From Bacteroidales bacterium (GTDB lineage: Bacteria > Bacteroidota > Bacteroidia > Bacteroidales > UBA932): a stretch of DNA of 51,254 nucleotides. The DNA is taken from assembly GCA_017452265.1 (NCBI GenBank), contig JAFTMS010000029.1, forward strand, positions 1-51,254. Reading direction: 5' to 3'. The notes below the pieces were generated by a model. It worked only from the letters and a program-made list of their open reading frames with translations, searched no databases and had not been told where the DNA came from. Positions 1-51,254 of this stretch are shown here, piece after piece (positions within the stretch are counted from its first letter, which is position 1; each line of letters begins with the position of its first letter). The position numbers were made by a program, and so were the translations under genes.

Positions 1-1
1 A

Positions 2-715
2 GATGACACAAGCGTCTTGGAAGAATCAAGGATGATTGACCATAGACTTATCTATGGCTATTATCCCGAAGTCGTAACCTCTCCAGGCGATGAAAAGGAA
101 GTACTCAAGGAACTCATAGACAGTTATCTCTATAAAGATGTCATGGAGGAAAACAACATCGCCAAGCCGGATAAATTGGTGAAACTGGTTCAGGCCCTTG
201 CATTCCAGATTGGCTCAACCGTCTCTGCAACCGAACTTGCCGGACTCGTTGGCATTGATGCAAAGACAGTAGAACGCTACATAGAAATCCTTGAAAAGAG
301 TTACATCATCTTCACGCTCCCATCATACGCTAAGAACCAGCGCAATGAACTGAAATTTGCCCGTAAACTCTACTTCTGGGATATGGGAATCCGCAATGGA
401 GTCATCGGAAATATGGCTCCCGTATCACTCAGGTCGCCAGAGGAACTCGGACATATGTGGGAAAACTTCGCAATCGCAGAGCGACTCAAGAAAAACGAAT
501 ATGCCGGGAGGACATTTGTGCAGCACTACTTCTGGAGAACCCAACAGAAGAAGGAGATTGATCTGATCGAGATAGAGGACGGAGTAATGACCGGTTATGA
601 AGTAAAGAGAAAAGAAGGAAAACGAGTTGGTGCACCGGCGCAGTTCAAAGCAGCATATCAGGATGCAGGATTCGAGTGCATCACCCCAAGCGAATTGATG
701 GAGTTCTTAATGTAA
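2..715 (+). CDS. DUF4143 family AAA-type ATPase, C-terminal part (truncated by window start)
   Basis: The reading frame is open from base 2, so the true start lies left of the window and only about the last 237 residues are seen. The fragment carries the region after the ATPase core: a 'YGYYPEVVTSP' segment, a winged-helix-like part with 'VSATELAGLVGIDAKTVERY', and a C-terminal PD-(D/E)xK nuclease-like fold ending in 'EIDLIEIEDG...YEVKRK'. Together these are typical of the AAA_14/DUF4143 family. Walker motifs would be in the missing part. The cellular role of this family is not established. A distant relative (complete) lies at 39947-41296. A strong hairpin terminator follows the stop codon directly. 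Confidence 0.85.
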   Translation, partial: DDTSVLEESRMIDHRLIYGYYPEVVTSPGDEKEVLKELIDSYLYKDVMEENNIAKPDKLVKLVQALAFQIGSTVSATELAGLVGIDAKTVERYIEILEKSYIIFTLPSYAKNQRNELKFARKLYFWDMGIRNGVIGNMAPVSLRSPEELGHMWENFAIAERLKKNEYAGRTFVQHYFWRTQQKKEIDLIEIEDGVMTGYEVKRKEGKRVGAPAQFKAAYQDAGFECITPSELMEFLM

Positions 716-745
716 GAGGCTGACCTTTTGGGTCGGCCTCTTTTT
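716..745 (+). terminator. Rho-independent terminator of the DUF4143 gene
   Basis: A 10-bp stem (GAGGCTGACC / GGTCGGCCTC, one G-T wobble) with a five-base loop is followed by five T. It begins one base after the stop codon and ends just before the 3' end of the convergent tmRNA gene. Confidence 0.85.
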
Positions 746-746
746 G

Positions 747-1142
747 TGGAGATGGGCGGACTCGAACCGCCGTCCAAACACCGCATCAGGCGGCTTTCTA
801 CACGCTTAGTCCGGCTTTGGTTTTCGTCAGCAGGCTGCTGCAGGACAGGCTACCTGATGCTTATCCTTTGAATCTTGGCGGAGCTTAAAGGAGTCACTCC
901 GTGCATCCGGTTTGAATGATACCCCGGATTCTATCCATAACCGGCCTAAAGGATAGAGGGATACTCGTCGGCGACACAGCCTTGGCGTCGCGGATTAAGG
1001 TAGTGTGCTTTGCAGACTACGCAGCGAGTGCATAAGAGTTGTTGCCAACTAATTGTTCGGAAGCTGAGATTAACGGGCAAACCTCCGACGCCCGGCGTGC
1101 TTACCGTCCAACGTCTGATGCTGTCAAAACCAAAACATCCCC
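747..1142 (-). ncRNA. ssrA: Transfer-messenger RNA (tmRNA, SsrA)
   Basis: tmRNA rescues ribosomes stalled on broken messages and tags the nascent chain for proteolysis. On the minus strand the 5' end GGGGATG pairs with CATCTCC at 748-754 to form the acceptor stem (one G-U). The 3' part contains the T-arm GGACGGCGGTTCGAGTCCGCC and the 5' part the D-loop-like TTTTGACAGC. The discriminator A is at 747. The bases after it are C-A-A, so a full CCA is not encoded and must be added. The length of 396 nt is normal. The tag frame is at 1017-1046. A TATATTTG promoter box lies 13 bp upstream of the 5' end. Confidence 0.95.
1017..1046 (-). other. tmRNA tag-peptide reading frame
   Basis: Within the tmRNA, this frame reads GNNSYALAA followed by TAG. 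The YALAA ending is the usual degradation signal recognised by ClpXP. The tag of Bacteroides and Porphyromonas, as I recall it, is GENNYALAA, so this version differs at internal positions. The exact resume codon (GGC, or GTT just before it) is inferred. Confidence 0.85.
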
Positions 1143-1155
1143 ATTGAACAGAGTG

Positions 1156-1163
1156 CAAATATA
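1156..1163 (-). promoter_or_regulatory. Promoter -7 box of ssrA
   Basis: TATATTTG on the minus strand fits the Bacteroidota -7 consensus TAnnTTTG and lies 13 bp before the mature tmRNA 5' end. No clear -33 TTTG is seen at 19-21 bp upstream. Confidence 0.6.
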
Positions 1164-1195
1164 GTGAAAAACTCATAAGCCTGAAGGATTTTCAC

Positions 1196-1227
1196 AAAAA
1201 ATATACGTTTGCACCATGAACGTATAT
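1196..1227 (-). terminator. Second (distal) terminator after rplI
   Basis: Perfect 9-bp inverted repeat ATATACGTT / AACGTATAT with a 9-nt loop, followed on the minus strand by six T. It lies directly behind the first rplI terminator, so the two form a tandem insulating the ssrA promoter region. Confidence 0.55.
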
Positions 1228-1228
1228 C

Positions 1229-1258
1229 AAAAAAAGACCGCCAGACGGGCTGACGGTC
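1229..1258 (-). terminator. Rho-independent terminator of the rpsF-rpsR-rplI operon
   Basis: On the minus strand a GC-rich stem (AGACCGTCA / TGGCGGTCT, one wobble) is followed by seven T. It starts about 22 bp after the rplI stop codon. Confidence 0.85.
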
Positions 1259-1280
1259 TCTGCTGTATCGAAAGAACTGA

Positions 1281-1724
1281 TTACTCAGCTACGATCTCAT
1301 ACTTGAAGGTACCCTTGACGTCCTTGTAGCACTTTACTGATGCCTCGTACACACCAAGCTCCTTTGCAGCCTCAGCCACTGTGATGTCCTTCTTGTCGAT
1401 CTCAAGGCCAGCAGCAACGAGAGCCTCTGCAAGCTGAGCTGTTGTAACCGAACCATAGATCTTGCCTGTCTCGCTCACCTTTACAGCCACCTTTACAGTA
1501 GTCTCTGCGAGCTTTGCAGCGAGCGCCTCAGCATCTGCAACGAACTTAGCAATCTTGTGAGCCCTCTGGCGGAGGTTCTCAGCGAGCACCTTCTTTGCAG
1601 AAGGAGTAGCCATGATTGCATAGCCCTGTGGGATAAGGTAGTTGACAGCATAACCTGTCTTTACATTGACGATATCGTCTGCGTGGCCAAGGTTAGCCAC
1701 ATCTTTCTTAAGAATAATCTCCAT
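1281..1724 (-). CDS. rplI: 50S ribosomal protein bL9
   Basis: This 147-residue protein is the full bL9. It has the N-terminal RNA-binding domain beginning 'MEIILKKDVANLGHADDIV' with the conserved 'VKTGYAVNYLIPQGYA', a connecting helix, and the C-terminal domain ending in a short acidic tail. bL9 binds 23S rRNA near the L1 stalk. It is the last gene of the rpsF-rpsR-rplI operon, 16 bp after rpsR, and is followed by two hairpin terminators. An unusually good SD (AAGGAGGA) lies 7 bp before the ATG, which settles the start. Confidence 0.98.
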   Translation of the reverse strand: MEIILKKDVANLGHADDIVNVKTGYAVNYLIPQGYAIMATPSAKKVLAENLRQRAHKIAKFVADAEALAAKLAETTVKVAVKVSETGKIYGSVTTAQLAEALVAAGLEIDKKDITVAEAAKELGVYEASVKCYKDVKGTFKYEIVAE

Positions 1725-1731
1725 ATTGCTG

Positions 1732-1739
1732 TCCTCCTT
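1732..1739 (-). promoter_or_regulatory. Strong Shine-Dalgarno of rplI
   Basis: AAGGAGGA 7 bp upstream of the rplI ATG, inside the block TAATAAGGAGGACA that is repeated in front of rpsR. Most other genes in this window lack any SD. Confidence 0.85.
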
Positions 1740-1740
1740 A

Positions 1741-2007
1741 TTATTTCAAAAGGTCTGTTACGTATGGGAGAAGTGCAAGATGTCTTGCTCTCTTCACTGC
1801 CTGAGCCACCTTTCTCTGGAACTTGAGTGAAGTACCGGTGAGACGACGAGGGAGAATCTTACCCTGCTCGTTAAGGAACCTCTTGAGGAACTCAGCGTCC
1901 TTATAATCCACATACTTGATACCAGCCTTCTTGAAGCGGCAGTATTTCTTCTTTCTAACCTCTACTGTAGGAGGGTTGAGATAACGGATTTCATTGTTCT
2001 GTGCCAT
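1741..2007 (-). CDS. rpsR: 30S ribosomal protein bS18
   Basis: This 88-residue protein is bS18, recognised by '[16 protein letters not shown]', '[17 protein letters not shown]' and '[20 protein letters not shown]'. It pairs with bS6 on the platform of the small subunit. It sits between rpsF (17 bp gap) and rplI (16 bp gap). The start is fixed by an SD AAGGAGGA 8 bp before the ATG. This is notable because Bacteroidota ribosomes hide their anti-SD in a pocket built from bS21, bS18 and bS6. Confidence 0.98.
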
Positions 2008-2015
2008 AATTCTTG

Positions 2016-2023
2016 TCCTCCTT
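2016..2023 (-). promoter_or_regulatory. Strong Shine-Dalgarno of rpsR
   Basis: AAGGAGGA 8 bp upstream of the rpsR ATG, within the same 14-base block (TAATAAGGAGGACA) found before rplI. It also overlaps the end region of rpsF. Confidence 0.85.
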
Positions 2024-2024
2024 A

Positions 2025-2366
2025 TTATTTTTCAGCCTGTTTGTTAGCCCTTCTCTTCTCAGCGTATGCCACTGCATGCTTGTCCATAGCGAAAGTGAGG
2101 AATCTCATGATTCTCTCGTCGCGACGGTACTGAGTCTCGAGCTTTGCGATCACCTGGCTGTCAGCCTTGAACTCGATGAGATAATAAAAACCTGTGGTCT
2201 TCTTCTGGATTGGGTAGGCGAGCTGCCTGAGACCCCAGTCCTCTTCATACACGATCTCACCGCCCTTTGAAACGATGTAGTCTGTGTACTTCTTTACCGC
2301 TTCCTTCATCTGAACATCAGACAAAACGGGAGTTGCAATGAAAACGGTTTCGTACTGTTTGATCAT
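2025..2366 (-). CDS. rpsF: 30S ribosomal protein bS6
   Basis: This 113-residue protein is bS6, shown by '[17 protein letters not shown]', '[22 protein letters not shown]' and '[12 protein letters not shown]'. It forms the bS6:bS18 heterodimer on the 30S platform. It is the first gene of the operon. Unlike rpsR and rplI it has no SD: its leader before the ATG is A/T-rich. A hairpin at 2401-2435 lies at the very 5' end of the predicted transcript and may be a control element. Confidence 0.98.
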
Positions 2367-2400
2367 TTTGTTTGTAATTAATTGTTTTATAATAATTTGA

Positions 2401-2435
2401 GCCCACTTCAGAGGACTTGATCCACCAAAATGGGC
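2401..2435 (-). promoter_or_regulatory. Leader hairpin of the rpsF operon
   Basis: On the minus strand GCCCATTT pairs with AAGTGGGC (8 bp, one wobble) around a 19-nt apical region containing GGTGGATC. It falls at or within a few bases of the predicted transcription start. bS6:bS18 binding leaders are known in other phyla. The specific bases of that motif are not recognisable here, so an autoregulatory role is inference. Confidence 0.45.
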
Positions 2436-2437
2436 TG

Positions 2438-2445
2438 CAAATATA
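2438..2445 (-). promoter_or_regulatory. Promoter -7 box of the rpsF operon
   Basis: TATATTTG on the minus strand matches TAnnTTTG. It lies 71 bp before the rpsF ATG and immediately upstream of the leader hairpin. The upstream -33 region is A/T-rich without a clear TTTG. Confidence 0.6.
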
Positions 2446-2477
2446 GGAATAAATATTTAAATATCAAAATGTTTTAA

Positions 2478-2512
2478 ATCCTTCACTTCGTTCAGGATGA
2501 CGTCGGGACGTT
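2478..2512. repeat. Fragment of a dispersed Bacteroidota repeat
   Basis: The text around TTCACTTCGTTCAGGATGAC, read on the minus strand, gives the well-known spurious peptide pattern 'VILNEVKDL', a hallmark of intergenic repeats in this phylum. It lies just after the pepD stop codon. Confidence 0.5.
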
Positions 2513-2524
2513 CAGGAGTAAATC

Positions 2525-4009
2525 CTATTTCACCGGAATGTTGGCGAGGACGGCTTTGAGGAAATCCCAGCATTTTGCAACAGAAGGGATGTTTGCACGC
2601 TCGTCCGGGCTGTGAGGACTCATGAGTGTCGGGCCGCATGAAACCATGTCCCAGCTCGGATAGATGCCGCCGAGGATACCGCATTCAAGGCCGGCATGGA
2701 TAGCCATCACAGCAGGTTCCTTGCCGTAGAGGTCGTTGTAGACCTTCTTCATAGTGGCAAGAATAGCAGAATCCGGGTTCGGTGCCCATCCTGAATAACC
2801 GCCTGCGAACGACGTCTGTACGCCTGCGAGCGAGAATACCGCATCGAACTTCTGCGCAAGAGCATCCTTTGCCGTATCCACAGAGCTTCTCATAAGAGTC
2901 TTCACAGAGAACTCGCCGCCTTCGATCTTCACCATAGCAAGATTGTTGGAAGTCTCCACAAGACCAGGCATCTCGCTGCTCATGCGCTCAACGCCGTCCG
3001 GACATGCAATGACAGCACGCACAAAACGCAAAGCATCGGCCTCGGGAACATACCTGCACTCGTCACCACCGCAGCAGCACTCGCCTTCCGCGCACTCATA
3101 CGGCTTGAAGATGAATTCCGAATCAGGATCCGTACCTGCATATTCAGCCTTGATCTCGGCAGAAACCTCATCGAACACCTTCTGTGCCTCAGCAAGCTTC
3201 TCCGCCGGAACGTAAACGGTAGCGAAAGCCTCGCGAGGAATCGCATTGCGGAGAGTGCCACCTTCAAGATCAAGCAGCTTCACATCCGCCTTTGTCATGA
3301 GGGCATAAAGGATACGCGCAGCAATCTTGTTGGCATTTCCTCTATATAATATTATGTCCATTCCGGAATGGCCGCCCTTGAAACCCTTGACAGCGAGCGA
3401 ATAGCAGAGCCAGCTGCTGTCGTAGTCCGCAGGAACATATGTCGCTGAGGCTGAAGCGTCAAGGCCGCCGGCACAGCCGACATAAAGCTCACCTTCAGTC
3501 TCGGAATCAAGGTTTATGAGGATGTCGCCCTGAAGGATTCCCGGCTTGAGGGCATTGGCGCCCGTCATACCCGTTTCCTCATCTATGGTCACGAGAAGTT
3601 CGATCGGGCCATGCTTCAGGTTCTCAGACTCAAGAACAGCCATGCCCATGGCCACGCCAAGACCGTTGTCTGCTCCGAGCGTCGTACCCTTCGCCTTCAC
3701 CCACTCGCCATCTATCCATGTCTGTATCGGATCCTTCTCGAAGTCGTGCACAGTGTCGGCATTCTTCTGCGGCACCATGTCGATGTGTCCCTGAAGGATC
3801 ACTCCCTTCATGTTCTCGCATCCAGGGGTGGCAGGCTTGCGGATAATGACGTTTCCGACCTCGTCCTTGATGGTCTCGAGTCCATGCTCCTTACCCCAGT
3901 TATACATATACTCCACTGCGAGTTCCTCGTGCTTTGACGGACGAGGAATCTGCGTCAGTGCATAAAAGTTCTTCCACACGATCTGTGGATCAAGTTCCTT
4001 GATGGTCAT
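2525..4009 (-). CDS. pepD: Aminoacyl-histidine dipeptidase (peptidase D, M20 family)
   Basis: PepD hydrolyses Xaa-His and other dipeptides in the cytosol with a two-metal centre. The 494 residues match the usual family length. Visible metal and catalytic motifs are 'LQGHIDMVPQKN', 'TLGADNGLG', 'TIDEETGMTGA' (catalytic Glu-Glu) and 'IHAGLECGI' near the C-terminus. The insert between them is the dimerisation (lid) domain. A cysteine-rich stretch 'ECAEGECCCGGDEC' in the lid is unusual. It is the last gene of a three-gene minus-strand operon, 13 bp after the DUF4831 gene. It may degrade peptides imported by transporters such as the neighbouring POT protein. Confidence 0.95.
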   Translation of the reverse strand: MTIKELDPQIVWKNFYALTQIPRPSKHEELAVEYMYNWGKEHGLETIKDEVGNVIIRKPATPGCENMKGVILQGHIDMVPQKNADTVHDFEKDPIQTWIDGEWVKAKGTTLGADNGLGVAMGMAVLESENLKHGPIELLVTIDEETGMTGANALKPGILQGDILINLDSETEGELYVGCAGGLDASASATYVPADYDSSWLCYSLAVKGFKGGHSGMDIILYRGNANKIAARILYALMTKADVKLLDLEGGTLRNAIPREAFATVYVPAEKLAEAQKVFDEVSAEIKAEYAGTDPDSEFIFKPYECAEGECCCGGDECRYVPEADALRFVRAVIACPDGVERMSSEMPGLVETSNNLAMVKIEGGEFSVKTLMRSSVDTAKDALAQKFDAVFSLAGVQTSFAGGYSGWAPNPDSAILATMKKVYNDLYGKEPAVMAIHAGLECGILGGIYPSWDMVSCGPTLMSPHSPDERANIPSVAKCWDFLKAVLANIPVK

Positions 4010-4022
4010 ATTGATTCAGTAG

Positions 4023-5135
4023 TTATTTGGTCTGTACTTCTGCGAATTTGATGTTCACCGGAATAGAGCTTTCCTGGCCGAGCTGATATATAGGCAGACG
4101 GTCCTGGAGAAGCAGGTTCATGCCGTCCATGAGCTTGACAGAACACATGGCCGGGATGCAGTAATATGCATCGACTGTCCTTTCAGGATGCTTTGCAGCA
4201 AGTCTTGCCTCCTTCTTGGCCTTCTTGGGATCCACTTCCGGAATCTCGATCTGCTCGAACTCAGGAACCGTTATCTCCATGATGATAGGCTTGCCGGAAA
4301 GATTGTCGGCAGGGACAAGGCCGGCGGTGTCCGAGAGACGGAATGCCACATACATCTGGCTTTCACGTCCTGCCTGAGGTATCACCTCGAACTTCATCCT
4401 CTGGGTCTGCGTCTCGGAATATCCGAGGAAAAGCGTCATATACTCCTCCTCCAGCCGTGAAAGTTCGTTCAGGGCCGCTCCCATTGCCTCGCCGCTGTAG
4501 TTTGCGTCAGTGTCTCCCGTAACTATCTTCAGACGCTGCTGACGGAGCTTGAAGATAAGGTCGGCCGTCTCAGACGCTTTCTTTTCAAGAGATTTCTCGA
4601 CTACGACGTTCTGCTGCTGGACAGAAACCTTTCCGGAAGACTTCTTGCTGTTCTTGTAGAGGGTTGTCGAAGCTGACGTCAGATTCGGCGAAATACCCTT
4701 GTCAGAGAAATCGCCCTTTCTCTGGATCGGAAAACGCCATGCCGCCTCCTCGGCGAACTTGCCGTCGGCGAATGAGACGAGACCAGCCGAAGACAGTTTA
4801 AGGAATGTTGCATCAAGCTCGCCTTCCTTCACCTGCACGGTGTACCTCCTGTCCTGATCCGCCTCGACATACGGGGTCATGGTTATCTCTGTGAGCTGGA
4901 AAGTCGTCTCGTCCTTCTGACGGGCCTTGATGCCGAGATACTTCTCCGCATATCTGGCATAAGGGCCGGCATAGAACTTCTCCTGTACGGCCTCGACCTC
5001 CAGCGTGATGGTCGTCAACGGCAATGAATAGGTCAGATATCCCTCAGGATCCACCTGCGGCTTCTTCTGCGCAGAGGCATCGATTGCTGCGGCCGAAAGT
5101 ACCAGAGCCGCCAACATTTTGACTGTGTGCTTCAT
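4023..5135 (-). CDS. DUF4831 family exported protein
   Basis: This 370-residue protein has a signal peptide 'MKHTVKMLAALVLSAAAIDASAQ'. Its N-terminal 'YSLPLTTITLEVEAVQEKFYAGPYA' and 'YAEKYLGI' fit the Bacteroidota DUF4831 family, whose function is unknown. The middle contains a lysine-rich stretch followed by a conserved 'ETADLIFKLRQQRLKIVTGD' segment, and the C-terminus is a predicted beta-rich part. It lies 18 bp after the acyltransferase and 13 bp before pepD, so it is probably cotranscribed. A periplasmic or outer-membrane location is inferred from the signal peptide only. Confidence 0.65.
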   Translation of the reverse strand: MKHTVKMLAALVLSAAAIDASAQKKPQVDPEGYLTYSLPLTTITLEVEAVQEKFYAGPYARYAEKYLGIKARQKDETTFQLTEITMTPYVEADQDRRYTVQVKEGELDATFLKLSSAGLVSFADGKFAEEAAWRFPIQRKGDFSDKGISPNLTSASTTLYKNSKKSSGKVSVQQQNVVVEKSLEKKASETADLIFKLRQQRLKIVTGDTDANYSGEAMGAALNELSRLEEEYMTLFLGYSETQTQRMKFEVIPQAGRESQMYVAFRLSDTAGLVPADNLSGKPIIMEITVPEFEQIEIPEVDPKKAKKEARLAAKHPERTVDAYYCIPAMCSVKLMDGMNLLLQDRLPIYQLGQESSIPVNIKFAEVQTK

Positions 5136-5153
5136 ATCGTTTTTTCTTTTGGT

Positions 5154-6062
5154 TTATTTCCACCTCTTATGTGTCCAGAGCCAGTTGCAAGGAGTCTCGT
5201 TCAGTTCCTTCTCCAGCTCATCGTAATATTTCCTCATTATATCCTCCGGTGTCGTCTTCGAGGCATCACGGCAAAGAGGAATCAGCGTCATCTCGTATCT
5301 TCCCCTCTCCATCCGCCTCATCTTCATGTACATCACCGAATGCTCAAGCCTGCACGCCACGCCGACGCTTCCGAGCATCGCATATGTGTGCTGATGCATG
5401 AACTCGCCGATATCGTGTCTGCCGCTGTTCCTGTACGGCGCCTGATCCGTCGGATATATGTATACGTTCTTTTCATCCTTATGCTTGAGCGAATAGCGCA
5501 GGATATTCGAAGACTCTATCTCGCATTCCGTCCCCACTTCCGTCAGCGGATTCACCCTGTTACGCTTGAACACCTCGTCGGAGATGTCGCTCGCGAGCTT
5601 CTTGTACACCACCTTTATATGCTCCTCCCGGATCGATACCTTCCCGCCCGTCGCCGTCCTGTAGCCGAGAAAGCCTCCCATAAGCTCCCAGTTGCCGCAA
5701 TGCGTACTGAGGACCGTCATGCCCGGCGTATTGTCGAACCACTCAGAGATTTCTTCCGGGTTCATCACCGTCACTATCCCGCTTCTGTACAGACGTCCGT
5801 AGCTGCTTCCGCCGAACCATATCGCCTCCGCAAAGATTTCCCCGAGATGTCTGTAGAATTCGTCATAGACCCTCCTTATGTCCCGATATTTCATTTCAGG
5901 GAAAGAGCGCGACAGGTTTATCAGCACTTCCCTGCTCCTGTAATGCACAAGATTCTTCATAATCCACGACAGAACGTCTCCCATAAAATAATGGAATTTC
6001 AGAGGAAGCTTTCCCGCTACGACGATGAACGCCCGCACTATCTTCGCTATTAATTCTTTCAT
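5154..6062 (-). CDS. LpxL/HtrB-type lysophospholipid or lipid A acyltransferase
   Basis: The protein is 302 residues from the chosen ATG at 6062 ('MKELIAKIVRAF...'). Further upstream ATGs add a stretch not typical of the family. The catalytic HxxxxE motif appears as 'STHCGNWELMGGF', and a later 'YPTDQAP' matches the second conserved block. The C-terminal 'NWLWTHKRWK' is a family hallmark. These enzymes sit on the inner membrane and add a secondary acyl chain to lipid A or to ornithine/amino lipids; the exact acceptor is not shown by the sequence. It is the first gene of the operon leading to DUF4831 and pepD. Confidence 0.9.
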   Translation of the reverse strand: MKELIAKIVRAFIVVAGKLPLKFHYFMGDVLSWIMKNLVHYRSREVLINLSRSFPEMKYRDIRRVYDEFYRHLGEIFAEAIWFGGSSYGRLYRSGIVTVMNPEEISEWFDNTPGMTVLSTHCGNWELMGGFLGYRTATGGKVSIREEHIKVVYKKLASDISDEVFKRNRVNPLTEVGTECEIESSNILRYSLKHKDEKNVYIYPTDQAPYRNSGRHDIGEFMHQHTYAMLGSVGVACRLEHSVMYMKMRRMERGRYEMTLIPLCRDASKTTPEDIMRKYYDELEKELNETPCNWLWTHKRWK

Positions 6063-6135
6063 TATCAATCCAATACAGACCTCATAAAGCATAAACTGCA
6101 CGCAGCCGGACACAGCAGGCTACAATACAGATTAG

Positions 6136-6143
6136 CAAATATA
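6136..6143 (-). promoter_or_regulatory. Promoter -7 box of the acyltransferase-DUF4831-pepD operon
   Basis: TATATTTG on the minus strand lies 73 bp upstream of the chosen acyltransferase start, in a short divergent intergenic region. Confidence 0.55.
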
Positions 6144-6168
6144 ATTATTTCCTTGATTATTTTCGATA

Positions 6169-6199
6169 TTTTGCCGATAAAATAATTTCATTATCTTTG
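6169..6199 (+). promoter_or_regulatory. Promoter of the POT transporter gene
   Basis: TTTTG and TATCTTTG are separated by 18 bp, a good match to the Bacteroidota -33/-7 consensus. The ATG follows 41 bp after the -7 box. Confidence 0.7.
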
Positions 6200-6240
6200 T
6201 CGGCCGACATAAAAGGAATAAACTTACTAATATAACGACT

Positions 6241-7908
6241 ATGCTACTTTTCATTACAAATCTGTGGGAGAACAATCGGCCGATGGCGATTCTGCTCGCG
6301 ATCCTGATTGTCGTGATCCCGTTCATGGTCTTCTACATCAGCAAGGCCCGCAAGGAGCATCCGAAAGGACTCATCGCCGCTGCGCTCAGCAACATGGGAG
6401 AGCGCTTCGGATACTACATCATGAATGCAGTGCTCCTGCTCTTCATCTGTTCGAAGTTCGGAATCAGCGACGAGGCTGCCGGCAAGATCTACGCAGTATT
6501 CTACTTTTTGATTTATGTGCTCAGCCTGCCAGGCGGAATCATAGCTGACCGCACACAGAACTACAAAGGAACAATCATTGCCGGACTCCTTGTGATGGCC
6601 TTGGGATACGGCATCCTTTCCGTTCCTGTATTTGCAGCAAGCACCGGATTCTCATGGGTTCTCGTGCTGACGTGCGTTGCCCTTCTCATCATAGCCTTCG
6701 GTAACGGTCTGTTCAAGGGCAACCTTCAGGCTCTCGTCGGCCAGATGTACGACAACTTCGAGGCCGAAGCGGCAAAGAAAGGCCCTGAGGCTCTCGCAAA
6801 GGCAAAGGAAAAGCGCGACTCTGGCTTCCAGATCTTCTACGTGTTCATCAATATCGGAGGTGTGATCGCTCCGTTCATCGCCCCGCTTCTCCGCAGCTTC
6901 TGGCTGAAGATCCACAATCTTTCATACAATTCAGACCTTCCTCGTCTGTGCCACGACTACATCAAGGACTCAGCCGCGATGACTGCCACCGACATGGAGA
7001 ACCTCGGCAAACTCGCCACTGAAGTCGGCCATTCAGGAACTGTAGACGCCGCTTTCTGCAATGACTATCTCCAGATCTTCAACACAGGAGTCCATTTCTC
7101 TTTCATCGCTTCTGTATTGGCTATGCTGCTTTCACTGGGCGTATTCGTAGCCATCAAGAACAAGCTTCCAAACCCTGCTAAGAAAGACAAGAAGGCAGTT
7201 GAAGAATATACAGCTGAGGAAAGGGCAGCAAATGCAAAGGAAATCAAGCAGCGTCTTTATGCTCTGTTTGCAGTTCTCGGAGTCGCAGTGTTCTTCTGGT
7301 TCTCTTTCCATCAGAACGGCCAGTCACTGTCGATCTTCGCACGCGATTTCGTGACAACCACATCGATTCCGCCTGAAATCTGGCAGTGCATTAACCCTCT
7401 CTTCGTGATTCTGCTTACGCCTGTAATCATGTGGGTATTCGGCAGCCTTGCACATAAGGGCAAAGAGGTTTCCACTCCGAGGAAAATTGCATATGGCATG
7501 TTCATCGCCGCATGTGCATATATCCTGCTGATGATTGTCGCTATCGCCCACAACTATCCTTCAGGAGCCGAATTCAAAGGCCTCGATGACGCAACAAAGA
7601 TGGCAATGAAATCAAGCCCTATGGTTCTGATCGCCACATATTTCTTCCTTACGGTCGCTGAGCTGTTCATCTCGCCTCTCGGACTTTCGTTCGTGTCGAA
7701 GATCGCTCCGCGCCATCTGCAGGGCATATGTCAGGCACTCTGGCTTTCGGCAACCGCAGTCGGAAACCTGTTCATCTTCCTCGGAGTGAACATGCTCAAC
7801 TCTTTCCCTCAGCAGTGGATGTGCTGGGCAGTGTTCGCCGGCTTCTGCCTCATCTCGATGGGCGTGATGCTCGGAATGGTGAAATGGCTTGAGAAGGTCG
7901 CAAAATAG
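6241..7908 (+). CDS. POT/PTR family proton-coupled peptide transporter
   Basis: This 555-residue inner-membrane protein has about 12-14 hydrophobic segments. The family signature ExxERFxYY is present as 'NMGERFGYY' around residue 55 in the first conserved helix, followed by 'GGIIADR'. A second conserved block 'FSFHQNGQSLSIFARDF' and the late 'FISPLGLSFVSKIAP' are also typical. POT proteins import di- and tripeptides with protons. It has its own promoter and a strong terminator, so it forms a single-gene unit. Peptide import is consistent with dipeptidase pepD encoded divergently nearby. Confidence 0.95.
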   Translation: MLLFITNLWENNRPMAILLAILIVVIPFMVFYISKARKEHPKGLIAAALSNMGERFGYYIMNAVLLLFICSKFGISDEAAGKIYAVFYFLIYVLSLPGGIIADRTQNYKGTIIAGLLVMALGYGILSVPVFAASTGFSWVLVLTCVALLIIAFGNGLFKGNLQALVGQMYDNFEAEAAKKGPEALAKAKEKRDSGFQIFYVFINIGGVIAPFIAPLLRSFWLKIHNLSYNSDLPRLCHDYIKDSAAMTATDMENLGKLATEVGHSGTVDAAFCNDYLQIFNTGVHFSFIASVLAMLLSLGVFVAIKNKLPNPAKKDKKAVEEYTAEERAANAKEIKQRLYALFAVLGVAVFFWFSFHQNGQSLSIFARDFVTTTSIPPEIWQCINPLFVILLTPVIMWVFGSLAHKGKEVSTPRKIAYGMFIAACAYILLMIVAIAHNYPSGAEFKGLDDATKMAMKSSPMVLIATYFFLTVAELFISPLGLSFVSKIAPRHLQGICQALWLSATAVGNLFIFLGVNMLNSFPQQWMCWAVFAGFCLISMGVMLGMVKWLEKVAK

Positions 7909-7927
7909 TGCGGACATATATCAATTT

Positions 7928-7961
7928 ATGGTCGGTTACGGATGCGTGACCGACCATTTTT
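7928..7961 (+). terminator. Rho-independent terminator of the POT gene
   Basis: A 13-bp stem (ATGGTCGGTTACG / CGTGACCGACCAT, one wobble) is followed by a run of T. Confidence 0.85.
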
Positions 7962-7963
7962 CG

Positions 7964-7971
7964 TATATTTG
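7964..7971 (+). promoter_or_regulatory. Possible -7 box of the TIGR02757 operon
   Basis: TATATTTG lies only 8 bp before the ATG at 7980, so transcription would start at or next to the start codon (leaderless or nearly so). No clear -33 element is seen because the upstream bases belong to the terminator. Confidence 0.45.
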
Positions 7972-7979
7972 CCACCGAT

Positions 7980-8681
7980 ATGGACAAGGCATTGAAAGAG
8001 ACGCTCGTCGGGTGGGCACACGAATACAACGACCCGAAGTATTTCCAGGAGGATCCGATAATTTTCCCTACACTGTTCGCGAGGCGGCTGGAGGCGGGCG
8101 AGGCATCGCTCGCCGATGTGGAGATCGCCGCTCTGCTCGCCGCCCATCTCGCATGGGGAAGACGCGCAATGATTGTACGGGACTGCGGCAGGATGTTTGA
8201 CGAGATGGGCTGGAAGCCGTATGAATACGTGATGAACGGGGAATACAGGGACGAGAATGCCAGTCTGCACAGGACGGTGAAATGGAGCGAATTTGCAGCA
8301 ATATGCACAAGGCTGAAGGGTATATACGAAGAGCGGCAAAGCATCGAAGGACTTACGGACACGGAAATAAGGTGCAGGATTTTCGGGCAGAAGGAAGACA
8401 GGAAGGCGCCGAACAAGAAGATAAGCATGATGCGCCGATGGATGGTCAGGGATGACGGAAAGGTGGATCTCGGACTGTGGAAGAAATCCGACAGAAAGGA
8501 GCTGATACTACCGCTGGACGTGCATGTATATGACCAGGCGGCAGCCCTCGGGCTTACATCGCGAAGGCAGAAGGACATAGTGACGGCACGGGAGATAACG
8601 GATGCCTTCAAGGAAATCTGGCCGGAAGATCCATGCCTCGGAGACTTCGCCCTGTTCGGATACGGCGTAAGCTCCAGATAG
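7980..8681 (+). CDS. TIGR02757 (DUF2400) family protein
   Basis: This 233-residue cytosolic protein matches the TIGR02757 family in length and pattern: 'DPIIFPTLFARR', 'IAALLAAHLAWGRRAMIV', 'MMRRWMVRDDGKVDLGLW', 'LILPLDVHVYDQA' and 'CLGDFALFGYGVS'. The family is widespread in Bacteroidota. Its late part recalls the HhH-GPD DNA glycosylase fold, but no function is established. It heads an operon with a zeta-like kinase, tldD and pmbA (27 bp gap to the next gene). The start is the ATG at 7980, which retains the conserved N-terminal helix. Confidence 0.88.
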   Translation: MDKALKETLVGWAHEYNDPKYFQEDPIIFPTLFARRLEAGEASLADVEIAALLAAHLAWGRRAMIVRDCGRMFDEMGWKPYEYVMNGEYRDENASLHRTVKWSEFAAICTRLKGIYEERQSIEGLTDTEIRCRIFGQKEDRKAPNKKISMMRRWMVRDDGKVDLGLWKKSDRKELILPLDVHVYDQAAALGLTSRRQKDIVTAREITDAFKEIWPEDPCLGDFALFGYGVSSR

Positions 8682-8708
8682 CACCGTAACCATCATAATA
8701 TCAAGACT

Positions 8709-9326
8709 ATGCCAAGACTATACATAATATCAGGATGCAACGGGGCCGGCAAGACGACCGCTTCCTACACAATGCTGCCGGAGATGCTCGAATGCAGTGA
8801 ATTCGTGAATTCAGACGAGTTTGCAAAAGGTCTGTCGCCATTCCAGCCGGAAAAGGCATCGATTGCCGCAGGACGATACATGGTGGCAAAGATACGCTAC
8901 CTGCTCAAGAAGCAGATGGACTTCGGTATCGAGACCACGCTGGCCACAAGGACGATTCTCAAGACCGTAAAGATGGCCCAGAACGCCGGATACACCGTCA
9001 CGCTTCTGTATTTCTGGCTGAATTCGCCCGATCTTGCAGTGGAAAGGGTACGGGCGCGGGTGGAGGCCGGAGGCCATAACATTCCTGAAGAAACCATACG
9101 CAGACGCTATCAGGTGGGCATAGACTATTTCTTCCACGACTACGCACCGATATGCGAAAGATGGATTCTGGCAGACAATTCGCAGATACCTTTCCGAGTG
9201 ATTGCCGAGGGTTCGAAGAGGGACGCCATAAACATAAAGGATCCCGAAACATTCGAAAAGATACGCAGGATTGCAGTCACCCACCACAAGTATGCGGAAG
9301 AGACGGGAGATACGCTTTCCCTCTGA
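8709..9326 (+). CDS. Zeta-toxin-like P-loop kinase
   Basis: The 205-residue protein has a Walker A 'GCNGAGKTT' at residues 9-17 and the zeta-family block 'FVNSDEF' (Asp36). It continues with 'SIAAGRYM', 'FGIETTLA' and a 'RVRARVEAGGHNIPEE' segment. This is the zeta toxin / predicted ABC-type ATPase family, whose best-known members phosphorylate UDP-N-acetylglucosamine. No small epsilon-type antitoxin gene is next to it. It is embedded between TIGR02757 and tldD with gaps of 27 and 13 bp, which argues for a housekeeping or regulatory kinase rather than a free-standing toxin. Substrate unknown. Confidence 0.85.
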   Translation: MPRLYIISGCNGAGKTTASYTMLPEMLECSEFVNSDEFAKGLSPFQPEKASIAAGRYMVAKIRYLLKKQMDFGIETTLATRTILKTVKMAQNAGYTVTLLYFWLNSPDLAVERVRARVEAGGHNIPEETIRRRYQVGIDYFFHDYAPICERWILADNSQIPFRVIAEGSKRDAINIKDPETFEKIRRIAVTHHKYAEETGDTLSL

Positions 9327-9339
9327 CTGAAAGAGATTT

Positions 9340-10758
9340 ATGAACGGAACACAATATTATCTTGACACATTCAAAGTGGGCAGGGAGCAGCTGAGGCAGC
9401 TGACGGCGACAGCCCTTGCTCACGGAGGCGACTATTCGGACCTCTATTTCGAATATACGACATATTTCAACCTGCTTCTCAAGGACGGAGTCGTCTCTTC
9501 GGGAGGATTCCACACGGATTACGGAGTGGGAATAAGGGTGCTGAAAGGCGAAAAGACCGGATATGCCTACTCTGAAAACACGGAGATGGCGGACATGCTG
9601 AAGGCAGCGCAGGCGGCTTCGGCCATTGCGCGCGGCACAGGTAACGGAAGGGCTTATCAGGCCGTGACGGACAGAGCCGCAGACCTGTATCCCGTCACGA
9701 AATGCTGGAGGGAGAGCAGCGCAGAGGCATTTCTGCCCTTTCTGAAGGCTGTCGAGAAGGCCGTATTCGGAAAGGACGGAAGAGTGGTGAAGGTGATTGC
9801 AAGGCTTTCCAATTCGGTCAGCGATGTGATGATGTACAATTCTCTTGACGAACTCACGTGCGACACCAGACCTATGGGCAGCATAACGGTGACGGCCGTA
9901 TTTTCTCAGAATGGAATGACTGAAAACATGAGCGCATCAAGAAGCTTCAGGATGGGCGTCGAAATGATCACGCCGGAGCTGATTGATGAACTGGCGGAGC
10001 AGGTCACTGCCGGAATCGACGCAAGGTTCGAGGCGCAGAGGCCTAAGGGCGGACAGATGAGCGTTGTCATGGGAGCCGGAGCGTCTGGTATACTGCTGCA
10101 CGAGGCAATGGGCCATGCATTTGAGGCGGATTTCAACAGGAAGGGACAATCCATATTCGCAGACAAACTGGGACGCAAGGTATGTCCGGAAGGGATAAAC
10201 GTTGTGGACGACGGCACCGTCTCATTCAACAGAGGTTCAGGGAATTACGACGACGAAGGAGTATCCGCGGAAAAGACGTACATGATAACCGACGGTGTGC
10301 TCACATCATATATCCACGACCGCGTCAGCGCAAGCTGGTACGGAGTCGCTCCAACAGGAAACGGCCGCCGCGAGAACTTCAGGTATAATCCCATACCGAG
10401 GATGCGCGCCACATATATGGAAAGCGGAAATGCAGCCCCTGAAGACATCATCGCATCGGTAAAGCACGGCATATATGTGGACGAATTCTCAAACGGACAG
10501 GTAAAGATCGGCGAAGGAGACTTCACGTTCTTCGTCAAGAGCGGCTACATGATTGAAAACGGCCGTCTGACCATGCCCGTCAAGGACATAAACATAATAG
10601 GAAACGGCCCTCAGGCACTTGCCGACATCATAGCCGTGGGCAACGACCTGAAAATCGACAACGGCACGTGGACATGCGGAAAGGAGCAGAGCGTGCCTGT
10701 CTCATGCGGAATGCCGACGACGCTCATCAGCAGCCTCGTCGTAGGAGGAAATCAGTAA
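9340..10758 (+). CDS. tldD: TldD-type metalloprotease subunit
   Basis: TldD is the catalytic half of the cytosolic TldD/TldE protease, which degrades unfolded peptides and matures some modified peptides. The 472 residues match the family. The zinc motif HExxxH is present as 'HEAMGH' with His254, Glu255 and His259, and the late 'VSCGMPTT' supplies the expected C-terminal cysteine ligand. The N-terminal 'GDYSDLYFEYTTYFN' is also typical. It is followed after 14 bp by its partner pmbA/tldE. Confidence 0.95.
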   Translation: MNGTQYYLDTFKVGREQLRQLTATALAHGGDYSDLYFEYTTYFNLLLKDGVVSSGGFHTDYGVGIRVLKGEKTGYAYSENTEMADMLKAAQAASAIARGTGNGRAYQAVTDRAADLYPVTKCWRESSAEAFLPFLKAVEKAVFGKDGRVVKVIARLSNSVSDVMMYNSLDELTCDTRPMGSITVTAVFSQNGMTENMSASRSFRMGVEMITPELIDELAEQVTAGIDARFEAQRPKGGQMSVVMGAGASGILLHEAMGHAFEADFNRKGQSIFADKLGRKVCPEGINVVDDGTVSFNRGSGNYDDEGVSAEKTYMITDGVLTSYIHDRVSASWYGVAPTGNGRRENFRYNPIPRMRATYMESGNAAPEDIIASVKHGIYVDEFSNGQVKIGEGDFTFFVKSGYMIENGRLTMPVKDINIIGNGPQALADIIAVGNDLKIDNGTWTCGKEQSVPVSCGMPTTLISSLVVGGNQ

Positions 10759-10772
10759 AAGCCGGAAAGACC

Positions 10773-12158
10773 ATGATCACACCATCAGAAATACAGGCAG
10801 CCCGTCGCTGCATCACCATAGCCCTTGAAAACGGAGCTTCCGCCTCACGTGTCTGCCTGACGAAGAGCGTGAACGACACATGCACCATGCTCAATTCAGA
10901 GCTTGACAAGGTCACGCACAGCGCCGACCGCTCTGTGTACATATATCTTTATGTCGACGGAAGGTACGGTACATTTTCGACCAACCGTCTTGAGGAAGCC
11001 GAACTGGAAGCATTCATAATCAAGGCTATAGGCATGGTACGGATGCTCGGAGAGGACCTCTGCAGGACACTCCCCGACCCGTCACGCACTGCAACTGATG
11101 CAAAGAGCGGCCTGGAACTCGGGCTATATGACGCCGCATATGAAGGAACCGACGCAGACGCAAGGCTTCACACCGCCGAAAGCCTCAGCATCTACGGTTC
11201 CCTCGCCGCCGGTGAAGACGGATTCATTGAAACGGACGGCAGAAGATTCAGGCTCATTTCTGAAGAATGCGAATACGCCGACAGCATCGACGATATATAT
11301 ACAGTTGATTCACAGGGATTTGAAGGCAGGCATACAGAAACATCCTTCAACTGCTTCACAGAGATGACGATCGAGGACACCGAAGGAAACAAATACAGCA
11401 GCTTCTGGTGGGAAGCCTCCCCTTTCATCAAAGACATTCACGGCCAGGAATGCAGCAGAACGGCCTTGCAGAAAGCCATAAGCCAGATCGGCCCCAAGAA
11501 CCGCCGCAGCGGACTGTACCGGATGGTTGTGGACACGGCCGTCGCCTCGAAGCTCATCTCCCCTATCCTTTCGGCCCTCAACGCATCATCCATACAGCAG
11601 AAGATGTCCTTCCTCGAAGACAGCATCGGAAAGCGCATGTTTCCGGAAGGATTCACCCTCATGGATTACGCACGCACTCCGGGCAGGACCGGCGCAAGGC
11701 TCTTCGACACGGAAGGAGTCGCCACCAAGGATGCGCCGATAATAGAGAACGGAATCGTAAGGCAGTATTTTGTAAATACTTACATGGCAAACAAGATGCA
11801 TATCGCCCCGACCGTCGAGGACATTACCCGGCCATGCGTCCTGCCTTATCTCCGCGATGAGGCCATCCATTCCGGCAGTATTTCCCGGCAGGACATCCTC
11901 CGCAGATGCGGCAACGGCATCCTCGTCACCGGCTTCAACGGCGGCAACTGCAACCCGACCACCGGCGACTTCTCATTCGGAGTCGAAGGCTTTGCCTTCC
12001 GCCGCGGCCGCATCACCCACCCCGTCCGCGAGATGCTCATCACAGGCAACCTCCTGACGCTCTGGAACTCCCTCCTCGCCGCCGCCACCGACGCCCGCCC
12101 CAGCACCCGCTGGCAAATCCCCACCCTCGCCTTCGACGCGGTGTCCTTCTCGGCGTGA
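10773..12158 (+). CDS. pmbA: PmbA/TldE-type protease subunit
   Basis: This is the non-metal partner of TldD. From the ATG at 10773 it is 461 residues. An earlier in-frame start would run into the end of tldD and is rejected. It lacks HExxxH, as expected for TldE, but keeps the family blocks 'FPEGFTLMDYA', 'LFDTEGVATKD', 'FVNTYMANKM' and 'GNCNPTTGDFSFGVEGF'. The last part of the gene is strikingly C-rich compared with the beginning. It is the last gene of the operon. Confidence 0.93.
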   Translation: MITPSEIQAARRCITIALENGASASRVCLTKSVNDTCTMLNSELDKVTHSADRSVYIYLYVDGRYGTFSTNRLEEAELEAFIIKAIGMVRMLGEDLCRTLPDPSRTATDAKSGLELGLYDAAYEGTDADARLHTAESLSIYGSLAAGEDGFIETDGRRFRLISEECEYADSIDDIYTVDSQGFEGRHTETSFNCFTEMTIEDTEGNKYSSFWWEASPFIKDIHGQECSRTALQKAISQIGPKNRRSGLYRMVVDTAVASKLISPILSALNASSIQQKMSFLEDSIGKRMFPEGFTLMDYARTPGRTGARLFDTEGVATKDAPIIENGIVRQYFVNTYMANKMHIAPTVEDITRPCVLPYLRDEAIHSGSISRQDILRRCGNGILVTGFNGGNCNPTTGDFSFGVEGFAFRRGRITHPVREMLITGNLLTLWNSLLAAATDARPSTRWQIPTLAFDAVSFSA

Positions 12159-12198
12159 GTGCCGGGTTTTCGGGCGAGCTGAAGGGCAAAAAGCGGGG

Positions 12199-12292
12199 GT
12201 GCTCCGGAAAAAGGGGCGATTTTCCGGATGAGGGGAGGGAGATTCCCACGCTGCGCTCGGAATGACGTATGGTGCTCCGGGAAATTCAGAGA
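12199..12292. repeat. Dispersed REP-like repeat copy
   Basis: This 142-bp intergenic region contains two modules also found at 39841-39936 and 41468-41673. One is an imperfect hairpin GTGCTCCGGAAAA...ATTTTCCGGA; the other is the block GATTCCCACGCTGCGCTCGG followed by AATGACG. No gene or clear terminator is seen here. Confidence 0.7.
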
Positions 12293-12300
12293 TGCAGGGT

Positions 12301-13464
12301 TCAGAGGTGGCGGTAGCGGTAGAGGGCTTCGAGGAAGTAGTAGTCGGCATATGTGAGAGGGACATCCACTTCACTGCCTTTCATATAGAAGCCTGTGCTA
12401 TGCTTCAGGATGAAGCCTCCGATTTCACCTTTTGCAGCGAGGTATTCAGATCCGCAGAGCGCCTTCAGAGTGGCCTCCGCCTGTGCAAGACATCTGTGCG
12501 AAAGCTCTTCATCGGCGGTCAGAGTGCTCAGTTCGACAAAGGCAGACGCCATGACGGCTCCCGCCGAAGCATCGTCCTGCGAAACCATGTCTTCAGGAGC
12601 GTCGAAATCCCATGCAGGCACAGGTCGTTCGGCAAGCAGGGGCAGAAGATATTCAGCCACCTTCTCTGCCTGGGCGAGATACCTTTCAAGACCCGTTTCG
12701 CGATACATCATCGTATATCCGTAAAGCGCCCATGACTGGCCTCTTGACCAGGCGGAATCGTCGCTGTATCCCTGGACGGTCATCTTACGAAGCACCTTTC
12801 CCGTCTCTGAATCATAGTCGACAAGGTGACAGGTGGAATCATCCTCACGGAAATGGTTTTCGATGGTCCTGTCTGCATGAGAGACCGCAATGTCCTTCCA
12901 CTGAGGCATCCCGAACTGACGGGCCGCAAAGGTGAGAAGCTCCAGATTCATCATATTGTCGATGATGACCGGATAGGAATATTCGGGAAAATCCCAGCTG
13001 CAGATGACTCCTGTCACAGGATTGTAACGTGAAGCGAGCAGTTCCGCAGCGCGACGGACAGCATCGAGATACTTTTCCTCGCCCGTATTCCTATATGCCA
13101 GTCCCGATGAGCACATGACCTGAAACCCGATGTCGTGGTGGGTGTAGAACGAATCGACGTCAAGCAGAAGAGCAGTCCGCTCACATGCCAGTTCACGGAC
13201 GTCCTGCCGTCCTGTCAGCATATATGAATACCAGCAGGTGCCGGGAAAGAAGCCGCTGCACCACCACTTGAGATTGGAAGTCACAATCTTTCCGTCCACA
13301 TACGTCTTCGGCATCGTCACGTCATCAAGCGAGCCGCCGAGGACAAGGCACTGCTCTGCAGACAGTTCCGCTGCCGCATCAATCATATCATCCAGTCCGG
13401 AAGTTCTTCCGCATGACAGGACACACAGACCTGCCAATGCAATAAATAATGTATTATTCATCAT
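12301..13464 (-). CDS. GH88 family unsaturated uronyl hydrolase (lipoprotein)
   Basis: GH88 enzymes remove the unsaturated uronic acid that polysaccharide lyases leave at the non-reducing end of oligosaccharides. The 387-residue protein has a lipobox signal ('GLCVLSC'), then an (alpha/alpha)6 barrel pattern. Two candidate catalytic acids stand in conserved context: Asp111 in 'HHDIGFQ' and Asp169 in 'VIIDNMMNLELL'. 'GYSDDSAWSRGQSWALYG' and the ending 'DYYFLEALYRYR' are family hallmarks. It is the last gene of the long PUL operon, 2 bp after GH26, and works naturally downstream of the heparinase II/III-type lyase. Confidence 0.92.
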   Translation of the reverse strand: MMNNTLFIALAGLCVLSCGRTSGLDDMIDAAAELSAEQCLVLGGSLDDVTMPKTYVDGKIVTSNLKWWCSGFFPGTCWYSYMLTGRQDVRELACERTALLLDVDSFYTHHDIGFQVMCSSGLAYRNTGEEKYLDAVRRAAELLASRYNPVTGVICSWDFPEYSYPVIIDNMMNLELLTFAARQFGMPQWKDIAVSHADRTIENHFREDDSTCHLVDYDSETGKVLRKMTVQGYSDDSAWSRGQSWALYGYTMMYRETGLERYLAQAEKVAEYLLPLLAERPVPAWDFDAPEDMVSQDDASAGAVMASAFVELSTLTADEELSHRCLAQAEATLKALCGSEYLAAKGEIGGFILKHSTGFYMKGSEVDVPLTYADYYFLEALYRYRHL

Positions 13465-13466
13465 TT

Positions 13467-14657
13467 CTATTTGTTGAATATTGTCATATCACTGTCGTAC
13501 CATCCTTTGAAGGACACTTTGCGAAGTTCCGTATTGTCCGCTCCGCCCCATACCTGGAAAATCGAAAGCGATGTCTGAGGGTCGCTTACCACAGGAGTCA
13601 CAAAATCCTGAAAGAATATGTCCTGATAAGGTGTCTCTTCATCCGCCGGCCTCAGGGTCTCGCAAAGCATCGCTATCTTGCCATGTTCCTTCGCCAGGGC
13701 GGAAACCACTCTTGCACGGGTCACGGACATATCTACGGCATCGTATCCTGTGCCTATCGTATAGTCGTCATATCCCATTATGTCCACATAGCCGTCACCG
13801 GGCCAGTATGCCATATATTTTTCAGGCGTCTCGGAATTGTACTTATCCGTGCAGTATGCAAAGAGGATTACGGCATCGGGGCAATATTCACGGAACTTAC
13901 TGACCGTGAGACGATAGAACTCCTGATACTCCCCTTCCCTCGTGTCATGCACCTGCCACCATGCCCACCAGCTTTCGAGTTCGTGCCAAAGACGGAATAT
14001 GATCGGAATCGGATTGCCGTCCTCGTCGACGAACTGATTGATGATGTCCGCGACCTCGCGCACACGGTCATCGAACCAGTCTCCGCATTTCTGTCCCGTG
14101 ACGGCCTCCCCGGTATTGTTCAGAATCTCGGCGACCTGATACCTGTGCCTTTCAGGAAAGGACGGGTATTCATCCTTCTTCTGCCAGCAGAACCGGCAAG
14201 GGAGCACAGTTCCGCCAAGATCGGGATTGGAGGCCTCCGCATACGGGCTTTCGAGATGCCAGGAGCACACGGGAACCGCGCGGTTCTCTTCCCAGGCCTG
14301 CCGGAATATCTTCATCATGTTGGTATGGTGGCGCACACGTGTACCTTTCGGGTAATATGTGCCTGTCATCGTACTGAAGTCTATTCCGTACATCAGGGGA
14401 TAGCCGCCGTACCTTTCGTGACGCGAATTGAGTATGGTGTCACGGGTCTTGAAGTCATAGTAGTTCTGCTGGCTTGTATAGACCTTTCCCTCCTGCGGGG
14501 CCTTATGAAGCAGTGCGACGAACGATTTCCTATCCGTCCATGAATTCCACACCGGCTGCTCAGAAGCTTCACGTCCGTCATCCTTCCCGCACGAAACGGC
14601 AGCCGCAGAAGACAGAATGAGGAGTGCTGCTGCAAATATTCTTGTCATACATGACAT
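13467..14657 (-). CDS. GH26 family glycoside hydrolase (lipoprotein)
   Basis: This 396-residue protein has a lipobox signal peptide ('SSAAAVSC'). An ATG at 14648 is an equally good start. GH26 hallmarks are 'PIIFRLWHELESWWAWW' with the acid/base Glu226, 'WPGDGYVDIMGYDDY', and 'IAMLCETLRP' with the likely nucleophile Glu333. Known GH26 members cleave beta-mannans, beta-1,3-xylan or mixed glucans; the specificity here cannot be read from sequence. It lies 3 bp after the lyase gene and 2 bp before GH88, so all three are translated from one message. Confidence 0.88.
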   Translation of the reverse strand: MSCMTRIFAAALLILSSAAAVSCGKDDGREASEQPVWNSWTDRKSFVALLHKAPQEGKVYTSQQNYYDFKTRDTILNSRHERYGGYPLMYGIDFSTMTGTYYPKGTRVRHHTNMMKIFRQAWEENRAVPVCSWHLESPYAEASNPDLGGTVLPCRFCWQKKDEYPSFPERHRYQVAEILNNTGEAVTGQKCGDWFDDRVREVADIINQFVDEDGNPIPIIFRLWHELESWWAWWQVHDTREGEYQEFYRLTVSKFREYCPDAVILFAYCTDKYNSETPEKYMAYWPGDGYVDIMGYDDYTIGTGYDAVDMSVTRARVVSALAKEHGKIAMLCETLRPADEETPYQDIFFQDFVTPVVSDPQTSLSIFQVWGGADNTELRKVSFKGWYDSDMTIFNK

Positions 14658-14660
14658 CCG

Positions 14661-16553
14661 TTAAAGTTTCTTCAAAGTCACCCTCACACGTGCATCCTGA
14701 CCTGCCGGCACTGTGAACGTGAAGCCGACATAATTGGTCTTGTCCTCCTCGTAGAAAGGCATCAGGCAGTCAGGGACCCCGGAAGGGATACGCTGTCCCA
14801 TGCAGTACTCCACTTCAGCGCCTTCGGCCCTCAGAAGCATCCTGCTTCCTTTCCCCGCCTTCAGGACAATGCCCTCAGGCGTGATTTCCGATACGGCCTG
14901 CGTCGCCATATTCCAGTACACATCAGCATCCTTGCCTTCAAGGGCCGTTATCTCATCCACGACCTCAAGCCATTCACCATCGCACATGCAGACCGTCCTG
15001 TCCACATATGCCGCCTCTTCCTGGAATATTCCCGTGAGATGGAAACGTCCTCCCTTGCGGTCCGGCATATCGATGGACTCCTCCAATGTTGCCACTCCAC
15101 GGCAGTCATGGTCCTTGCCGTTGATCGTGAGCGTGCTGTGCTGCAGGTTGTTGTATCCCCGTATCTTCCAGCGGTATGAAGACTGCTTGCGGTTCCATGG
15201 CGTGCCGTCGATTGTCCTGAGGGCATTCTCCGACTTGGCATAGCCCGGATACGGAGGATCGCAGGCCCATCTTATGCCGTCGAGTTCGAAGACGAAGGAA
15301 CCGGCATCAAGATGAGAGTGATTGTTGCACGCACCTCCTCCCTTCACTCCAAGGTATGCATCGGCACGTTTCCATCCCGTGCGTGCCATCACAAGCGGAT
15401 TCGTGCCAAGTCCAGAATAATAGAGGCTTTCCGAAGGCACGATGTCCTTGGCCCTGCATCTGGAGGCATAGTAAAGGAAGATTACGCCGAGACGCTCACG
15501 GAAGCGGAACTTCTTGTCGGACAGAATCTTTTCATTTTCGACATATACCATGGAACCGTCTGAGCACTTGTATGCAAAATACCATAATGAAGGATGATAC
15601 CTGTCCTCGGTCGTGCTGTCCGACCAGTTGAAAGGTATTCCAGTATTGCCTCTGGAGAATACCTGAAACCATGCGGACTTCCTGAATCCGGTGCATTCTG
15701 AAAGACCGAAATCGGTGCCGTAGTGCTGTTCCAGAACGGCGTTCATCATTATGGAGAACGATGTTCCGTAGTCCCAGTAGATTACGCCTTCGGGATAGAT
15801 TCCGTCGGGAGCGTAGAGATTCTTCATGAGTTCCTGAGAATCCATGACGGCCCGGCGGATGTATCCCGCGCATTTTTCGGGATCGGTGTCATAGAAAGCT
15901 ACAGCTGAGCAGAGCAGACTGGAATTCAGCACCTGCCCCCAGTTGTTGGCAAGATGGAAGCGTTTGCGCTGGCTGCCGCCCGTACAGTCGAAAAGACACC
16001 GTCTTATAGCCTTTTCACATTTTTCACGTGTCTGTTCATCAAGCTTCCTGTAGAGCCAGTCATAGCCGATCGCCACTCCGAGGGCCATTTCCGCCACATC
16101 AAGGAAATGGCGCGGATTCCATGATTCGAAATCGCACACCTGATTCAGCACCAGCTCTGCATGATTAAGGTATTTAGGATCTTTGGTAAAACGGTAGGCA
16201 TAGGAGCAGGCCGTGATCTGCCCCAAAGCATCACGGCTTACCTTGAGAAGCTTGCCCGATGCGTCCTTCTTGAATTCCGGAACCTTTCCCTCCTCAACGA
16301 TTCTGTCCGCCCACTGGATGTAGCTGTCATGCATGGCGGTAAGGGAGCGGTTGACAGAAGAGTTGACTCTTTTCCTGTATTTCGAGAACTCCTTGTCATT
16401 CATCAGCAGACGAGGATGATCCGCAGTGACAGCCAGTTCCACAGTCTTTATGTCAGCCGCAGCAGAATGAGCGGTAGTCTGAGCAGCAGCCCAGGGCAGC
16501 ATGAGCAGCAGCACTGCCATGACGCTCAATGATTTTAATATTGTCTTCACCAT
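14661..16553 (-). CDS. Heparinase II/III family polysaccharide lyase (exported)
   Basis: The 630-residue protein has a signal peptide ('MVKTILKSLSVMAVLLLMLPWAAA'), then an alpha-toroid domain (about 50-340) and a beta-sandwich domain (about 380-630). The heparinase II/III motif is 'NNHSHLDAGSFVFELDG' with His412, His414 and Asp416. A likely catalytic segment 'HLANNWGQVLNSS' lies in the toroid. These enzymes cleave uronic-acid glycans by beta-elimination, for example heparin, alginate or exopolysaccharides. The exact PL family is not assigned. GH88 two genes downstream would process its unsaturated products. Confidence 0.85.
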   Translation of the reverse strand: MVKTILKSLSVMAVLLLMLPWAAAQTTAHSAAADIKTVELAVTADHPRLLMNDKEFSKYRKRVNSSVNRSLTAMHDSYIQWADRIVEEGKVPEFKKDASGKLLKVSRDALGQITACSYAYRFTKDPKYLNHAELVLNQVCDFESWNPRHFLDVAEMALGVAIGYDWLYRKLDEQTREKCEKAIRRCLFDCTGGSQRKRFHLANNWGQVLNSSLLCSAVAFYDTDPEKCAGYIRRAVMDSQELMKNLYAPDGIYPEGVIYWDYGTSFSIMMNAVLEQHYGTDFGLSECTGFRKSAWFQVFSRGNTGIPFNWSDSTTEDRYHPSLWYFAYKCSDGSMVYVENEKILSDKKFRFRERLGVIFLYYASRCRAKDIVPSESLYYSGLGTNPLVMARTGWKRADAYLGVKGGGACNNHSHLDAGSFVFELDGIRWACDPPYPGYAKSENALRTIDGTPWNRKQSSYRWKIRGYNNLQHSTLTINGKDHDCRGVATLEESIDMPDRKGGRFHLTGIFQEEAAYVDRTVCMCDGEWLEVVDEITALEGKDADVYWNMATQAVSEITPEGIVLKAGKGSRMLLRAEGAEVEYCMGQRIPSGVPDCLMPFYEEDKTNYVGFTFTVPAGQDARVRVTLKKL

Positions 16554-16555
16554 AA

Positions 16556-18430
16556 TTATTGTAAATAGAAGTCGTTCTGGTCTTCCGGGGATGAGAGAGC
16601 CTCATTGTAGAGGAACTCGTTGTACGGGAAGGCGGCAAGAAGGGCCTTGCGGGTCTGGACAGGGTCAGTGCTGTAGCGGAAGCCCTGAGGATAGATGCTG
16701 CTCTTCTGTTCATCTATCACATATGACTGCTCCCATCTGTCGAGGAAGGCGTTCTTAGGCACCGAAATATTGTCCACAAGCCACTGTGCCCCATGTCTGT
16801 GGGTCTCGTTCCACTCGTGGCCTTCTCCATAGAGTTCGAAGATACGCTCCCAGAATATGGCGGACAGCAGTTCGTCCTTGTCAGCGAAAGTCCGGTTCTC
16901 CCATGACGGCATGTCCGAATCCTCCTCGCCGTCAGGCACGCTGTGGCGGGCACGGGCATGCAGCACTTCGATGTATTGCCGGGCTGAAGCCTCGTCGTCA
17001 AGATATGCAGCCGCCTCGGCAGCATTGAGATAGACCTCGGCAAAACGCATGAAGTAGAAGTCGTGGTCTCCCTCGTCGTAATTGTAGGAATAGCTCCAGT
17101 ATTTCCTGAAATAAGGGAAGCACTGGTATTTGTCGGCATCATTGGATGAGGAGATGTGCGTGTTAAGGATCTGAGGATATATCTTCGTCGGATTGTCCGA
17201 TATGGTGGTCTCGTATTCATAGAAATACAAGGTGGCATCGATGCGCGGATCCGAACCGTTCATGTAGAGGGTGACGTCCTTGCCCTTGAACTTCACGGTT
17301 TCAAGGTCTCCGGGATAAGTCTCGCACCATTTCTGGAACACCCACCTGTTCGGCCTCCAGCGTCCCATGTTTCCGTTTGTCTTGGCAGGATCGACATGCG
17401 AAGAGCCGGCAGGGAACTTGGGAAGGACACGCTCGGACATATATGAAGTGAGCCCGCAGGTCGGCGTGTAAGTGAGCGAGAATATCTGTTCGGGATTCAT
17501 CCATGCGTCATAGCCGTTGCGGCTGAACTCAGGAGTGAACATGAACAGGTCGGAGAACTTCTCCACAAGCCTGTACCGGCATTCCGCATCATATGTATCC
17601 GTACCAGGAATGATCCTTTCGGCATATTCCAATGCCTTTGCATAGGCATCGGCAGCCGACGAAATGCCTATCGCGCTGAAATCCGGTGCACGGCCTTCCT
17701 TGGAAGAGTCCCAGAAATTGTCGTCAGGAGACGCGAGGAGCGATCCTATGGTCACATAGACGCTCGACAGGAAGGCTACAGGAGCATATCTGTCCGGTCT
17801 CGGTACGGAGAAGCCGATTTCCTTCACACGGGCAGGAGAGCGCATGTACTGAGCCGCATATTCGAAGTCTTCGATGATCTGCATGTACACCTTCGAGAAA
17901 TGGGTGCGCGGGCAGTTCGTAGAAGATTCGACGGATATTGTCTCCAGACGCAACGGCAGGTCGCCCCAGAGCCTGACGGCAGAGAAATACAGCACTGCCC
18001 TGTAGAAACGGGCCTCGGCCTCGATCTCCTTCTTGTAGGACTCGTCCACCGGTGAATCGGGAAGACTGGCTATCAACACGTTGCATCCGTTTATCGCATT
18101 ATAGATGTAACGGAAGAACTTGTTGTTGGTATCGGTGGTGGAATACTGGGTGAAATACAGCGACGACTCCCACTTATGCTTGTTCAGTCGTGCCGAGCCG
18201 GCCCAGTGCGTCAGGCCTGACGGGATAGAGAAGATCTCCATAGGCTCGCCTGTGAAGCCGAATGTACCCGAAAATTTCGCTATAATGCCGAATACGTCGC
18301 TTTCAAGCATCTCCTCGGTGGAATATGGTGAGGAAATACCCGTCGTCTGCTTCTCCTCCAGAAAACTGCTGCAGGAACACAGGAAGGCAAGCGCACCTAT
18401 AAAAAGCATCATCTTTTTCATATATCGCAT
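16556..18430 (-). CDS. SusD/RagB family glycan-binding lipoprotein
   Basis: SusD-type proteins sit on the cell surface as the lid of the SusC channel and bind glycans. The 624 residues include a lipobox signal ('LAFLCSC'); a second ATG at 18421 is an equally plausible start. Family segments include 'EIEAEARFYRAVLYFSAVRLWGDLPL', 'YDAWMNPEQIFSLTYTP', 'FYFMRFAEVYLNAAEAAAY' and the C-terminal 'RIFELYGEGHEWNE'. The start is only 4 bp after the stop of the SusC gene, the normal SusC-SusD pairing. That SusC gene is interrupted by a stop codon (see 18435-21629). Confidence 0.95.
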   Translation of the reverse strand: MRYMKKMMLFIGALAFLCSCSSFLEEKQTTGISSPYSTEEMLESDVFGIIAKFSGTFGFTGEPMEIFSIPSGLTHWAGSARLNKHKWESSLYFTQYSTTDTNNKFFRYIYNAINGCNVLIASLPDSPVDESYKKEIEAEARFYRAVLYFSAVRLWGDLPLRLETISVESSTNCPRTHFSKVYMQIIEDFEYAAQYMRSPARVKEIGFSVPRPDRYAPVAFLSSVYVTIGSLLASPDDNFWDSSKEGRAPDFSAIGISSAADAYAKALEYAERIIPGTDTYDAECRYRLVEKFSDLFMFTPEFSRNGYDAWMNPEQIFSLTYTPTCGLTSYMSERVLPKFPAGSSHVDPAKTNGNMGRWRPNRWVFQKWCETYPGDLETVKFKGKDVTLYMNGSDPRIDATLYFYEYETTISDNPTKIYPQILNTHISSSNDADKYQCFPYFRKYWSYSYNYDEGDHDFYFMRFAEVYLNAAEAAAYLDDEASARQYIEVLHARARHSVPDGEEDSDMPSWENRTFADKDELLSAIFWERIFELYGEGHEWNETHRHGAQWLVDNISVPKNAFLDRWEQSYVIDEQKSSIYPQGFRYSTDPVQTRKALLAAFPYNEFLYNEALSSPEDQNDFYLQ

Positions 18431-18434
18431 CTCC

Positions 18435-21400
18435 TTAGAATCTTAGTTTCACATCAAAGCTGTATGTGCGCGGTATCGGCGCCGAAGCTATGTCCACGCC
18501 CATGCGCTTCACATTCGCTCCGAAAGAATTGTTGACCGGACTCCACCCTGTGTATTCCGTCAGCACGAAGACATTGGCACACGACAGGCCGAAGGAAAGG
18601 CCCTTGAGCACCTTCTGCTTCTTCGACTTGAGCGGCACCGAATAGCTCAACGACAGGTCGGACATACGCAGGTAAGAGCCGTCCTCGACCGTCCTTGTCG
18701 AGAATATGGCATCGTCTCCGCTCATCTTCGCCAGTCCCGGCCACTTATTGCTCCTGTTTTCAGGAGTCCAGGCATTGACATATGCAGACTTGCGCACATT
18801 ATGGTTCGGCTGGTACACATCGTATTCCTGAGTGTTGCTCAGATTGAAGATGTCGAAGCCGTAAGCTCCCGAGAACTGTGCGTTCAACGTGAGGCCCCGC
18901 CATGAGATCGAAGTATTGAAGCCGTAGGTGAATTTCGGAAGCGGATTGCCGATGATGGTGCGGTCGCCTTCCTCTATATATCCGTTTCCGTTCAGGTCGG
19001 CATACTTGACATATCCCGGGCCTCTTGTATCACCTTCGGCAAAGCCCGGTCCGGTCTCCCCTTCCTGCACGATGCCTTCCATGATGTAGCCGTAGAAAAG
19101 GCCCATAGGCTGTCCTTCGATGAAGATGTTTATAGGATCGGTGTTTCCGGAATTCTGGAGCACGGAGCCGTTGAAGTAGCTGACCTTCCGCTTGCTGTCA
19201 CGGGTTATCCAGAGTTCACCGCTGTTGCCGCTTTCCCCGACGTCAATGATGGTGTTCCGGTTGAAGGATATGTTCCCGCCGAGAGTCCATTCCACTCCGG
19301 CGATCTGCACAGGAACTGCCTCGACGGTAATTTCCATTCCCTTGTTCCTTATGCAGCCGTCATTCATGGCTATGGTCTCGAAGCCGGTCGAAAGGGCCAC
19401 GTTCTTCGTCTGGAGCAGGTCACGCGTATCCTTGAGATACATGTCATACGTCAGCGTGAAGCGTCCCCTCCACAAGGACAGGTCGAGTCCGACGTTATAC
19501 TGCTCCGATGTCTCCCATTTGAGTTCGGGATTGTTGATGTTGGACGGATATATGGCAGTTTCCTCACCGCTTGATGCATAATGGTTGCCGACAGCGCCCG
19601 AACCATAGGTCGCAAGCGTCTGGTAATTCGAGATGGCCTGGTTTCCGACACGTCCCCAGCCGACACGCAGCTTGGCATTGGACACGACCGGTATTGTGAA
19701 CCAAGGTTCGTCCGCGATTCTCCATGCGAAGGCGAATGACGGGAACTGTGACCATTTGTTGCTGCCCTGGAAACGGCTCGAACCGTCGAAACGATAGGTC
19801 GCCGTGAGGACATAACGGTCGTCATAATTGTAGACGGCACGAGCAAAGAAGGACAGGAGGCTGTTGGAGCCTTCCGCATATCTGAAGCTTGCATAGCGCG
19901 GATCCGACAGGTTGAGGTCGTTGATGTCCGGCAGCTCCTGAGGAAGATTCTTTCCCTGCACGTTCTCGGTCATGGTGCTTACGCGTGAAAGCGACTGTCC
20001 CACTGTGCCCTGAAGGTTGTGCCTGCCCATCTTCTTATTGAACATGACGAGATTGTCCAGATTGTATCTTACATTGGTCCCATGTCCCCAGCCTATGGTG
20101 TTTCCGTCGGTCGGAGCAAGCTTCGAAGCACGGGTCTTCACACGTGACTGAGCCTGAAAATCACCTCCGAAAGTGGATTTGACGGTGAGCCACGGGAGTA
20201 TCTTCCATTGCGCGAAGAGCGAAGGATTGATACGGTAGCGCTCGGACGTGTTCTTGCTGAGTTTCAGCCATCTGTTAGGGCCGTACATGAGTTCGCCGTC
20301 ATCTCCTATATCCGCCTCAAGGTCGTCAGGGTCGGCGGTGACATATGGCCTCGTCCTCATCATCGAGCGCAATATTCCCGACGCTCCTGTCAGGGTGCCT
20401 CCTGCGGAAGCCGCGTTCACAAGGTTGGAGAAGGTGTAGCCGAAACCGGACTTGAAGCCGACGGTGAAGTTGCGGAAGAGCTTCTTCTCAAGATTCAGAC
20501 GTACGGTAAGATTGTCCGAAGACGTATTCCTTAGTATACCCTCGTTATGATTGTATCCTGCGGAGAAGAGATAGTTGCATCCCTTGGAATTGCCGCTCAC
20601 GGACACATAGTAGCGCTGGCTTATGCTCGTACGCATCACATAGTCCTGCCAGTCGATCGGCACGACGTTGAGATTGTCGCCCATCACATACTTTCCGTTG
20701 CCGTCACGCAGTTCCGGATCCTTGAATATCTTCTTCAGGGTCGAGGTGGAGGCGGAAGTGCCGAGCGCGTCAAGATAGCCGACGAAATCATCCAGATTCA
20801 TGACATCGAGCTTGTTCAGCCTGTGGTTTACGGACATGCCGGCATTGAACCTCAGCTGGGGGCTCGTGCTTCTGCCCTGCTTGGTGGTGATGAGGATCAC
20901 GCCGTTTGCGCCCTGAGAACCGTAAATGGCCGTTGCCGAAGCATCCTTCAGCACTTCCATCGAGGCGATGTCCTGCGGGTTGATTCCCGAGAGGCCGTTG
21001 GTGGTCTCGTTGGAATAGTAGTCATAGCCGGCAGTGAGGGACGTGACGCTTTCCGATTCGCCGTTGATGATGATTCCGTCAACGACATAGAGCGGTTCGG
21101 TCCTGCCTGTGAACGAGCCGAGGCCGCGCACCCTTATGGAGATTCCCGAATCCGGCGAGCCGCTGTTGGAAAGGACCTGTATGCCTGCCGCACGGCCGTC
21201 GAGTATCTGGTCGAGGCTTGTGCTCTTTGCCGCATCGTCCTCGTTTATGCGTACGGATGTCACCGAACCTGTAAGGTCCGAACGGCGCATCGCCCCATAG
21301 CCGACGACGACAACTTCGTCAAGGAGTTCGGCATCTTCCTTCAGCACTATATCGATGACGGCACGGCCGTTCACATCGACAGTCTAGCTCTTGTAGCTCA

Positions 21401-21629
21401 CACATGTCACCACAAGCTTCAGTCCCTTCTCCGACGGTATCCGAAGCGACCAGCGTCCGTCCAGATCGGTAACGGTTCCGACGGAGGCACGTCCTTCAAG
21501 AAGCACGGCAGCTCCGATGACAGGCTCACCCTTGACATCCTTCACTGTTCCTGATACGGTAACATCCTGGGCAAAGGCACATAGTGCCGAAAGGAGCGTA
21601 CCGATAAACATCAGCAATATCTTTTTCAT
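18435..21629 (-). pseudogene. SusC/RagA TonB-dependent receptor interrupted by an in-frame TAG
   Basis: The frame covers 1064 codons, a normal SusC length, but codon 82 is TAG (21384-21386). Before it stand a signal peptide ('MKKILLMFIGTLLSALCAFAQ') and most of the carboxypeptidase-like domain ('VSGTVKDVKGEPVIGAAVLL'). Directly after it, in the same frame, are 'TVDVNGRAVIDIVLKEDAELL', the 'EVVVVGYG' box, the plug ('GRAAGIQVLSNSGSPDSGI', 'YVVDGIIING', 'VLKDASATAIYG') and the barrel. TAG is an ordinary stop elsewhere here (for example at 7906 and 8679), so recoding is unlikely. One C-to-T change from CAG would explain it. The rest is well preserved, so this is a very recent mutation, strain variant or assembly error. 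Confidence 0.9.
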
Positions 21630-21660
21630 AATAACTTTTCCATTAACAGATTACCATTTC

Positions 21661-23946
21661 TCAGAATGTCACGGAAAGACCTGCGACAATACTGCGGGAC
21701 ATGGGGTATGAGCCATAATCAAGGCCGTTCGACATTGCGCTCATGCCGAAGCTGTTCACATCGGGATTCCATCCGCTGTAGCCTGTGAACGTACACAGGT
21801 TGCGGGTGCTCAGCTGAACCGAAAGACTCTGCATCCATTTCACCTTTACCGGCACACTGTAGCGAAGTCCCAGTTCGTTCACCCTCAGGAAGTCTCCCTT
21901 CTCCACATAGTCCGGACTCAGTACCGGTGCACAGCCAGAAGGCATGCCCTGCTCGAGGATGAGACGGTTGAGATTTGCGATATGGTGGCCGGCGGCTCCG
22001 TCAAGCCCGAGGGAGACGGTGAAGCCTCCGATACGGACTGAAGTCGAGAACCCTCCATATATTACAGGCACCGTGTTCGCCAGAAGCATCCTGTCCGCTT
22101 CCGTCACGAGTCCTTCACCGGTCTGGTCCATATAGCTGCCGTCGCTGTCTGTGAGATAGCCGACAAGCATGCTGACAGGATAGCCCGGAAGGTTGCATGT
22201 CGCGCACATGCCGCCGCCGATCTCATTGCCCATGAAGTCAGCCGCTCCAAGGGAGACCAGACGGTTCGTATTCCATGCGAGAACGGCATTCATGTTCCAT
22301 TCCACCTTCCCTGTCGCCACCGGACGTGCATCAAGCTCGAATTCAAGGCCGCGGTTGGCCACAGAGCTTGATGCGCCATATGTGATGCGGTCGTACCATT
22401 TTCCTCCGAAGACGAGCCTGTCGGAAAGGAATCCGAACTTCGCTCCGGCATGCCACTCCTTGGTCAGAAGCTTCATCATGTCTTCCTCAAAAGGCATGTA
22501 TTTCTCGTAGCCGCTCCATCCGTATCCGCCGGCAAGCCTGATCGCCGACACCTTTTCATTGTCCGGCAGCAAGAGTTCGGCGAGATTCATCCATGCGGAC
22601 GCTGCCGGAAACAGATCCTTCACATCCCAGCCGTATTCCGGAGTGACGTCCGCACGCATGACGAGATCTGCACCGATGGCAGACTTCCATTCATAGGTTA
22701 TGTCCGCATAGGCTCCGAGATGGAAATATTCATTGCTGAAGACATGGTTGTATCTTTCCGTATTTCCGAGGGCGACGCCTTTGCCCCTGAGTTCGTCGGT
22801 CACGAAGTTGCGTGCGTTTATCGTATTGAGCTTGTCGCCGTTGCCCGTCAGAGAAGCGCCGACGACAGCCGTCAGATTATGTTCAAGATTGAAATAGCGG
22901 TGATATGTGAGCCTGGCGTCGGCATTGTAGCCGAAAAGCATCGAAGACATCACTGATGCGGCACCGCCGTTTGGATTCTCATCTGAAATCATTCCGAGCC
23001 CCACATGCCTTCCATACCAGATGACCCGCTTGTTTTCCTGAAGATCGAGGCCGGCGCTGAACTTCAGGGCAAGATGGCGTGTGAAGTTGAGCTGCAGCCA
23101 TGCGGACATCACGCCGCGATAATCTTCAGTATCGTCATCATATTCGCTGAGCCATGTCTCCTGCGTGACATTCTCTGAAAGCGAAGGATCGCGCAGGGCA
23201 AGCGTATAGGAAGGACAGCCGACCCATGCCGTTCCTGCCGGAGACGACGATTTTCCGACACTCAGGAGCGCATTCAGCCCGAACCACACGAGCCTGTCGC
23301 TTCCCGACGTCTCGTAATTTCCCCTGACCGTTCCGTAGCTGCTTCCGTTGCGTTTGAGCACGCCGTCGATGGAGCGGAACGAGCCGGACACATTGTAGCT
23401 GTTTCCGCCGGCGCTTCCGCTTACACCGACCGTATGGCTGTGGGATATGCCGTATCCCTGCACTCCTGAAGCAGCCATGTTCAGGGAGACATCAGAGTTC
23501 CAGCGTATGTCAAGTTCACGGCCGGTGCTGCGCTTCGTCCTGATGATCACGACACCGTTCGCGCCTCTTGCGCCATATATGGCTGTCGCAGAAGCATCCT
23601 TCAGGACCTCGATGCTTTCTATTTCGGACGGAATGAGGAAGGACAGCGGATTCAGCGCTGAAGAACAGCTCTTCCCGTCATACTGCCAGAACGCATCACG
23701 GTTGTCGTTGAGATTCTGCGAAATCATCACTCCGTCCACGATGTAGAGGGGCTGATTGTCCGAACGCAGCGAGTTGATGCCCCTTATGTTCACATTCACG
23801 TTTCCGACCGGATTGCCGTCAAAGGAACCCACGTATACGCCGGCGACTTCTCCACGAAGCATGTCTGCGACCGTTTCCTGAGCCTTGGCGGACATCGCGG
23901 AAAGGCCGAGCACAAGGCAGAATATTGTCTTTAAAGTATTTTTCAT
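21661..23946 (-). CDS. Short TonB-dependent receptor (SusC-like, no N-terminal regulatory domain)
   Basis: This 761-residue outer-membrane protein has a signal peptide ending 'AMSAKAQ'. It passes straight into a plug domain ('DMLRGEVAGVYVGSFDG', 'RGINSL', 'YIVDGVMISQ', 'EVLKDASATAIYGARGANGVV') and a beta-barrel ending in 'SIVAGLSVTF'. It lacks the carboxypeptidase-like domain found in most SusC proteins and is about 300 residues shorter. No SusD gene stands directly beside it; the next gene upstream is a lipoprotein (6 bp gap) that could be its surface partner. It lies 31 bp before the interrupted SusC gene. Confidence 0.92.
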   Translation of the reverse strand: MKNTLKTIFCLVLGLSAMSAKAQETVADMLRGEVAGVYVGSFDGNPVGNVNVNIRGINSLRSDNQPLYIVDGVMISQNLNDNRDAFWQYDGKSCSSALNPLSFLIPSEIESIEVLKDASATAIYGARGANGVVIIRTKRSTGRELDIRWNSDVSLNMAASGVQGYGISHSHTVGVSGSAGGNSYNVSGSFRSIDGVLKRNGSSYGTVRGNYETSGSDRLVWFGLNALLSVGKSSSPAGTAWVGCPSYTLALRDPSLSENVTQETWLSEYDDDTEDYRGVMSAWLQLNFTRHLALKFSAGLDLQENKRVIWYGRHVGLGMISDENPNGGAASVMSSMLFGYNADARLTYHRYFNLEHNLTAVVGASLTGNGDKLNTINARNFVTDELRGKGVALGNTERYNHVFSNEYFHLGAYADITYEWKSAIGADLVMRADVTPEYGWDVKDLFPAASAWMNLAELLLPDNEKVSAIRLAGGYGWSGYEKYMPFEEDMMKLLTKEWHAGAKFGFLSDRLVFGGKWYDRITYGASSSVANRGLEFELDARPVATGKVEWNMNAVLAWNTNRLVSLGAADFMGNEIGGGMCATCNLPGYPVSMLVGYLTDSDGSYMDQTGEGLVTEADRMLLANTVPVIYGGFSTSVRIGGFTVSLGLDGAAGHHIANLNRLILEQGMPSGCAPVLSPDYVEKGDFLRVNELGLRYSVPVKVKWMQSLSVQLSTRNLCTFTGYSGWNPDVNSFGMSAMSNGLDYGSYPMSRSIVAGLSVTF

Positions 23947-23952
23947 AGGCTG

Positions 23953-25134
23953 TTACTCGTAATGCAGGATGAACTTGGAAAGATGGCAGACCCTGTTGCC
24001 CAGACCGATGAACCTGTAGACTTCCCCAGGCTGAGGCTGGCCGTTCACATCCTTGCCGCCCTCACCGAGGTTCAGGACGAAATGGTCATCCACTCCCTGC
24101 TCCGTGAAATCATACGAATCGCTGAGGACGATACGGTTGTCGTCGTCCATGTTCTCCATCCTTGCCTTTATCTTATATTCCTTGTCATCTCCCTTAAGGA
24201 AGATCTCTACAGTCTTCAGGGTGCATCCTTCGATACCCGGGAAAGCGACAAATCCCCTGTTGCTGCCCACCTTTGTCTTGTAGACGATGTATGAATCCTT
24301 GAAATTAATCAGACGTACAGATATTTCATACTCGTTTTCACCGCACATGAACCTGTGGGATGTCACCTCTGCAGAGGTCTTCGCAGGAAGGGACGGAGTG
24401 TAGATGTCGGACGAGAAGTCTATGGTCATGAACGGCCTCTGGGTATATGTGACTTCAAGAGGTTCAAGACCTTCCACCTGAGGAACGATACGTATCAGGC
24501 CTTCGGAAAGGACAGCCGGATCACAGCCGCTGTTCGTATACGTGAATGTGATTTCCTGTCCTTCACCAGCCTCACCGGATGTTCTGGACAGTTCGATTCC
24601 CGTCAGACCGTCCTCAACCGCCTCAGCAGTCCACGCACAGTTGGTCGTGAATACGAGCCTTCCCTCCTCATCCGGCGAGAGCTGCGTATCCGCCGGCTCT
24701 TCAAGCCTCAGATACGGATCGGCCCCCGCCTGGATGACGGGAATGCTCTTGAAAAGCTGACCCTCAGAATACAGATTCAGGACTCCCTTGACAGGGGTTG
24801 TGGAGAAGTTGGTTTCAAATGTCACGGTAATGTCAGTCTCGTGTGCCGTGCCTGTGAGGTTGAAATGTTCACACACATCGATGGTGCCCCATTCGACCTG
24901 TCCTGAAAGGCCTACGGGATTGACGGCATTGTCCAGATGGGCATACCAGCTTCTGTTGGACCGGATGCGGATGACCTGCCGGTTCAGGGTCGTTTCGTCT
25001 GCAGATTCTGCAGGGGCGTACACGGAAGCCTTGTCGGTTTCCAGGATCATCGCCTCGCCTGCGGAACTGCCGTCAAGGCAGGCTGCGAGCATGAAGCCCG
25101 CAGCTGCCATGCAGCATATGTTTCTGAGAGTCAT
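23953..25134 (-). CDS. Surface lipoprotein with BACON/Ig-like repeats
   Basis: The 393-residue protein has a lipobox signal ('AAAGFMLAAC'). Two segments look like BACON-type beta-sandwich repeats: 'IRSNRSWYAHLD' (about residues 52-63) and 'FTTNCAWTAEAVEDG' (about 158-172). A further beta-rich C-terminal domain ends in 'CHLSKFILHYE'. Such proteins in PULs are usually surface glycan-binding proteins or spacers. It lies 6 bp before the short TonB-dependent receptor, so it may serve as that receptor's binding partner. Specific ligand unknown. Confidence 0.7.
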   Translation of the reverse strand: MTLRNICCMAAAGFMLAACLDGSSAGEAMILETDKASVYAPAESADETTLNRQVIRIRSNRSWYAHLDNAVNPVGLSGQVEWGTIDVCEHFNLTGTAHETDITVTFETNFSTTPVKGVLNLYSEGQLFKSIPVIQAGADPYLRLEEPADTQLSPDEEGRLVFTTNCAWTAEAVEDGLTGIELSRTSGEAGEGQEITFTYTNSGCDPAVLSEGLIRIVPQVEGLEPLEVTYTQRPFMTIDFSSDIYTPSLPAKTSAEVTSHRFMCGENEYEISVRLINFKDSYIVYKTKVGSNRGFVAFPGIEGCTLKTVEIFLKGDDKEYKIKARMENMDDDNRIVLSDSYDFTEQGVDDHFVLNLGEGGKDVNGQPQPGEVYRFIGLGNRVCHLSKFILHYE

Positions 25135-25176
25135 TGTATAAAGTGTCAGTTTATGTTGCTTATATTGCTGATTATA

Positions 25177-26604
25177 TTACTTGTAAATCAGTTCGATGTA
25201 TTCGACACATGATGTGCCCATTGTCGTTATTAATTTATACGAAGTATTTGCCTGTGCGGTTTCAGTGAAAATCACAGGTGATTCACCATCATTCTTTACA
25301 TAAGGAGAGAATATGTGCGAGGCACGTAGCACGACATTGTTCATCATAGGGAATGCATATGTCAGCTTGTCGTTCACTTCGCTTTTATCAGCTTTGTACA
25401 CTCCGGTCACATTCTTTGCATCTGCATCAGCCGTCTTGATGACCATGTTGGCAATGCCGTTCTGGGTATGGCTACGCCACGAAACCACGACATCCTTCAA
25501 GGTCTTGCCCTCAATCGCAGGAGTAATGACATATGCATTTTTTGCAAACTGTGCATAGCCATATGTTTTGTAAGTCATGGAAGAATAATCCATGGCATAT
25601 GACTTACCATTGAATGTCACGACAATGGATGATTCCGGAGACTCTGCAAGATTCGTATTATGAGCATTCTTTGTAAAATTTACAAGTATGCTCGTATAAT
25701 CCGTAAGATAATCCGCAGTCATGACGTTAGTAACGATGTCACCGAGATCAAGATACTCGTTGCGTACGATCGTTGCATTTTCCGAAGTGCGCTCGTACAC
25801 CTTTCCGTCGGTCGTCGTGACGGTCACTGTCAGCGTGGCAGTTCCCGACGTAGGGAATGCAGTCACCACATACGTTCCGGCAGCCATAGCTCCTCCACCG
25901 TTTGTTCCGCAATAGACGAACTTGTTCTCCTGTCCGCTTATCGAAGGATTGCCTTCAGCATCAAATTCCACCGTACATTTCCCGGAAAGCTTCTTGTTGG
26001 AAGAGAACCTGATTCTGGAGATGTCGCTGCCCTCGCTGACCGTGAACTTGATGTAGCCGCAGAGATTCATCATTGTGCCTGAAAGCATGTTGGTCGCCTC
26101 ATCCAGAACAGGTGAGCAGGCGGAGATGTTGGCTCCTTGAGTGAACGAATCCTTTTCAGCAAGCTGGAAGCTCGGAAGGAAGGTGGTCACGGCAACGGTG
26201 CCGGCATCTGCATCAGCAGCAAAATACGTTGCATCTATATTCTCGGATTTCAGATTCGGATATACGGCATAGAAAGGGCCTGAAGCATCAGCGAGAGTTC
26301 CTGTGAAGACATCCTCGGAATCGAAGATGAAGCCGTTGTTGTTTCCCGATGCATCGTAGATGGAGAGGTAGTCCTTTTCCTGCCATACCACAGCCTTGCC
26401 GTCAAGCGAAGATCTGGTCTGGGTTGAAGCAGTGAATGTATAGATGTCCGATGCATTTTCTTCCGATTCTTCATTTTCTTCAGGAGTTTCCTCCGGCACT
26501 GCCGGTGTTTCGGGATCGGAAGAAGCGGCTGGAGTCTCCTTTGTGCAGCCGGCCACGGCTATCACCGCAGCAAGCAGATAGATAAGTGTCTGTTTCATAT
26601 TCAT
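25177..26604 (-). CDS. Surface lipoprotein, fimbrillin-like N-terminal domain
   Basis: The 475-residue protein has a lipobox signal ('IAVAGC') and an acidic, proline- and glutamate-rich linker (about residues 25-52). Next comes a domain with 'TRSSLDGKAVVWQEKDYLSIYD', a pattern seen in Bacteroidota fimbrillin-like lipoproteins. The C-terminal part (about 300-475) is a separate beta-rich domain ending 'CVEYIELIYK', resembling the end of the next lipoprotein. In a PUL this suggests a surface glycan-binding protein, but no catalytic motif is seen. Start may be Met1 or Met3. Confidence 0.65.
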   Translation of the reverse strand: MNMKQTLIYLLAAVIAVAGCTKETPAASSDPETPAVPEETPEENEESEENASDIYTFTASTQTRSSLDGKAVVWQEKDYLSIYDASGNNNGFIFDSEDVFTGTLADASGPFYAVYPNLKSENIDATYFAADADAGTVAVTTFLPSFQLAEKDSFTQGANISACSPVLDEATNMLSGTMMNLCGYIKFTVSEGSDISRIRFSSNKKLSGKCTVEFDAEGNPSISGQENKFVYCGTNGGGAMAAGTYVVTAFPTSGTATLTVTVTTTDGKVYERTSENATIVRNEYLDLGDIVTNVMTADYLTDYTSILVNFTKNAHNTNLAESPESSIVVTFNGKSYAMDYSSMTYKTYGYAQFAKNAYVITPAIEGKTLKDVVVSWRSHTQNGIANMVIKTADADAKNVTGVYKADKSEVNDKLTYAFPMMNNVVLRASHIFSPYVKNDGESPVIFTETAQANTSYKLITTMGTSCVEYIELIYK

Positions 26605-26626
26605 ATTGTCATAGTGTTATTGATGT

Positions 26627-26782
26627 TTACCATTCCAGTTCATTGTCACCGCCTGTCAGCTCATTCACGAAGCTTGAATTCAGTACATTCTGCTCTATCT
26701 GTATCTCGACATAAGAGCATTCGGGCGCGACATAGGCGCGGTCAGTTACATTCTTTCTCATTGTCTTAATGTTTTTAATCAT
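26627..26782 (-). CDS. Small 51-residue PUL-associated protein
   Basis: A short frame that automatic annotation could miss. It begins 'MIKNIKTMRKNVTDRAYVAPEC', continues 'SYVEIQIEQNVLNSS' and ends in acidic 'GGDNELEW'. The layout (basic start, 'Y..PE', a 'V(E/L)(L/I)' strand, Gly/Asp-rich acidic end with a final Trp) matches small peptides encoded near SusC/D loci and lipoproteins in Bacteroidales. No signal peptide is evident and its function is unknown. It starts 8 bp after the stop of the 145-residue gene and ends 22 bp before the 475-residue lipoprotein gene, so it fills what would otherwise be a gap in the operon. Confidence 0.7.
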   Translation of the reverse strand: MIKNIKTMRKNVTDRAYVAPECSYVEIQIEQNVLNSSFVNELTGGDNELEW

Positions 26783-26790
26783 GTTATCAT

Positions 26791-27228
26791 TCAATATCCC
26801 GGCATCCAGTCATACCAGTCCCCCATCCAGAGGTAGGACAGATCCACCTTCCATCTTCCTTCCACGAAGTGGAGGCAGAGTGTGTGCTTCTTGCCACGGG
26901 CGGAGTACACGGCATACCAGACATCGCATTTATAGTCTCTGTCTTTTTCAGAAAAGGTCACCTCAAGCATCTCCGGATCAGCAGGATTCCGTCTGTTCCT
27001 CTTCAGTTCGGCAGGCAGGAGCTCGTCACGGAGTTCCTCCGGCGTCCCTCCCATCGCAAGGACATGCTTCCCGTCGAACCAGGCGTACCTCACGGCCGAA
27101 GTGTCCCCTGTCTCATAGGCATTCATGAAGGCCGCAGCCACTTCCCGGGCATCCTCGGGGTATTCCTGTCCGTGCAGACAGAAGGCCGCCAGAAGGGCCG
27201 CAGCCAGAAGAGCAAGTCTTCTTCTCAT
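26791..27228 (-). CDS. Small exported protein, DUF4878-like
   Basis: The 145-residue protein has a signal peptide ('MRRRLALLAAALLAAFCLHG') and a compact cystatin/NTF2-like fold pattern. 'AREVAAAFMNAYETGDTSAVRYAW' is followed by strands ending in 'HFVEGRWKVDLSYLW'. Such periplasmic proteins are common in Bacteroidota without known function. It lies 5 bp after the GH3 gene in the PUL operon. Confidence 0.6.
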   Translation of the reverse strand: MRRRLALLAAALLAAFCLHGQEYPEDAREVAAAFMNAYETGDTSAVRYAWFDGKHVLAMGGTPEELRDELLPAELKRNRRNPADPEMLEVTFSEKDRDYKCDVWYAVYSARGKKHTLCLHFVEGRWKVDLSYLWMGDWYDWMPGY

Positions 27229-27233
27229 GACCG

Positions 27234-29333
27234 TCAGAGGGTTACAAGGGTTTCAAGCAGTATATGCTGCTCGTTGTCACCGACCTGGATCATATAGTCA
27301 CCCTTGTCGACGACCCATGAATGAGACGGCACGTCGAAGTGCTCGAAGGCATGCCTCGGAAGATGTACGGTCACAGTCCTTGCCTCACCCTTGCCGAGCT
27401 TCACCTTCGTGAATTCCTTGAGTTCGCGCACAGGACGCGGAAGCGAAGGTTCGACAGGGGCCACATATATCTGGGCGGCTTCCGCAGCCTCGACCTTGCC
27501 GGTGTTCCTTATGGTGAATGTCACGTCGAAGCCGTCACCCGCTGGCTTTGCCGAAATGTCCGAATACTCGAAGGTCGAATATGTGAGTCCGTAGCCGAAA
27601 GGATATGTCGGAGTGCGGTCGAACTTCTCGATGCCACGATAGCCCATGAACACACCTTCCTTGAAGTCAATGTGAGGGCAGAGGTCGAAGCGGTCGTTGT
27701 TCATGTACTTTATGAACTTGTCGGCATAGTAGCTGTCCGAAGCCGGATTGTTCTCGAACGTGCCCCACATCGTGAAAGGAAGCCTTCCTGAGAACGAGAC
27801 CTTGCCGGAAAGAAGCTGTGCAAGCACAATTCCCGTATTCTCACCGCCGTACCATGCATACACGATGCCTGCGGCCTTGTCCTTCCATGCGTTCATGTCC
27901 ACCTCGCAGCCGGCATGCACTATCACGATCACCCTTTCGGAAAGACCGGTGAGCCTGCGGATAAGTTCTTCCTGTTCCTCCGGAAGACCGAATTCATGGT
28001 CGCGGTTCTCGCCCTCGATACGCTTTCCGAGGCCGACCTCCACGATGACGGTCTTTGCAGACTTTATCTGCTCGTCCGTCGGTTCTTCAGCCAATACGAC
28101 ATCATAATCCTTTCCGAGGGCCTTCATGCCCTGGTATGTGGTGACATATCTGCCTTCGAACGGTGTGCACCAGCTTGACCCGCCGCCGGCAATCTGCCTG
28201 TCGGCATATGGACCTGTCAGCAGTATCGTGTTCTTACGTCCCTTTGCAAGAGGAAGCACACCCTCATTCTTGAGAAGCACAGGGCCTCCCAAAGCCGCCT
28301 CATAGGCATTTGCAGTACAGTACGGGTTGTCGAATTCGTCCGGTTTCCTTACAAGAGGACGGTCGAGCAGGCCGAAAGCGATGGCAGTCTGGAGGACATG
28401 CTGGCATTTCTCGTCTATCTCTTCCTCGCGTACGACTCCGTTTTCCACAAGGCGCTTCACCCTTTCATAGTCGTGGGTGAAAGGATTCGGCATCTCAATG
28501 TCGAGTCCGCCTCGGATACCGTTCAGAGTACTGTAGATTGTCTGCCAGTCGCACATGGTCGTTCCCTCGAAGCCCCAGTCCTCACGGAGAGTCTGACGGA
28601 GCAGATACGGGCTTTCGGCGCAGTGCACCGCATTGAGCCTGCCGCACGACGTCATCACGGCACCGACCTTAGCCTCCTGAACCGCCTTGCGGAACGCCTC
28701 GAAATAGATTTCATGGAGGGTGCGCTCATCCACATTGTGAGTCACGACGAAACGGTCCCACTCCTGGTTGTTCACGGCGAAATGCTTTGCAGTGGCGATG
28801 ACATCATGGGACTGTACGGCCTTGATGAAGGAAACGGCCATTTCTCCCGACAGATACGGGTCTTCACCATAATAGTCGAAATTGCGTCCGGCAAAAGGAG
28901 CACGGTACAGATTGATGCCGGGACCGAGAAAGAATCCGACTCCGCGCGCACGGGCATCAAGTCCCAATGCATCACCTACAAGTGAAGCGGAGCGTCTGTC
29001 GAAACTTGCAGCCAGCGAGATGCCGCAAGGATAAAAGGTACATGGCTCGGTACGACGCACCTTGTTGTTGATGCCGCAGGGGCCGTCCGCCATGGGAATA
29101 GGCTGGACACCAAGTTCCGGCACGCATGCCAGCACGTTGATGTTCAGGTCGATTGAATCCGGATGATACTTTCCGCTGATCACGCGCAGCTTCTGCTCCA
29201 GATTCATCTTTCCGATCAGCTCCGCAGCCCTTGCCTTGTGTGCCTCAGTGATTTCAACGGTCTTGAAATCCTGTGCAGACAGGGAGAGTATGCCCGCCAA
29301 CGGAATAATCAGGATTGATAATGCCTTCTTCAT
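27234..29333 (-). CDS. GH3 family glycoside hydrolase (exported)
   Basis: The 699-residue enzyme has a signal peptide ('IPLAGILSLSAQ'), the GH3 TIM-barrel domain ('PIPMADGPCGI', 'GPGINLYRAPFAGRNFDYYGEDP', 'ATAKHFAVNNQE'), the alpha/beta sandwich, and a C-terminal fibronectin III-like domain ('PRPVRELKEFTKVKLGKGE'). The catalytic nucleophile is Asp262 in 'GTTMCDWQ', where the usual Ser before Asp-Trp is Cys. GH3 enzymes release terminal beta-glucose, xylose or similar sugars from oligosaccharides. It is the first gene of the eleven-gene PUL operon and carries the promoter with the T-tract repeats. Confidence 0.95.
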   Translation of the reverse strand: MKKALSILIIPLAGILSLSAQDFKTVEITEAHKARAAELIGKMNLEQKLRVISGKYHPDSIDLNINVLACVPELGVQPIPMADGPCGINNKVRRTEPCTFYPCGISLAASFDRRSASLVGDALGLDARARGVGFFLGPGINLYRAPFAGRNFDYYGEDPYLSGEMAVSFIKAVQSHDVIATAKHFAVNNQEWDRFVVTHNVDERTLHEIYFEAFRKAVQEAKVGAVMTSCGRLNAVHCAESPYLLRQTLREDWGFEGTTMCDWQTIYSTLNGIRGGLDIEMPNPFTHDYERVKRLVENGVVREEEIDEKCQHVLQTAIAFGLLDRPLVRKPDEFDNPYCTANAYEAALGGPVLLKNEGVLPLAKGRKNTILLTGPYADRQIAGGGSSWCTPFEGRYVTTYQGMKALGKDYDVVLAEEPTDEQIKSAKTVIVEVGLGKRIEGENRDHEFGLPEEQEELIRRLTGLSERVIVIVHAGCEVDMNAWKDKAAGIVYAWYGGENTGIVLAQLLSGKVSFSGRLPFTMWGTFENNPASDSYYADKFIKYMNNDRFDLCPHIDFKEGVFMGYRGIEKFDRTPTYPFGYGLTYSTFEYSDISAKPAGDGFDVTFTIRNTGKVEAAEAAQIYVAPVEPSLPRPVRELKEFTKVKLGKGEARTVTVHLPRHAFEHFDVPSHSWVVDKGDYMIQVGDNEQHILLETLVTL

Positions 29334-29367
29334 AATATTGTGCTTTGGAATTATGTCTTTCCTGACA

Positions 29368-29375
29368 CAAAATTA
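29368..29375 (-). promoter_or_regulatory. -7 box of the PUL operon promoter
   Basis: TAATTTTG on the minus strand, 34 bp before the GH3 ATG. The same octamer stands before the symporter gene (33501-33508) at the same distance from an equivalent T-tract pair. No TTTG is present at the -33 position, as expected for an activator-dependent promoter. Confidence 0.65.
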
Positions 29376-29399
29376 GGAAGAGGTCCTCTGACGGGGCCG

Positions 29400-29432
29400 A
29401 AAAAAAATACCATATTGTTTCAAAAAAATACC
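29400..29432 (-). promoter_or_regulatory. Candidate regulator operator: two T-tract direct repeats
   Basis: On the minus strand GGTATTTTTTT appears at 29432-29422 and again from 29411. The T runs end 22 bp apart, about two helical turns. The second run ends exactly 24 bp before the TAATTTTG box. The same arrangement stands at 33444-33476. Binding by the AraC-type domain of the adjacent hybrid regulator is inference. Confidence 0.6.
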
Positions 29433-29455
29433 ACCGGAAAAATACGGCCTGCAGG

Positions 29456-32400
29456 CTATTCCTCCGCATCTTTTGCATACTCGGCCGGGGTCTTTCCGAA
29501 GAAGTCACGGAAGCATTTCGAGAAATATGAAGGCGTGCTGAAACCGACCATATAGCAGACTTCGGAAGGTATGACACCCTTCCTTCGGAGAATCTTGGCC
29601 GCCACATTCAGACGCTTCGCCCTGATGTATTCGACAGAGGTCATGTTGAGCAGTCCGTTCATCTTGCGGTTCAGTGAAGAATGGCTCATGTGCAGTTCGT
29701 TTTCGAGCTGCCGCACGTTGAAGTCCTCGTCGCTGATGTGGGCCTCGACTATGGCATCCAGATTCCTCAGGAACTCGACATCTCTGTCCTCTATGTCGAA
29801 TCCGGCAAGATTGTCCTGTTCGTCGGACTCCTTCTGTATGCTCGCACGCAGCGACATGCGCTTGCGCAGGATGCCGTTTATGCATGAGACAAGATATTCG
29901 ACCGTGAAAGGCTTGACGAGATAGAGGCTTGCGCCATTCTCCATGCACTTTATCTTGGTGCTTTCATTGGATATTGCGGAAATCACCACAACCGGAATAT
30001 GCGAATTCTCGAAGTCGCTGCTGAGACGTCTGCAGAACTCGACTCCGCCCATTCCCGGCATACTGACATCCGTGAGAATCACATCGACCCTGCATTTCGC
30101 TATGATCTTCAGGGCCGCCTCGGCAGATTCCGCCGATATGACATTGAACATCTGCTTCATCCTGTCCTGAAGGAAGCTTGAAAGCTCGTGATTGTCTTCG
30201 ACCAGAAGCACGACAGGCTGCTTCGTGCCCATATCCATGTCCGGTTCATCCTCCTCCGCCTCGACAGGATCCGGAGCTAAAGCGAGCGTAAGTTGGAATT
30301 CGGTCTTCTGCGAAGGCGAGAGGGCCAGAGAACCGCCCTGAAGTTCAGCATAACGTCTCGCCACCGAAAGGCCGATTCCGAATCCCTGAGAGTAGCGCGT
30401 CTTGTCGTCCGTAAGCCGGACGAAAGGCTTGAATATCTCGATACGTTTGTCTGTCGGTATCTCCGCTCCGTCGTTTCTTACACATATGACCACAGTGCCG
30501 TCCTTCACCGCAGCCTCAACCTCAATATAAGAATCAGAATACTTCAGAGCATTGTGTATCAGATTGTTGAGTATCTTGTTTATGGCCTTCTCATCCACTA
30601 TGGCCATAATCTGTTCTTCGGAATGTATGAAATCCAGCTTCAGGTTCCTGTTTCTGGCCGTCTCCGAAAAATTGAAGCAGATGTAGCTGAGCTTCGCGAC
30701 AATATCCATAGGCTGAAGCTTCATCGTCTCGTGGTCGTATTCCTCTATCCTGATGAATTCGAGAAGTTCCTTCGACAGACGGTCCAGATAGTCCGTGCTG
30801 TTGTCTATTATCTGAAGTTCCTCGCGGGTATCCTCGGAAAGGCCATCAAGCGAATGCAGATACTTCAAAGGCGTCTTCATCAGCGTCAGCGGCGTCTTGA
30901 ACTCATGCACGACGGTCTGAAGGAGCTCCATCTTGTTCTGCACCATCTCCACTTCCTTTGCGCGCTTCACCTCCTCGATATCCTTCTGATGCTTCTTCTT
31001 CTCCACCCTGTCGAGAATCAGCACGACCGTGCCGACGATGAAGACTATGGCCAGGACTATCATGGCTATGCCGACCCCCGAAAGCAGGAACGGCGGTTCT
31101 ATCACGATCCGGACAGGCTTATGGCCAGTCACATTCAGAGTGTAGTTTCCGTACGGCACATTGAACCAGGACATCTCCATTGTAGAGGAAACATCCGCAG
31201 GCTCGCTGTCATACCCATCAAGCTGCGCATACACGGTACCGGGCCAGTCCTCCAAAGGTGTCGAGAACCTGAAGCGGAAAGAATTCTGACCGGCTGTCAG
31301 ACGTATCTCATCCACAAGGTTCACATTTTCTCCGGCAATCCTGTCCCTGTCCTTATGCGAGCTTACGGGCACTTCGCCGATATACATTTCCGAGAAATCA
31401 AGGCTGGCCAGAGGGGCGTCGTCGTCAAAATCCTCCGGATCGAACGAGATGAAACCATCGGCCGAGCCCATGAGGGAAACGCCCGAAGAAAGTTCCTTCA
31501 CCGACGTCAGGGAATTGTTCAGCAGACCGGAATTGACCGTATACATATTGAGCGACCCTCTTTCAGGATCGAAGTCGAAGAGTCCCACCGTGGAGGTTAT
31601 CCACATATGGCCTCTGTCGTCCTGAAGCGCATTAAGCAGCGAGCAGTTCGAAAGACCCGGGAGGTCGATGCTGTGGAAGACCCTGAACCTGTCCGCATCG
31701 GGATCGTACCTGTATATGTCGGCATTCCTGCCTATCATCCATATGCCTCCGTCATCGTCCACAAACGGCGACGACACCATCTCGCCGACATCCTCCCTGT
31801 CCTTGGAAGACACATATCCCTGCGCCGTGCCCTTTGCCCTGTCGTAGCGGAACACACCGTTTATATATGTACACGCCCATATCATACCGTCCCTGGTCTG
31901 GACGAAATCCACGACGTTACCATATTTGGAAGTTCCCAAGCACTCGAACGTATCATCCTCCTCCCTGTATTCGTACATGCCGCCCACAAGACTTACAAGC
32001 ACCTTTCCGCCCTTTCCCAGATGGATCGACATCACCCTGTTGTTCACGACCTCCCCTTCAAGCTCGAACCGGTCGTAGCAGCGCAGACTTCCGTCGGACA
32101 GGTCCAGACGGTACAGCCCCTCATACGAACCCAGCCACAGACGGTCACCCTCCGCACACACCCACGTCAGGAAGACCGGAAGCCGCCTGTTCTTCACGAC
32201 ATCGATGCGGCCGGTCGCAGGATCATACTTCAGCAGTCCGAGGCGTTCGGTCGTCATCCATACCGTCCCATCCTCACCCTCGTCTATGCACGTGACCACC
32301 TTGCCGGACATGGATACTCCCGAAGAAGTGACATAATGGCGTTCGAACTTGCTGCTTCCGCACGAAGAACGGTTCAGTCCCCTTGTGTTCAGTCCCACCC

Positions 32401-33349
32401 AGAGCCTGCCGTCCTTGTCCATCGCCGAACATGTGACAAAATTTTCTGCCAGCGAGAAACGGTCATCGGGATCATGTCCGAAATGGGAGACTTCGTCATT
32501 GAGCACATCAAAACGAAGAAGGCCGTATGTCGTGGAAATCATTATATATCTTTCCCCTACGAACTCGACATGGTTCGGTTTCTGCCCCTCCATCCACCTG
32601 TAGACGACCTCCACGCTCGCACGGCTGAGGTTGATGCGGCATAGACCATGTGTCTTCGAGGTGACATACACCACGTCATCGGATCCCGGACTCAGCACAG
32701 GGGCATGAAGTTCGTCATTGAGGAACATGTCCGTATCCTTCCCGAGATCCACGGGAAGCATCCTGTCCGTGCGCTTGTCGAATATGTACACATTGTCCGC
32801 GCTCCGGCATACGAAGAGTCTTTCATTGCTGAGCGTCGTCATCTTGGCATACATCCTCTTCCACTTGCTTCTGAACCTGAGGAAGCCTTCCTCGACATTG
32901 CAGGAGAAGATGCCCTCGCCTGTGATGTCCATCCACACGTTTCCGCTGCCGTCTGCATGGAGATGGTTCACGACCCCGTCCGGGATATGCCCGTCCGCGT
33001 CGCACGGCAGGCGGAAGCTGTCCGATGAATAGTCGTAGACGGCCACTCCCCGCGAGGTGCCGATCCATACCTGACCAGTGGAATCCTCGCACAAGGCACC
33101 GACATAGTTTGCGTCTATACCTATGTCACGACGAGTGTATGACTTCATCCTTGTGCCGTCATAACGGTTCAGGCCCATGTACGTGCCCACCCAGACATAT
33201 CCCCTGCTGTCCACAAGAATGCTGCGGACTCCGTCGTTGGAGAGTCCGTGGGACTGCATCGTCATGTTTATGAACGATGGAGACGCCGTCGCAGCAAAGC
33301 AGACGGCAAGACACAGGAGAAGACTGGTTATGAATTTACGCATCATCAT
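29456..33349 (-). CDS. Hybrid two-component system sensor/regulator (HTCS)
   Basis: One protein senses glycan fragments in the periplasm and activates the PUL. From the ATG at 33349 it is 1297 residues; a longer open frame reaching 33862 runs over the divergent symporter gene and is rejected. Order: signal peptide (about 1-24), beta-propeller repeats ('VDSRGYVWVGTYMGLNRYDG' and many alike, to about 650), Y_Y_Y domain (about 690-745), one membrane helix (about 757-778), HisKA with phospho-accepting His815 in 'VVHEFKTPLTLM', HATPase, receiver with Asp1094 in 'ILTDVSMPG', and an AraC-type helix-turn-helix (about 1196-1297, 'YMVGFSTPSYFSKCFRDFFG'). It lies between its two presumed target operons. 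Confidence 0.97.
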   Translation of the reverse strand: MMMRKFITSLLLCLAVCFAATASPSFINMTMQSHGLSNDGVRSILVDSRGYVWVGTYMGLNRYDGTRMKSYTRRDIGIDANYVGALCEDSTGQVWIGTSRGVAVYDYSSDSFRLPCDADGHIPDGVVNHLHADGSGNVWMDITGEGIFSCNVEEGFLRFRSKWKRMYAKMTTLSNERLFVCRSADNVYIFDKRTDRMLPVDLGKDTDMFLNDELHAPVLSPGSDDVVYVTSKTHGLCRINLSRASVEVVYRWMEGQKPNHVEFVGERYIMISTTYGLLRFDVLNDEVSHFGHDPDDRFSLAENFVTCSAMDKDGRLWVGLNTRGLNRSSCGSSKFERHYVTSSGVSMSGKVVTCIDEGEDGTVWMTTERLGLLKYDPATGRIDVVKNRRLPVFLTWVCAEGDRLWLGSYEGLYRLDLSDGSLRCYDRFELEGEVVNNRVMSIHLGKGGKVLVSLVGGMYEYREEDDTFECLGTSKYGNVVDFVQTRDGMIWACTYINGVFRYDRAKGTAQGYVSSKDREDVGEMVSSPFVDDDGGIWMIGRNADIYRYDPDADRFRVFHSIDLPGLSNCSLLNALQDDRGHMWITSTVGLFDFDPERGSLNMYTVNSGLLNNSLTSVKELSSGVSLMGSADGFISFDPEDFDDDAPLASLDFSEMYIGEVPVSSHKDRDRIAGENVNLVDEIRLTAGQNSFRFRFSTPLEDWPGTVYAQLDGYDSEPADVSSTMEMSWFNVPYGNYTLNVTGHKPVRIVIEPPFLLSGVGIAMIVLAIVFIVGTVVLILDRVEKKKHQKDIEEVKRAKEVEMVQNKMELLQTVVHEFKTPLTLMKTPLKYLHSLDGLSEDTREELQIIDNSTDYLDRLSKELLEFIRIEEYDHETMKLQPMDIVAKLSYICFNFSETARNRNLKLDFIHSEEQIMAIVDEKAINKILNNLIHNALKYSDSYIEVEAAVKDGTVVICVRNDGAEIPTDKRIEIFKPFVRLTDDKTRYSQGFGIGLSVARRYAELQGGSLALSPSQKTEFQLTLALAPDPVEAEEDEPDMDMGTKQPVVLLVEDNHELSSFLQDRMKQMFNVISAESAEAALKIIAKCRVDVILTDVSMPGMGGVEFCRRLSSDFENSHIPVVVISAISNESTKIKCMENGASLYLVKPFTVEYLVSCINGILRKRMSLRASIQKESDEQDNLAGFDIEDRDVEFLRNLDAIVEAHISDEDFNVRQLENELHMSHSSLNRKMNGLLNMTSVEYIRAKRLNVAAKILRRKGVIPSEVCYMVGFSTPSYFSKCFRDFFGKTPAEYAKDAEE

Positions 33350-33354
33350 GTGGT

Positions 33355-33367
33355 CCGGAAGTTCCGG
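33355..33367. promoter_or_regulatory. Palindrome in the HTCS gene leader
   Basis: CCGGAAGTTCCGG is a perfect inverted repeat of two 6-bp arms around one G. It lies between the predicted transcription start and the ATG of the HTCS gene. Its role is unknown. Confidence 0.35.
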
Positions 33368-33385
33368 TGCAAATCCGTTACGATG

Positions 33386-33393
33386 CAAAGTTA
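33386..33393 (-). promoter_or_regulatory. -7 box of the HTCS gene
   Basis: TAACTTTG on the minus strand, 36 bp before the ATG; no obvious -33 partner. Confidence 0.5.
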
Positions 33394-33443
33394 AACAAGA
33401 TTTCAATATTGTGTCACGGCTATGCCGCCGGCGTATCGCGATA

Positions 33444-33476
33444 GGTATTTTTTTGCAAGAATCGGGGATATTTTTT
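33444..33476 (+). promoter_or_regulatory. Candidate regulator operator: two T-tract direct repeats
   Basis: GGTATTTTTTT (33444-33454) and GGATATTTTTT (33466-33476) have T runs ending 22 bp apart. The second ends exactly 24 bp before TAATTTTG. This mirrors the GH3 promoter site at 29400-29432 on the other strand. Confidence 0.6.
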
Positions 33477-33500
33477 CCTATGTCCCTGCCCCGCAACCGG

Positions 33501-33508
33501 TAATTTTG
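33501..33508 (+). promoter_or_regulatory. -7 box of the symporter operon
   Basis: TAATTTTG lies 31 bp before the symporter ATG. It is identical to the box of the GH3 operon and has no TTTG at -33. Confidence 0.65.
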
Positions 33509-33539
33509 CGCTTCGAAAGTCAAACTAAAACACATAAGG

Positions 33540-35201
33540 ATGGGAACACTTGATCTGATGACCGTAGCCATATTCTCGGTGGCGGTACTTGTGACAGGCA
33601 TTTCGCTCTCGCGCACAGGAAAGGACATGAAGGGATTTTTCGGCGGAGGAGGAAATGTGCCCTGGGGCATGAGCGGCCTTTCGCTCTTCATGGGATTCTT
33701 TTCGGCCGGCACCTTCGTAGTATGGGGTTCGCTTGCATATTCACACGGCCTCGTCGCCATAATCATACAGCTGACGATGTGTCTGGCGGGATTCGCCGTC
33801 GGCACCTTCGTGGCAGGTAAATGGCAGCAGACGGGCTGCCTGACAGCCGCGGAATACGCCACCGAAAGGCTCGGTGAAAAGACGCAGAAGGCCTACACAT
33901 ACATATTTCTTGCAGTATCGATATTCACGACAGGCTCGTTCCTGTACCCGGTGGCAAAGATAATAGAAGTGGCTGCCGGCGTACCGCTGACGACATCCAT
34001 ACTCGTTCTCGGAATCTTCTGCATCATCTACGTGTCATTGGGAGGCCTGCGCGGAGTCATGGTGACGGACGTGCTCCAGTTCGTGATACTGATGGCGGCC
34101 GTCGTCATCGCCATCCCGCTTTCATTCGGAAAGGTCGGCGGAGTCGGAGAATTTCTCGAAAAGGTGCCGGAAGGCTTCTTCAGATGCTTCAACGACGAGT
34201 ATTCACCTCTGTTCATCTTCGCATTCTGCATCTACAACGCAGTGTTCCTCGGCGGAAACTGGGCGTATGTGCAGAGATATACGGCAGTGAAGGGCACTTC
34301 GAGCGCCAGGAAGGTCGGCTGGCTGTTCGGTGCGCTGTACATTGTCAGCCCTGTGCTCTGGATGCTTCCTCCGATGATATACAGGATATACAATCCGGGG
34401 CTTGAAGGCCTTGAGAACGAGAACGCCTACCTGCTCATGTGCAAGGAGGCCCTCCCGTACGGATTCCTCGGGATGATGCTCGGCGGAATGATATTCGCCA
34501 CCGCAAGCTCGCTGAACTCCACCCTCAACATATCGGCAGGAGTGTTCACAAACGACATCTACAGAAAGCTGCGTCCGGAGTCTTCGCAGAAGCATCTGAT
34601 GAGGATGGCGCGCATGTCCACGATATTCTTCGGTCTTCTGGCCATCGTGGTGGCGCTTCTTGTCAAATCGATGGGAGGCATAGTGAACGTGGTGATAAGC
34701 GTTGCAGCACTCACGGGAGTGCCTCTGTATCTGCCGCTCATATGGTCGCTCTACTCAAGACGGCAGAACGGCAGGACGCTCATGGGCGTGACGCTTTCGT
34801 CCCTGACTGTCAATCTGCTGTTCAAGTTCGTCACCCCTCTCTTCGGTCTGAGCCTCGGCAGAGGGATGGAGATGCTTGTGGGTACGATGGTTCCGGTACT
34901 GATGCTTACGGTAATCGAGATCGTGCTTGCCAAAAGAGGATACGTAGATCCGATGGCTTCGGAATACGCCGGAAAGGCAGCGGAAGGCAGGACCGATGAC
35001 GTCGGAGACGGAGATGGCGGTGCCGCTGACGGCGAGGAGACCAACCGTTTCACATCGAAGGTGCTCGGCATAAGCATCACGGCGGCAGGTGCGGCAATCC
35101 TCGTGCTCGGACTCATAAGCCCGGCCAAGGCAGTCCCTGTCACAGTCGCTTCCGCTGTGCTTCTCTTAGGTCTCGTCATACTTATAAGGAACAGGAAATG
35201 A
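33540..35201 (+). CDS. Sodium:solute symporter (SSS) family protein
   Basis: The 553-residue inner-membrane protein has 13-14 hydrophobic segments and the SSS hallmarks 'GKDMKGFFGGGGNVPWGMSGLSLFMGFFSAGTF', split over the first two helices, and 'LGGLRGVMVTDVLQF'. A charged loop (about 475-505) precedes the last two helices. SSS transporters import sugars, sialic acid or other small molecules with sodium. Coupled to a PUL with lyase and GH88, it may take up the released monosaccharide or uronic-acid derivative into the cytoplasm; the substrate is inferred only. Its stop overlaps the next ATG by four bases (ATGA), indicating translational coupling. Confidence 0.93.
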   Translation: MGTLDLMTVAIFSVAVLVTGISLSRTGKDMKGFFGGGGNVPWGMSGLSLFMGFFSAGTFVVWGSLAYSHGLVAIIIQLTMCLAGFAVGTFVAGKWQQTGCLTAAEYATERLGEKTQKAYTYIFLAVSIFTTGSFLYPVAKIIEVAAGVPLTTSILVLGIFCIIYVSLGGLRGVMVTDVLQFVILMAAVVIAIPLSFGKVGGVGEFLEKVPEGFFRCFNDEYSPLFIFAFCIYNAVFLGGNWAYVQRYTAVKGTSSARKVGWLFGALYIVSPVLWMLPPMIYRIYNPGLEGLENENAYLLMCKEALPYGFLGMMLGGMIFATASSLNSTLNISAGVFTNDIYRKLRPESSQKHLMRMARMSTIFFGLLAIVVALLVKSMGGIVNVVISVAALTGVPLYLPLIWSLYSRRQNGRTLMGVTLSSLTVNLLFKFVTPLFGLSLGRGMEMLVGTMVPVLMLTVIEIVLAKRGYVDPMASEYAGKAAEGRTDDVGDGDGGAADGEETNRFTSKVLGISITAAGAAILVLGLISPAKAVPVTVASAVLLLGLVILIRNRK

Positions 35202-37480
35202 TATTTGAAAGCTTCAATCCGGAGCGTTCCCTCAAGAAGGAGGAACGTTCATATGATCTTGTCGTGATCGGAGGAGGTCTCACGGGAGTGTGCTGCGCCC
35301 TGACTGCCGCGCGCGAGGGTATCAAGGTATGTCTCGTGCAGGACAGGCCCGTGCTCGGAGGCAACTCTTCAAGCGAAGTGCGCGTCTGGGCCCTCGGAGC
35401 GACATCCCATCAGGGAAACAACAACAGGTGGTCACGCGAAGGCGGAGTGATAGACGAGATACTCACGGAAAATCTCTGGAGGAACAAGGAGGGAAATCCG
35501 CACCTCTTCGACATGCTGCTGATAGACAAGGTGCTGGCGGAAAAGAACATCACACTGATGCTGAACACCATCGTGTTCGACATACGCAAGTCCTCGGCAA
35601 GCCGCATCAGGAGCGTCCTTGCCCTCAACGCATCATCCGAGACCATGTACGAACTGTCTGCAGGACTTTTTGCCGACTGCTCGGGAGACGGCATCGTGTC
35701 CTATCTTGCCGGCGTTCCTTACCGTATGGGAGCGGAAGAAAAGGAGGTGTACGGAGAAGGATTCGCTCCCGACCCCGAAAAATACGGCGAACTCATGGGC
35801 GACACCATATTCTTCTACATGAAGGACACCGGCCGCAAGGTGGAATACAAGGCCCCGTCATTCGCATTGAAGGATGCCGGAAAATACATTTCAAAGATTC
35901 ACAATCCGGAATATTTCAACACAGGGCATCACGGATGCAAATACTGGTGGCTGGAATACGGAGGAAAATGCGACACGGTGCATGACACGGAAAAGATAAA
36001 GCTTGAACTATGGAAGGTGGTATACGGGATATGGGACCACATCAAGAACTCCGGCGCACATCCCGAGATGGACACGTGGACTCTGGAGTGGGTCGGAGTG
36101 ATTCCGGGCAAGCGCGAAAGCCGCAGATTCAAGGGAATGTACACGCTCACGCAGCAGGACATCGTGGAGCAGACGTCATTCCACGACACCGTCTCCTATG
36201 GCGGATGGGCCGTCGACCTGCATCCGGCCGAAGGTGTGTACGCACCGGGGCGTGCCTGCAACCAGTGGCATTCTAAAGGCATATACGGAATTCCGTTCAG
36301 ATGCTTTGTCAGCAAGGATGTAGAGAATCTGATGTTCGGCGGACGCATCGCAAGTTCGTCACACGTGGCGAACGGCTCGATGAGGGTGATGTGCACATGT
36401 GCCCATGGAGGACAGGCCATTGGCATGGCGGCGGCACTCTGTACTGTCTACGGCCATGTCCCGGCATATTATACGGAAGCCGGCAATGTGAAGGAGCTTC
36501 AGCACGCTCTGGAAGCACGCGGGCAGTTCATACCGGGATTCGAGGAGGCCGACAAGAACAATCTCCTCAATTCGGCTTCCCTCACCTCAAGCCGTCCGTT
36601 CCTGTTCAGAGGATTCCGTCACGACGCAGGATTCATGCCGCTGGAGTTCTCCACAGCCCTGCTGCTGCCCGTCCGGAAAGGCAATGTGCCCGGCATCAGC
36701 ATACCGGTCGAAGCCACGGAGGCAACGGAACTGACGGTAGAGCTCAGGACGAGTTCTAAAGTCCGCAACTTCACTCCCGATGTGACCTTGGAGACTGTGA
36801 GGATTCCTCTCGAAGCGGGCGCAAGCACTGTTTCATGGTCGTTCAGGCACGTGATTGACTGTGACAGATACGTATTTGTCTGCCTCATGCGCAATCCCCA
36901 TGTAAAGGCAGGATGCAGCTGTGAGCTTGCACCGGGAATCATGACAGTATACAATCATATCAATCCGGCAGTTTCGAATTACGGCCGTCAGGATGCTCCG
37001 GAAGGCACAGGCTTCGAATCGTTCGAATTCTGGTGTCCGAAAAGAAGGCCGGCGGCAAGGAACCTTGCGGTGACGCTGAAACAGACGCTTGACATATACG
37101 GGACAGACAATCTGAGAAACATTCTGAAAAGGCCGCTCAGGCAGCCTGACTGCTGGGCGTGTGACGATGCGGAAGCGGCAGTGGAGCTGACATGGAAGCA
37201 TGAGGTGGAGATAAAGGAGATCACACTTTTCTTCGACACGGACACCGACCATGCCATGGAGACCGTACAGATGGGCCATACCGAAAATGTCATGCCTCAG
37301 TGCGTCCGCTCGTACAGGATATATGAGGGTTCAGGAAGGCCCGTATATGTAAAGACGGAGAACCATCAGGCAGTCAACCATATGATTTTGGACAGGCCTG
37401 TACGCACCTCGCGGCTGCGCATCGAAATGGACAGACCGGAATCCTGCCCCGCATCCCTGTACCATATGATCATAAAATGA
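35198..37480 (+). CDS. FAD-dependent oxidoreductase (FAD_oxidored family)
   Basis: The 760-residue protein begins with an FAD-binding dinucleotide fold 'DLVVIGGGLTGVCCALTAAREG' (about residues 14-35) and continues 'VLGGNSSSEVRVW', typical of the PF12831-type oxidoreductases. A conserved 'FADCSGDG' and 'NLMFGGRIASSSHVANGSMRVM' complete the flavin domain (to about 440). The C-terminal 300 residues are beta-rich and look like a carbohydrate-binding or discoidin-like extension. No signal peptide is seen, so it probably acts in the cytoplasm on the compound imported by the symporter with which it overlaps (ATGA). The sugar oxidised is unknown. Confidence 0.85.
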   Translation: MIFESFNPERSLKKEERSYDLVVIGGGLTGVCCALTAAREGIKVCLVQDRPVLGGNSSSEVRVWALGATSHQGNNNRWSREGGVIDEILTENLWRNKEGNPHLFDMLLIDKVLAEKNITLMLNTIVFDIRKSSASRIRSVLALNASSETMYELSAGLFADCSGDGIVSYLAGVPYRMGAEEKEVYGEGFAPDPEKYGELMGDTIFFYMKDTGRKVEYKAPSFALKDAGKYISKIHNPEYFNTGHHGCKYWWLEYGGKCDTVHDTEKIKLELWKVVYGIWDHIKNSGAHPEMDTWTLEWVGVIPGKRESRRFKGMYTLTQQDIVEQTSFHDTVSYGGWAVDLHPAEGVYAPGRACNQWHSKGIYGIPFRCFVSKDVENLMFGGRIASSSHVANGSMRVMCTCAHGGQAIGMAAALCTVYGHVPAYYTEAGNVKELQHALEARGQFIPGFEEADKNNLLNSASLTSSRPFLFRGFRHDAGFMPLEFSTALLLPVRKGNVPGISIPVEATEATELTVELRTSSKVRNFTPDVTLETVRIPLEAGASTVSWSFRHVIDCDRYVFVCLMRNPHVKAGCSCELAPGIMTVYNHINPAVSNYGRQDAPEGTGFESFEFWCPKRRPAARNLAVTLKQTLDIYGTDNLRNILKRPLRQPDCWACDDAEAAVELTWKHEVEIKEITLFFDTDTDHAMETVQMGHTENVMPQCVRSYRIYEGSGRPVYVKTENHQAVNHMILDRPVRTSRLRIEMDRPESCPASLYHMIIK

Positions 37481-37516
37481 TATTTTTTATAACTTTATCC
37501 GAAATAATCAGACACT

Positions 37517-39616
37517 ATGACCAGAATCTTCATCACACTGCTTCTTTCCATACTGACCTGCTGCACATCGGAACTGAACGCAGAAATCACCGACATAAAT
37601 GCGCAAAGTGCAGTCAACGGCAAGAAGGAAGCCGTCATACAGGACATCGAAGGCAACATATTCGAAGGCATCACACGAATCACAGAAGCCGGCAATGCCG
37701 GACACGCCCTGTATCTGCGCGGCAATACTCTTTACTGCGGTTCGGGTACTGAAGTCCTCGTCTTCGACGTCTCGGATCCGCTGGCACCGAAGCTCCGCTC
37801 AAGATGCAGCATCTACGGCTGGGTACGTCAGCTTGTGGCAGATGACAAGGCCATTTACGTCACGGCACGCGGCCAGGGACTGAGCATCATCGACGCTTCC
37901 GACCTGGACAACCTGAAATTCGCCAAGAGATACGACACCATCGAGCTTGCGACCGGCGTCGATGTGGCAGGCGACGTTCTCTTCGTGACGCTTCGAGGCT
38001 ACGGAGTGGAATTCGTGGACATATCGGACATCTACAATCCCCAGCACATATATTGCCAGAAGACCCCGGAAAGCCAGAGCTGCTGGTACCAGAACGGGTA
38101 TCTGTATTCAGGAGAATGGGCCAAGGGACTAGTGACCACGATAAAGGCATCGGACATGTCGGACATCAGGATCCTGTCCTCCGACAACCTTTACGGCTGC
38201 GGCGACGGCCTCTCCACATTGGGTGACAGGCTTTATGTCGCCACAGGCCACCATGCAAGGCACACGGACATGTCTTCGGAAGAAGCTCAGGGCATGGGAC
38301 ACGGACTCGACATTTTCGACATATCCGATCCTGCAAAGCCTTCATTCATCTCGCGCGTACAGTTCGACAAACTCTACAAGCGCGGCTCCGGCGACTGGTG
38401 GACAGTGCGTCCGAGCGCAGACGGCAAGACGCTCTTCGTTGCAGACACATTCAACGGGCTGTATGCAGTGGATGCCTCAGACGAGAAGAATCCCAAGATT
38501 GCAGGACGGGTGTTCATAGGGCAGACAGGCAAGCCGGCAGAACCGGCGACCTACGTATCTTCAGTCGCCGTCGGTGACGGTGTGGTATATGCCACAGGAC
38601 AGACCTTCGGCCTTGTCGCGATAAAGTGCAGCAAGGCGAAGAAGGTGGAAAGGGATCAGGGGACGCTTCCTTCGAATCCGGGTGCAAGATATGCCTACGA
38701 CACGCCGGCAGGAAGCCATTTCAAGGCATGGAAACCGGACGAGCGGGCACAGGTCAGAGCTCTTGCCCTCGCCGGAGACGACCTGCTGCTGGCCGCCTGC
38801 TCGGATGCCGGACTTATCGTGCTCAGGAATGACAGAAAGGCCGGTCTTCAGCAGATCGGCAAGGGTGATATGGATTTTGCCGGAGACGTATCCTTCAGAG
38901 ACGGCAGGGTGTATGTTGCTGAAGGTGTCGACGGTCTCGGTGTCTATGAAATAAGCCGGGACGGCAGGCTCACGGAGATTGCAAGGCTGAAGGACATGCC
39001 GGAATATCCCGAATTCAAGGTCACGCTCTGGGTCAACGCCGTAAGCGACAGATATGTGATAATCAACGACAGACGCTATGGCAACACCGTTCTGGACATC
39101 TCAGGCTTCCCGGCCATGAAGCCTGTGCACCAGCATCACATGGGCACTACATGGTGGGACAAATACATTGCGGACAAAGTCTCTCCGAACGGTTACATAG
39201 CAGCCCCGATAGTGGGCAAGGGCATGTCATGGATAGATCTCAACGGCACTCCAAAAGACAGCGTGCACGACAGGTCAGTCCAGACGACGACGGCAGCATG
39301 TCCGTTCCGCGACGGCACCGTCCTCGTGAACCTGAAAGGCAACAGGCTGTGCCAGCTGAAGCCGGGAGTCGTGCCCGCTGAAATCATCGCCGAAGCTAAA
39401 GGCAATTTCAATGGTTCGCCTGTCTGGGACGGAGAAAGCACACTCGCAGTGAACTTCCGCCATGGCAAGGAATTCAAGAAGGTCAGCATCCCGACCGTGG
39501 AAAGCGCCACGATACTCTGGAAGGAGACTCTCGAAGGCAATCCGGACAGAGCCATATTCTGGAACGGCAAGATTCTCGTTCCGGCCGGCTATCAAGGCAT
39601 CCTGATCGAGAAATAG
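37517..39616 (+). CDS. Exported LVIVD-repeat beta-propeller protein
   Basis: The 699-residue protein has a signal peptide ('MTRIFITLLLSILTCCTSE'); the Cys pair could be a lipobox. It then has repeated blades of the type 'GTEVLVFDVSDPLAPKL', 'GQGLSIIDASDLDNL', 'GYGVEFVDISDIYNP' and 'GHGLDIFDISDPAKP', the LVIVD pattern of bacterial beta-propellers. No catalytic motif is recognised. It is the third gene of the symporter operon, 36 bp after the oxidoreductase gene. A binding or scaffold role outside the inner membrane is plausible. Confidence 0.8.
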   Translation: MTRIFITLLLSILTCCTSELNAEITDINAQSAVNGKKEAVIQDIEGNIFEGITRITEAGNAGHALYLRGNTLYCGSGTEVLVFDVSDPLAPKLRSRCSIYGWVRQLVADDKAIYVTARGQGLSIIDASDLDNLKFAKRYDTIELATGVDVAGDVLFVTLRGYGVEFVDISDIYNPQHIYCQKTPESQSCWYQNGYLYSGEWAKGLVTTIKASDMSDIRILSSDNLYGCGDGLSTLGDRLYVATGHHARHTDMSSEEAQGMGHGLDIFDISDPAKPSFISRVQFDKLYKRGSGDWWTVRPSADGKTLFVADTFNGLYAVDASDEKNPKIAGRVFIGQTGKPAEPATYVSSVAVGDGVVYATGQTFGLVAIKCSKAKKVERDQGTLPSNPGARYAYDTPAGSHFKAWKPDERAQVRALALAGDDLLLAACSDAGLIVLRNDRKAGLQQIGKGDMDFAGDVSFRDGRVYVAEGVDGLGVYEISRDGRLTEIARLKDMPEYPEFKVTLWVNAVSDRYVIINDRRYGNTVLDISGFPAMKPVHQHHMGTTWWDKYIADKVSPNGYIAAPIVGKGMSWIDLNGTPKDSVHDRSVQTTTAACPFRDGTVLVNLKGNRLCQLKPGVVPAEIIAEAKGNFNGSPVWDGESTLAVNFRHGKEFKKVSIPTVESATILWKETLEGNPDRAIFWNGKILVPAGYQGILIEK

Positions 39617-39840
39617 CCAGCCCCTTTTGTTTCAACTGCAAACACACCACTTTTAACACAATCCATAACATGTTCTCCTGCACGGCCTTTGCAATGAAAG
39701 AAAAATCCTTGTGAGACTCCGGTCATCGCCGCCGGCACAGCCGCCCGGCAATGTCCAGAAACTCGCGGAAGGGATTGTTTCATACATGCCCTCACACCAC
39801 CGCTGCGCATAGGCCGGTCCGTAATAGCACACGCGTGGCT
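39617..39840. other. Intergenic stretch without a gene
   Basis: No convincing coding frame or RNA is seen. On the minus strand the text gives an open frame rich in Cys, Arg and Gly that runs into the adjacent repeat. This is typical of noncoding dispersed repeats rather than of a protein. Confidence 0.5.
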
Positions 39841-39936
39841 GAATTGATCGGCGGAGATTCCCACGCTTCGCTCGGAATGACGGAAAACTGAAAGCAATTT
39901 TTCGCCCCGCATAGCAGCTATTGCCCAAACAGGCGT
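39841..39936. repeat. Dispersed repeat, left copy flanking the DUF4143 gene
   Basis: This block starts GAATTGATCGGCGGAGATTC, includes CACGCTTCGCTCGGAATGAC, and ends with CGCCCCGCATAGCAGCTATT followed by GCC. It recurs in the same orientation at 41468-41673, on the other side of the ATPase gene, where it carries an extra insertion. Read on the minus strand it gives the spurious 'FRAKRGNL' peptide known from Bacteroidota repeats. Confidence 0.85.
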
Positions 39937-39946
39937 TTAAAAATCC

Positions 39947-41296
39947 TTATAGTAGCGGCGTCATATACAACGGCAGATAGGTTATGCCGTTTTCAATCTC
40001 CAGATCTTTTGAATGAAGCACATACGGAATAGAAAGGTACTGGCCGAACTTGTTGATACATTTAGTCAATGAACTCAGTGTATAGTTTGTACTGCTCTTC
40101 ACTTCAATAGGAGAGATATTATGTCTGGAAGTCACGGTCTCTTTCTGTATCAGGAAATCAATTTCCATACGGTTGCTGGCGTCTTCTTTATCATAATTAC
40201 TATAGAAGAACAAGCTATGACCAGCCGTCCTGAGCATCTGCGCAACAATGTTTTCCACAAGCATACCCTCATTTATCTCCAGCTTGTCAAACATCAGTTT
40301 CTGATATATCTCATTCTGAACTATTCCTCTGGCATTGAATGCCATCGAAATCAGAAGTCCTGTATCACAGAAATAGCATTTGAGCGTAGTTCGTTCTTCG
40401 TTAAGTTGCAGACCTATATTCGGCGCAGTGGTGTTATAACATATATTCGCCAAGCGAGCGTCATTTAACCAAAAGAATGCAGAATCATAATCTCTCATCC
40501 TGGCTTCATCATTAAGATCAGCAAGTTTGAACTTCTTCTCATTCTTCTGCAACTGGCCAGGTATGGCTTCGAATATAGATGCCACTTTTGTCTTTGCTGA
40601 ACCAGCGTATTTCTTGATATCGTTTCTATACAGTCTCAATATCTGCCTCTTGACAGCATCCACTTTCGCGAAATCCCTTGACTTTACATACTCCTTAACT
40701 GCTTGTGGCATTCCGCCCACGATAAGATACTGACGGAAATATCTCATAGCCTCACGGTGAAAATCTCCCATCGGCTTATTTGTCTCAAAGCATTTTCTAA
40801 TGTATGGATACATAACCTCGTCCCCCATAGCCCACATAAACTCTTCGAAATCCATAGGATACATCTCGATGCCGTCTTCTTCAGAAGGGATCAGTATATC
40901 ATCCACTTTTTTCTTGATGGATATAAGCGACCCTGTTTCAATATAATCGAAACGATGATCCTCCACCAATGCCTTGATCGCCTCACGGGCACGTGGGCAT
41001 TTCTGCACCTCGTCAAAGATGATCAGTGATTTACGCGGAGCAAGTTTCCTCTTATAATGCAGCTGTATATACTGGAGAAGAGTATCAATATCCTCCAGAT
41101 ACTCATCAAACCATCCACGCACACGAGCAGGCGCCTTGCTGAAATCAATCAGGATGTATGATTCATACTCATTTTCTGCAAATTTCTCTGCGATATAACT
41201 CTTTCCTATACGTCTTGCCCCCTCAATCATAAGGGCTGTCGTTCCATCTTTCTCGTTCTTCCACTGAAGAAGTTTTTCATATATCTTTCTTCTCAT
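39947..41296 (-). CDS. AAA_14/DUF4143 family ATPase
   Basis: The protein is 449 residues from the ATG at 41296; a GTG at 41302 would add two. It has Walker A 'GARRIGKS', Walker B 'SLIIFDEVQ', 'YIETGSLISI' (sensor-like), the DUF4143 middle part 'YLIVGGMPQAVKEYV', and a C-terminal PD-(D/E)xK-like 'RMEIDFLIQK...PIEVKSS'. The family is common in bacteria and archaea and its role is not established. The gene is visibly more AT-rich than its neighbours and is flanked by direct repeats, signs of horizontal transfer. Its promoter and start region carry three iterons (41300-41385), suggesting tight or self control. Confidence 0.92.
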   Translation of the reverse strand: MRRKIYEKLLQWKNEKDGTTALMIEGARRIGKSYIAEKFAENEYESYILIDFSKAPARVRGWFDEYLEDIDTLLQYIQLHYKRKLAPRKSLIIFDEVQKCPRAREAIKALVEDHRFDYIETGSLISIKKKVDDILIPSEEDGIEMYPMDFEEFMWAMGDEVMYPYIRKCFETNKPMGDFHREAMRYFRQYLIVGGMPQAVKEYVKSRDFAKVDAVKRQILRLYRNDIKKYAGSAKTKVASIFEAIPGQLQKNEKKFKLADLNDEARMRDYDSAFFWLNDARLANICYNTTAPNIGLQLNEERTTLKCYFCDTGLLISMAFNARGIVQNEIYQKLMFDKLEINEGMLVENIVAQMLRTAGHSLFFYSNYDKEDASNRMEIDFLIQKETVTSRHNISPIEVKSSTNYTLSSLTKCINKFGQYLSIPYVLHSKDLEIENGITYLPLYMTPLL

Positions 41297-41299
41297 ATT

Positions 41300-41385
41300 C
41301 ACCTTTCCTAGATTTTTACCAATAGGCTTCTTACACCTTTCCTAGATTTTTGAACACCACAAATATACACCTTTCCTAGATTTTT
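41300..41385 (-). promoter_or_regulatory. Three 18-bp iterons at exact 34-bp spacing over the DUF4143 promoter
   Basis: AAAAATCTAGGAAAGGTG (minus strand) occurs without mismatch at 41300-41317, 41334-41351 and 41368-41385. The upstream copy fills the spacer between the -33 and -7 boxes. The middle copy starts just past the -7 box at the expected transcription start. The third abuts the start codon and its AGGAAAGG may act as ribosome binding site. The layout suggests repressor operators or a transcript-level control element. Confidence 0.85.
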
Positions 41386-41390
41386 GCAAA
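41360..41390 (-). promoter_or_regulatory. Promoter of the DUF4143 ATPase gene
   Basis: TTTG (41390-41387) and TATATTTG (41367-41360) are separated by 19 bp on the minus strand, a textbook Bacteroidota promoter. Confidence 0.8.
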
Positions 41391-41467
41391 GTTTTATGAT
41401 AGTCAACATTCATTTCGTATGCTCGAACTGAGGTTTCATACATTTTTCCAAGAAATGGATGCAAGTT

Positions 41468-41673
41468 GAATTGATTGGCGGAGATTCCCACACTTCGCTC
41501 GGAATGACGGGAAGTGCTCCGGAAAATGGCGTGATTTTCCGGACGGGAGGGGCAAAATGCAGGAGTGCTCCGGAAAATGGCGCTATTTTCCGGAGCACCG
41601 AGGTCATTCCAAGAGACGGAAAACAGAAAGTAATTTTTCGCCCCGCATAGCAGCTATTGCCAAAAAAGGCGTA
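41468..41673. repeat. Dispersed repeat, right copy flanking the DUF4143 gene, with insertion
   Basis: The outer parts (41468-41510 and 41614-41673) match the left copy at 39841-39936 in the same orientation. Between them about 100 bp are inserted, made of two GTGCTCCGGAAAAT-type hairpins. The second is the perfect palindrome at 41565-41598. Similar modules occur at 12199-12292. Confidence 0.85.
41565..41598. repeat. Perfect 14-bp stem palindrome
   Basis: GTGCTCCGGAAAAT and ATTTTCCGGAGCAC form a perfect 14-bp stem around GGCGCT. It is a REP-like module; degenerate versions lie at about 41515-41544 and 12206. Confidence 0.85.
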
Positions 41674-41679
41674 TCTTTG
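41672..41679 (+). promoter_or_regulatory. -7 box of the slyD operon
   Basis: TATCTTTG lies 42 bp before the slyD ATG, directly at the end of the dispersed repeat. No clear -33 box is seen. Confidence 0.5.
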
Positions 41680-41721
41680 TAGGATTGGAAATGACATTTA
41701 TAAACGTAAACATTGATTCTT

Positions 41722-42354
41722 ATGAAGATAGAACAGAACAGAGTGGTGGAATTCTGCTACGAGCTTGAGGTGGACGGACAGATTGTCGACCACACGACGA
41801 AAGAGAAGCCGCTGGACTATATCCACGGCACTGGAAGCCTTCTCCCGAAACTTGAGGAACACATCGAGGGAATGGAGCCGGGAACACAGTTCGATGTGAC
41901 GCTCTCCCCTGCCGAGGGCTACGGTGAACCGGATCCGAACAGGATCATCGACCTGCCCAAATCCGCATTCGAGATAAACGGAGAAGTGCGTGAAGACCTT
42001 CTCGTGCCCGGCAACACGATTCCTATGCTCAACGGCATGGGCGGAGTCGTACCGGGAGTCGTCATCGAAGTGAGCGAAGACAGTGTGAAGATGGACCTGA
42101 ACCATCAGATGGCAGGCAAGACACTTCATTTCACAGGCGAAATCCTGACAGTCCGCGAAGCAACGGAAAAAGAGCTTACAGAAGGACTGCACGGAGAATT
42201 CGTCCACACATGCGGCTGCGGCGGATGCCACGGACACGACCATGAAGGCGGCTGCCACGGATGCGGAGAGCACGGCTGCGGCGAAGAAGGCTGCCACGAG
42301 CACGGCGATGACTGCGGATGCGGTCATCATGAAGGAGGATGCGGCTGCCACTGA
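41722..42354 (+). CDS. slyD: FKBP-type peptidyl-prolyl isomerase SlyD
   Basis: SlyD isomerises prolyl bonds, acts as a chaperone and handles nickel and other metals in the cytosol. The 210-residue protein (ATG at 41722; a TTG upstream is rejected) starts 'MKIEQNRVVEFCYELEVDG', has the split FKBP domain with 'YIHGTGSLLPKLEEHIEGM' and 'SPAEGYGEPDP', then the insert-in-flap chaperone domain. The last 49 residues are an unusually rich metal-binding tail with eleven cysteines and eleven histidines. It heads an operon with GT2, trkA and an ABC-F gene. Confidence 0.93.
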   Translation: MKIEQNRVVEFCYELEVDGQIVDHTTKEKPLDYIHGTGSLLPKLEEHIEGMEPGTQFDVTLSPAEGYGEPDPNRIIDLPKSAFEINGEVREDLLVPGNTIPMLNGMGGVVPGVVIEVSEDSVKMDLNHQMAGKTLHFTGEILTVREATEKELTEGLHGEFVHTCGCGGCHGHDHEGGCHGCGEHGCGEEGCHEHGDDCGCGHHEGGCGCH

Positions 42355-42380
42355 CCTGACAAAGCAGAAAAGCACAAGGA

Positions 42381-43529
42381 ATGCGCACAGCCGTCGTCAT
42401 ACTGAACTGGAATACAGAGGGTTTCCTCGAAAGATTCCTGCCGGGCCTGCTGGATTCGGTCAGGAAGGTCGAGGGAGCGGAAGTCGTCGTGGCAGACAAC
42501 GCCTCCACAGACGGTTCGCTGAAGGTTCTGCAGGAAAAGTTCCCTCAGGTGAAGACACTCCGGTTCGAAAGCAATCTCGGCTTCACAGGCGGCTACAACA
42601 GAGCATTCGAAGAGCTTTGCGGCAGCGCGGACACACCTGAGAACTGTTTTCCAAAAGACGCTCCAGAATATTTCCTGCTCATAAATTCCGACATAGAAGT
42701 GCCTCAGGACTGGCTTCAGCCCCTCGTAGACTGGATGGACAGCCACAAGGACTGCGGAGCATGCGCTCCAAAACTGCACAGCTGGCAGGAGCGCACACAG
42801 TTCGAATACGCCGGGGCAGCAGGCGGATACATAGACCGTTTCGGATACCCCTTCTGCAGAGGCCGCATCATGAGCCGCCTCGAAGAGGACAAAGGACAGT
42901 ACGACACCCCCGAAGACGTATTCTGGGCCACAGGAGCTTGCCTGATGGTACGGAGCGAAGTCTACCGCAAGCTCGGAGGCCTCGACGCAAGATTCTTCGC
43001 CCACATGGAGGAAATCGACCTGTGCTGGAGGATGCAGCTGGAGGGATGGAAGGTGACGGTGGTACCGCAATCGGTCGTATACCACGTAGGCGGAGGCACA
43101 CTTCCGGCCACATCGCCGTTCAAGCTGTACCTGAACTTCCGCAACAACCTGCTGATGCTCAGGAATAACCTCGCAAAGACATATGCTCTGGAGGCATTCA
43201 GAAAGGGCACGGACATTGAAAAGGCAGCAGAAAAAGGTCTGCGCAGGGCACAGGCAAAGATATTCGTCAGACAATGCCTCGACGCCCTTTCCGCAGCAGT
43301 ATATCTGATGACGGGAAAATGGTCCTGCTTCAAGTCCGTCATACAGGCACACATGGACTTCCACAGGATGAGCACAAGGCCGGAAAAGGAGGCAGCCGTA
43401 AATTACCTGAAGGAATACGGCGGCAGTTCCCAGGTCAAAGGCATATACAGAAAATGGATAATCCTTCAATCGATGCAGAAAGGAAGCGGAATCTTCGGAA
43501 GCATCAGAAGGGAGGACTTCAAAAATTAG
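42381..43529 (+). CDS. Family 2 glycosyltransferase
   Basis: The 382-residue protein has a GT-A fold of the rhamnosyltransferase-like GT2 type. 'TAVVILNWNTEGFLERFLP' is the nucleotide-sugar strand, followed by 'VVVADNASTDGS', 'SNLGFTGGYNRAF' and the metal site 'LLINSDIEVP'. 'WATGACLMVRSEVY' and 'HMEEIDLCWRM' complete the catalytic domain (to about residue 235). A C-terminal helical part may attach to the inner membrane. It probably adds a sugar to a cell-envelope glycan; donor and acceptor are unknown. It begins 26 bp after slyD and ends 3 bp before trkA. Confidence 0.93.
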   Translation: MRTAVVILNWNTEGFLERFLPGLLDSVRKVEGAEVVVADNASTDGSLKVLQEKFPQVKTLRFESNLGFTGGYNRAFEELCGSADTPENCFPKDAPEYFLLINSDIEVPQDWLQPLVDWMDSHKDCGACAPKLHSWQERTQFEYAGAAGGYIDRFGYPFCRGRIMSRLEEDKGQYDTPEDVFWATGACLMVRSEVYRKLGGLDARFFAHMEEIDLCWRMQLEGWKVTVVPQSVVYHVGGGTLPATSPFKLYLNFRNNLLMLRNNLAKTYALEAFRKGTDIEKAAEKGLRRAQAKIFVRQCLDALSAAVYLMTGKWSCFKSVIQAHMDFHRMSTRPEKEAAVNYLKEYGGSSQVKGIYRKWIILQSMQKGSGIFGSIRREDFKN

Positions 43530-43532
43530 GAT

Positions 43533-44894
43533 ATGAAGATCGTAATCGCAGGAGCAGGGGAAGTGGGTTCACACCTTGCAAAGATGTTGAGCAACGAGTC
43601 TAATGACATCACGGTCATAGACTCCGACCAGGAACGTCTGGAAGCATTGAGGACAAACACGGACGTCATCACCGTGGAAGGAAATCCGTCGGCGATACGG
43701 ACTCTGCAGGAGGCCGGAGCAGCTGATGCAGACCTGTTCATAGCCGTGAACCCATCCGAATCGCAGGACGTAAACATCGTCAGTGCAATGCTCGCCAAGA
43801 AGCTCGGCAGCAAGAAGGCCACAGCCCGCATCAACAACGAAGAATACCTCTCATACGAGAACAAGTACCTCTTCACGGAAATGGGCATAGACCTGCTCTT
43901 CTATCCCGAAAAGATAGCCACAGGCGAAATCATAGACCTGCTCAAGCGTACGGCATCGACGGATTCGCTCGATTTCGCCCGCGGAAAGCTTCAGGTGGCA
44001 GTATTCAAGCTTGAGGAAGAATCTCCGCTCATAGGCATGAACATGGCGGAATTCAGTAATCTGGCAGCTCAGGACGGCCTCCAGTTCAGAGTCGTGGCCA
44101 TAGCCAGAAACAACGAGACCATAATCCCTAAGTTCGACACAAAGTTCAAGTATCACGACCTCGTGTTCATAATCTCCAAACGTGACGGAATGGACACGCT
44201 CATGTCGAAATACATCGGCAAGCGCAACATCGAGGTGAACAGCCTCATGATTCTCGGAGGAAGCCCGATCGGCGAAATGCTGGCCAGGCAGCTCGCCAAA
44301 CAGCTCGACACGATAAAGATCATCGAGAAGGACAGGGAGAAGTGCATGGACTTGTCCGAGAAACTCCCTGACAATGTGATAGTTGTAAACGGTGACGGAA
44401 GAAATTCCGACATGCTGCTTGAAGAATCGATACGCGATTTCGACGCATTTGTAGCCGTAACCAACAATACTGAGACCAACATCCTCGCATGCGTGGCGGC
44501 GAAAAGGTTAGGTATAGCACGGACGATTGCCGAGGTGGAGAATCTCGAATACATAAAGCTCGCGGAGAGCATGGGTGTGGATGCAGTCATAAACAAGAAG
44601 CTCATCACAGCCGGCCGTATCTTCAAATTCACCCTCAGCAACAAGGTCAGGTTCATAAAATACATGAGCGGCACGAACGCGGAAGTGCTGGAGTTCATCG
44701 TCGCCCCGGACACAAAGATCACAAAGCTTCCGCTCAAGGACATGAATTTCCCGCGCAACGCCATCATCGGCGGAGTGATACGCGGAAACGAGTCATATAT
44801 CGCAGTCGGAGACACGCACATACAGGCATATGACCGTGTGGCCGTGTTCGCCCTGCCGGAAGCAGTAAAGGAAGTGGACAAATTCTTCAGATAA
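43533..44894 (+). CDS. trkA: Trk potassium uptake protein TrkA
   Basis: TrkA is the cytosolic NAD-binding regulator of the TrkH/TrkG potassium channel. The 453-residue protein shows the usual duplicated RCK layout. The first Rossmann domain begins 'MKIVIAGAGEVGSHLA' with 'DITVIDSD', the second (about 230) has 'LMILGGSPIGEMLARQL' with 'IKIIEKD'. Each is followed by a TrkA-C domain. The membrane partner trkH is not in the window. It lies 3 bp after the GT2 gene and 12 bp before the ABC-F gene. Confidence 0.95.
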   Translation: MKIVIAGAGEVGSHLAKMLSNESNDITVIDSDQERLEALRTNTDVITVEGNPSAIRTLQEAGAADADLFIAVNPSESQDVNIVSAMLAKKLGSKKATARINNEEYLSYENKYLFTEMGIDLLFYPEKIATGEIIDLLKRTASTDSLDFARGKLQVAVFKLEEESPLIGMNMAEFSNLAAQDGLQFRVVAIARNNETIIPKFDTKFKYHDLVFIISKRDGMDTLMSKYIGKRNIEVNSLMILGGSPIGEMLARQLAKQLDTIKIIEKDREKCMDLSEKLPDNVIVVNGDGRNSDMLLEESIRDFDAFVAVTNNTETNILACVAAKRLGIARTIAEVENLEYIKLAESMGVDAVINKKLITAGRIFKFTLSNKVRFIKYMSGTNAEVLEFIVAPDTKITKLPLKDMNFPRNAIIGGVIRGNESYIAVGDTHIQAYDRVAVFALPEAVKEVDKFFR

Positions 44895-44906
44895 GAGGAT
44901 GTAAAT

Positions 44907-46718
44907 ATGGCAAGCTACCTCCAGATTGAGAACATATCGAAGTCGTACGGTCACAAAGTGCTCTTTGAACATATCGGCTTCAACATAAACGAAGGCGACA
45001 AGATCGCGCTCATCGCCCCGAACGGAACAGGCAAGACATCCCTGATGAGGATTCTTGCAGGAAAGGACAAATCAGATTCCGGCGGAAAGATAATGTTCCT
45101 GAAGGACATAAAGATAGCCTTCCTCGAACAGGAATACGACTTCGAGCCCGAAAGAAGCATATTCGACCAGATAATGTCCTCAAGTTCAGCGTTTACCGGA
45201 CATCTGGACCAGGAGCATCTGTGGGAATATGAAAGGCGCGTGCTGAAGTTCCTGACCAACTTCAACCTTCCGGATCCTCAGCAGAAGATGAAGGAGCTTT
45301 CCGGCGGCGAAGTCAAGAGGGTGGCTCTGACGCAGATGCTCGCCAGCGAAGCGGAATTCTTCATAATGGACGAGCCGACGAACCATCTGGACATAGACGC
45401 CATCGAATTTCTCGAAGGCTATCTGAGCCGTTCGCGCTGCACCCTTCTCATGGTCACGCACGACCGGTATTTCCTCGACAGGGTATGCAACATCGTCATG
45501 GAGATGGATCACGGAGCCGTATACACATATAAAGGAAACTATCAGAACTTCCTTGAGAAACGCGAGGAACGTATAGCCAACTACAATGCAGAGACGGACA
45601 AGGTGCGCAACATCCTCAGACGGGAACTGGAATGGATAAGGAGCACTCCGTGTGCCCGTACAGGAAAGGCCCGATACCGCATAAACGCATTCTACGACCT
45701 CAAGGACAGGGCGTCGCAGGTATACACACAGAAACAAGTCAGCATGGAGGCCATGAAGGGCTCAACGAGGCTTGGCACAAAGATAATCAACTGCAGGAAC
45801 CTCAGCTTCTTCTATGGAGACAAATGCTATCTGGACAGCTTCACCTACAATTTCCAGAGATACGAGAAAGTCGGAATAGTGGGACGCAACGGAGCTGGCA
45901 AATCCACGTTCCTGAACATCCTGACGGGCAGATTCTTCGAAAACGATCCCGGCATTCTGATAGGAACCATCGAGCGTGGAGAATCCCTTAAGACAGGATA
46001 CTACCACCAGAGCGGAATGGCATTCAATCCGGAAGATACCGTACTGGATGTCGTGAACGACACATGGCTGCTGAACCGCTTCCTCTTTCCGCACGACATG
46101 CTGAACAACAGAATCGGCACTCTTAGCGGAGGCGAAAGGCGCAGGCTGTATCTGCTCACAATCCTCATGCAGCAGCCCAATCTGCTGATTCTCGACGAGC
46201 CGACGAACGACCTCGACATCGTGACACTCAACATCCTCGAGGAATACCTCAAGGAATTCAGCGGCTCGCTCATAATCGTATCGCACGACCGTCATTTCCT
46301 CGACAAGCTTGTGGATCATCTGTTCATATTCTGTGGAGACGGAGTAGTGAAGGATTTCGTCGGAAGCTACAGCGAGTATCGCGAATACATAAAGGAATAC
46401 GAAGCTGAACAGCGTTCAAAGGCACGTGCCGAGGAAAAGGCAGCACGCGAGAAGGCCGCAAAGGAGACTGCGAACAGTGCAGAATCAGACAGACAGCCAA
46501 AGAAAAAGAAGCTGACATACAAGGAGCAGCGCGAACTGGAACAGCTTGAAAAGGATCTTGACGCACTCGCCGCTGAAAAGGCGGAACTGGAAGAGCAGCT
46601 CGGAAGCGGCACACTCCCATACGAACGCCTGCAGGCCGTCTCTGAACGGATCGGCCAGATCATGGAACAGACCGACGAAAAGGAAATGCGCTGGCTGGAG
46701 CTTAATGACGGGCTTTAG
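44907..46718 (+). CDS. ABC-F family ATPase (Uup-like)
   Basis: The 603-residue soluble protein has two ABC domains and no membrane segments. The first has Walker A 'APNGTGKTS', signature 'LSGGEVKR' and 'FFIMDEPTNHLD'; the second has 'GRNGAGKST', 'LSGGERRR' and 'LLILDEPTNDLD'. The linker between them and a C-terminal coiled coil (about 500-595, charged, with 'KEQRELEQLEKDLDALAAEK') match Uup-type members, which act on DNA or ribosomes. It closes the slyD-GT2-trkA operon. Its last bases overlap by 17 bp, on the opposite strand, the end of the decayed maturase gene. Confidence 0.94.
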   Translation: MASYLQIENISKSYGHKVLFEHIGFNINEGDKIALIAPNGTGKTSLMRILAGKDKSDSGGKIMFLKDIKIAFLEQEYDFEPERSIFDQIMSSSSAFTGHLDQEHLWEYERRVLKFLTNFNLPDPQQKMKELSGGEVKRVALTQMLASEAEFFIMDEPTNHLDIDAIEFLEGYLSRSRCTLLMVTHDRYFLDRVCNIVMEMDHGAVYTYKGNYQNFLEKREERIANYNAETDKVRNILRRELEWIRSTPCARTGKARYRINAFYDLKDRASQVYTQKQVSMEAMKGSTRLGTKIINCRNLSFFYGDKCYLDSFTYNFQRYEKVGIVGRNGAGKSTFLNILTGRFFENDPGILIGTIERGESLKTGYYHQSGMAFNPEDTVLDVVNDTWLLNRFLFPHDMLNNRIGTLSGGERRRLYLLTILMQQPNLLILDEPTNDLDIVTLNILEEYLKEFSGSLIIVSHDRHFLDKLVDHLFIFCGDGVVKDFVGSYSEYREYIKEYEAEQRSKARAEEKAAREKAAKETANSAESDRQPKKKKLTYKEQRELEQLEKDLDALAAEKAELEEQLGSGTLPYERLQAVSERIGQIMEQTDEKEMRWLELNDGL

Positions 46719-47100
46719 CCCACGGCATCACTCCGGCCGCCGGCATACGTGCTTCAAGCAGTTCCTTCATCCTGTCCATGTAAGGAGCTACATGACGGAA
46801 GAACATCCTGTATCCGTCACAAAAGCACATTGAGCCCGGTCTCCCCTGCTTCCGTCCTGCTGAACCGATGCTTCGGACATTCTCCATGACAAGCAGAAAG
46901 CCATTCACATCTGAGGCATTTACGCGGAAGCGAATTGCGTTTCTCAATTCCGAAACGTATCTGCTGTGCAGAAGTCATAAGCTGCCTCAAAGGCGTTTCC
47001 AGAACGTTTCCAAGCCTGTATTTCGGATATACGAAATTGTCGCACGGATACAGGTCCCCGTTATGCTCTATGACGGTATTGCCTCCGCAGGTCTGTGAAT
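46702..47100 (-). pseudogene. Remnant of an anaerobic sulfatase-maturating enzyme (C-terminal SPASM part)
   Basis: Translation of the minus strand gives the end of an anSME-type radical SAM protein. 'TCGGNTVIEHNGDLYPCDNF' leads into 'YRLGNVLETPLRQLMTSAQQ' and 'CLRCEWLSACHGECPKHRF', which hold the SPASM cluster cysteines. The frame then stops at TGA (46817-46819). The conserved ending ('FCDGYRMFFRHVAPYMDRM', then 'LLEARMPAAGVM') continues in another frame, so there is a one-base frameshift near 46820-46830. The radical SAM domain with CxxxCxxC is absent. The left part is fused to a sulfatase start (47061-47189). Confidence 0.85.
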
Positions 47101-47189
47101 ATACGCATGTTCGGCTTCAACTGCTGCGGGGCAGAGCATCCTGCCACCGCAAGAGCTCCCATTCCGGAGAACAGCAAAGACTTCTTCAT
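47061..47189 (-). pseudogene. Remnant of a sulfatase gene start, fused to the maturase remnant
   Basis: A 42-codon frame begins 'MKKSLLFSGMGALAVAGC', a lipoprotein signal with lipobox, followed by 'SAPQQLKPNMRIFTD'. 'KPNxxxIFTD' right after the signal is the usual start of type I sulfatases. After 'IFTD' the similarity ends and the frame runs to a stop inside the maturase remnant, which is read in a different frame. The catalytic C/S-x-P-x-R region is missing. It starts 3 bp after the stop of the phosphoesterase-GDPD gene, so it was probably cotranscribed with it. Confidence 0.7.
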
Positions 47190-47192
47190 AGG

Positions 47193-49472
47193 CTATTTCT
47201 TTTCTTCAGGAAGGACAGGCATCGGATATGCGAAACCTCTGGTCAGCTCCATCACCCTGTCCGGATAGTTTGATATTATTGCATCGATATCAAGGCTCAG
47301 CAGCCTGGCGATATCCTCCGTATTGTCAGCAGTCCATGGCACTATCTTCATTCCGGCCTCATGGCATCTGCGGACAAGTTCAGCATCTGTATTCGTATGG
47401 TGAGGGCTGAGCCACTGCGGAGTGAACTTCAGCTTTGCCATATACGTATCGAAATCCTTGTCCTTTGCGCCTACTAGATACGACAGATTCAGTTCCGGAT
47501 ACTTTTCGTGCATGAAGTTCAATGCCCTTGCATCAAAGCACTGCACCACAAGTCTTTCATCCAGATGTTTGGAAATCAAGAATTTGGCACATGCATCAAC
47601 GAACGCATCATATGTCGGCCAGTTCTTTCCTTCGCCATCCGCCTCCTTGCACTTTATCTCGATATTATACCTCACCGGAGAATATCCTTTTTCCTTTGTG
47701 TAAGATTCCACGAAGTTTATGAGATCCTCGGCAAGCGGCTTCACTGTCGGAATACATGCCTTCTCCGGCCACACTTCGCTCGGACGGCTTCCCACATCAT
47801 ATCTTGCCACAGAATCGTACGGCATCGTATATATGTATTCCTTAGGATCACCCTTCCGGACATAGCTTCCGTCCGGACGGATAGCATACCTGCTGTGGAA
47901 ATACGGATCATGAGATACTACCACCTTTCCGTCTGCGCTCACCTGCAGATCCAGCTCCAGCGTATTCACGCCCATATCCAGGGCATTCTTCATGGCCTCG
48001 ATCGTATTCTCCGGCATAAGTCCGGCACCTCCCCTGTGTGCCTGCACGTCCACATAGTCAGACATATCCACATTGTATACCCACTTCTGACCGAAGCGGC
48101 TTTCCACTGTTATGGTCACATTCTTTGCATACTGGCTCGGCATTGCGGCAAAATAATGATAGTTGCGACGAGGCTTCTTATAGCCCGGGGTCTTCTTTCC
48201 CTTGTCGAAATAAACAGCATTTATCTCTTTAATATACAGCGGGGAAAGCTCAATCACCTGCTCCTCCATCGCTCCTTTTGCCACGCCGTCTTCATACCAT
48301 TCAACTTTCCATGTCGGATCCCAGTCCCAGATGTTGGCCACCACGCTGTTCGGATGCATCGGAGCCTGGCCCGGCTTGAAGATCTCCATCTGGAAATCCT
48401 TAGGATATCCTGTAGACTTGTAATACCATTCCAGATCATCCCCCTTCTTGGTAAATACTTTGTAACCTCCCGGAGTACCGTCATTGTTATGGTCGGTCAC
48501 CCACCATGCGCCGCATAATCCGGCGATGTTGTGTTCCGACATGCCTTCGCCATAGTCCAGATTGTTATTGATATGGGTATGTCCCGAAAGGAAAGTCACT
48601 TCATGCCCCTTGAGAAGTTCAAGCATCTCCTTGCCGTTCACGACATAACGACTGTCCGGCCCGGCAAACCATCTGTAAAGTGGAGAATGCTGGGCCACAT
48701 ACAGGTCGGTATCGTCCGGTATAAGTTCCAGAAGGCCTTTCACCCAAGCCATGACATGAGCGGCATATCCTTCCTCATATTTCTTCTGGGTGTCATATAT
48801 GATGTTGTCGACAACAATCACGACATCATTACCAAGGCAGAAGGCATAATTCTCAGGGCCCATCTGCGAACGGTAGGTCGCTGTCGTCGCGATGTCTCCC
48901 TGTGCATCCTTTTCATGGTCATGGTTTCCGACAACCGGATAGAAGGGAATGCCTGTGCGGACGATTTCAGCCTTATATTTTTCAAGCAACGGAAGTGAAT
49001 CCCAGCAGATGTCTCCGAGAGTGAGCCCGACAGTCGTATTCTTTGCGGAAAGTTCCTTCGAGGTTTCGCAAAGATCAGCCATCGGCTTGTCTGCGAACTT
49101 GCTGAAATGCTTTTCGTTCTGAGTCTGAGGATCCGCAATCGCTATGATGGAATAGTCATTACCAGGCGCAGTCTTCTGAAGTTCGAAAGCGAATTTCTTA
49201 CGTCCATCCGCAGCCTGATAGAATGCAGGCACTCCAGAAGAAAAATCCGCCACATAGCCTGCCGGAGTCACGATATAGACAAACTCAGCATCATCATTGA
49301 TTTCAAAGGAGAACTTTCCGTTCTTCTTTGTCCTTGTGAAATTCTCACCGTCAGTCACGATTACGCCTGACAGCTTTTCCGAGCCGCTTTTCACGGTTCC
49401 CGTAACCTTTCTTGCTTCTGCAACTCCACATATGACGGTCAAAGCCAGAAGCACAGTAAAAATCCTTTTCAT
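47193..49472 (-). CDS. Exported calcineurin-like phosphoesterase fused to glycerophosphodiester phosphodiesterase
   Basis: The protein is 759 residues from the ATG at 49472 (a start 12 bp upstream adds four residues before the signal peptide 'MKRIFTVLLALTVICGVAEA'). Order: N-terminal beta domain (about 22-105), metallophosphoesterase (about 110-330: 'IAIADPQTQ', 'TLGDICWDS', 'VVGNHDHEKD', 'FLSGHTHINNN'), a C-terminal beta domain of that family (to about 470), then a complete GDPD barrel (about 475-750: 'QAHRGGAGLMPENTIEAM', 'LELDLQVSADGKVVVSHDP', 'IVPWTADN'). Both enzyme families cleave phosphodiesters, suggesting stepwise release of glycerol and phosphate from phospholipid head groups or teichoic-like polymers in the periplasm. 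Confidence 0.92.
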   Translation of the reverse strand: MKRIFTVLLALTVICGVAEARKVTGTVKSGSEKLSGVIVTDGENFTRTKKNGKFSFEINDDAEFVYIVTPAGYVADFSSGVPAFYQAADGRKKFAFELQKTAPGNDYSIIAIADPQTQNEKHFSKFADKPMADLCETSKELSAKNTTVGLTLGDICWDSLPLLEKYKAEIVRTGIPFYPVVGNHDHEKDAQGDIATTATYRSQMGPENYAFCLGNDVVIVVDNIIYDTQKKYEEGYAAHVMAWVKGLLELIPDDTDLYVAQHSPLYRWFAGPDSRYVVNGKEMLELLKGHEVTFLSGHTHINNNLDYGEGMSEHNIAGLCGAWWVTDHNNDGTPGGYKVFTKKGDDLEWYYKSTGYPKDFQMEIFKPGQAPMHPNSVVANIWDWDPTWKVEWYEDGVAKGAMEEQVIELSPLYIKEINAVYFDKGKKTPGYKKPRRNYHYFAAMPSQYAKNVTITVESRFGQKWVYNVDMSDYVDVQAHRGGAGLMPENTIEAMKNALDMGVNTLELDLQVSADGKVVVSHDPYFHSRYAIRPDGSYVRKGDPKEYIYTMPYDSVARYDVGSRPSEVWPEKACIPTVKPLAEDLINFVESYTKEKGYSPVRYNIEIKCKEADGEGKNWPTYDAFVDACAKFLISKHLDERLVVQCFDARALNFMHEKYPELNLSYLVGAKDKDFDTYMAKLKFTPQWLSPHHTNTDAELVRRCHEAGMKIVPWTADNTEDIARLLSLDIDAIISNYPDRVMELTRGFAYPMPVLPEEKK

Positions 49473-49510
49473 GAAAATATGCACTTTATATTTCTGCTAC
49501 CGCATTACAG

Positions 49511-49518
49511 CAAATATA
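49511..49518 (-). promoter_or_regulatory. -7 box of the phosphoesterase-GDPD gene
   Basis: TATATTTG on the minus strand, 38 bp before the chosen ATG; a convincing -33 box is not seen. Confidence 0.5.
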
Positions 49519-49561
49519 GCCATATTTCATGAAAAGACGTATAAAAAAGCAATATAATATA

Positions 49562-50976
<1,415 letters not shown>

Positions 50977-51081
50977 ACATAATGGACTGACGGACAGGGA
51001 GTTGCATTTCACGAAGGATTCAACGCACGGCACGACGCACGGAGGCTCAGACGCCCGAAGCATCGCACCGCACGACGAATG

Positions 51082-51113
51082 AAAAAAGCCTCCGGGACAT
51101 TGTCTCGAAGGCT
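51082..51113 (-). terminator. Terminator of the rRNA operon
   Basis: On the minus strand AGCCTTCGAGAC...TCCCGGAGGCT forms a long stem with one mismatch, followed by six T. It lies 10 bp after the 5S 3' end. Confidence 0.8.
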
Positions 51114-51123
51114 CTTAGAAGAA

Positions 51124-51235
<112 letters not shown>

Positions 51236-51254
51236 GTATATGTCTTGAGAAAAG

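Follow-up and report, generated by a model that had tools for sequence, protein, structure and literature searches.

The window, by which we mean the whole 51,254-nucleotide stretch of DNA analyzed, contains a PUL in which an HTCS gene sits between two opposite-facing promoters, that of a GH3 glycosidase gene on the minus strand and that of a symporter gene on the plus strand. All five HTCS domains (Reg_prop, HisKA, HATPase_c, Response_reg, and HTH_18) were detected in one chain, each above cut-off. The propeller sensor of this protein is probably periplasmic, and SHIP is present in the sequence of its Response_reg domain. The genes and promoter features, the latter including two candidate operators, are as follows.

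12301..26604, minus strand: remaining PUL downstream of the GH3 gene (TonB-plug protein, SusC-like barrel, SusD, heparinase II/III-like protein, GH26, GH88)
27234..29333, minus strand: GH3 glycosidase, first gene behind the minus-strand candidate operator
29368..29375, minus strand: -7 box TAATTTTG of the GH3 operon; no -33 TTTG; GH3 ATG 42 nt from the start of the box
29401..29411, minus strand: proximal half-site of the GH3-side candidate operator, 21 bp on from the distal one and starting 36 bp before the -7 box
29422..29432, minus strand: distal half-site GGTATTTTTTT of the GH3-side candidate operator (sequence pattern)
29456..33346, minus strand: HTCS, 1296 aa; profile domains Reg_prop propeller sensor, HisKA, HATPase_c, Response_reg, and C-terminal HTH_18/AraC
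33444..33454, plus strand: distal half-site GGTATTTTTTT of the symporter-side candidate operator (sequence pattern)
33465..33475, plus strand: proximal half-site GGGATATTTTT of the symporter-side candidate operator, 21 bp on and starting 36 bp before the -7 box
33501..33508, plus strand: -7 box TAATTTTG of the symporter operon; no -33 TTTG; symporter ATG 39 nt from the start of the box
33540..35201, plus strand: sodium:solute symporter (SSF), first gene behind the plus-strand candidate operator
35198..37480, plus strand: FAD-dependent oxidoreductase, overlapping the end of the symporter gene
37517..39616, plus strand: LVIVD beta-propeller protein, perhaps cotranscribed in the symporter operon as its third gene

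Two other features of the window deserve mention. A single in-frame TAG at 21384-21386 (minus strand) appears to separate the SusC-like gene (ORF 18435-21374) from the sequence for its signal peptide and N-terminal domain, and this TAG may be a genuine interruption or result from an error in the assembly. Two neighboring PmbA/TldD metallopeptidase genes have overlapping longest ORFs (9340-10758 and 10668-12158, plus strand).

Layout and Specificity of the Two Window Promoters

Both promoters match GGNATNTTTTT-N10-GGNATNTTTTT-N25-TAATTTTG with no mismatch. At each promoter of the HTCS-adjacent PUL, two half-sites form a direct repeat with a step of about 21 bp, and TAATTTTG has one copy per strand in the window, exactly at these promoters. 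According to an earlier, sequence-only reading of this DNA, the T runs end 22 bp apart at both promoters, the second run ends 24 bp before TAATTTTG, and -33 TTTG is absent from both. We confirmed these observations, and neither TTTG nor TTG occurs within the 24 bases preceding either box. The 22-bp step holds for the ends of the T runs, but the better repeat length is 21 bp at both promoters, the discrepancy arising because the T runs differ in length. In the 21-bp register, all four units fit GG[TG]AT[TA]TTTTT, and the second unit starts 36 bp before the box in both cases. At the minus promoter, the GGTA starts are 21 bp apart, and at the plus promoter the nearest look-alike starts (GGTA and GATA) are 23 bp apart. 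A symmetric 22-bp pattern, TATTTTTT-N14-TATTTTTT with at most one mismatch, matched one other place and missed both window sites; as the window units sit outside the 22-bp register, it was dropped for the 21-bp register.

Allowing up to three mismatches, the composite pattern has two matches in the window, both with 0 mismatches, and none in 100 shuffles, in line with the earlier argument that spacing shared to the base is unlikely to be due to chance. In the draft genome to which the window belongs (2,564,470 bases, 84% complete), the repeat pair with up to three mismatches was found at the two window sites only, and a reversed-pattern control gave no match. We extended the search to 400 genus genomes, an even sample of a larger group in which nearer species may exist. 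With at most one mismatch, the operator pattern was found at 14 places in 12 genomes and the reversed control at 8 places in 8 genomes; the exact matches were the two window sites only, so that the operator letters appear to be private to the window locus among the sampled genomes. The motif search near HTCS genes proposed in the sequence-only reading thus did not place the motif at random sites, either in its own genome or in the 400 genus genomes.

Alternatively, these sites could belong to another regulator (some other HTCS or a stand-alone AraC-type protein) and be next to the window HTCS by coincidence. The incompleteness of the draft genome and the occurrence of other Reg_prop proteins on five other contigs leave room for such a regulator elsewhere. 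However, in this draft genome the sites are confined to the two promoters flanking the window HTCS, and no other transcription regulator family was found among the window proteins scanned, which makes this explanation unlikely.

Repeat Geometry at Other HTCS Promoters

We analyzed 88 HTCS loci including the window, mostly of the genus; 17 stretches taken arbitrarily from the same genus served as controls. Locus L036 (24% identity, Proteobacteria), which came from a contig scan yielding five loci, was removed before all counts; three of the 17 control stretches have weak kinase-like matches to the HTCS and were kept. For TAnnTTTG boxes upstream of an ORF, listed by means of a simple ORF caller, we measured the self-identity of the sequence preceding the box at a range of lags. 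For the 137 promoter boxes of the 88 loci, self-identity at lag 21 averages 6.04/18 versus 4.42-5.32 at 18 other lags, with a single positional peak upstream of the box. An identity of at least 9 at lag 21 was reached by 29 of these 137 boxes versus 1 of 40 control promoter boxes. None of 1000 shuffles reached the observed lag-21 mean for the 132 genus boxes that are left once the window is removed. For the 40 control promoters, the lag-21 mean (5.00) is not above their other lags and was reached in 590 of 1000 shuffles. Boxes in coding sequences show a smaller lag-21 excess (4.94 vs 4.58, 0/1000 shuffles), and in the control stretches the mean for the 89 coding boxes peaks at lag 21 (5.36), 6 of these boxes reaching 9. 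We put this coding excess down to codon periodicity.

The T-tracts might be regarded as bent or UP-like DNA that boosts promoter strength without any specific protein, all the more as the control promoters are also A/T-rich upstream. Nevertheless, these controls are devoid of the 21-bp repeat (5.00 observed vs 5.04 shuffled), and at the window promoters the GG before each T-tract is kept and the spacing is base-exact. We consider an effect of this kind very improbable.

When the 58 promoters richest in self-identity, three of them from the window, are combined in a logo, TG appears at -58/-57 and -37/-36 relative to the box, with a T-rich tract after each TG. The G that all four window units have in common coincides with positions -57 and -36. 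A half-site model was trained on one half of the loci and applied to the other; several loci are mutual orthologs that may fall in both halves of the split. This half-split training gave 349 lag-21 hits in HTCS loci, 88 of which are then followed by a TAnnTTTG box. Exactly 38 bp separate hit and box in 24 of these 88 cases, and the second commonest offset, 59 (38 plus one repeat), accounts for 7; in the control stretches, 2 of 14 box-followed lag-21 hits are at 38 bp. We listed 25 operator-promoters, which correspond to 24 distinct ones because L035 and L054 are one record seen twice (counted once in the 137-box set and twice among the 25). Nine of those listed precede ORFs of 1027-1082 aa, SusC-like by size only. 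L171, another HTCS locus of the window's own genome, has the same kind of operator with different letters.

A model-free check, requiring at least 11/14 identical positions, was carried out on 87 genus and 40 other-family loci. It gave 18 lag-21 pairs with a box within 90 bp, and 57 of 75 lag-21 pairs had none at this distance. The second copy starts 36-47 bp before the box in 13 of the 18 pairs, one of which is the window minus site, versus 3 of 19 for nine other lags; control stretches gave 0/6 for lag-21 pairs with a box. These small numbers agree with the main count. Both window sites flank the same gene and their 10-base half-site spacers are 6/10 identical, but recent copying between the two promoter regions, in place of selection for spacing, is extremely unlikely: identity is near chance both in the 25 bases from operator to box (5/25) and in the 40 bases preceding the operators (12/40), and the same geometry is found elsewhere with different letters.

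The -33 element was also counted. TTTG is present at this position in 1 of the 25 operator-bearing promoters, 9 of 40 control promoters, and 8 of 220 coding boxes; the corresponding figures for TTG are 2/25, 16/40, and 30/220. These counts are supportive of operator-bearing promoters being without a -33 element, but the 25 promoters were picked by a model reaching close to the -33 place.

A distinct layout was observed directly before HTCS-sized ORFs (1304-1319 aa). In ten such promoters, the 21-bp repeat is accompanied by a box TAnnTTG[CT] that follows the proximal half-site start by only 28 bp; compared with the 38 bp seen at the other promoters, the box is nearer by roughly one helical turn (0-based positions with strand: L090 +5895, L097 +5907, L101 -5924, L102 -5886, L111 -5247, L112 -5860, L113 +719, L114 -2126, L124 +5103, and L126 -5126). 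This layout may mark self-regulation, possibly of opposite sign.

Outside the genus, we chose by hand 40 HTCS loci of other families within the order from 69 listed matches outside the window's genome. Their 101 promoter boxes show a maximum at lag 21, with a start 23 bp before the box (lags 12-33 and offsets scanned), and the observed lag-21 mean was reached in 0 of 1000 shuffles. Applied to these families at lag 21, the genus model again gave 38 as the commonest offset, with 9 of 213 hits at the lowest threshold and at most 2 for any other; the signal is weaker than in the genus because the letters differ. We consider it reasonably probable that HTCS promoters across Bacteroidales have one rigid layout, in which two half-sites (TG-N4-[A/T]TTTT-like) are separated by a 21-bp step, the second keeps a fixed distance to TAnnTTTG, and the -33 element has been given up. 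As the letters between TG and the T-tract vary by regulator and the geometry is kept, a new HTCS operator might be read from its geometry alone.

Window Promoters under the Half-Site Model and Relatives of the HTCS

The two window promoters rank first (minus, 18.5) and second (plus, 9.8) among the 19 TAnnTTTG boxes of the window scored with a half-site model trained on half of the loci and without the window, the next boxes scoring 8.2 and 7.2. From the model start of the proximal half-site, the distance to TAnnTTTG is exactly 38 bp at the minus promoter and 38 or 39 bp at the plus promoter, where the model prefers 39. The register of this T-rich plus site is uncertain by one base (score 9.8 for the expected offset, 12.6 when shifted by one), and its units carry AG and GG where the model has TG. 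This promoter is absent from the training and logo lists because a longer reading frame covers it in the ORF caller. The likely own box of the HTCS gene (33393, minus strand) scores -6.4, so that self-activation through such an operator is not seen.

A search of 151 and then 400 genus genomes gave full-length HTCS matches of at most 41% identity; a partial match, G009, is 46% identical over residues 756-1292. The layout is present, with other letters, at promoters of the nearest relatives L003, L004, L230, and L233 (all 41% identity), L003 and L230 having the same operator. The offset is as expected in L004 and one base off in L003, L230, and L233. At the first two loci (L037 and L038), the DNA-binding domains are 54% and 57% identical to that of the window HTCS. 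The layout was not found at relatives L005, L231, and L232, and of five short stretches around further relatives four gave no hit and one, L249, a weak hit (8.6) shifted by two. Since the half-sites of the nearest relatives have other letters (e.g., TGAACAGTTTG), the T-tract form appears specific to the window locus. No GH3 or symporter match was found in 20 HTCS neighborhoods, the five contig-scan loci, or seven relative loci of 6.4-6.9 kb.

The 475-aa gene at 25177-26604 in the window has no Pfam match above cut-off. A relative of this gene with 30% identity lies at 56-1195 of L232, beside an HTCS 39% identical to the window's, a hint that the gene travels with this HTCS group.

Proposed Regulon and Mechanism

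We propose with good confidence that the adjacent HTCS has its operators at the two window sites, through which it would activate the GH3-led cluster and the symporter-oxidoreductase(-propeller) genes. The sequence-only reading had already taken the sites for binding sites of this HTCS, and the occurrence of a 21-bp repeat at a fixed distance from the -7 box beside many HTCS genes and not at controls argues for this assignment. The same reading placed the symporter, oxidoreductase, and propeller genes in the regulon. The first two are retained as predicted members; the propeller gene is a weaker candidate than first stated, since its membership is deduced solely from the 36-bp gap that follows the oxidoreductase gene. 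From their strand and order, the genes at 12301..26604 downstream of the GH3 gene probably belong to the regulon as well.

By this mechanism, the periplasmic propeller would sense a glycan breakdown product, so that the GH3-led cluster and the symporter-oxidoreductase(-propeller) genes would be induced together. Once phosphorylated, the AraC-type domains of the HTCS would form a head-to-tail dimer along a single DNA face, occupying two half-sites one 21-bp step, or two helical turns, apart. The bound HTCS would then replace the missing -33 contact and recruit RNA polymerase to the -7 box TAATTTTG. As the proximal half-site ends just upstream of the place of the -33 TTTG, the bound regulator could stand in for this contact.

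Several elements of this model have counterparts in known systems. The HTCS operators predicted in Bacteroides thetaiotaomicron are direct repeats of 21 bp on average, read as reflecting an HTCS dimer on one side of the DNA, and operator motifs were reported for 16 of the 36 HTCS of one species (Ravcheev et al. 2013; PMC3878776). The window register is likewise 21 bp, and the window letters consist of GG and a T-tract; this comparison with the B. thetaiotaomicron operators is by description only, and no distance to the -7 box was found in the parts covered of that article (PMC3878776). HTCS fragments bind PUL promoters in a phosphorylation-dependent manner, and an S/CHIP-DK motif has been linked to inhibited DNA binding until phosphorylation (PMC11253607). 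The response-regulator fragments of BT4124 and BT4663 have the HTH_18 domain and the receiver SHIP in common with the window HTCS, a comparison that covered the SHIP part of the S/CHIP-DK motif (PMC11253607). The consensus for the Bacteroides primary sigma factor comprises TAnnTTTG at -7 and TTTG around -33 (PMC7366714). The window promoters share a perfect -7 box with it, but they are without the -33 element, whose place lies just downstream of where the proximal half-site ends.

That HTCS operators are 21-bp direct repeats is therefore already known, and the order-wide geometry is the part worth following. In the portions of the open-licence literature covered, including PMC3878776, PMC11253607, PMC11501099, and PMC12596196, we found no mention of HTCS operators lying at a fixed distance from the -7 box; nor was such a distance rule found in the parts covered of PMC10994844, PMC12125979, PMC6874557, and PMC7366714. 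Many HTCS genes are without a known operator. If the geometry holds, the fixed operator to -7 distance would provide a simple rule to find HTCS operators in uncultured Bacteroidales, and the same rule would serve the design of glycan-inducible promoters. The window locus would tie a symporter and an oxidoreductase gene to glycan sensing.

Relatives of the symporter were found in 15 of the 400 genomes, including the window's own. We examined 12 symporter neighborhoods (54-70% identity), several of which end at contig ends. The window HTCS is not in any of the 12 stretches fetched, and none has an operator-like pair directly before the symporter gene. Among the 67 TAnnTTTG boxes scored in these neighborhoods, five have an operator-like pair above 7, the best (11.5, L080) being located between the oxidoreductase gene and a TonB-type gene. 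As the symporter-oxidoreductase pair occurs elsewhere without the window HTCS or its site, the regulation of the pair probably differs between species.

The symporter and FAD oxidoreductase genes are found together in 11 of the 12 neighborhoods (L072-L083), L083 showing the symporter alone. Their order is reversed in the seven closest neighborhoods, and in six of these seven a match to a TonB receptor lies nearby. L081 and L082 have in common a palindrome, AACGTTCCCGGGAACGTT, upstream of the symporter gene, which we presume to resemble LacI-family operators.

Follow-up and report, generated by a model that had tools for sequence, protein, structure and literature searches.

The closest described systems are the operators predicted for HTCSs of Bacteroides thetaiotaomicron. 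According to PMC3878776, 16 such operators were predicted, all of them direct repeats averaging 21 bp that were interpreted as sites for dimers bound to one face of the DNA, and motif prediction failed for 20 of the 36 HTCSs of that organism. Known HTCS operators are fewer than known HTCSs. A fixed distance between the operator and the -7 box is stated neither in the parts of that paper covered here nor in the open-licence literature searched, a negative that is restricted to parts of open-licence papers and is therefore weak evidence of novelty. The primary promoter of Bacteroidetes consists of TAnnTTTG together with TTTG at -33, as cited in PMC7366714. Herein we describe two promoters on either side of an HTCS gene in a Bacteroidales bacterium, each with a tandem repeat in front of its -7 box, together with a survey of promoters near other HTCS genes of the order. 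The sites are a new instance of the already known HTCS operator type; what they add is the 21-bp register and evidence for a repeat at a near-fixed place before the -7 box.

The HTCS gene and its flanking promoters

The DNA analyzed, a stretch of 51,254 nucleotides (contig JAFTMS010000029.1; the window), contains an HTCS gene (29456..33349, minus strand) lying between two operons. The HTCS is encoded in one frame of 1298 residues in which the Reg_prop sensor (PF07494), HisKA (PF00512), HATPase_c (PF02518), receiver (PF00072) and HTH_18 (PF12833) domains all score above the Pfam cut-off, giving the full HTCS domain order with an AraC-type (HTH_18) output domain. The receiver, as read from the translation, carries SHIP, and S/CHIP is the conserved receiver motif of most HTCSs (PMC11253607). 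On one side lies the gene for a GH3 glycoside hydrolase (27234..29333, minus strand; PF00933/PF01915/PF14310), which heads a long cluster on the minus strand. On the other side, all on the plus strand, are the genes for a sodium:solute symporter (SSF; 33540..35201; PF00474), an FAD-dependent oxidoreductase (35198..37480; PF12831) and a propeller-like LVIVD-repeat protein (37517..39616; PF08309). The symporter and oxidoreductase genes overlap and 36 bp separate the oxidoreductase gene from the LVIVD gene, and it is because of this spacing that we infer that all three belong to the HTCS regulon.

By direct reading, the GH3-operon promoter, on the minus strand from 29432 to 29368, consists of a distal half-site GGTATTTTTTT (29422..29432), the inner spacer GAAACAATAT, a proximal half-site GGTATTTTTTTT (29400..29411), 24 bases, and the -7 box TAATTTTG (29368..29375). 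The symporter-operon promoter, read in the same way on the plus strand from 33444 to 33508, consists of the distal half-site GGTATTTTTTT (33444..33454), the spacer GCAAGAATCG, the proximal half-site GGGATATTTTTT (33465..33476), which lies 21 bp after the distal one and 24 bp before the box, and TAATTTTG (33501..33508). The half-site letters at both operators are GG(T/G)AT followed by a T tract, and the in-register repeat at a lag of 21, or two helical turns, matches at 12 of 12 positions at the GH3 promoter and at 9 of 12 at the symporter promoter. Both boxes fit the -7 element TAnnTTTG of the Bacteroidetes primary sigma factor and precede the start codons by 34 bases (GH3) and 31 bases (symporter). 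Neither TTTG nor TTG is present as a -33 element within the 24 bp preceding either box, and reading these two gaps thus bears out the earlier observation that -33 TTTG is absent from both promoters. For the HTCS gene, TAACTTTG (33386..33393, minus strand) is the candidate -7 box, and no T-tract repeat is seen before it.

The first-pass annotation had described an identical architecture at the two promoters, with 22 bp between the ends of the T runs and 24 bp from the end of the second one to TAATTTTG. These distances are correct at both promoters and the repeat pair is real at both, but its in-register spacing is 21 bp and not 22 bp; the latter figure stems from the lengths of the T runs. Likewise, identity holds for the first half-site (11/11), the box and the spacing, but not for the second half-sites (10/12) or the inner spacer (6/10). 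Both sites share with the B. thetaiotaomicron operators, as described in PMC3878776, an approximately 21-bp tandem direct repeat upstream of PUL operons beside an HTCS gene, and they differ in the half-site letters, here GG(T/G)AT and a T tract, and in the host, here a member of the Bacteroidales. They have the -7 box of the Bacteroidetes primary promoter cited in PMC7366714, here TAATTTTG at both sites, but lack its -33 element, and the operator ends just upstream of the position where that element would be.

Similarity and distribution of the two sites

The two promoters match at 27 of 33 operator positions and at all eight positions of the box; agreement falls to 4 of 24 in the gap separating operator and box, to 6 of 18 upstream and to 12 of 28 downstream. 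This combination of high identity in the operator and box with low identity in the gap and flanks is not like that of a recently copied promoter. When the two intergenic regions are compared in 33-base stretches, the highest number of matches is 27, a value that none of 1000 dinucleotide-preserving shuffles reached (maximum 24). Equal spacing, which the first-pass annotation held to be hard to explain by chance, might by itself be found at any two HTCS promoters, and so it is the shared letters, not the spacing, that point to the same HTCS.

A genome-wide search, which had been suggested as a check, confined the motif pair at up to three mismatches to exactly two places, both of them the promoters flanking the HTCS gene, in the 2.56 Mb assembly (84% complete), where the reversed pattern gave no occurrence at the same threshold. 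Within the window four half-site pairs pass the thresholds applied, of which just the two reported here precede a TAnnTTTG within range, and no further operator target was found.

The search of related genomes turned out otherwise. Pairs of T6 runs with a gap of 23-25 bp to TAnnTTTG were found in 51 of 340 genomes of the genus and, with the gap shifted to 33-35 bp, in 46 of 340. An HTCS relative lay within 1.5 kb at 3 of 30 such loci (one being the window, by construction) compared with 1 of 30 shifted-gap loci. The poly-T pair at this spacing is therefore not diagnostic across the genus, and we rejected it as a genus-wide marker when taken alone.

Two other readings of the intergenic DNA were also rejected. 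Neither operator received a terminator-like call, their RNA folds do not clearly outdo shuffles (z-scores 0.35 and -0.82), and the symporter-operon operator sits between divergent genes. Sigma-70-type -35/-10 promoters gave two weak matches in 4.3 kb against 3.7 expected.

Promoters near other HTCS genes

Boxes were surveyed by one rule for the HTCS and control sets alike, namely TAnnTTTG lying 8-300 bp before an ORF. The genus set comprises 72 HTCS loci, the window included, of which 69 yielded a box, for a total of 113 boxes (10 from the window); the other-family set has 55 boxes, taken from 20 HTCS loci in further families of the order; and the control set comprises 20 stretches chosen regardless of HTCSs (78 boxes), 17 from the genus and 3 from other families (L195-L197), with L185 being kept despite a weak receiver match (22%, E 2e-6). 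Left out of the genus set were shorter copies of refetched places, three loci away from the HTCS gene (L152, L153 and L156) and several HTCS loci with 1.5-kb flanks, including L034, L042, L043, L048, L049, L051 and L054-L058. The statistic is the self-similarity, at a given lag, of sequence whose end lies 24-30 bp upstream of the box, compared with permuted partners.

In promoters near HTCS genes, a 21-bp repeat is enriched at an almost constant distance upstream of the -7 box. At a lag of 21 the z-scores are 4.6 in the genus set (n = 113), 4.9 in the other families (n = 55) and 0.3 in the controls (n = 78), and at a lag of 22 they are -0.3, 0.7 and -0.4, respectively. The lag-21 signal peaks with the matched 12-base stretch ending about 25-30 bp before the box. 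With the window removed and the sets thinned to less than 50% identity, the values are 3.9 (n = 88), 4.3 (n = 54) and 0.4 (controls, n = 77), and none of 2000 permutations was as high in either HTCS set. When T-T matches are ignored, they are 3.5, 3.6 and 0.1, so phased T tracts do not account for the whole signal. The genus set shows elevated values at lags 10 and 30 too (z 2.4 and 3.2). For boxes deep inside genes, the lag-21 values are -0.4 and 1.0 in the HTCS sets. In the controls the value is 3.8, accompanied by elevated scores (2.0-2.4) at lags 24, 27, 30 and 33, and we interpret this coding-region signal of the controls as codon periodicity.

The -33 region differs as well. A -33 TTG (gap 19-20) is present at 18 of 78 control boxes and is rarer near HTCS genes, with 7 of 103 boxes in the genus set, window left out (p 0.002), and 5 of 55 in the other families (p 0.04). 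A TTG exactly 35 bp before the box marks 23 of 103 genus boxes near HTCS genes, again with the window left out, versus 3 of 78 controls, which is significant, and 5 of 55 boxes in the other families, which is not (p 0.27). Of this mark, the symporter promoter of the window has only the G at -36, and the GH3 promoter has only that G and the T at -37. Clear repeats (at least 9/12 at a lag of 20-21) are a minority, with 15 of 113 in the genus set (2 from the window), 4 of 55 in the other families and 3 of 78 in the controls; many boxes near an HTCS gene need not be targets of that HTCS. In the same genome as the window, at two of the six other HTCS loci examined (L134 and L137 of L132-L137) a repeat of at least 9/12 at a lag of 20-21 stands before a promoter-class box, in letters other than those of the window.

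Relatives of the locus

No orthologous HTCS locus was found among 400 genomes of the genus and 398 of the family, two sets that overlap; the best near-full-length relative there has 41% identity. The named genome collection gave five matching loci, and at four of them an uncultured member of the Bacteroidia or Bacteroidales, in one case titled goat rumen, has a near-full-length HTCS relative at 32-35%. Relatives of the symporter at 54-70% are present in 12 other genomes, in other clusters, and the 11 stretches (9-17 kb) around symporter relatives yielded no relative of the window HTCS; a SusC relative is present in 10 of the 11. As an observation on these stretches (L081-L091), the symporter and FAD oxidoreductase genes lie side by side in 11 of 11, in either gene order.

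The closest DNA-binding domain is that of an HTCS of genome G237, which is 65% identical over the HTH region and whose gene lies within a long one-direction cluster (L140). In 20 kb of L140 there is no clear repeat before a -7 box (best 8/12). At the head of the G237 cluster (position 7765 of L152, minus strand, a locus inspected after the survey), a 10/12 repeat at a lag of 21 precedes TAATTTTG, with letters that are partly different from those of the window (GAAATATnnnTTTT-like), and it thus supports the geometry and not the GGTAT-T-tract letters. The latter were not found with the relatives whose DNA-binding domains are 55-65% identical.

In another family of the order (L007/L158), a perfect 12/12 lag-21 repeat, GACTATTTTT, stands before TACATTTG next to an HTCS gene whose product is 30% identical to that of the window; its letters are close to the window half-site.

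Interpretation and proposed mechanism

Based on the full HTCS, the presence of the pair only at the flanking promoters within the assembly, the 21-bp layout and the lag-21 enrichment near HTCS genes, we consider it very probable that each site is a direct-repeat operator of the HTCS encoded between the two operons, that is, an ordinary HTCS operator. The interpretation of the two sites as HTCS binding sites in the first-pass annotation, made from the sequence, is therefore supported and is probably right. A different assignment, in which the operators serve another AraC-type regulator or an HTCS encoded elsewhere while the local HTCS controls something else, draws on the further HTCS-like genes in the genome and on a spacing that is common to promoters near HTCS genes generally. 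We nevertheless judge it quite unlikely since both copies flank the local HTCS gene and no third copy was found at up to three mismatches in the assembly, which may lack about 16% of the genome.

An explanation with no dedicated regulator, in which helically phased T tracts form an intrinsically bent or UP-like element that aids RNA polymerase where the promoter has no -33 box, fits T tracts that are two helical turns apart and the raised lags 10 and 30 of the genus set (z 2.4 and 3.2). It would leave aside that both promoters also have in common the GGTA with which the first half-site opens and the spacer part GnAAnAAT, that the lag-21 signal near HTCS genes is kept in non-T letters (3.5 and 3.6) and is missing from the 78 control promoters (0.3), and that in the 84%-complete assembly the motif pair has no occurrence other than those flanking the HTCS gene, and we regard it as quite unlikely. 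Mere coincidence of poly-T runs with a degenerate -7 box is what one might suspect from the poly-T pairs that occur in about one of seven genus genomes, and about equally at the shifted gap; two such sites in one genome flanking one gene, with the same offset and an identity of 27/33 that 0 of 1000 shuffles reached, make coincidence very hard to credit.

We propose the following mechanism for the two sites as operators of the local HTCS. Upon phosphorylation of the HTCS, two of its receiver-AraC output domains would occupy the operator as a tandem dimer, next to each other on the same face of the DNA and each on one 21-bp repeat. As about 24 bp lie between the end of the proximal half-site and TAnnTTTG, the regulator would be positioned just upstream of the missing -33 position, and there the HTCS would recruit RNA polymerase to a promoter with only a -7 box, in a manner like class II activation. 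In the class II activation of the AraC family, as by AraC at araBAD, the half-sites are tandem direct repeats and the promoter-proximal one abuts the -35/-33 region. The tandem half-site layout is alike in the two cases; the input here would be receiver phosphorylation within a hybrid kinase. If the HTCS acts at both promoters, a single signal would switch on both the GH3/SusCD cluster and the symporter-oxidoreductase-propeller operon, and at this locus the symporter, oxidoreductase and propeller genes would thereby share their signal with the GH3/SusCD cluster. It should be noted that binding, the dimer state, activation, the extents of the operons and the ligand are all matters that we infer.

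The fixed register from operator to -7 box may be a rule. In its general form, in which the HTCS promoters of the Bacteroidales obey one rule whereby a 21-bp tandem operator, with its proximal half-site at a near-fixed distance from TAnnTTTG, replaces the -33 element, we regard the proposal as evenly balanced between true and false. If the rule is true, operators, target promoters and perhaps the half-site code of the many HTCSs could be deduced from genome sequence alone, with the -7 box as the anchor. With operator and box tied together in this way, HTCSs could be assigned to promoters in single uncultured genomes that have no orthologs, as is the case here, and contact between HTCS and polymerase at promoters that lack a -33 box could be tested directly.

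Other features of the window

Several other features of the window are separate from the promoters. The SusC gene (18435-21629, minus strand) has an in-frame TAG at 21384-21386, at about codon 82, and the open part downstream of it matches the SusC/RagA family over profile positions 62-981 of 981; the TAG may reflect a nonsense change, a sequencing error or read-through. A second, shorter SusC-like gene (21661-23946; 761 aa) adjoins the SusC/SusD pair, and it has a plug domain above the Pfam cut-off and a SusC signature, the full SusC model scoring below cut-off. The region 23953-26604 encodes two PUL proteins (393 and 475 aa) that have no Pfam or NCBIfam match at E 0.001, and a short ORF of about 50 residues (26600-26790, minus strand) lies before the gene at 25177-26604.
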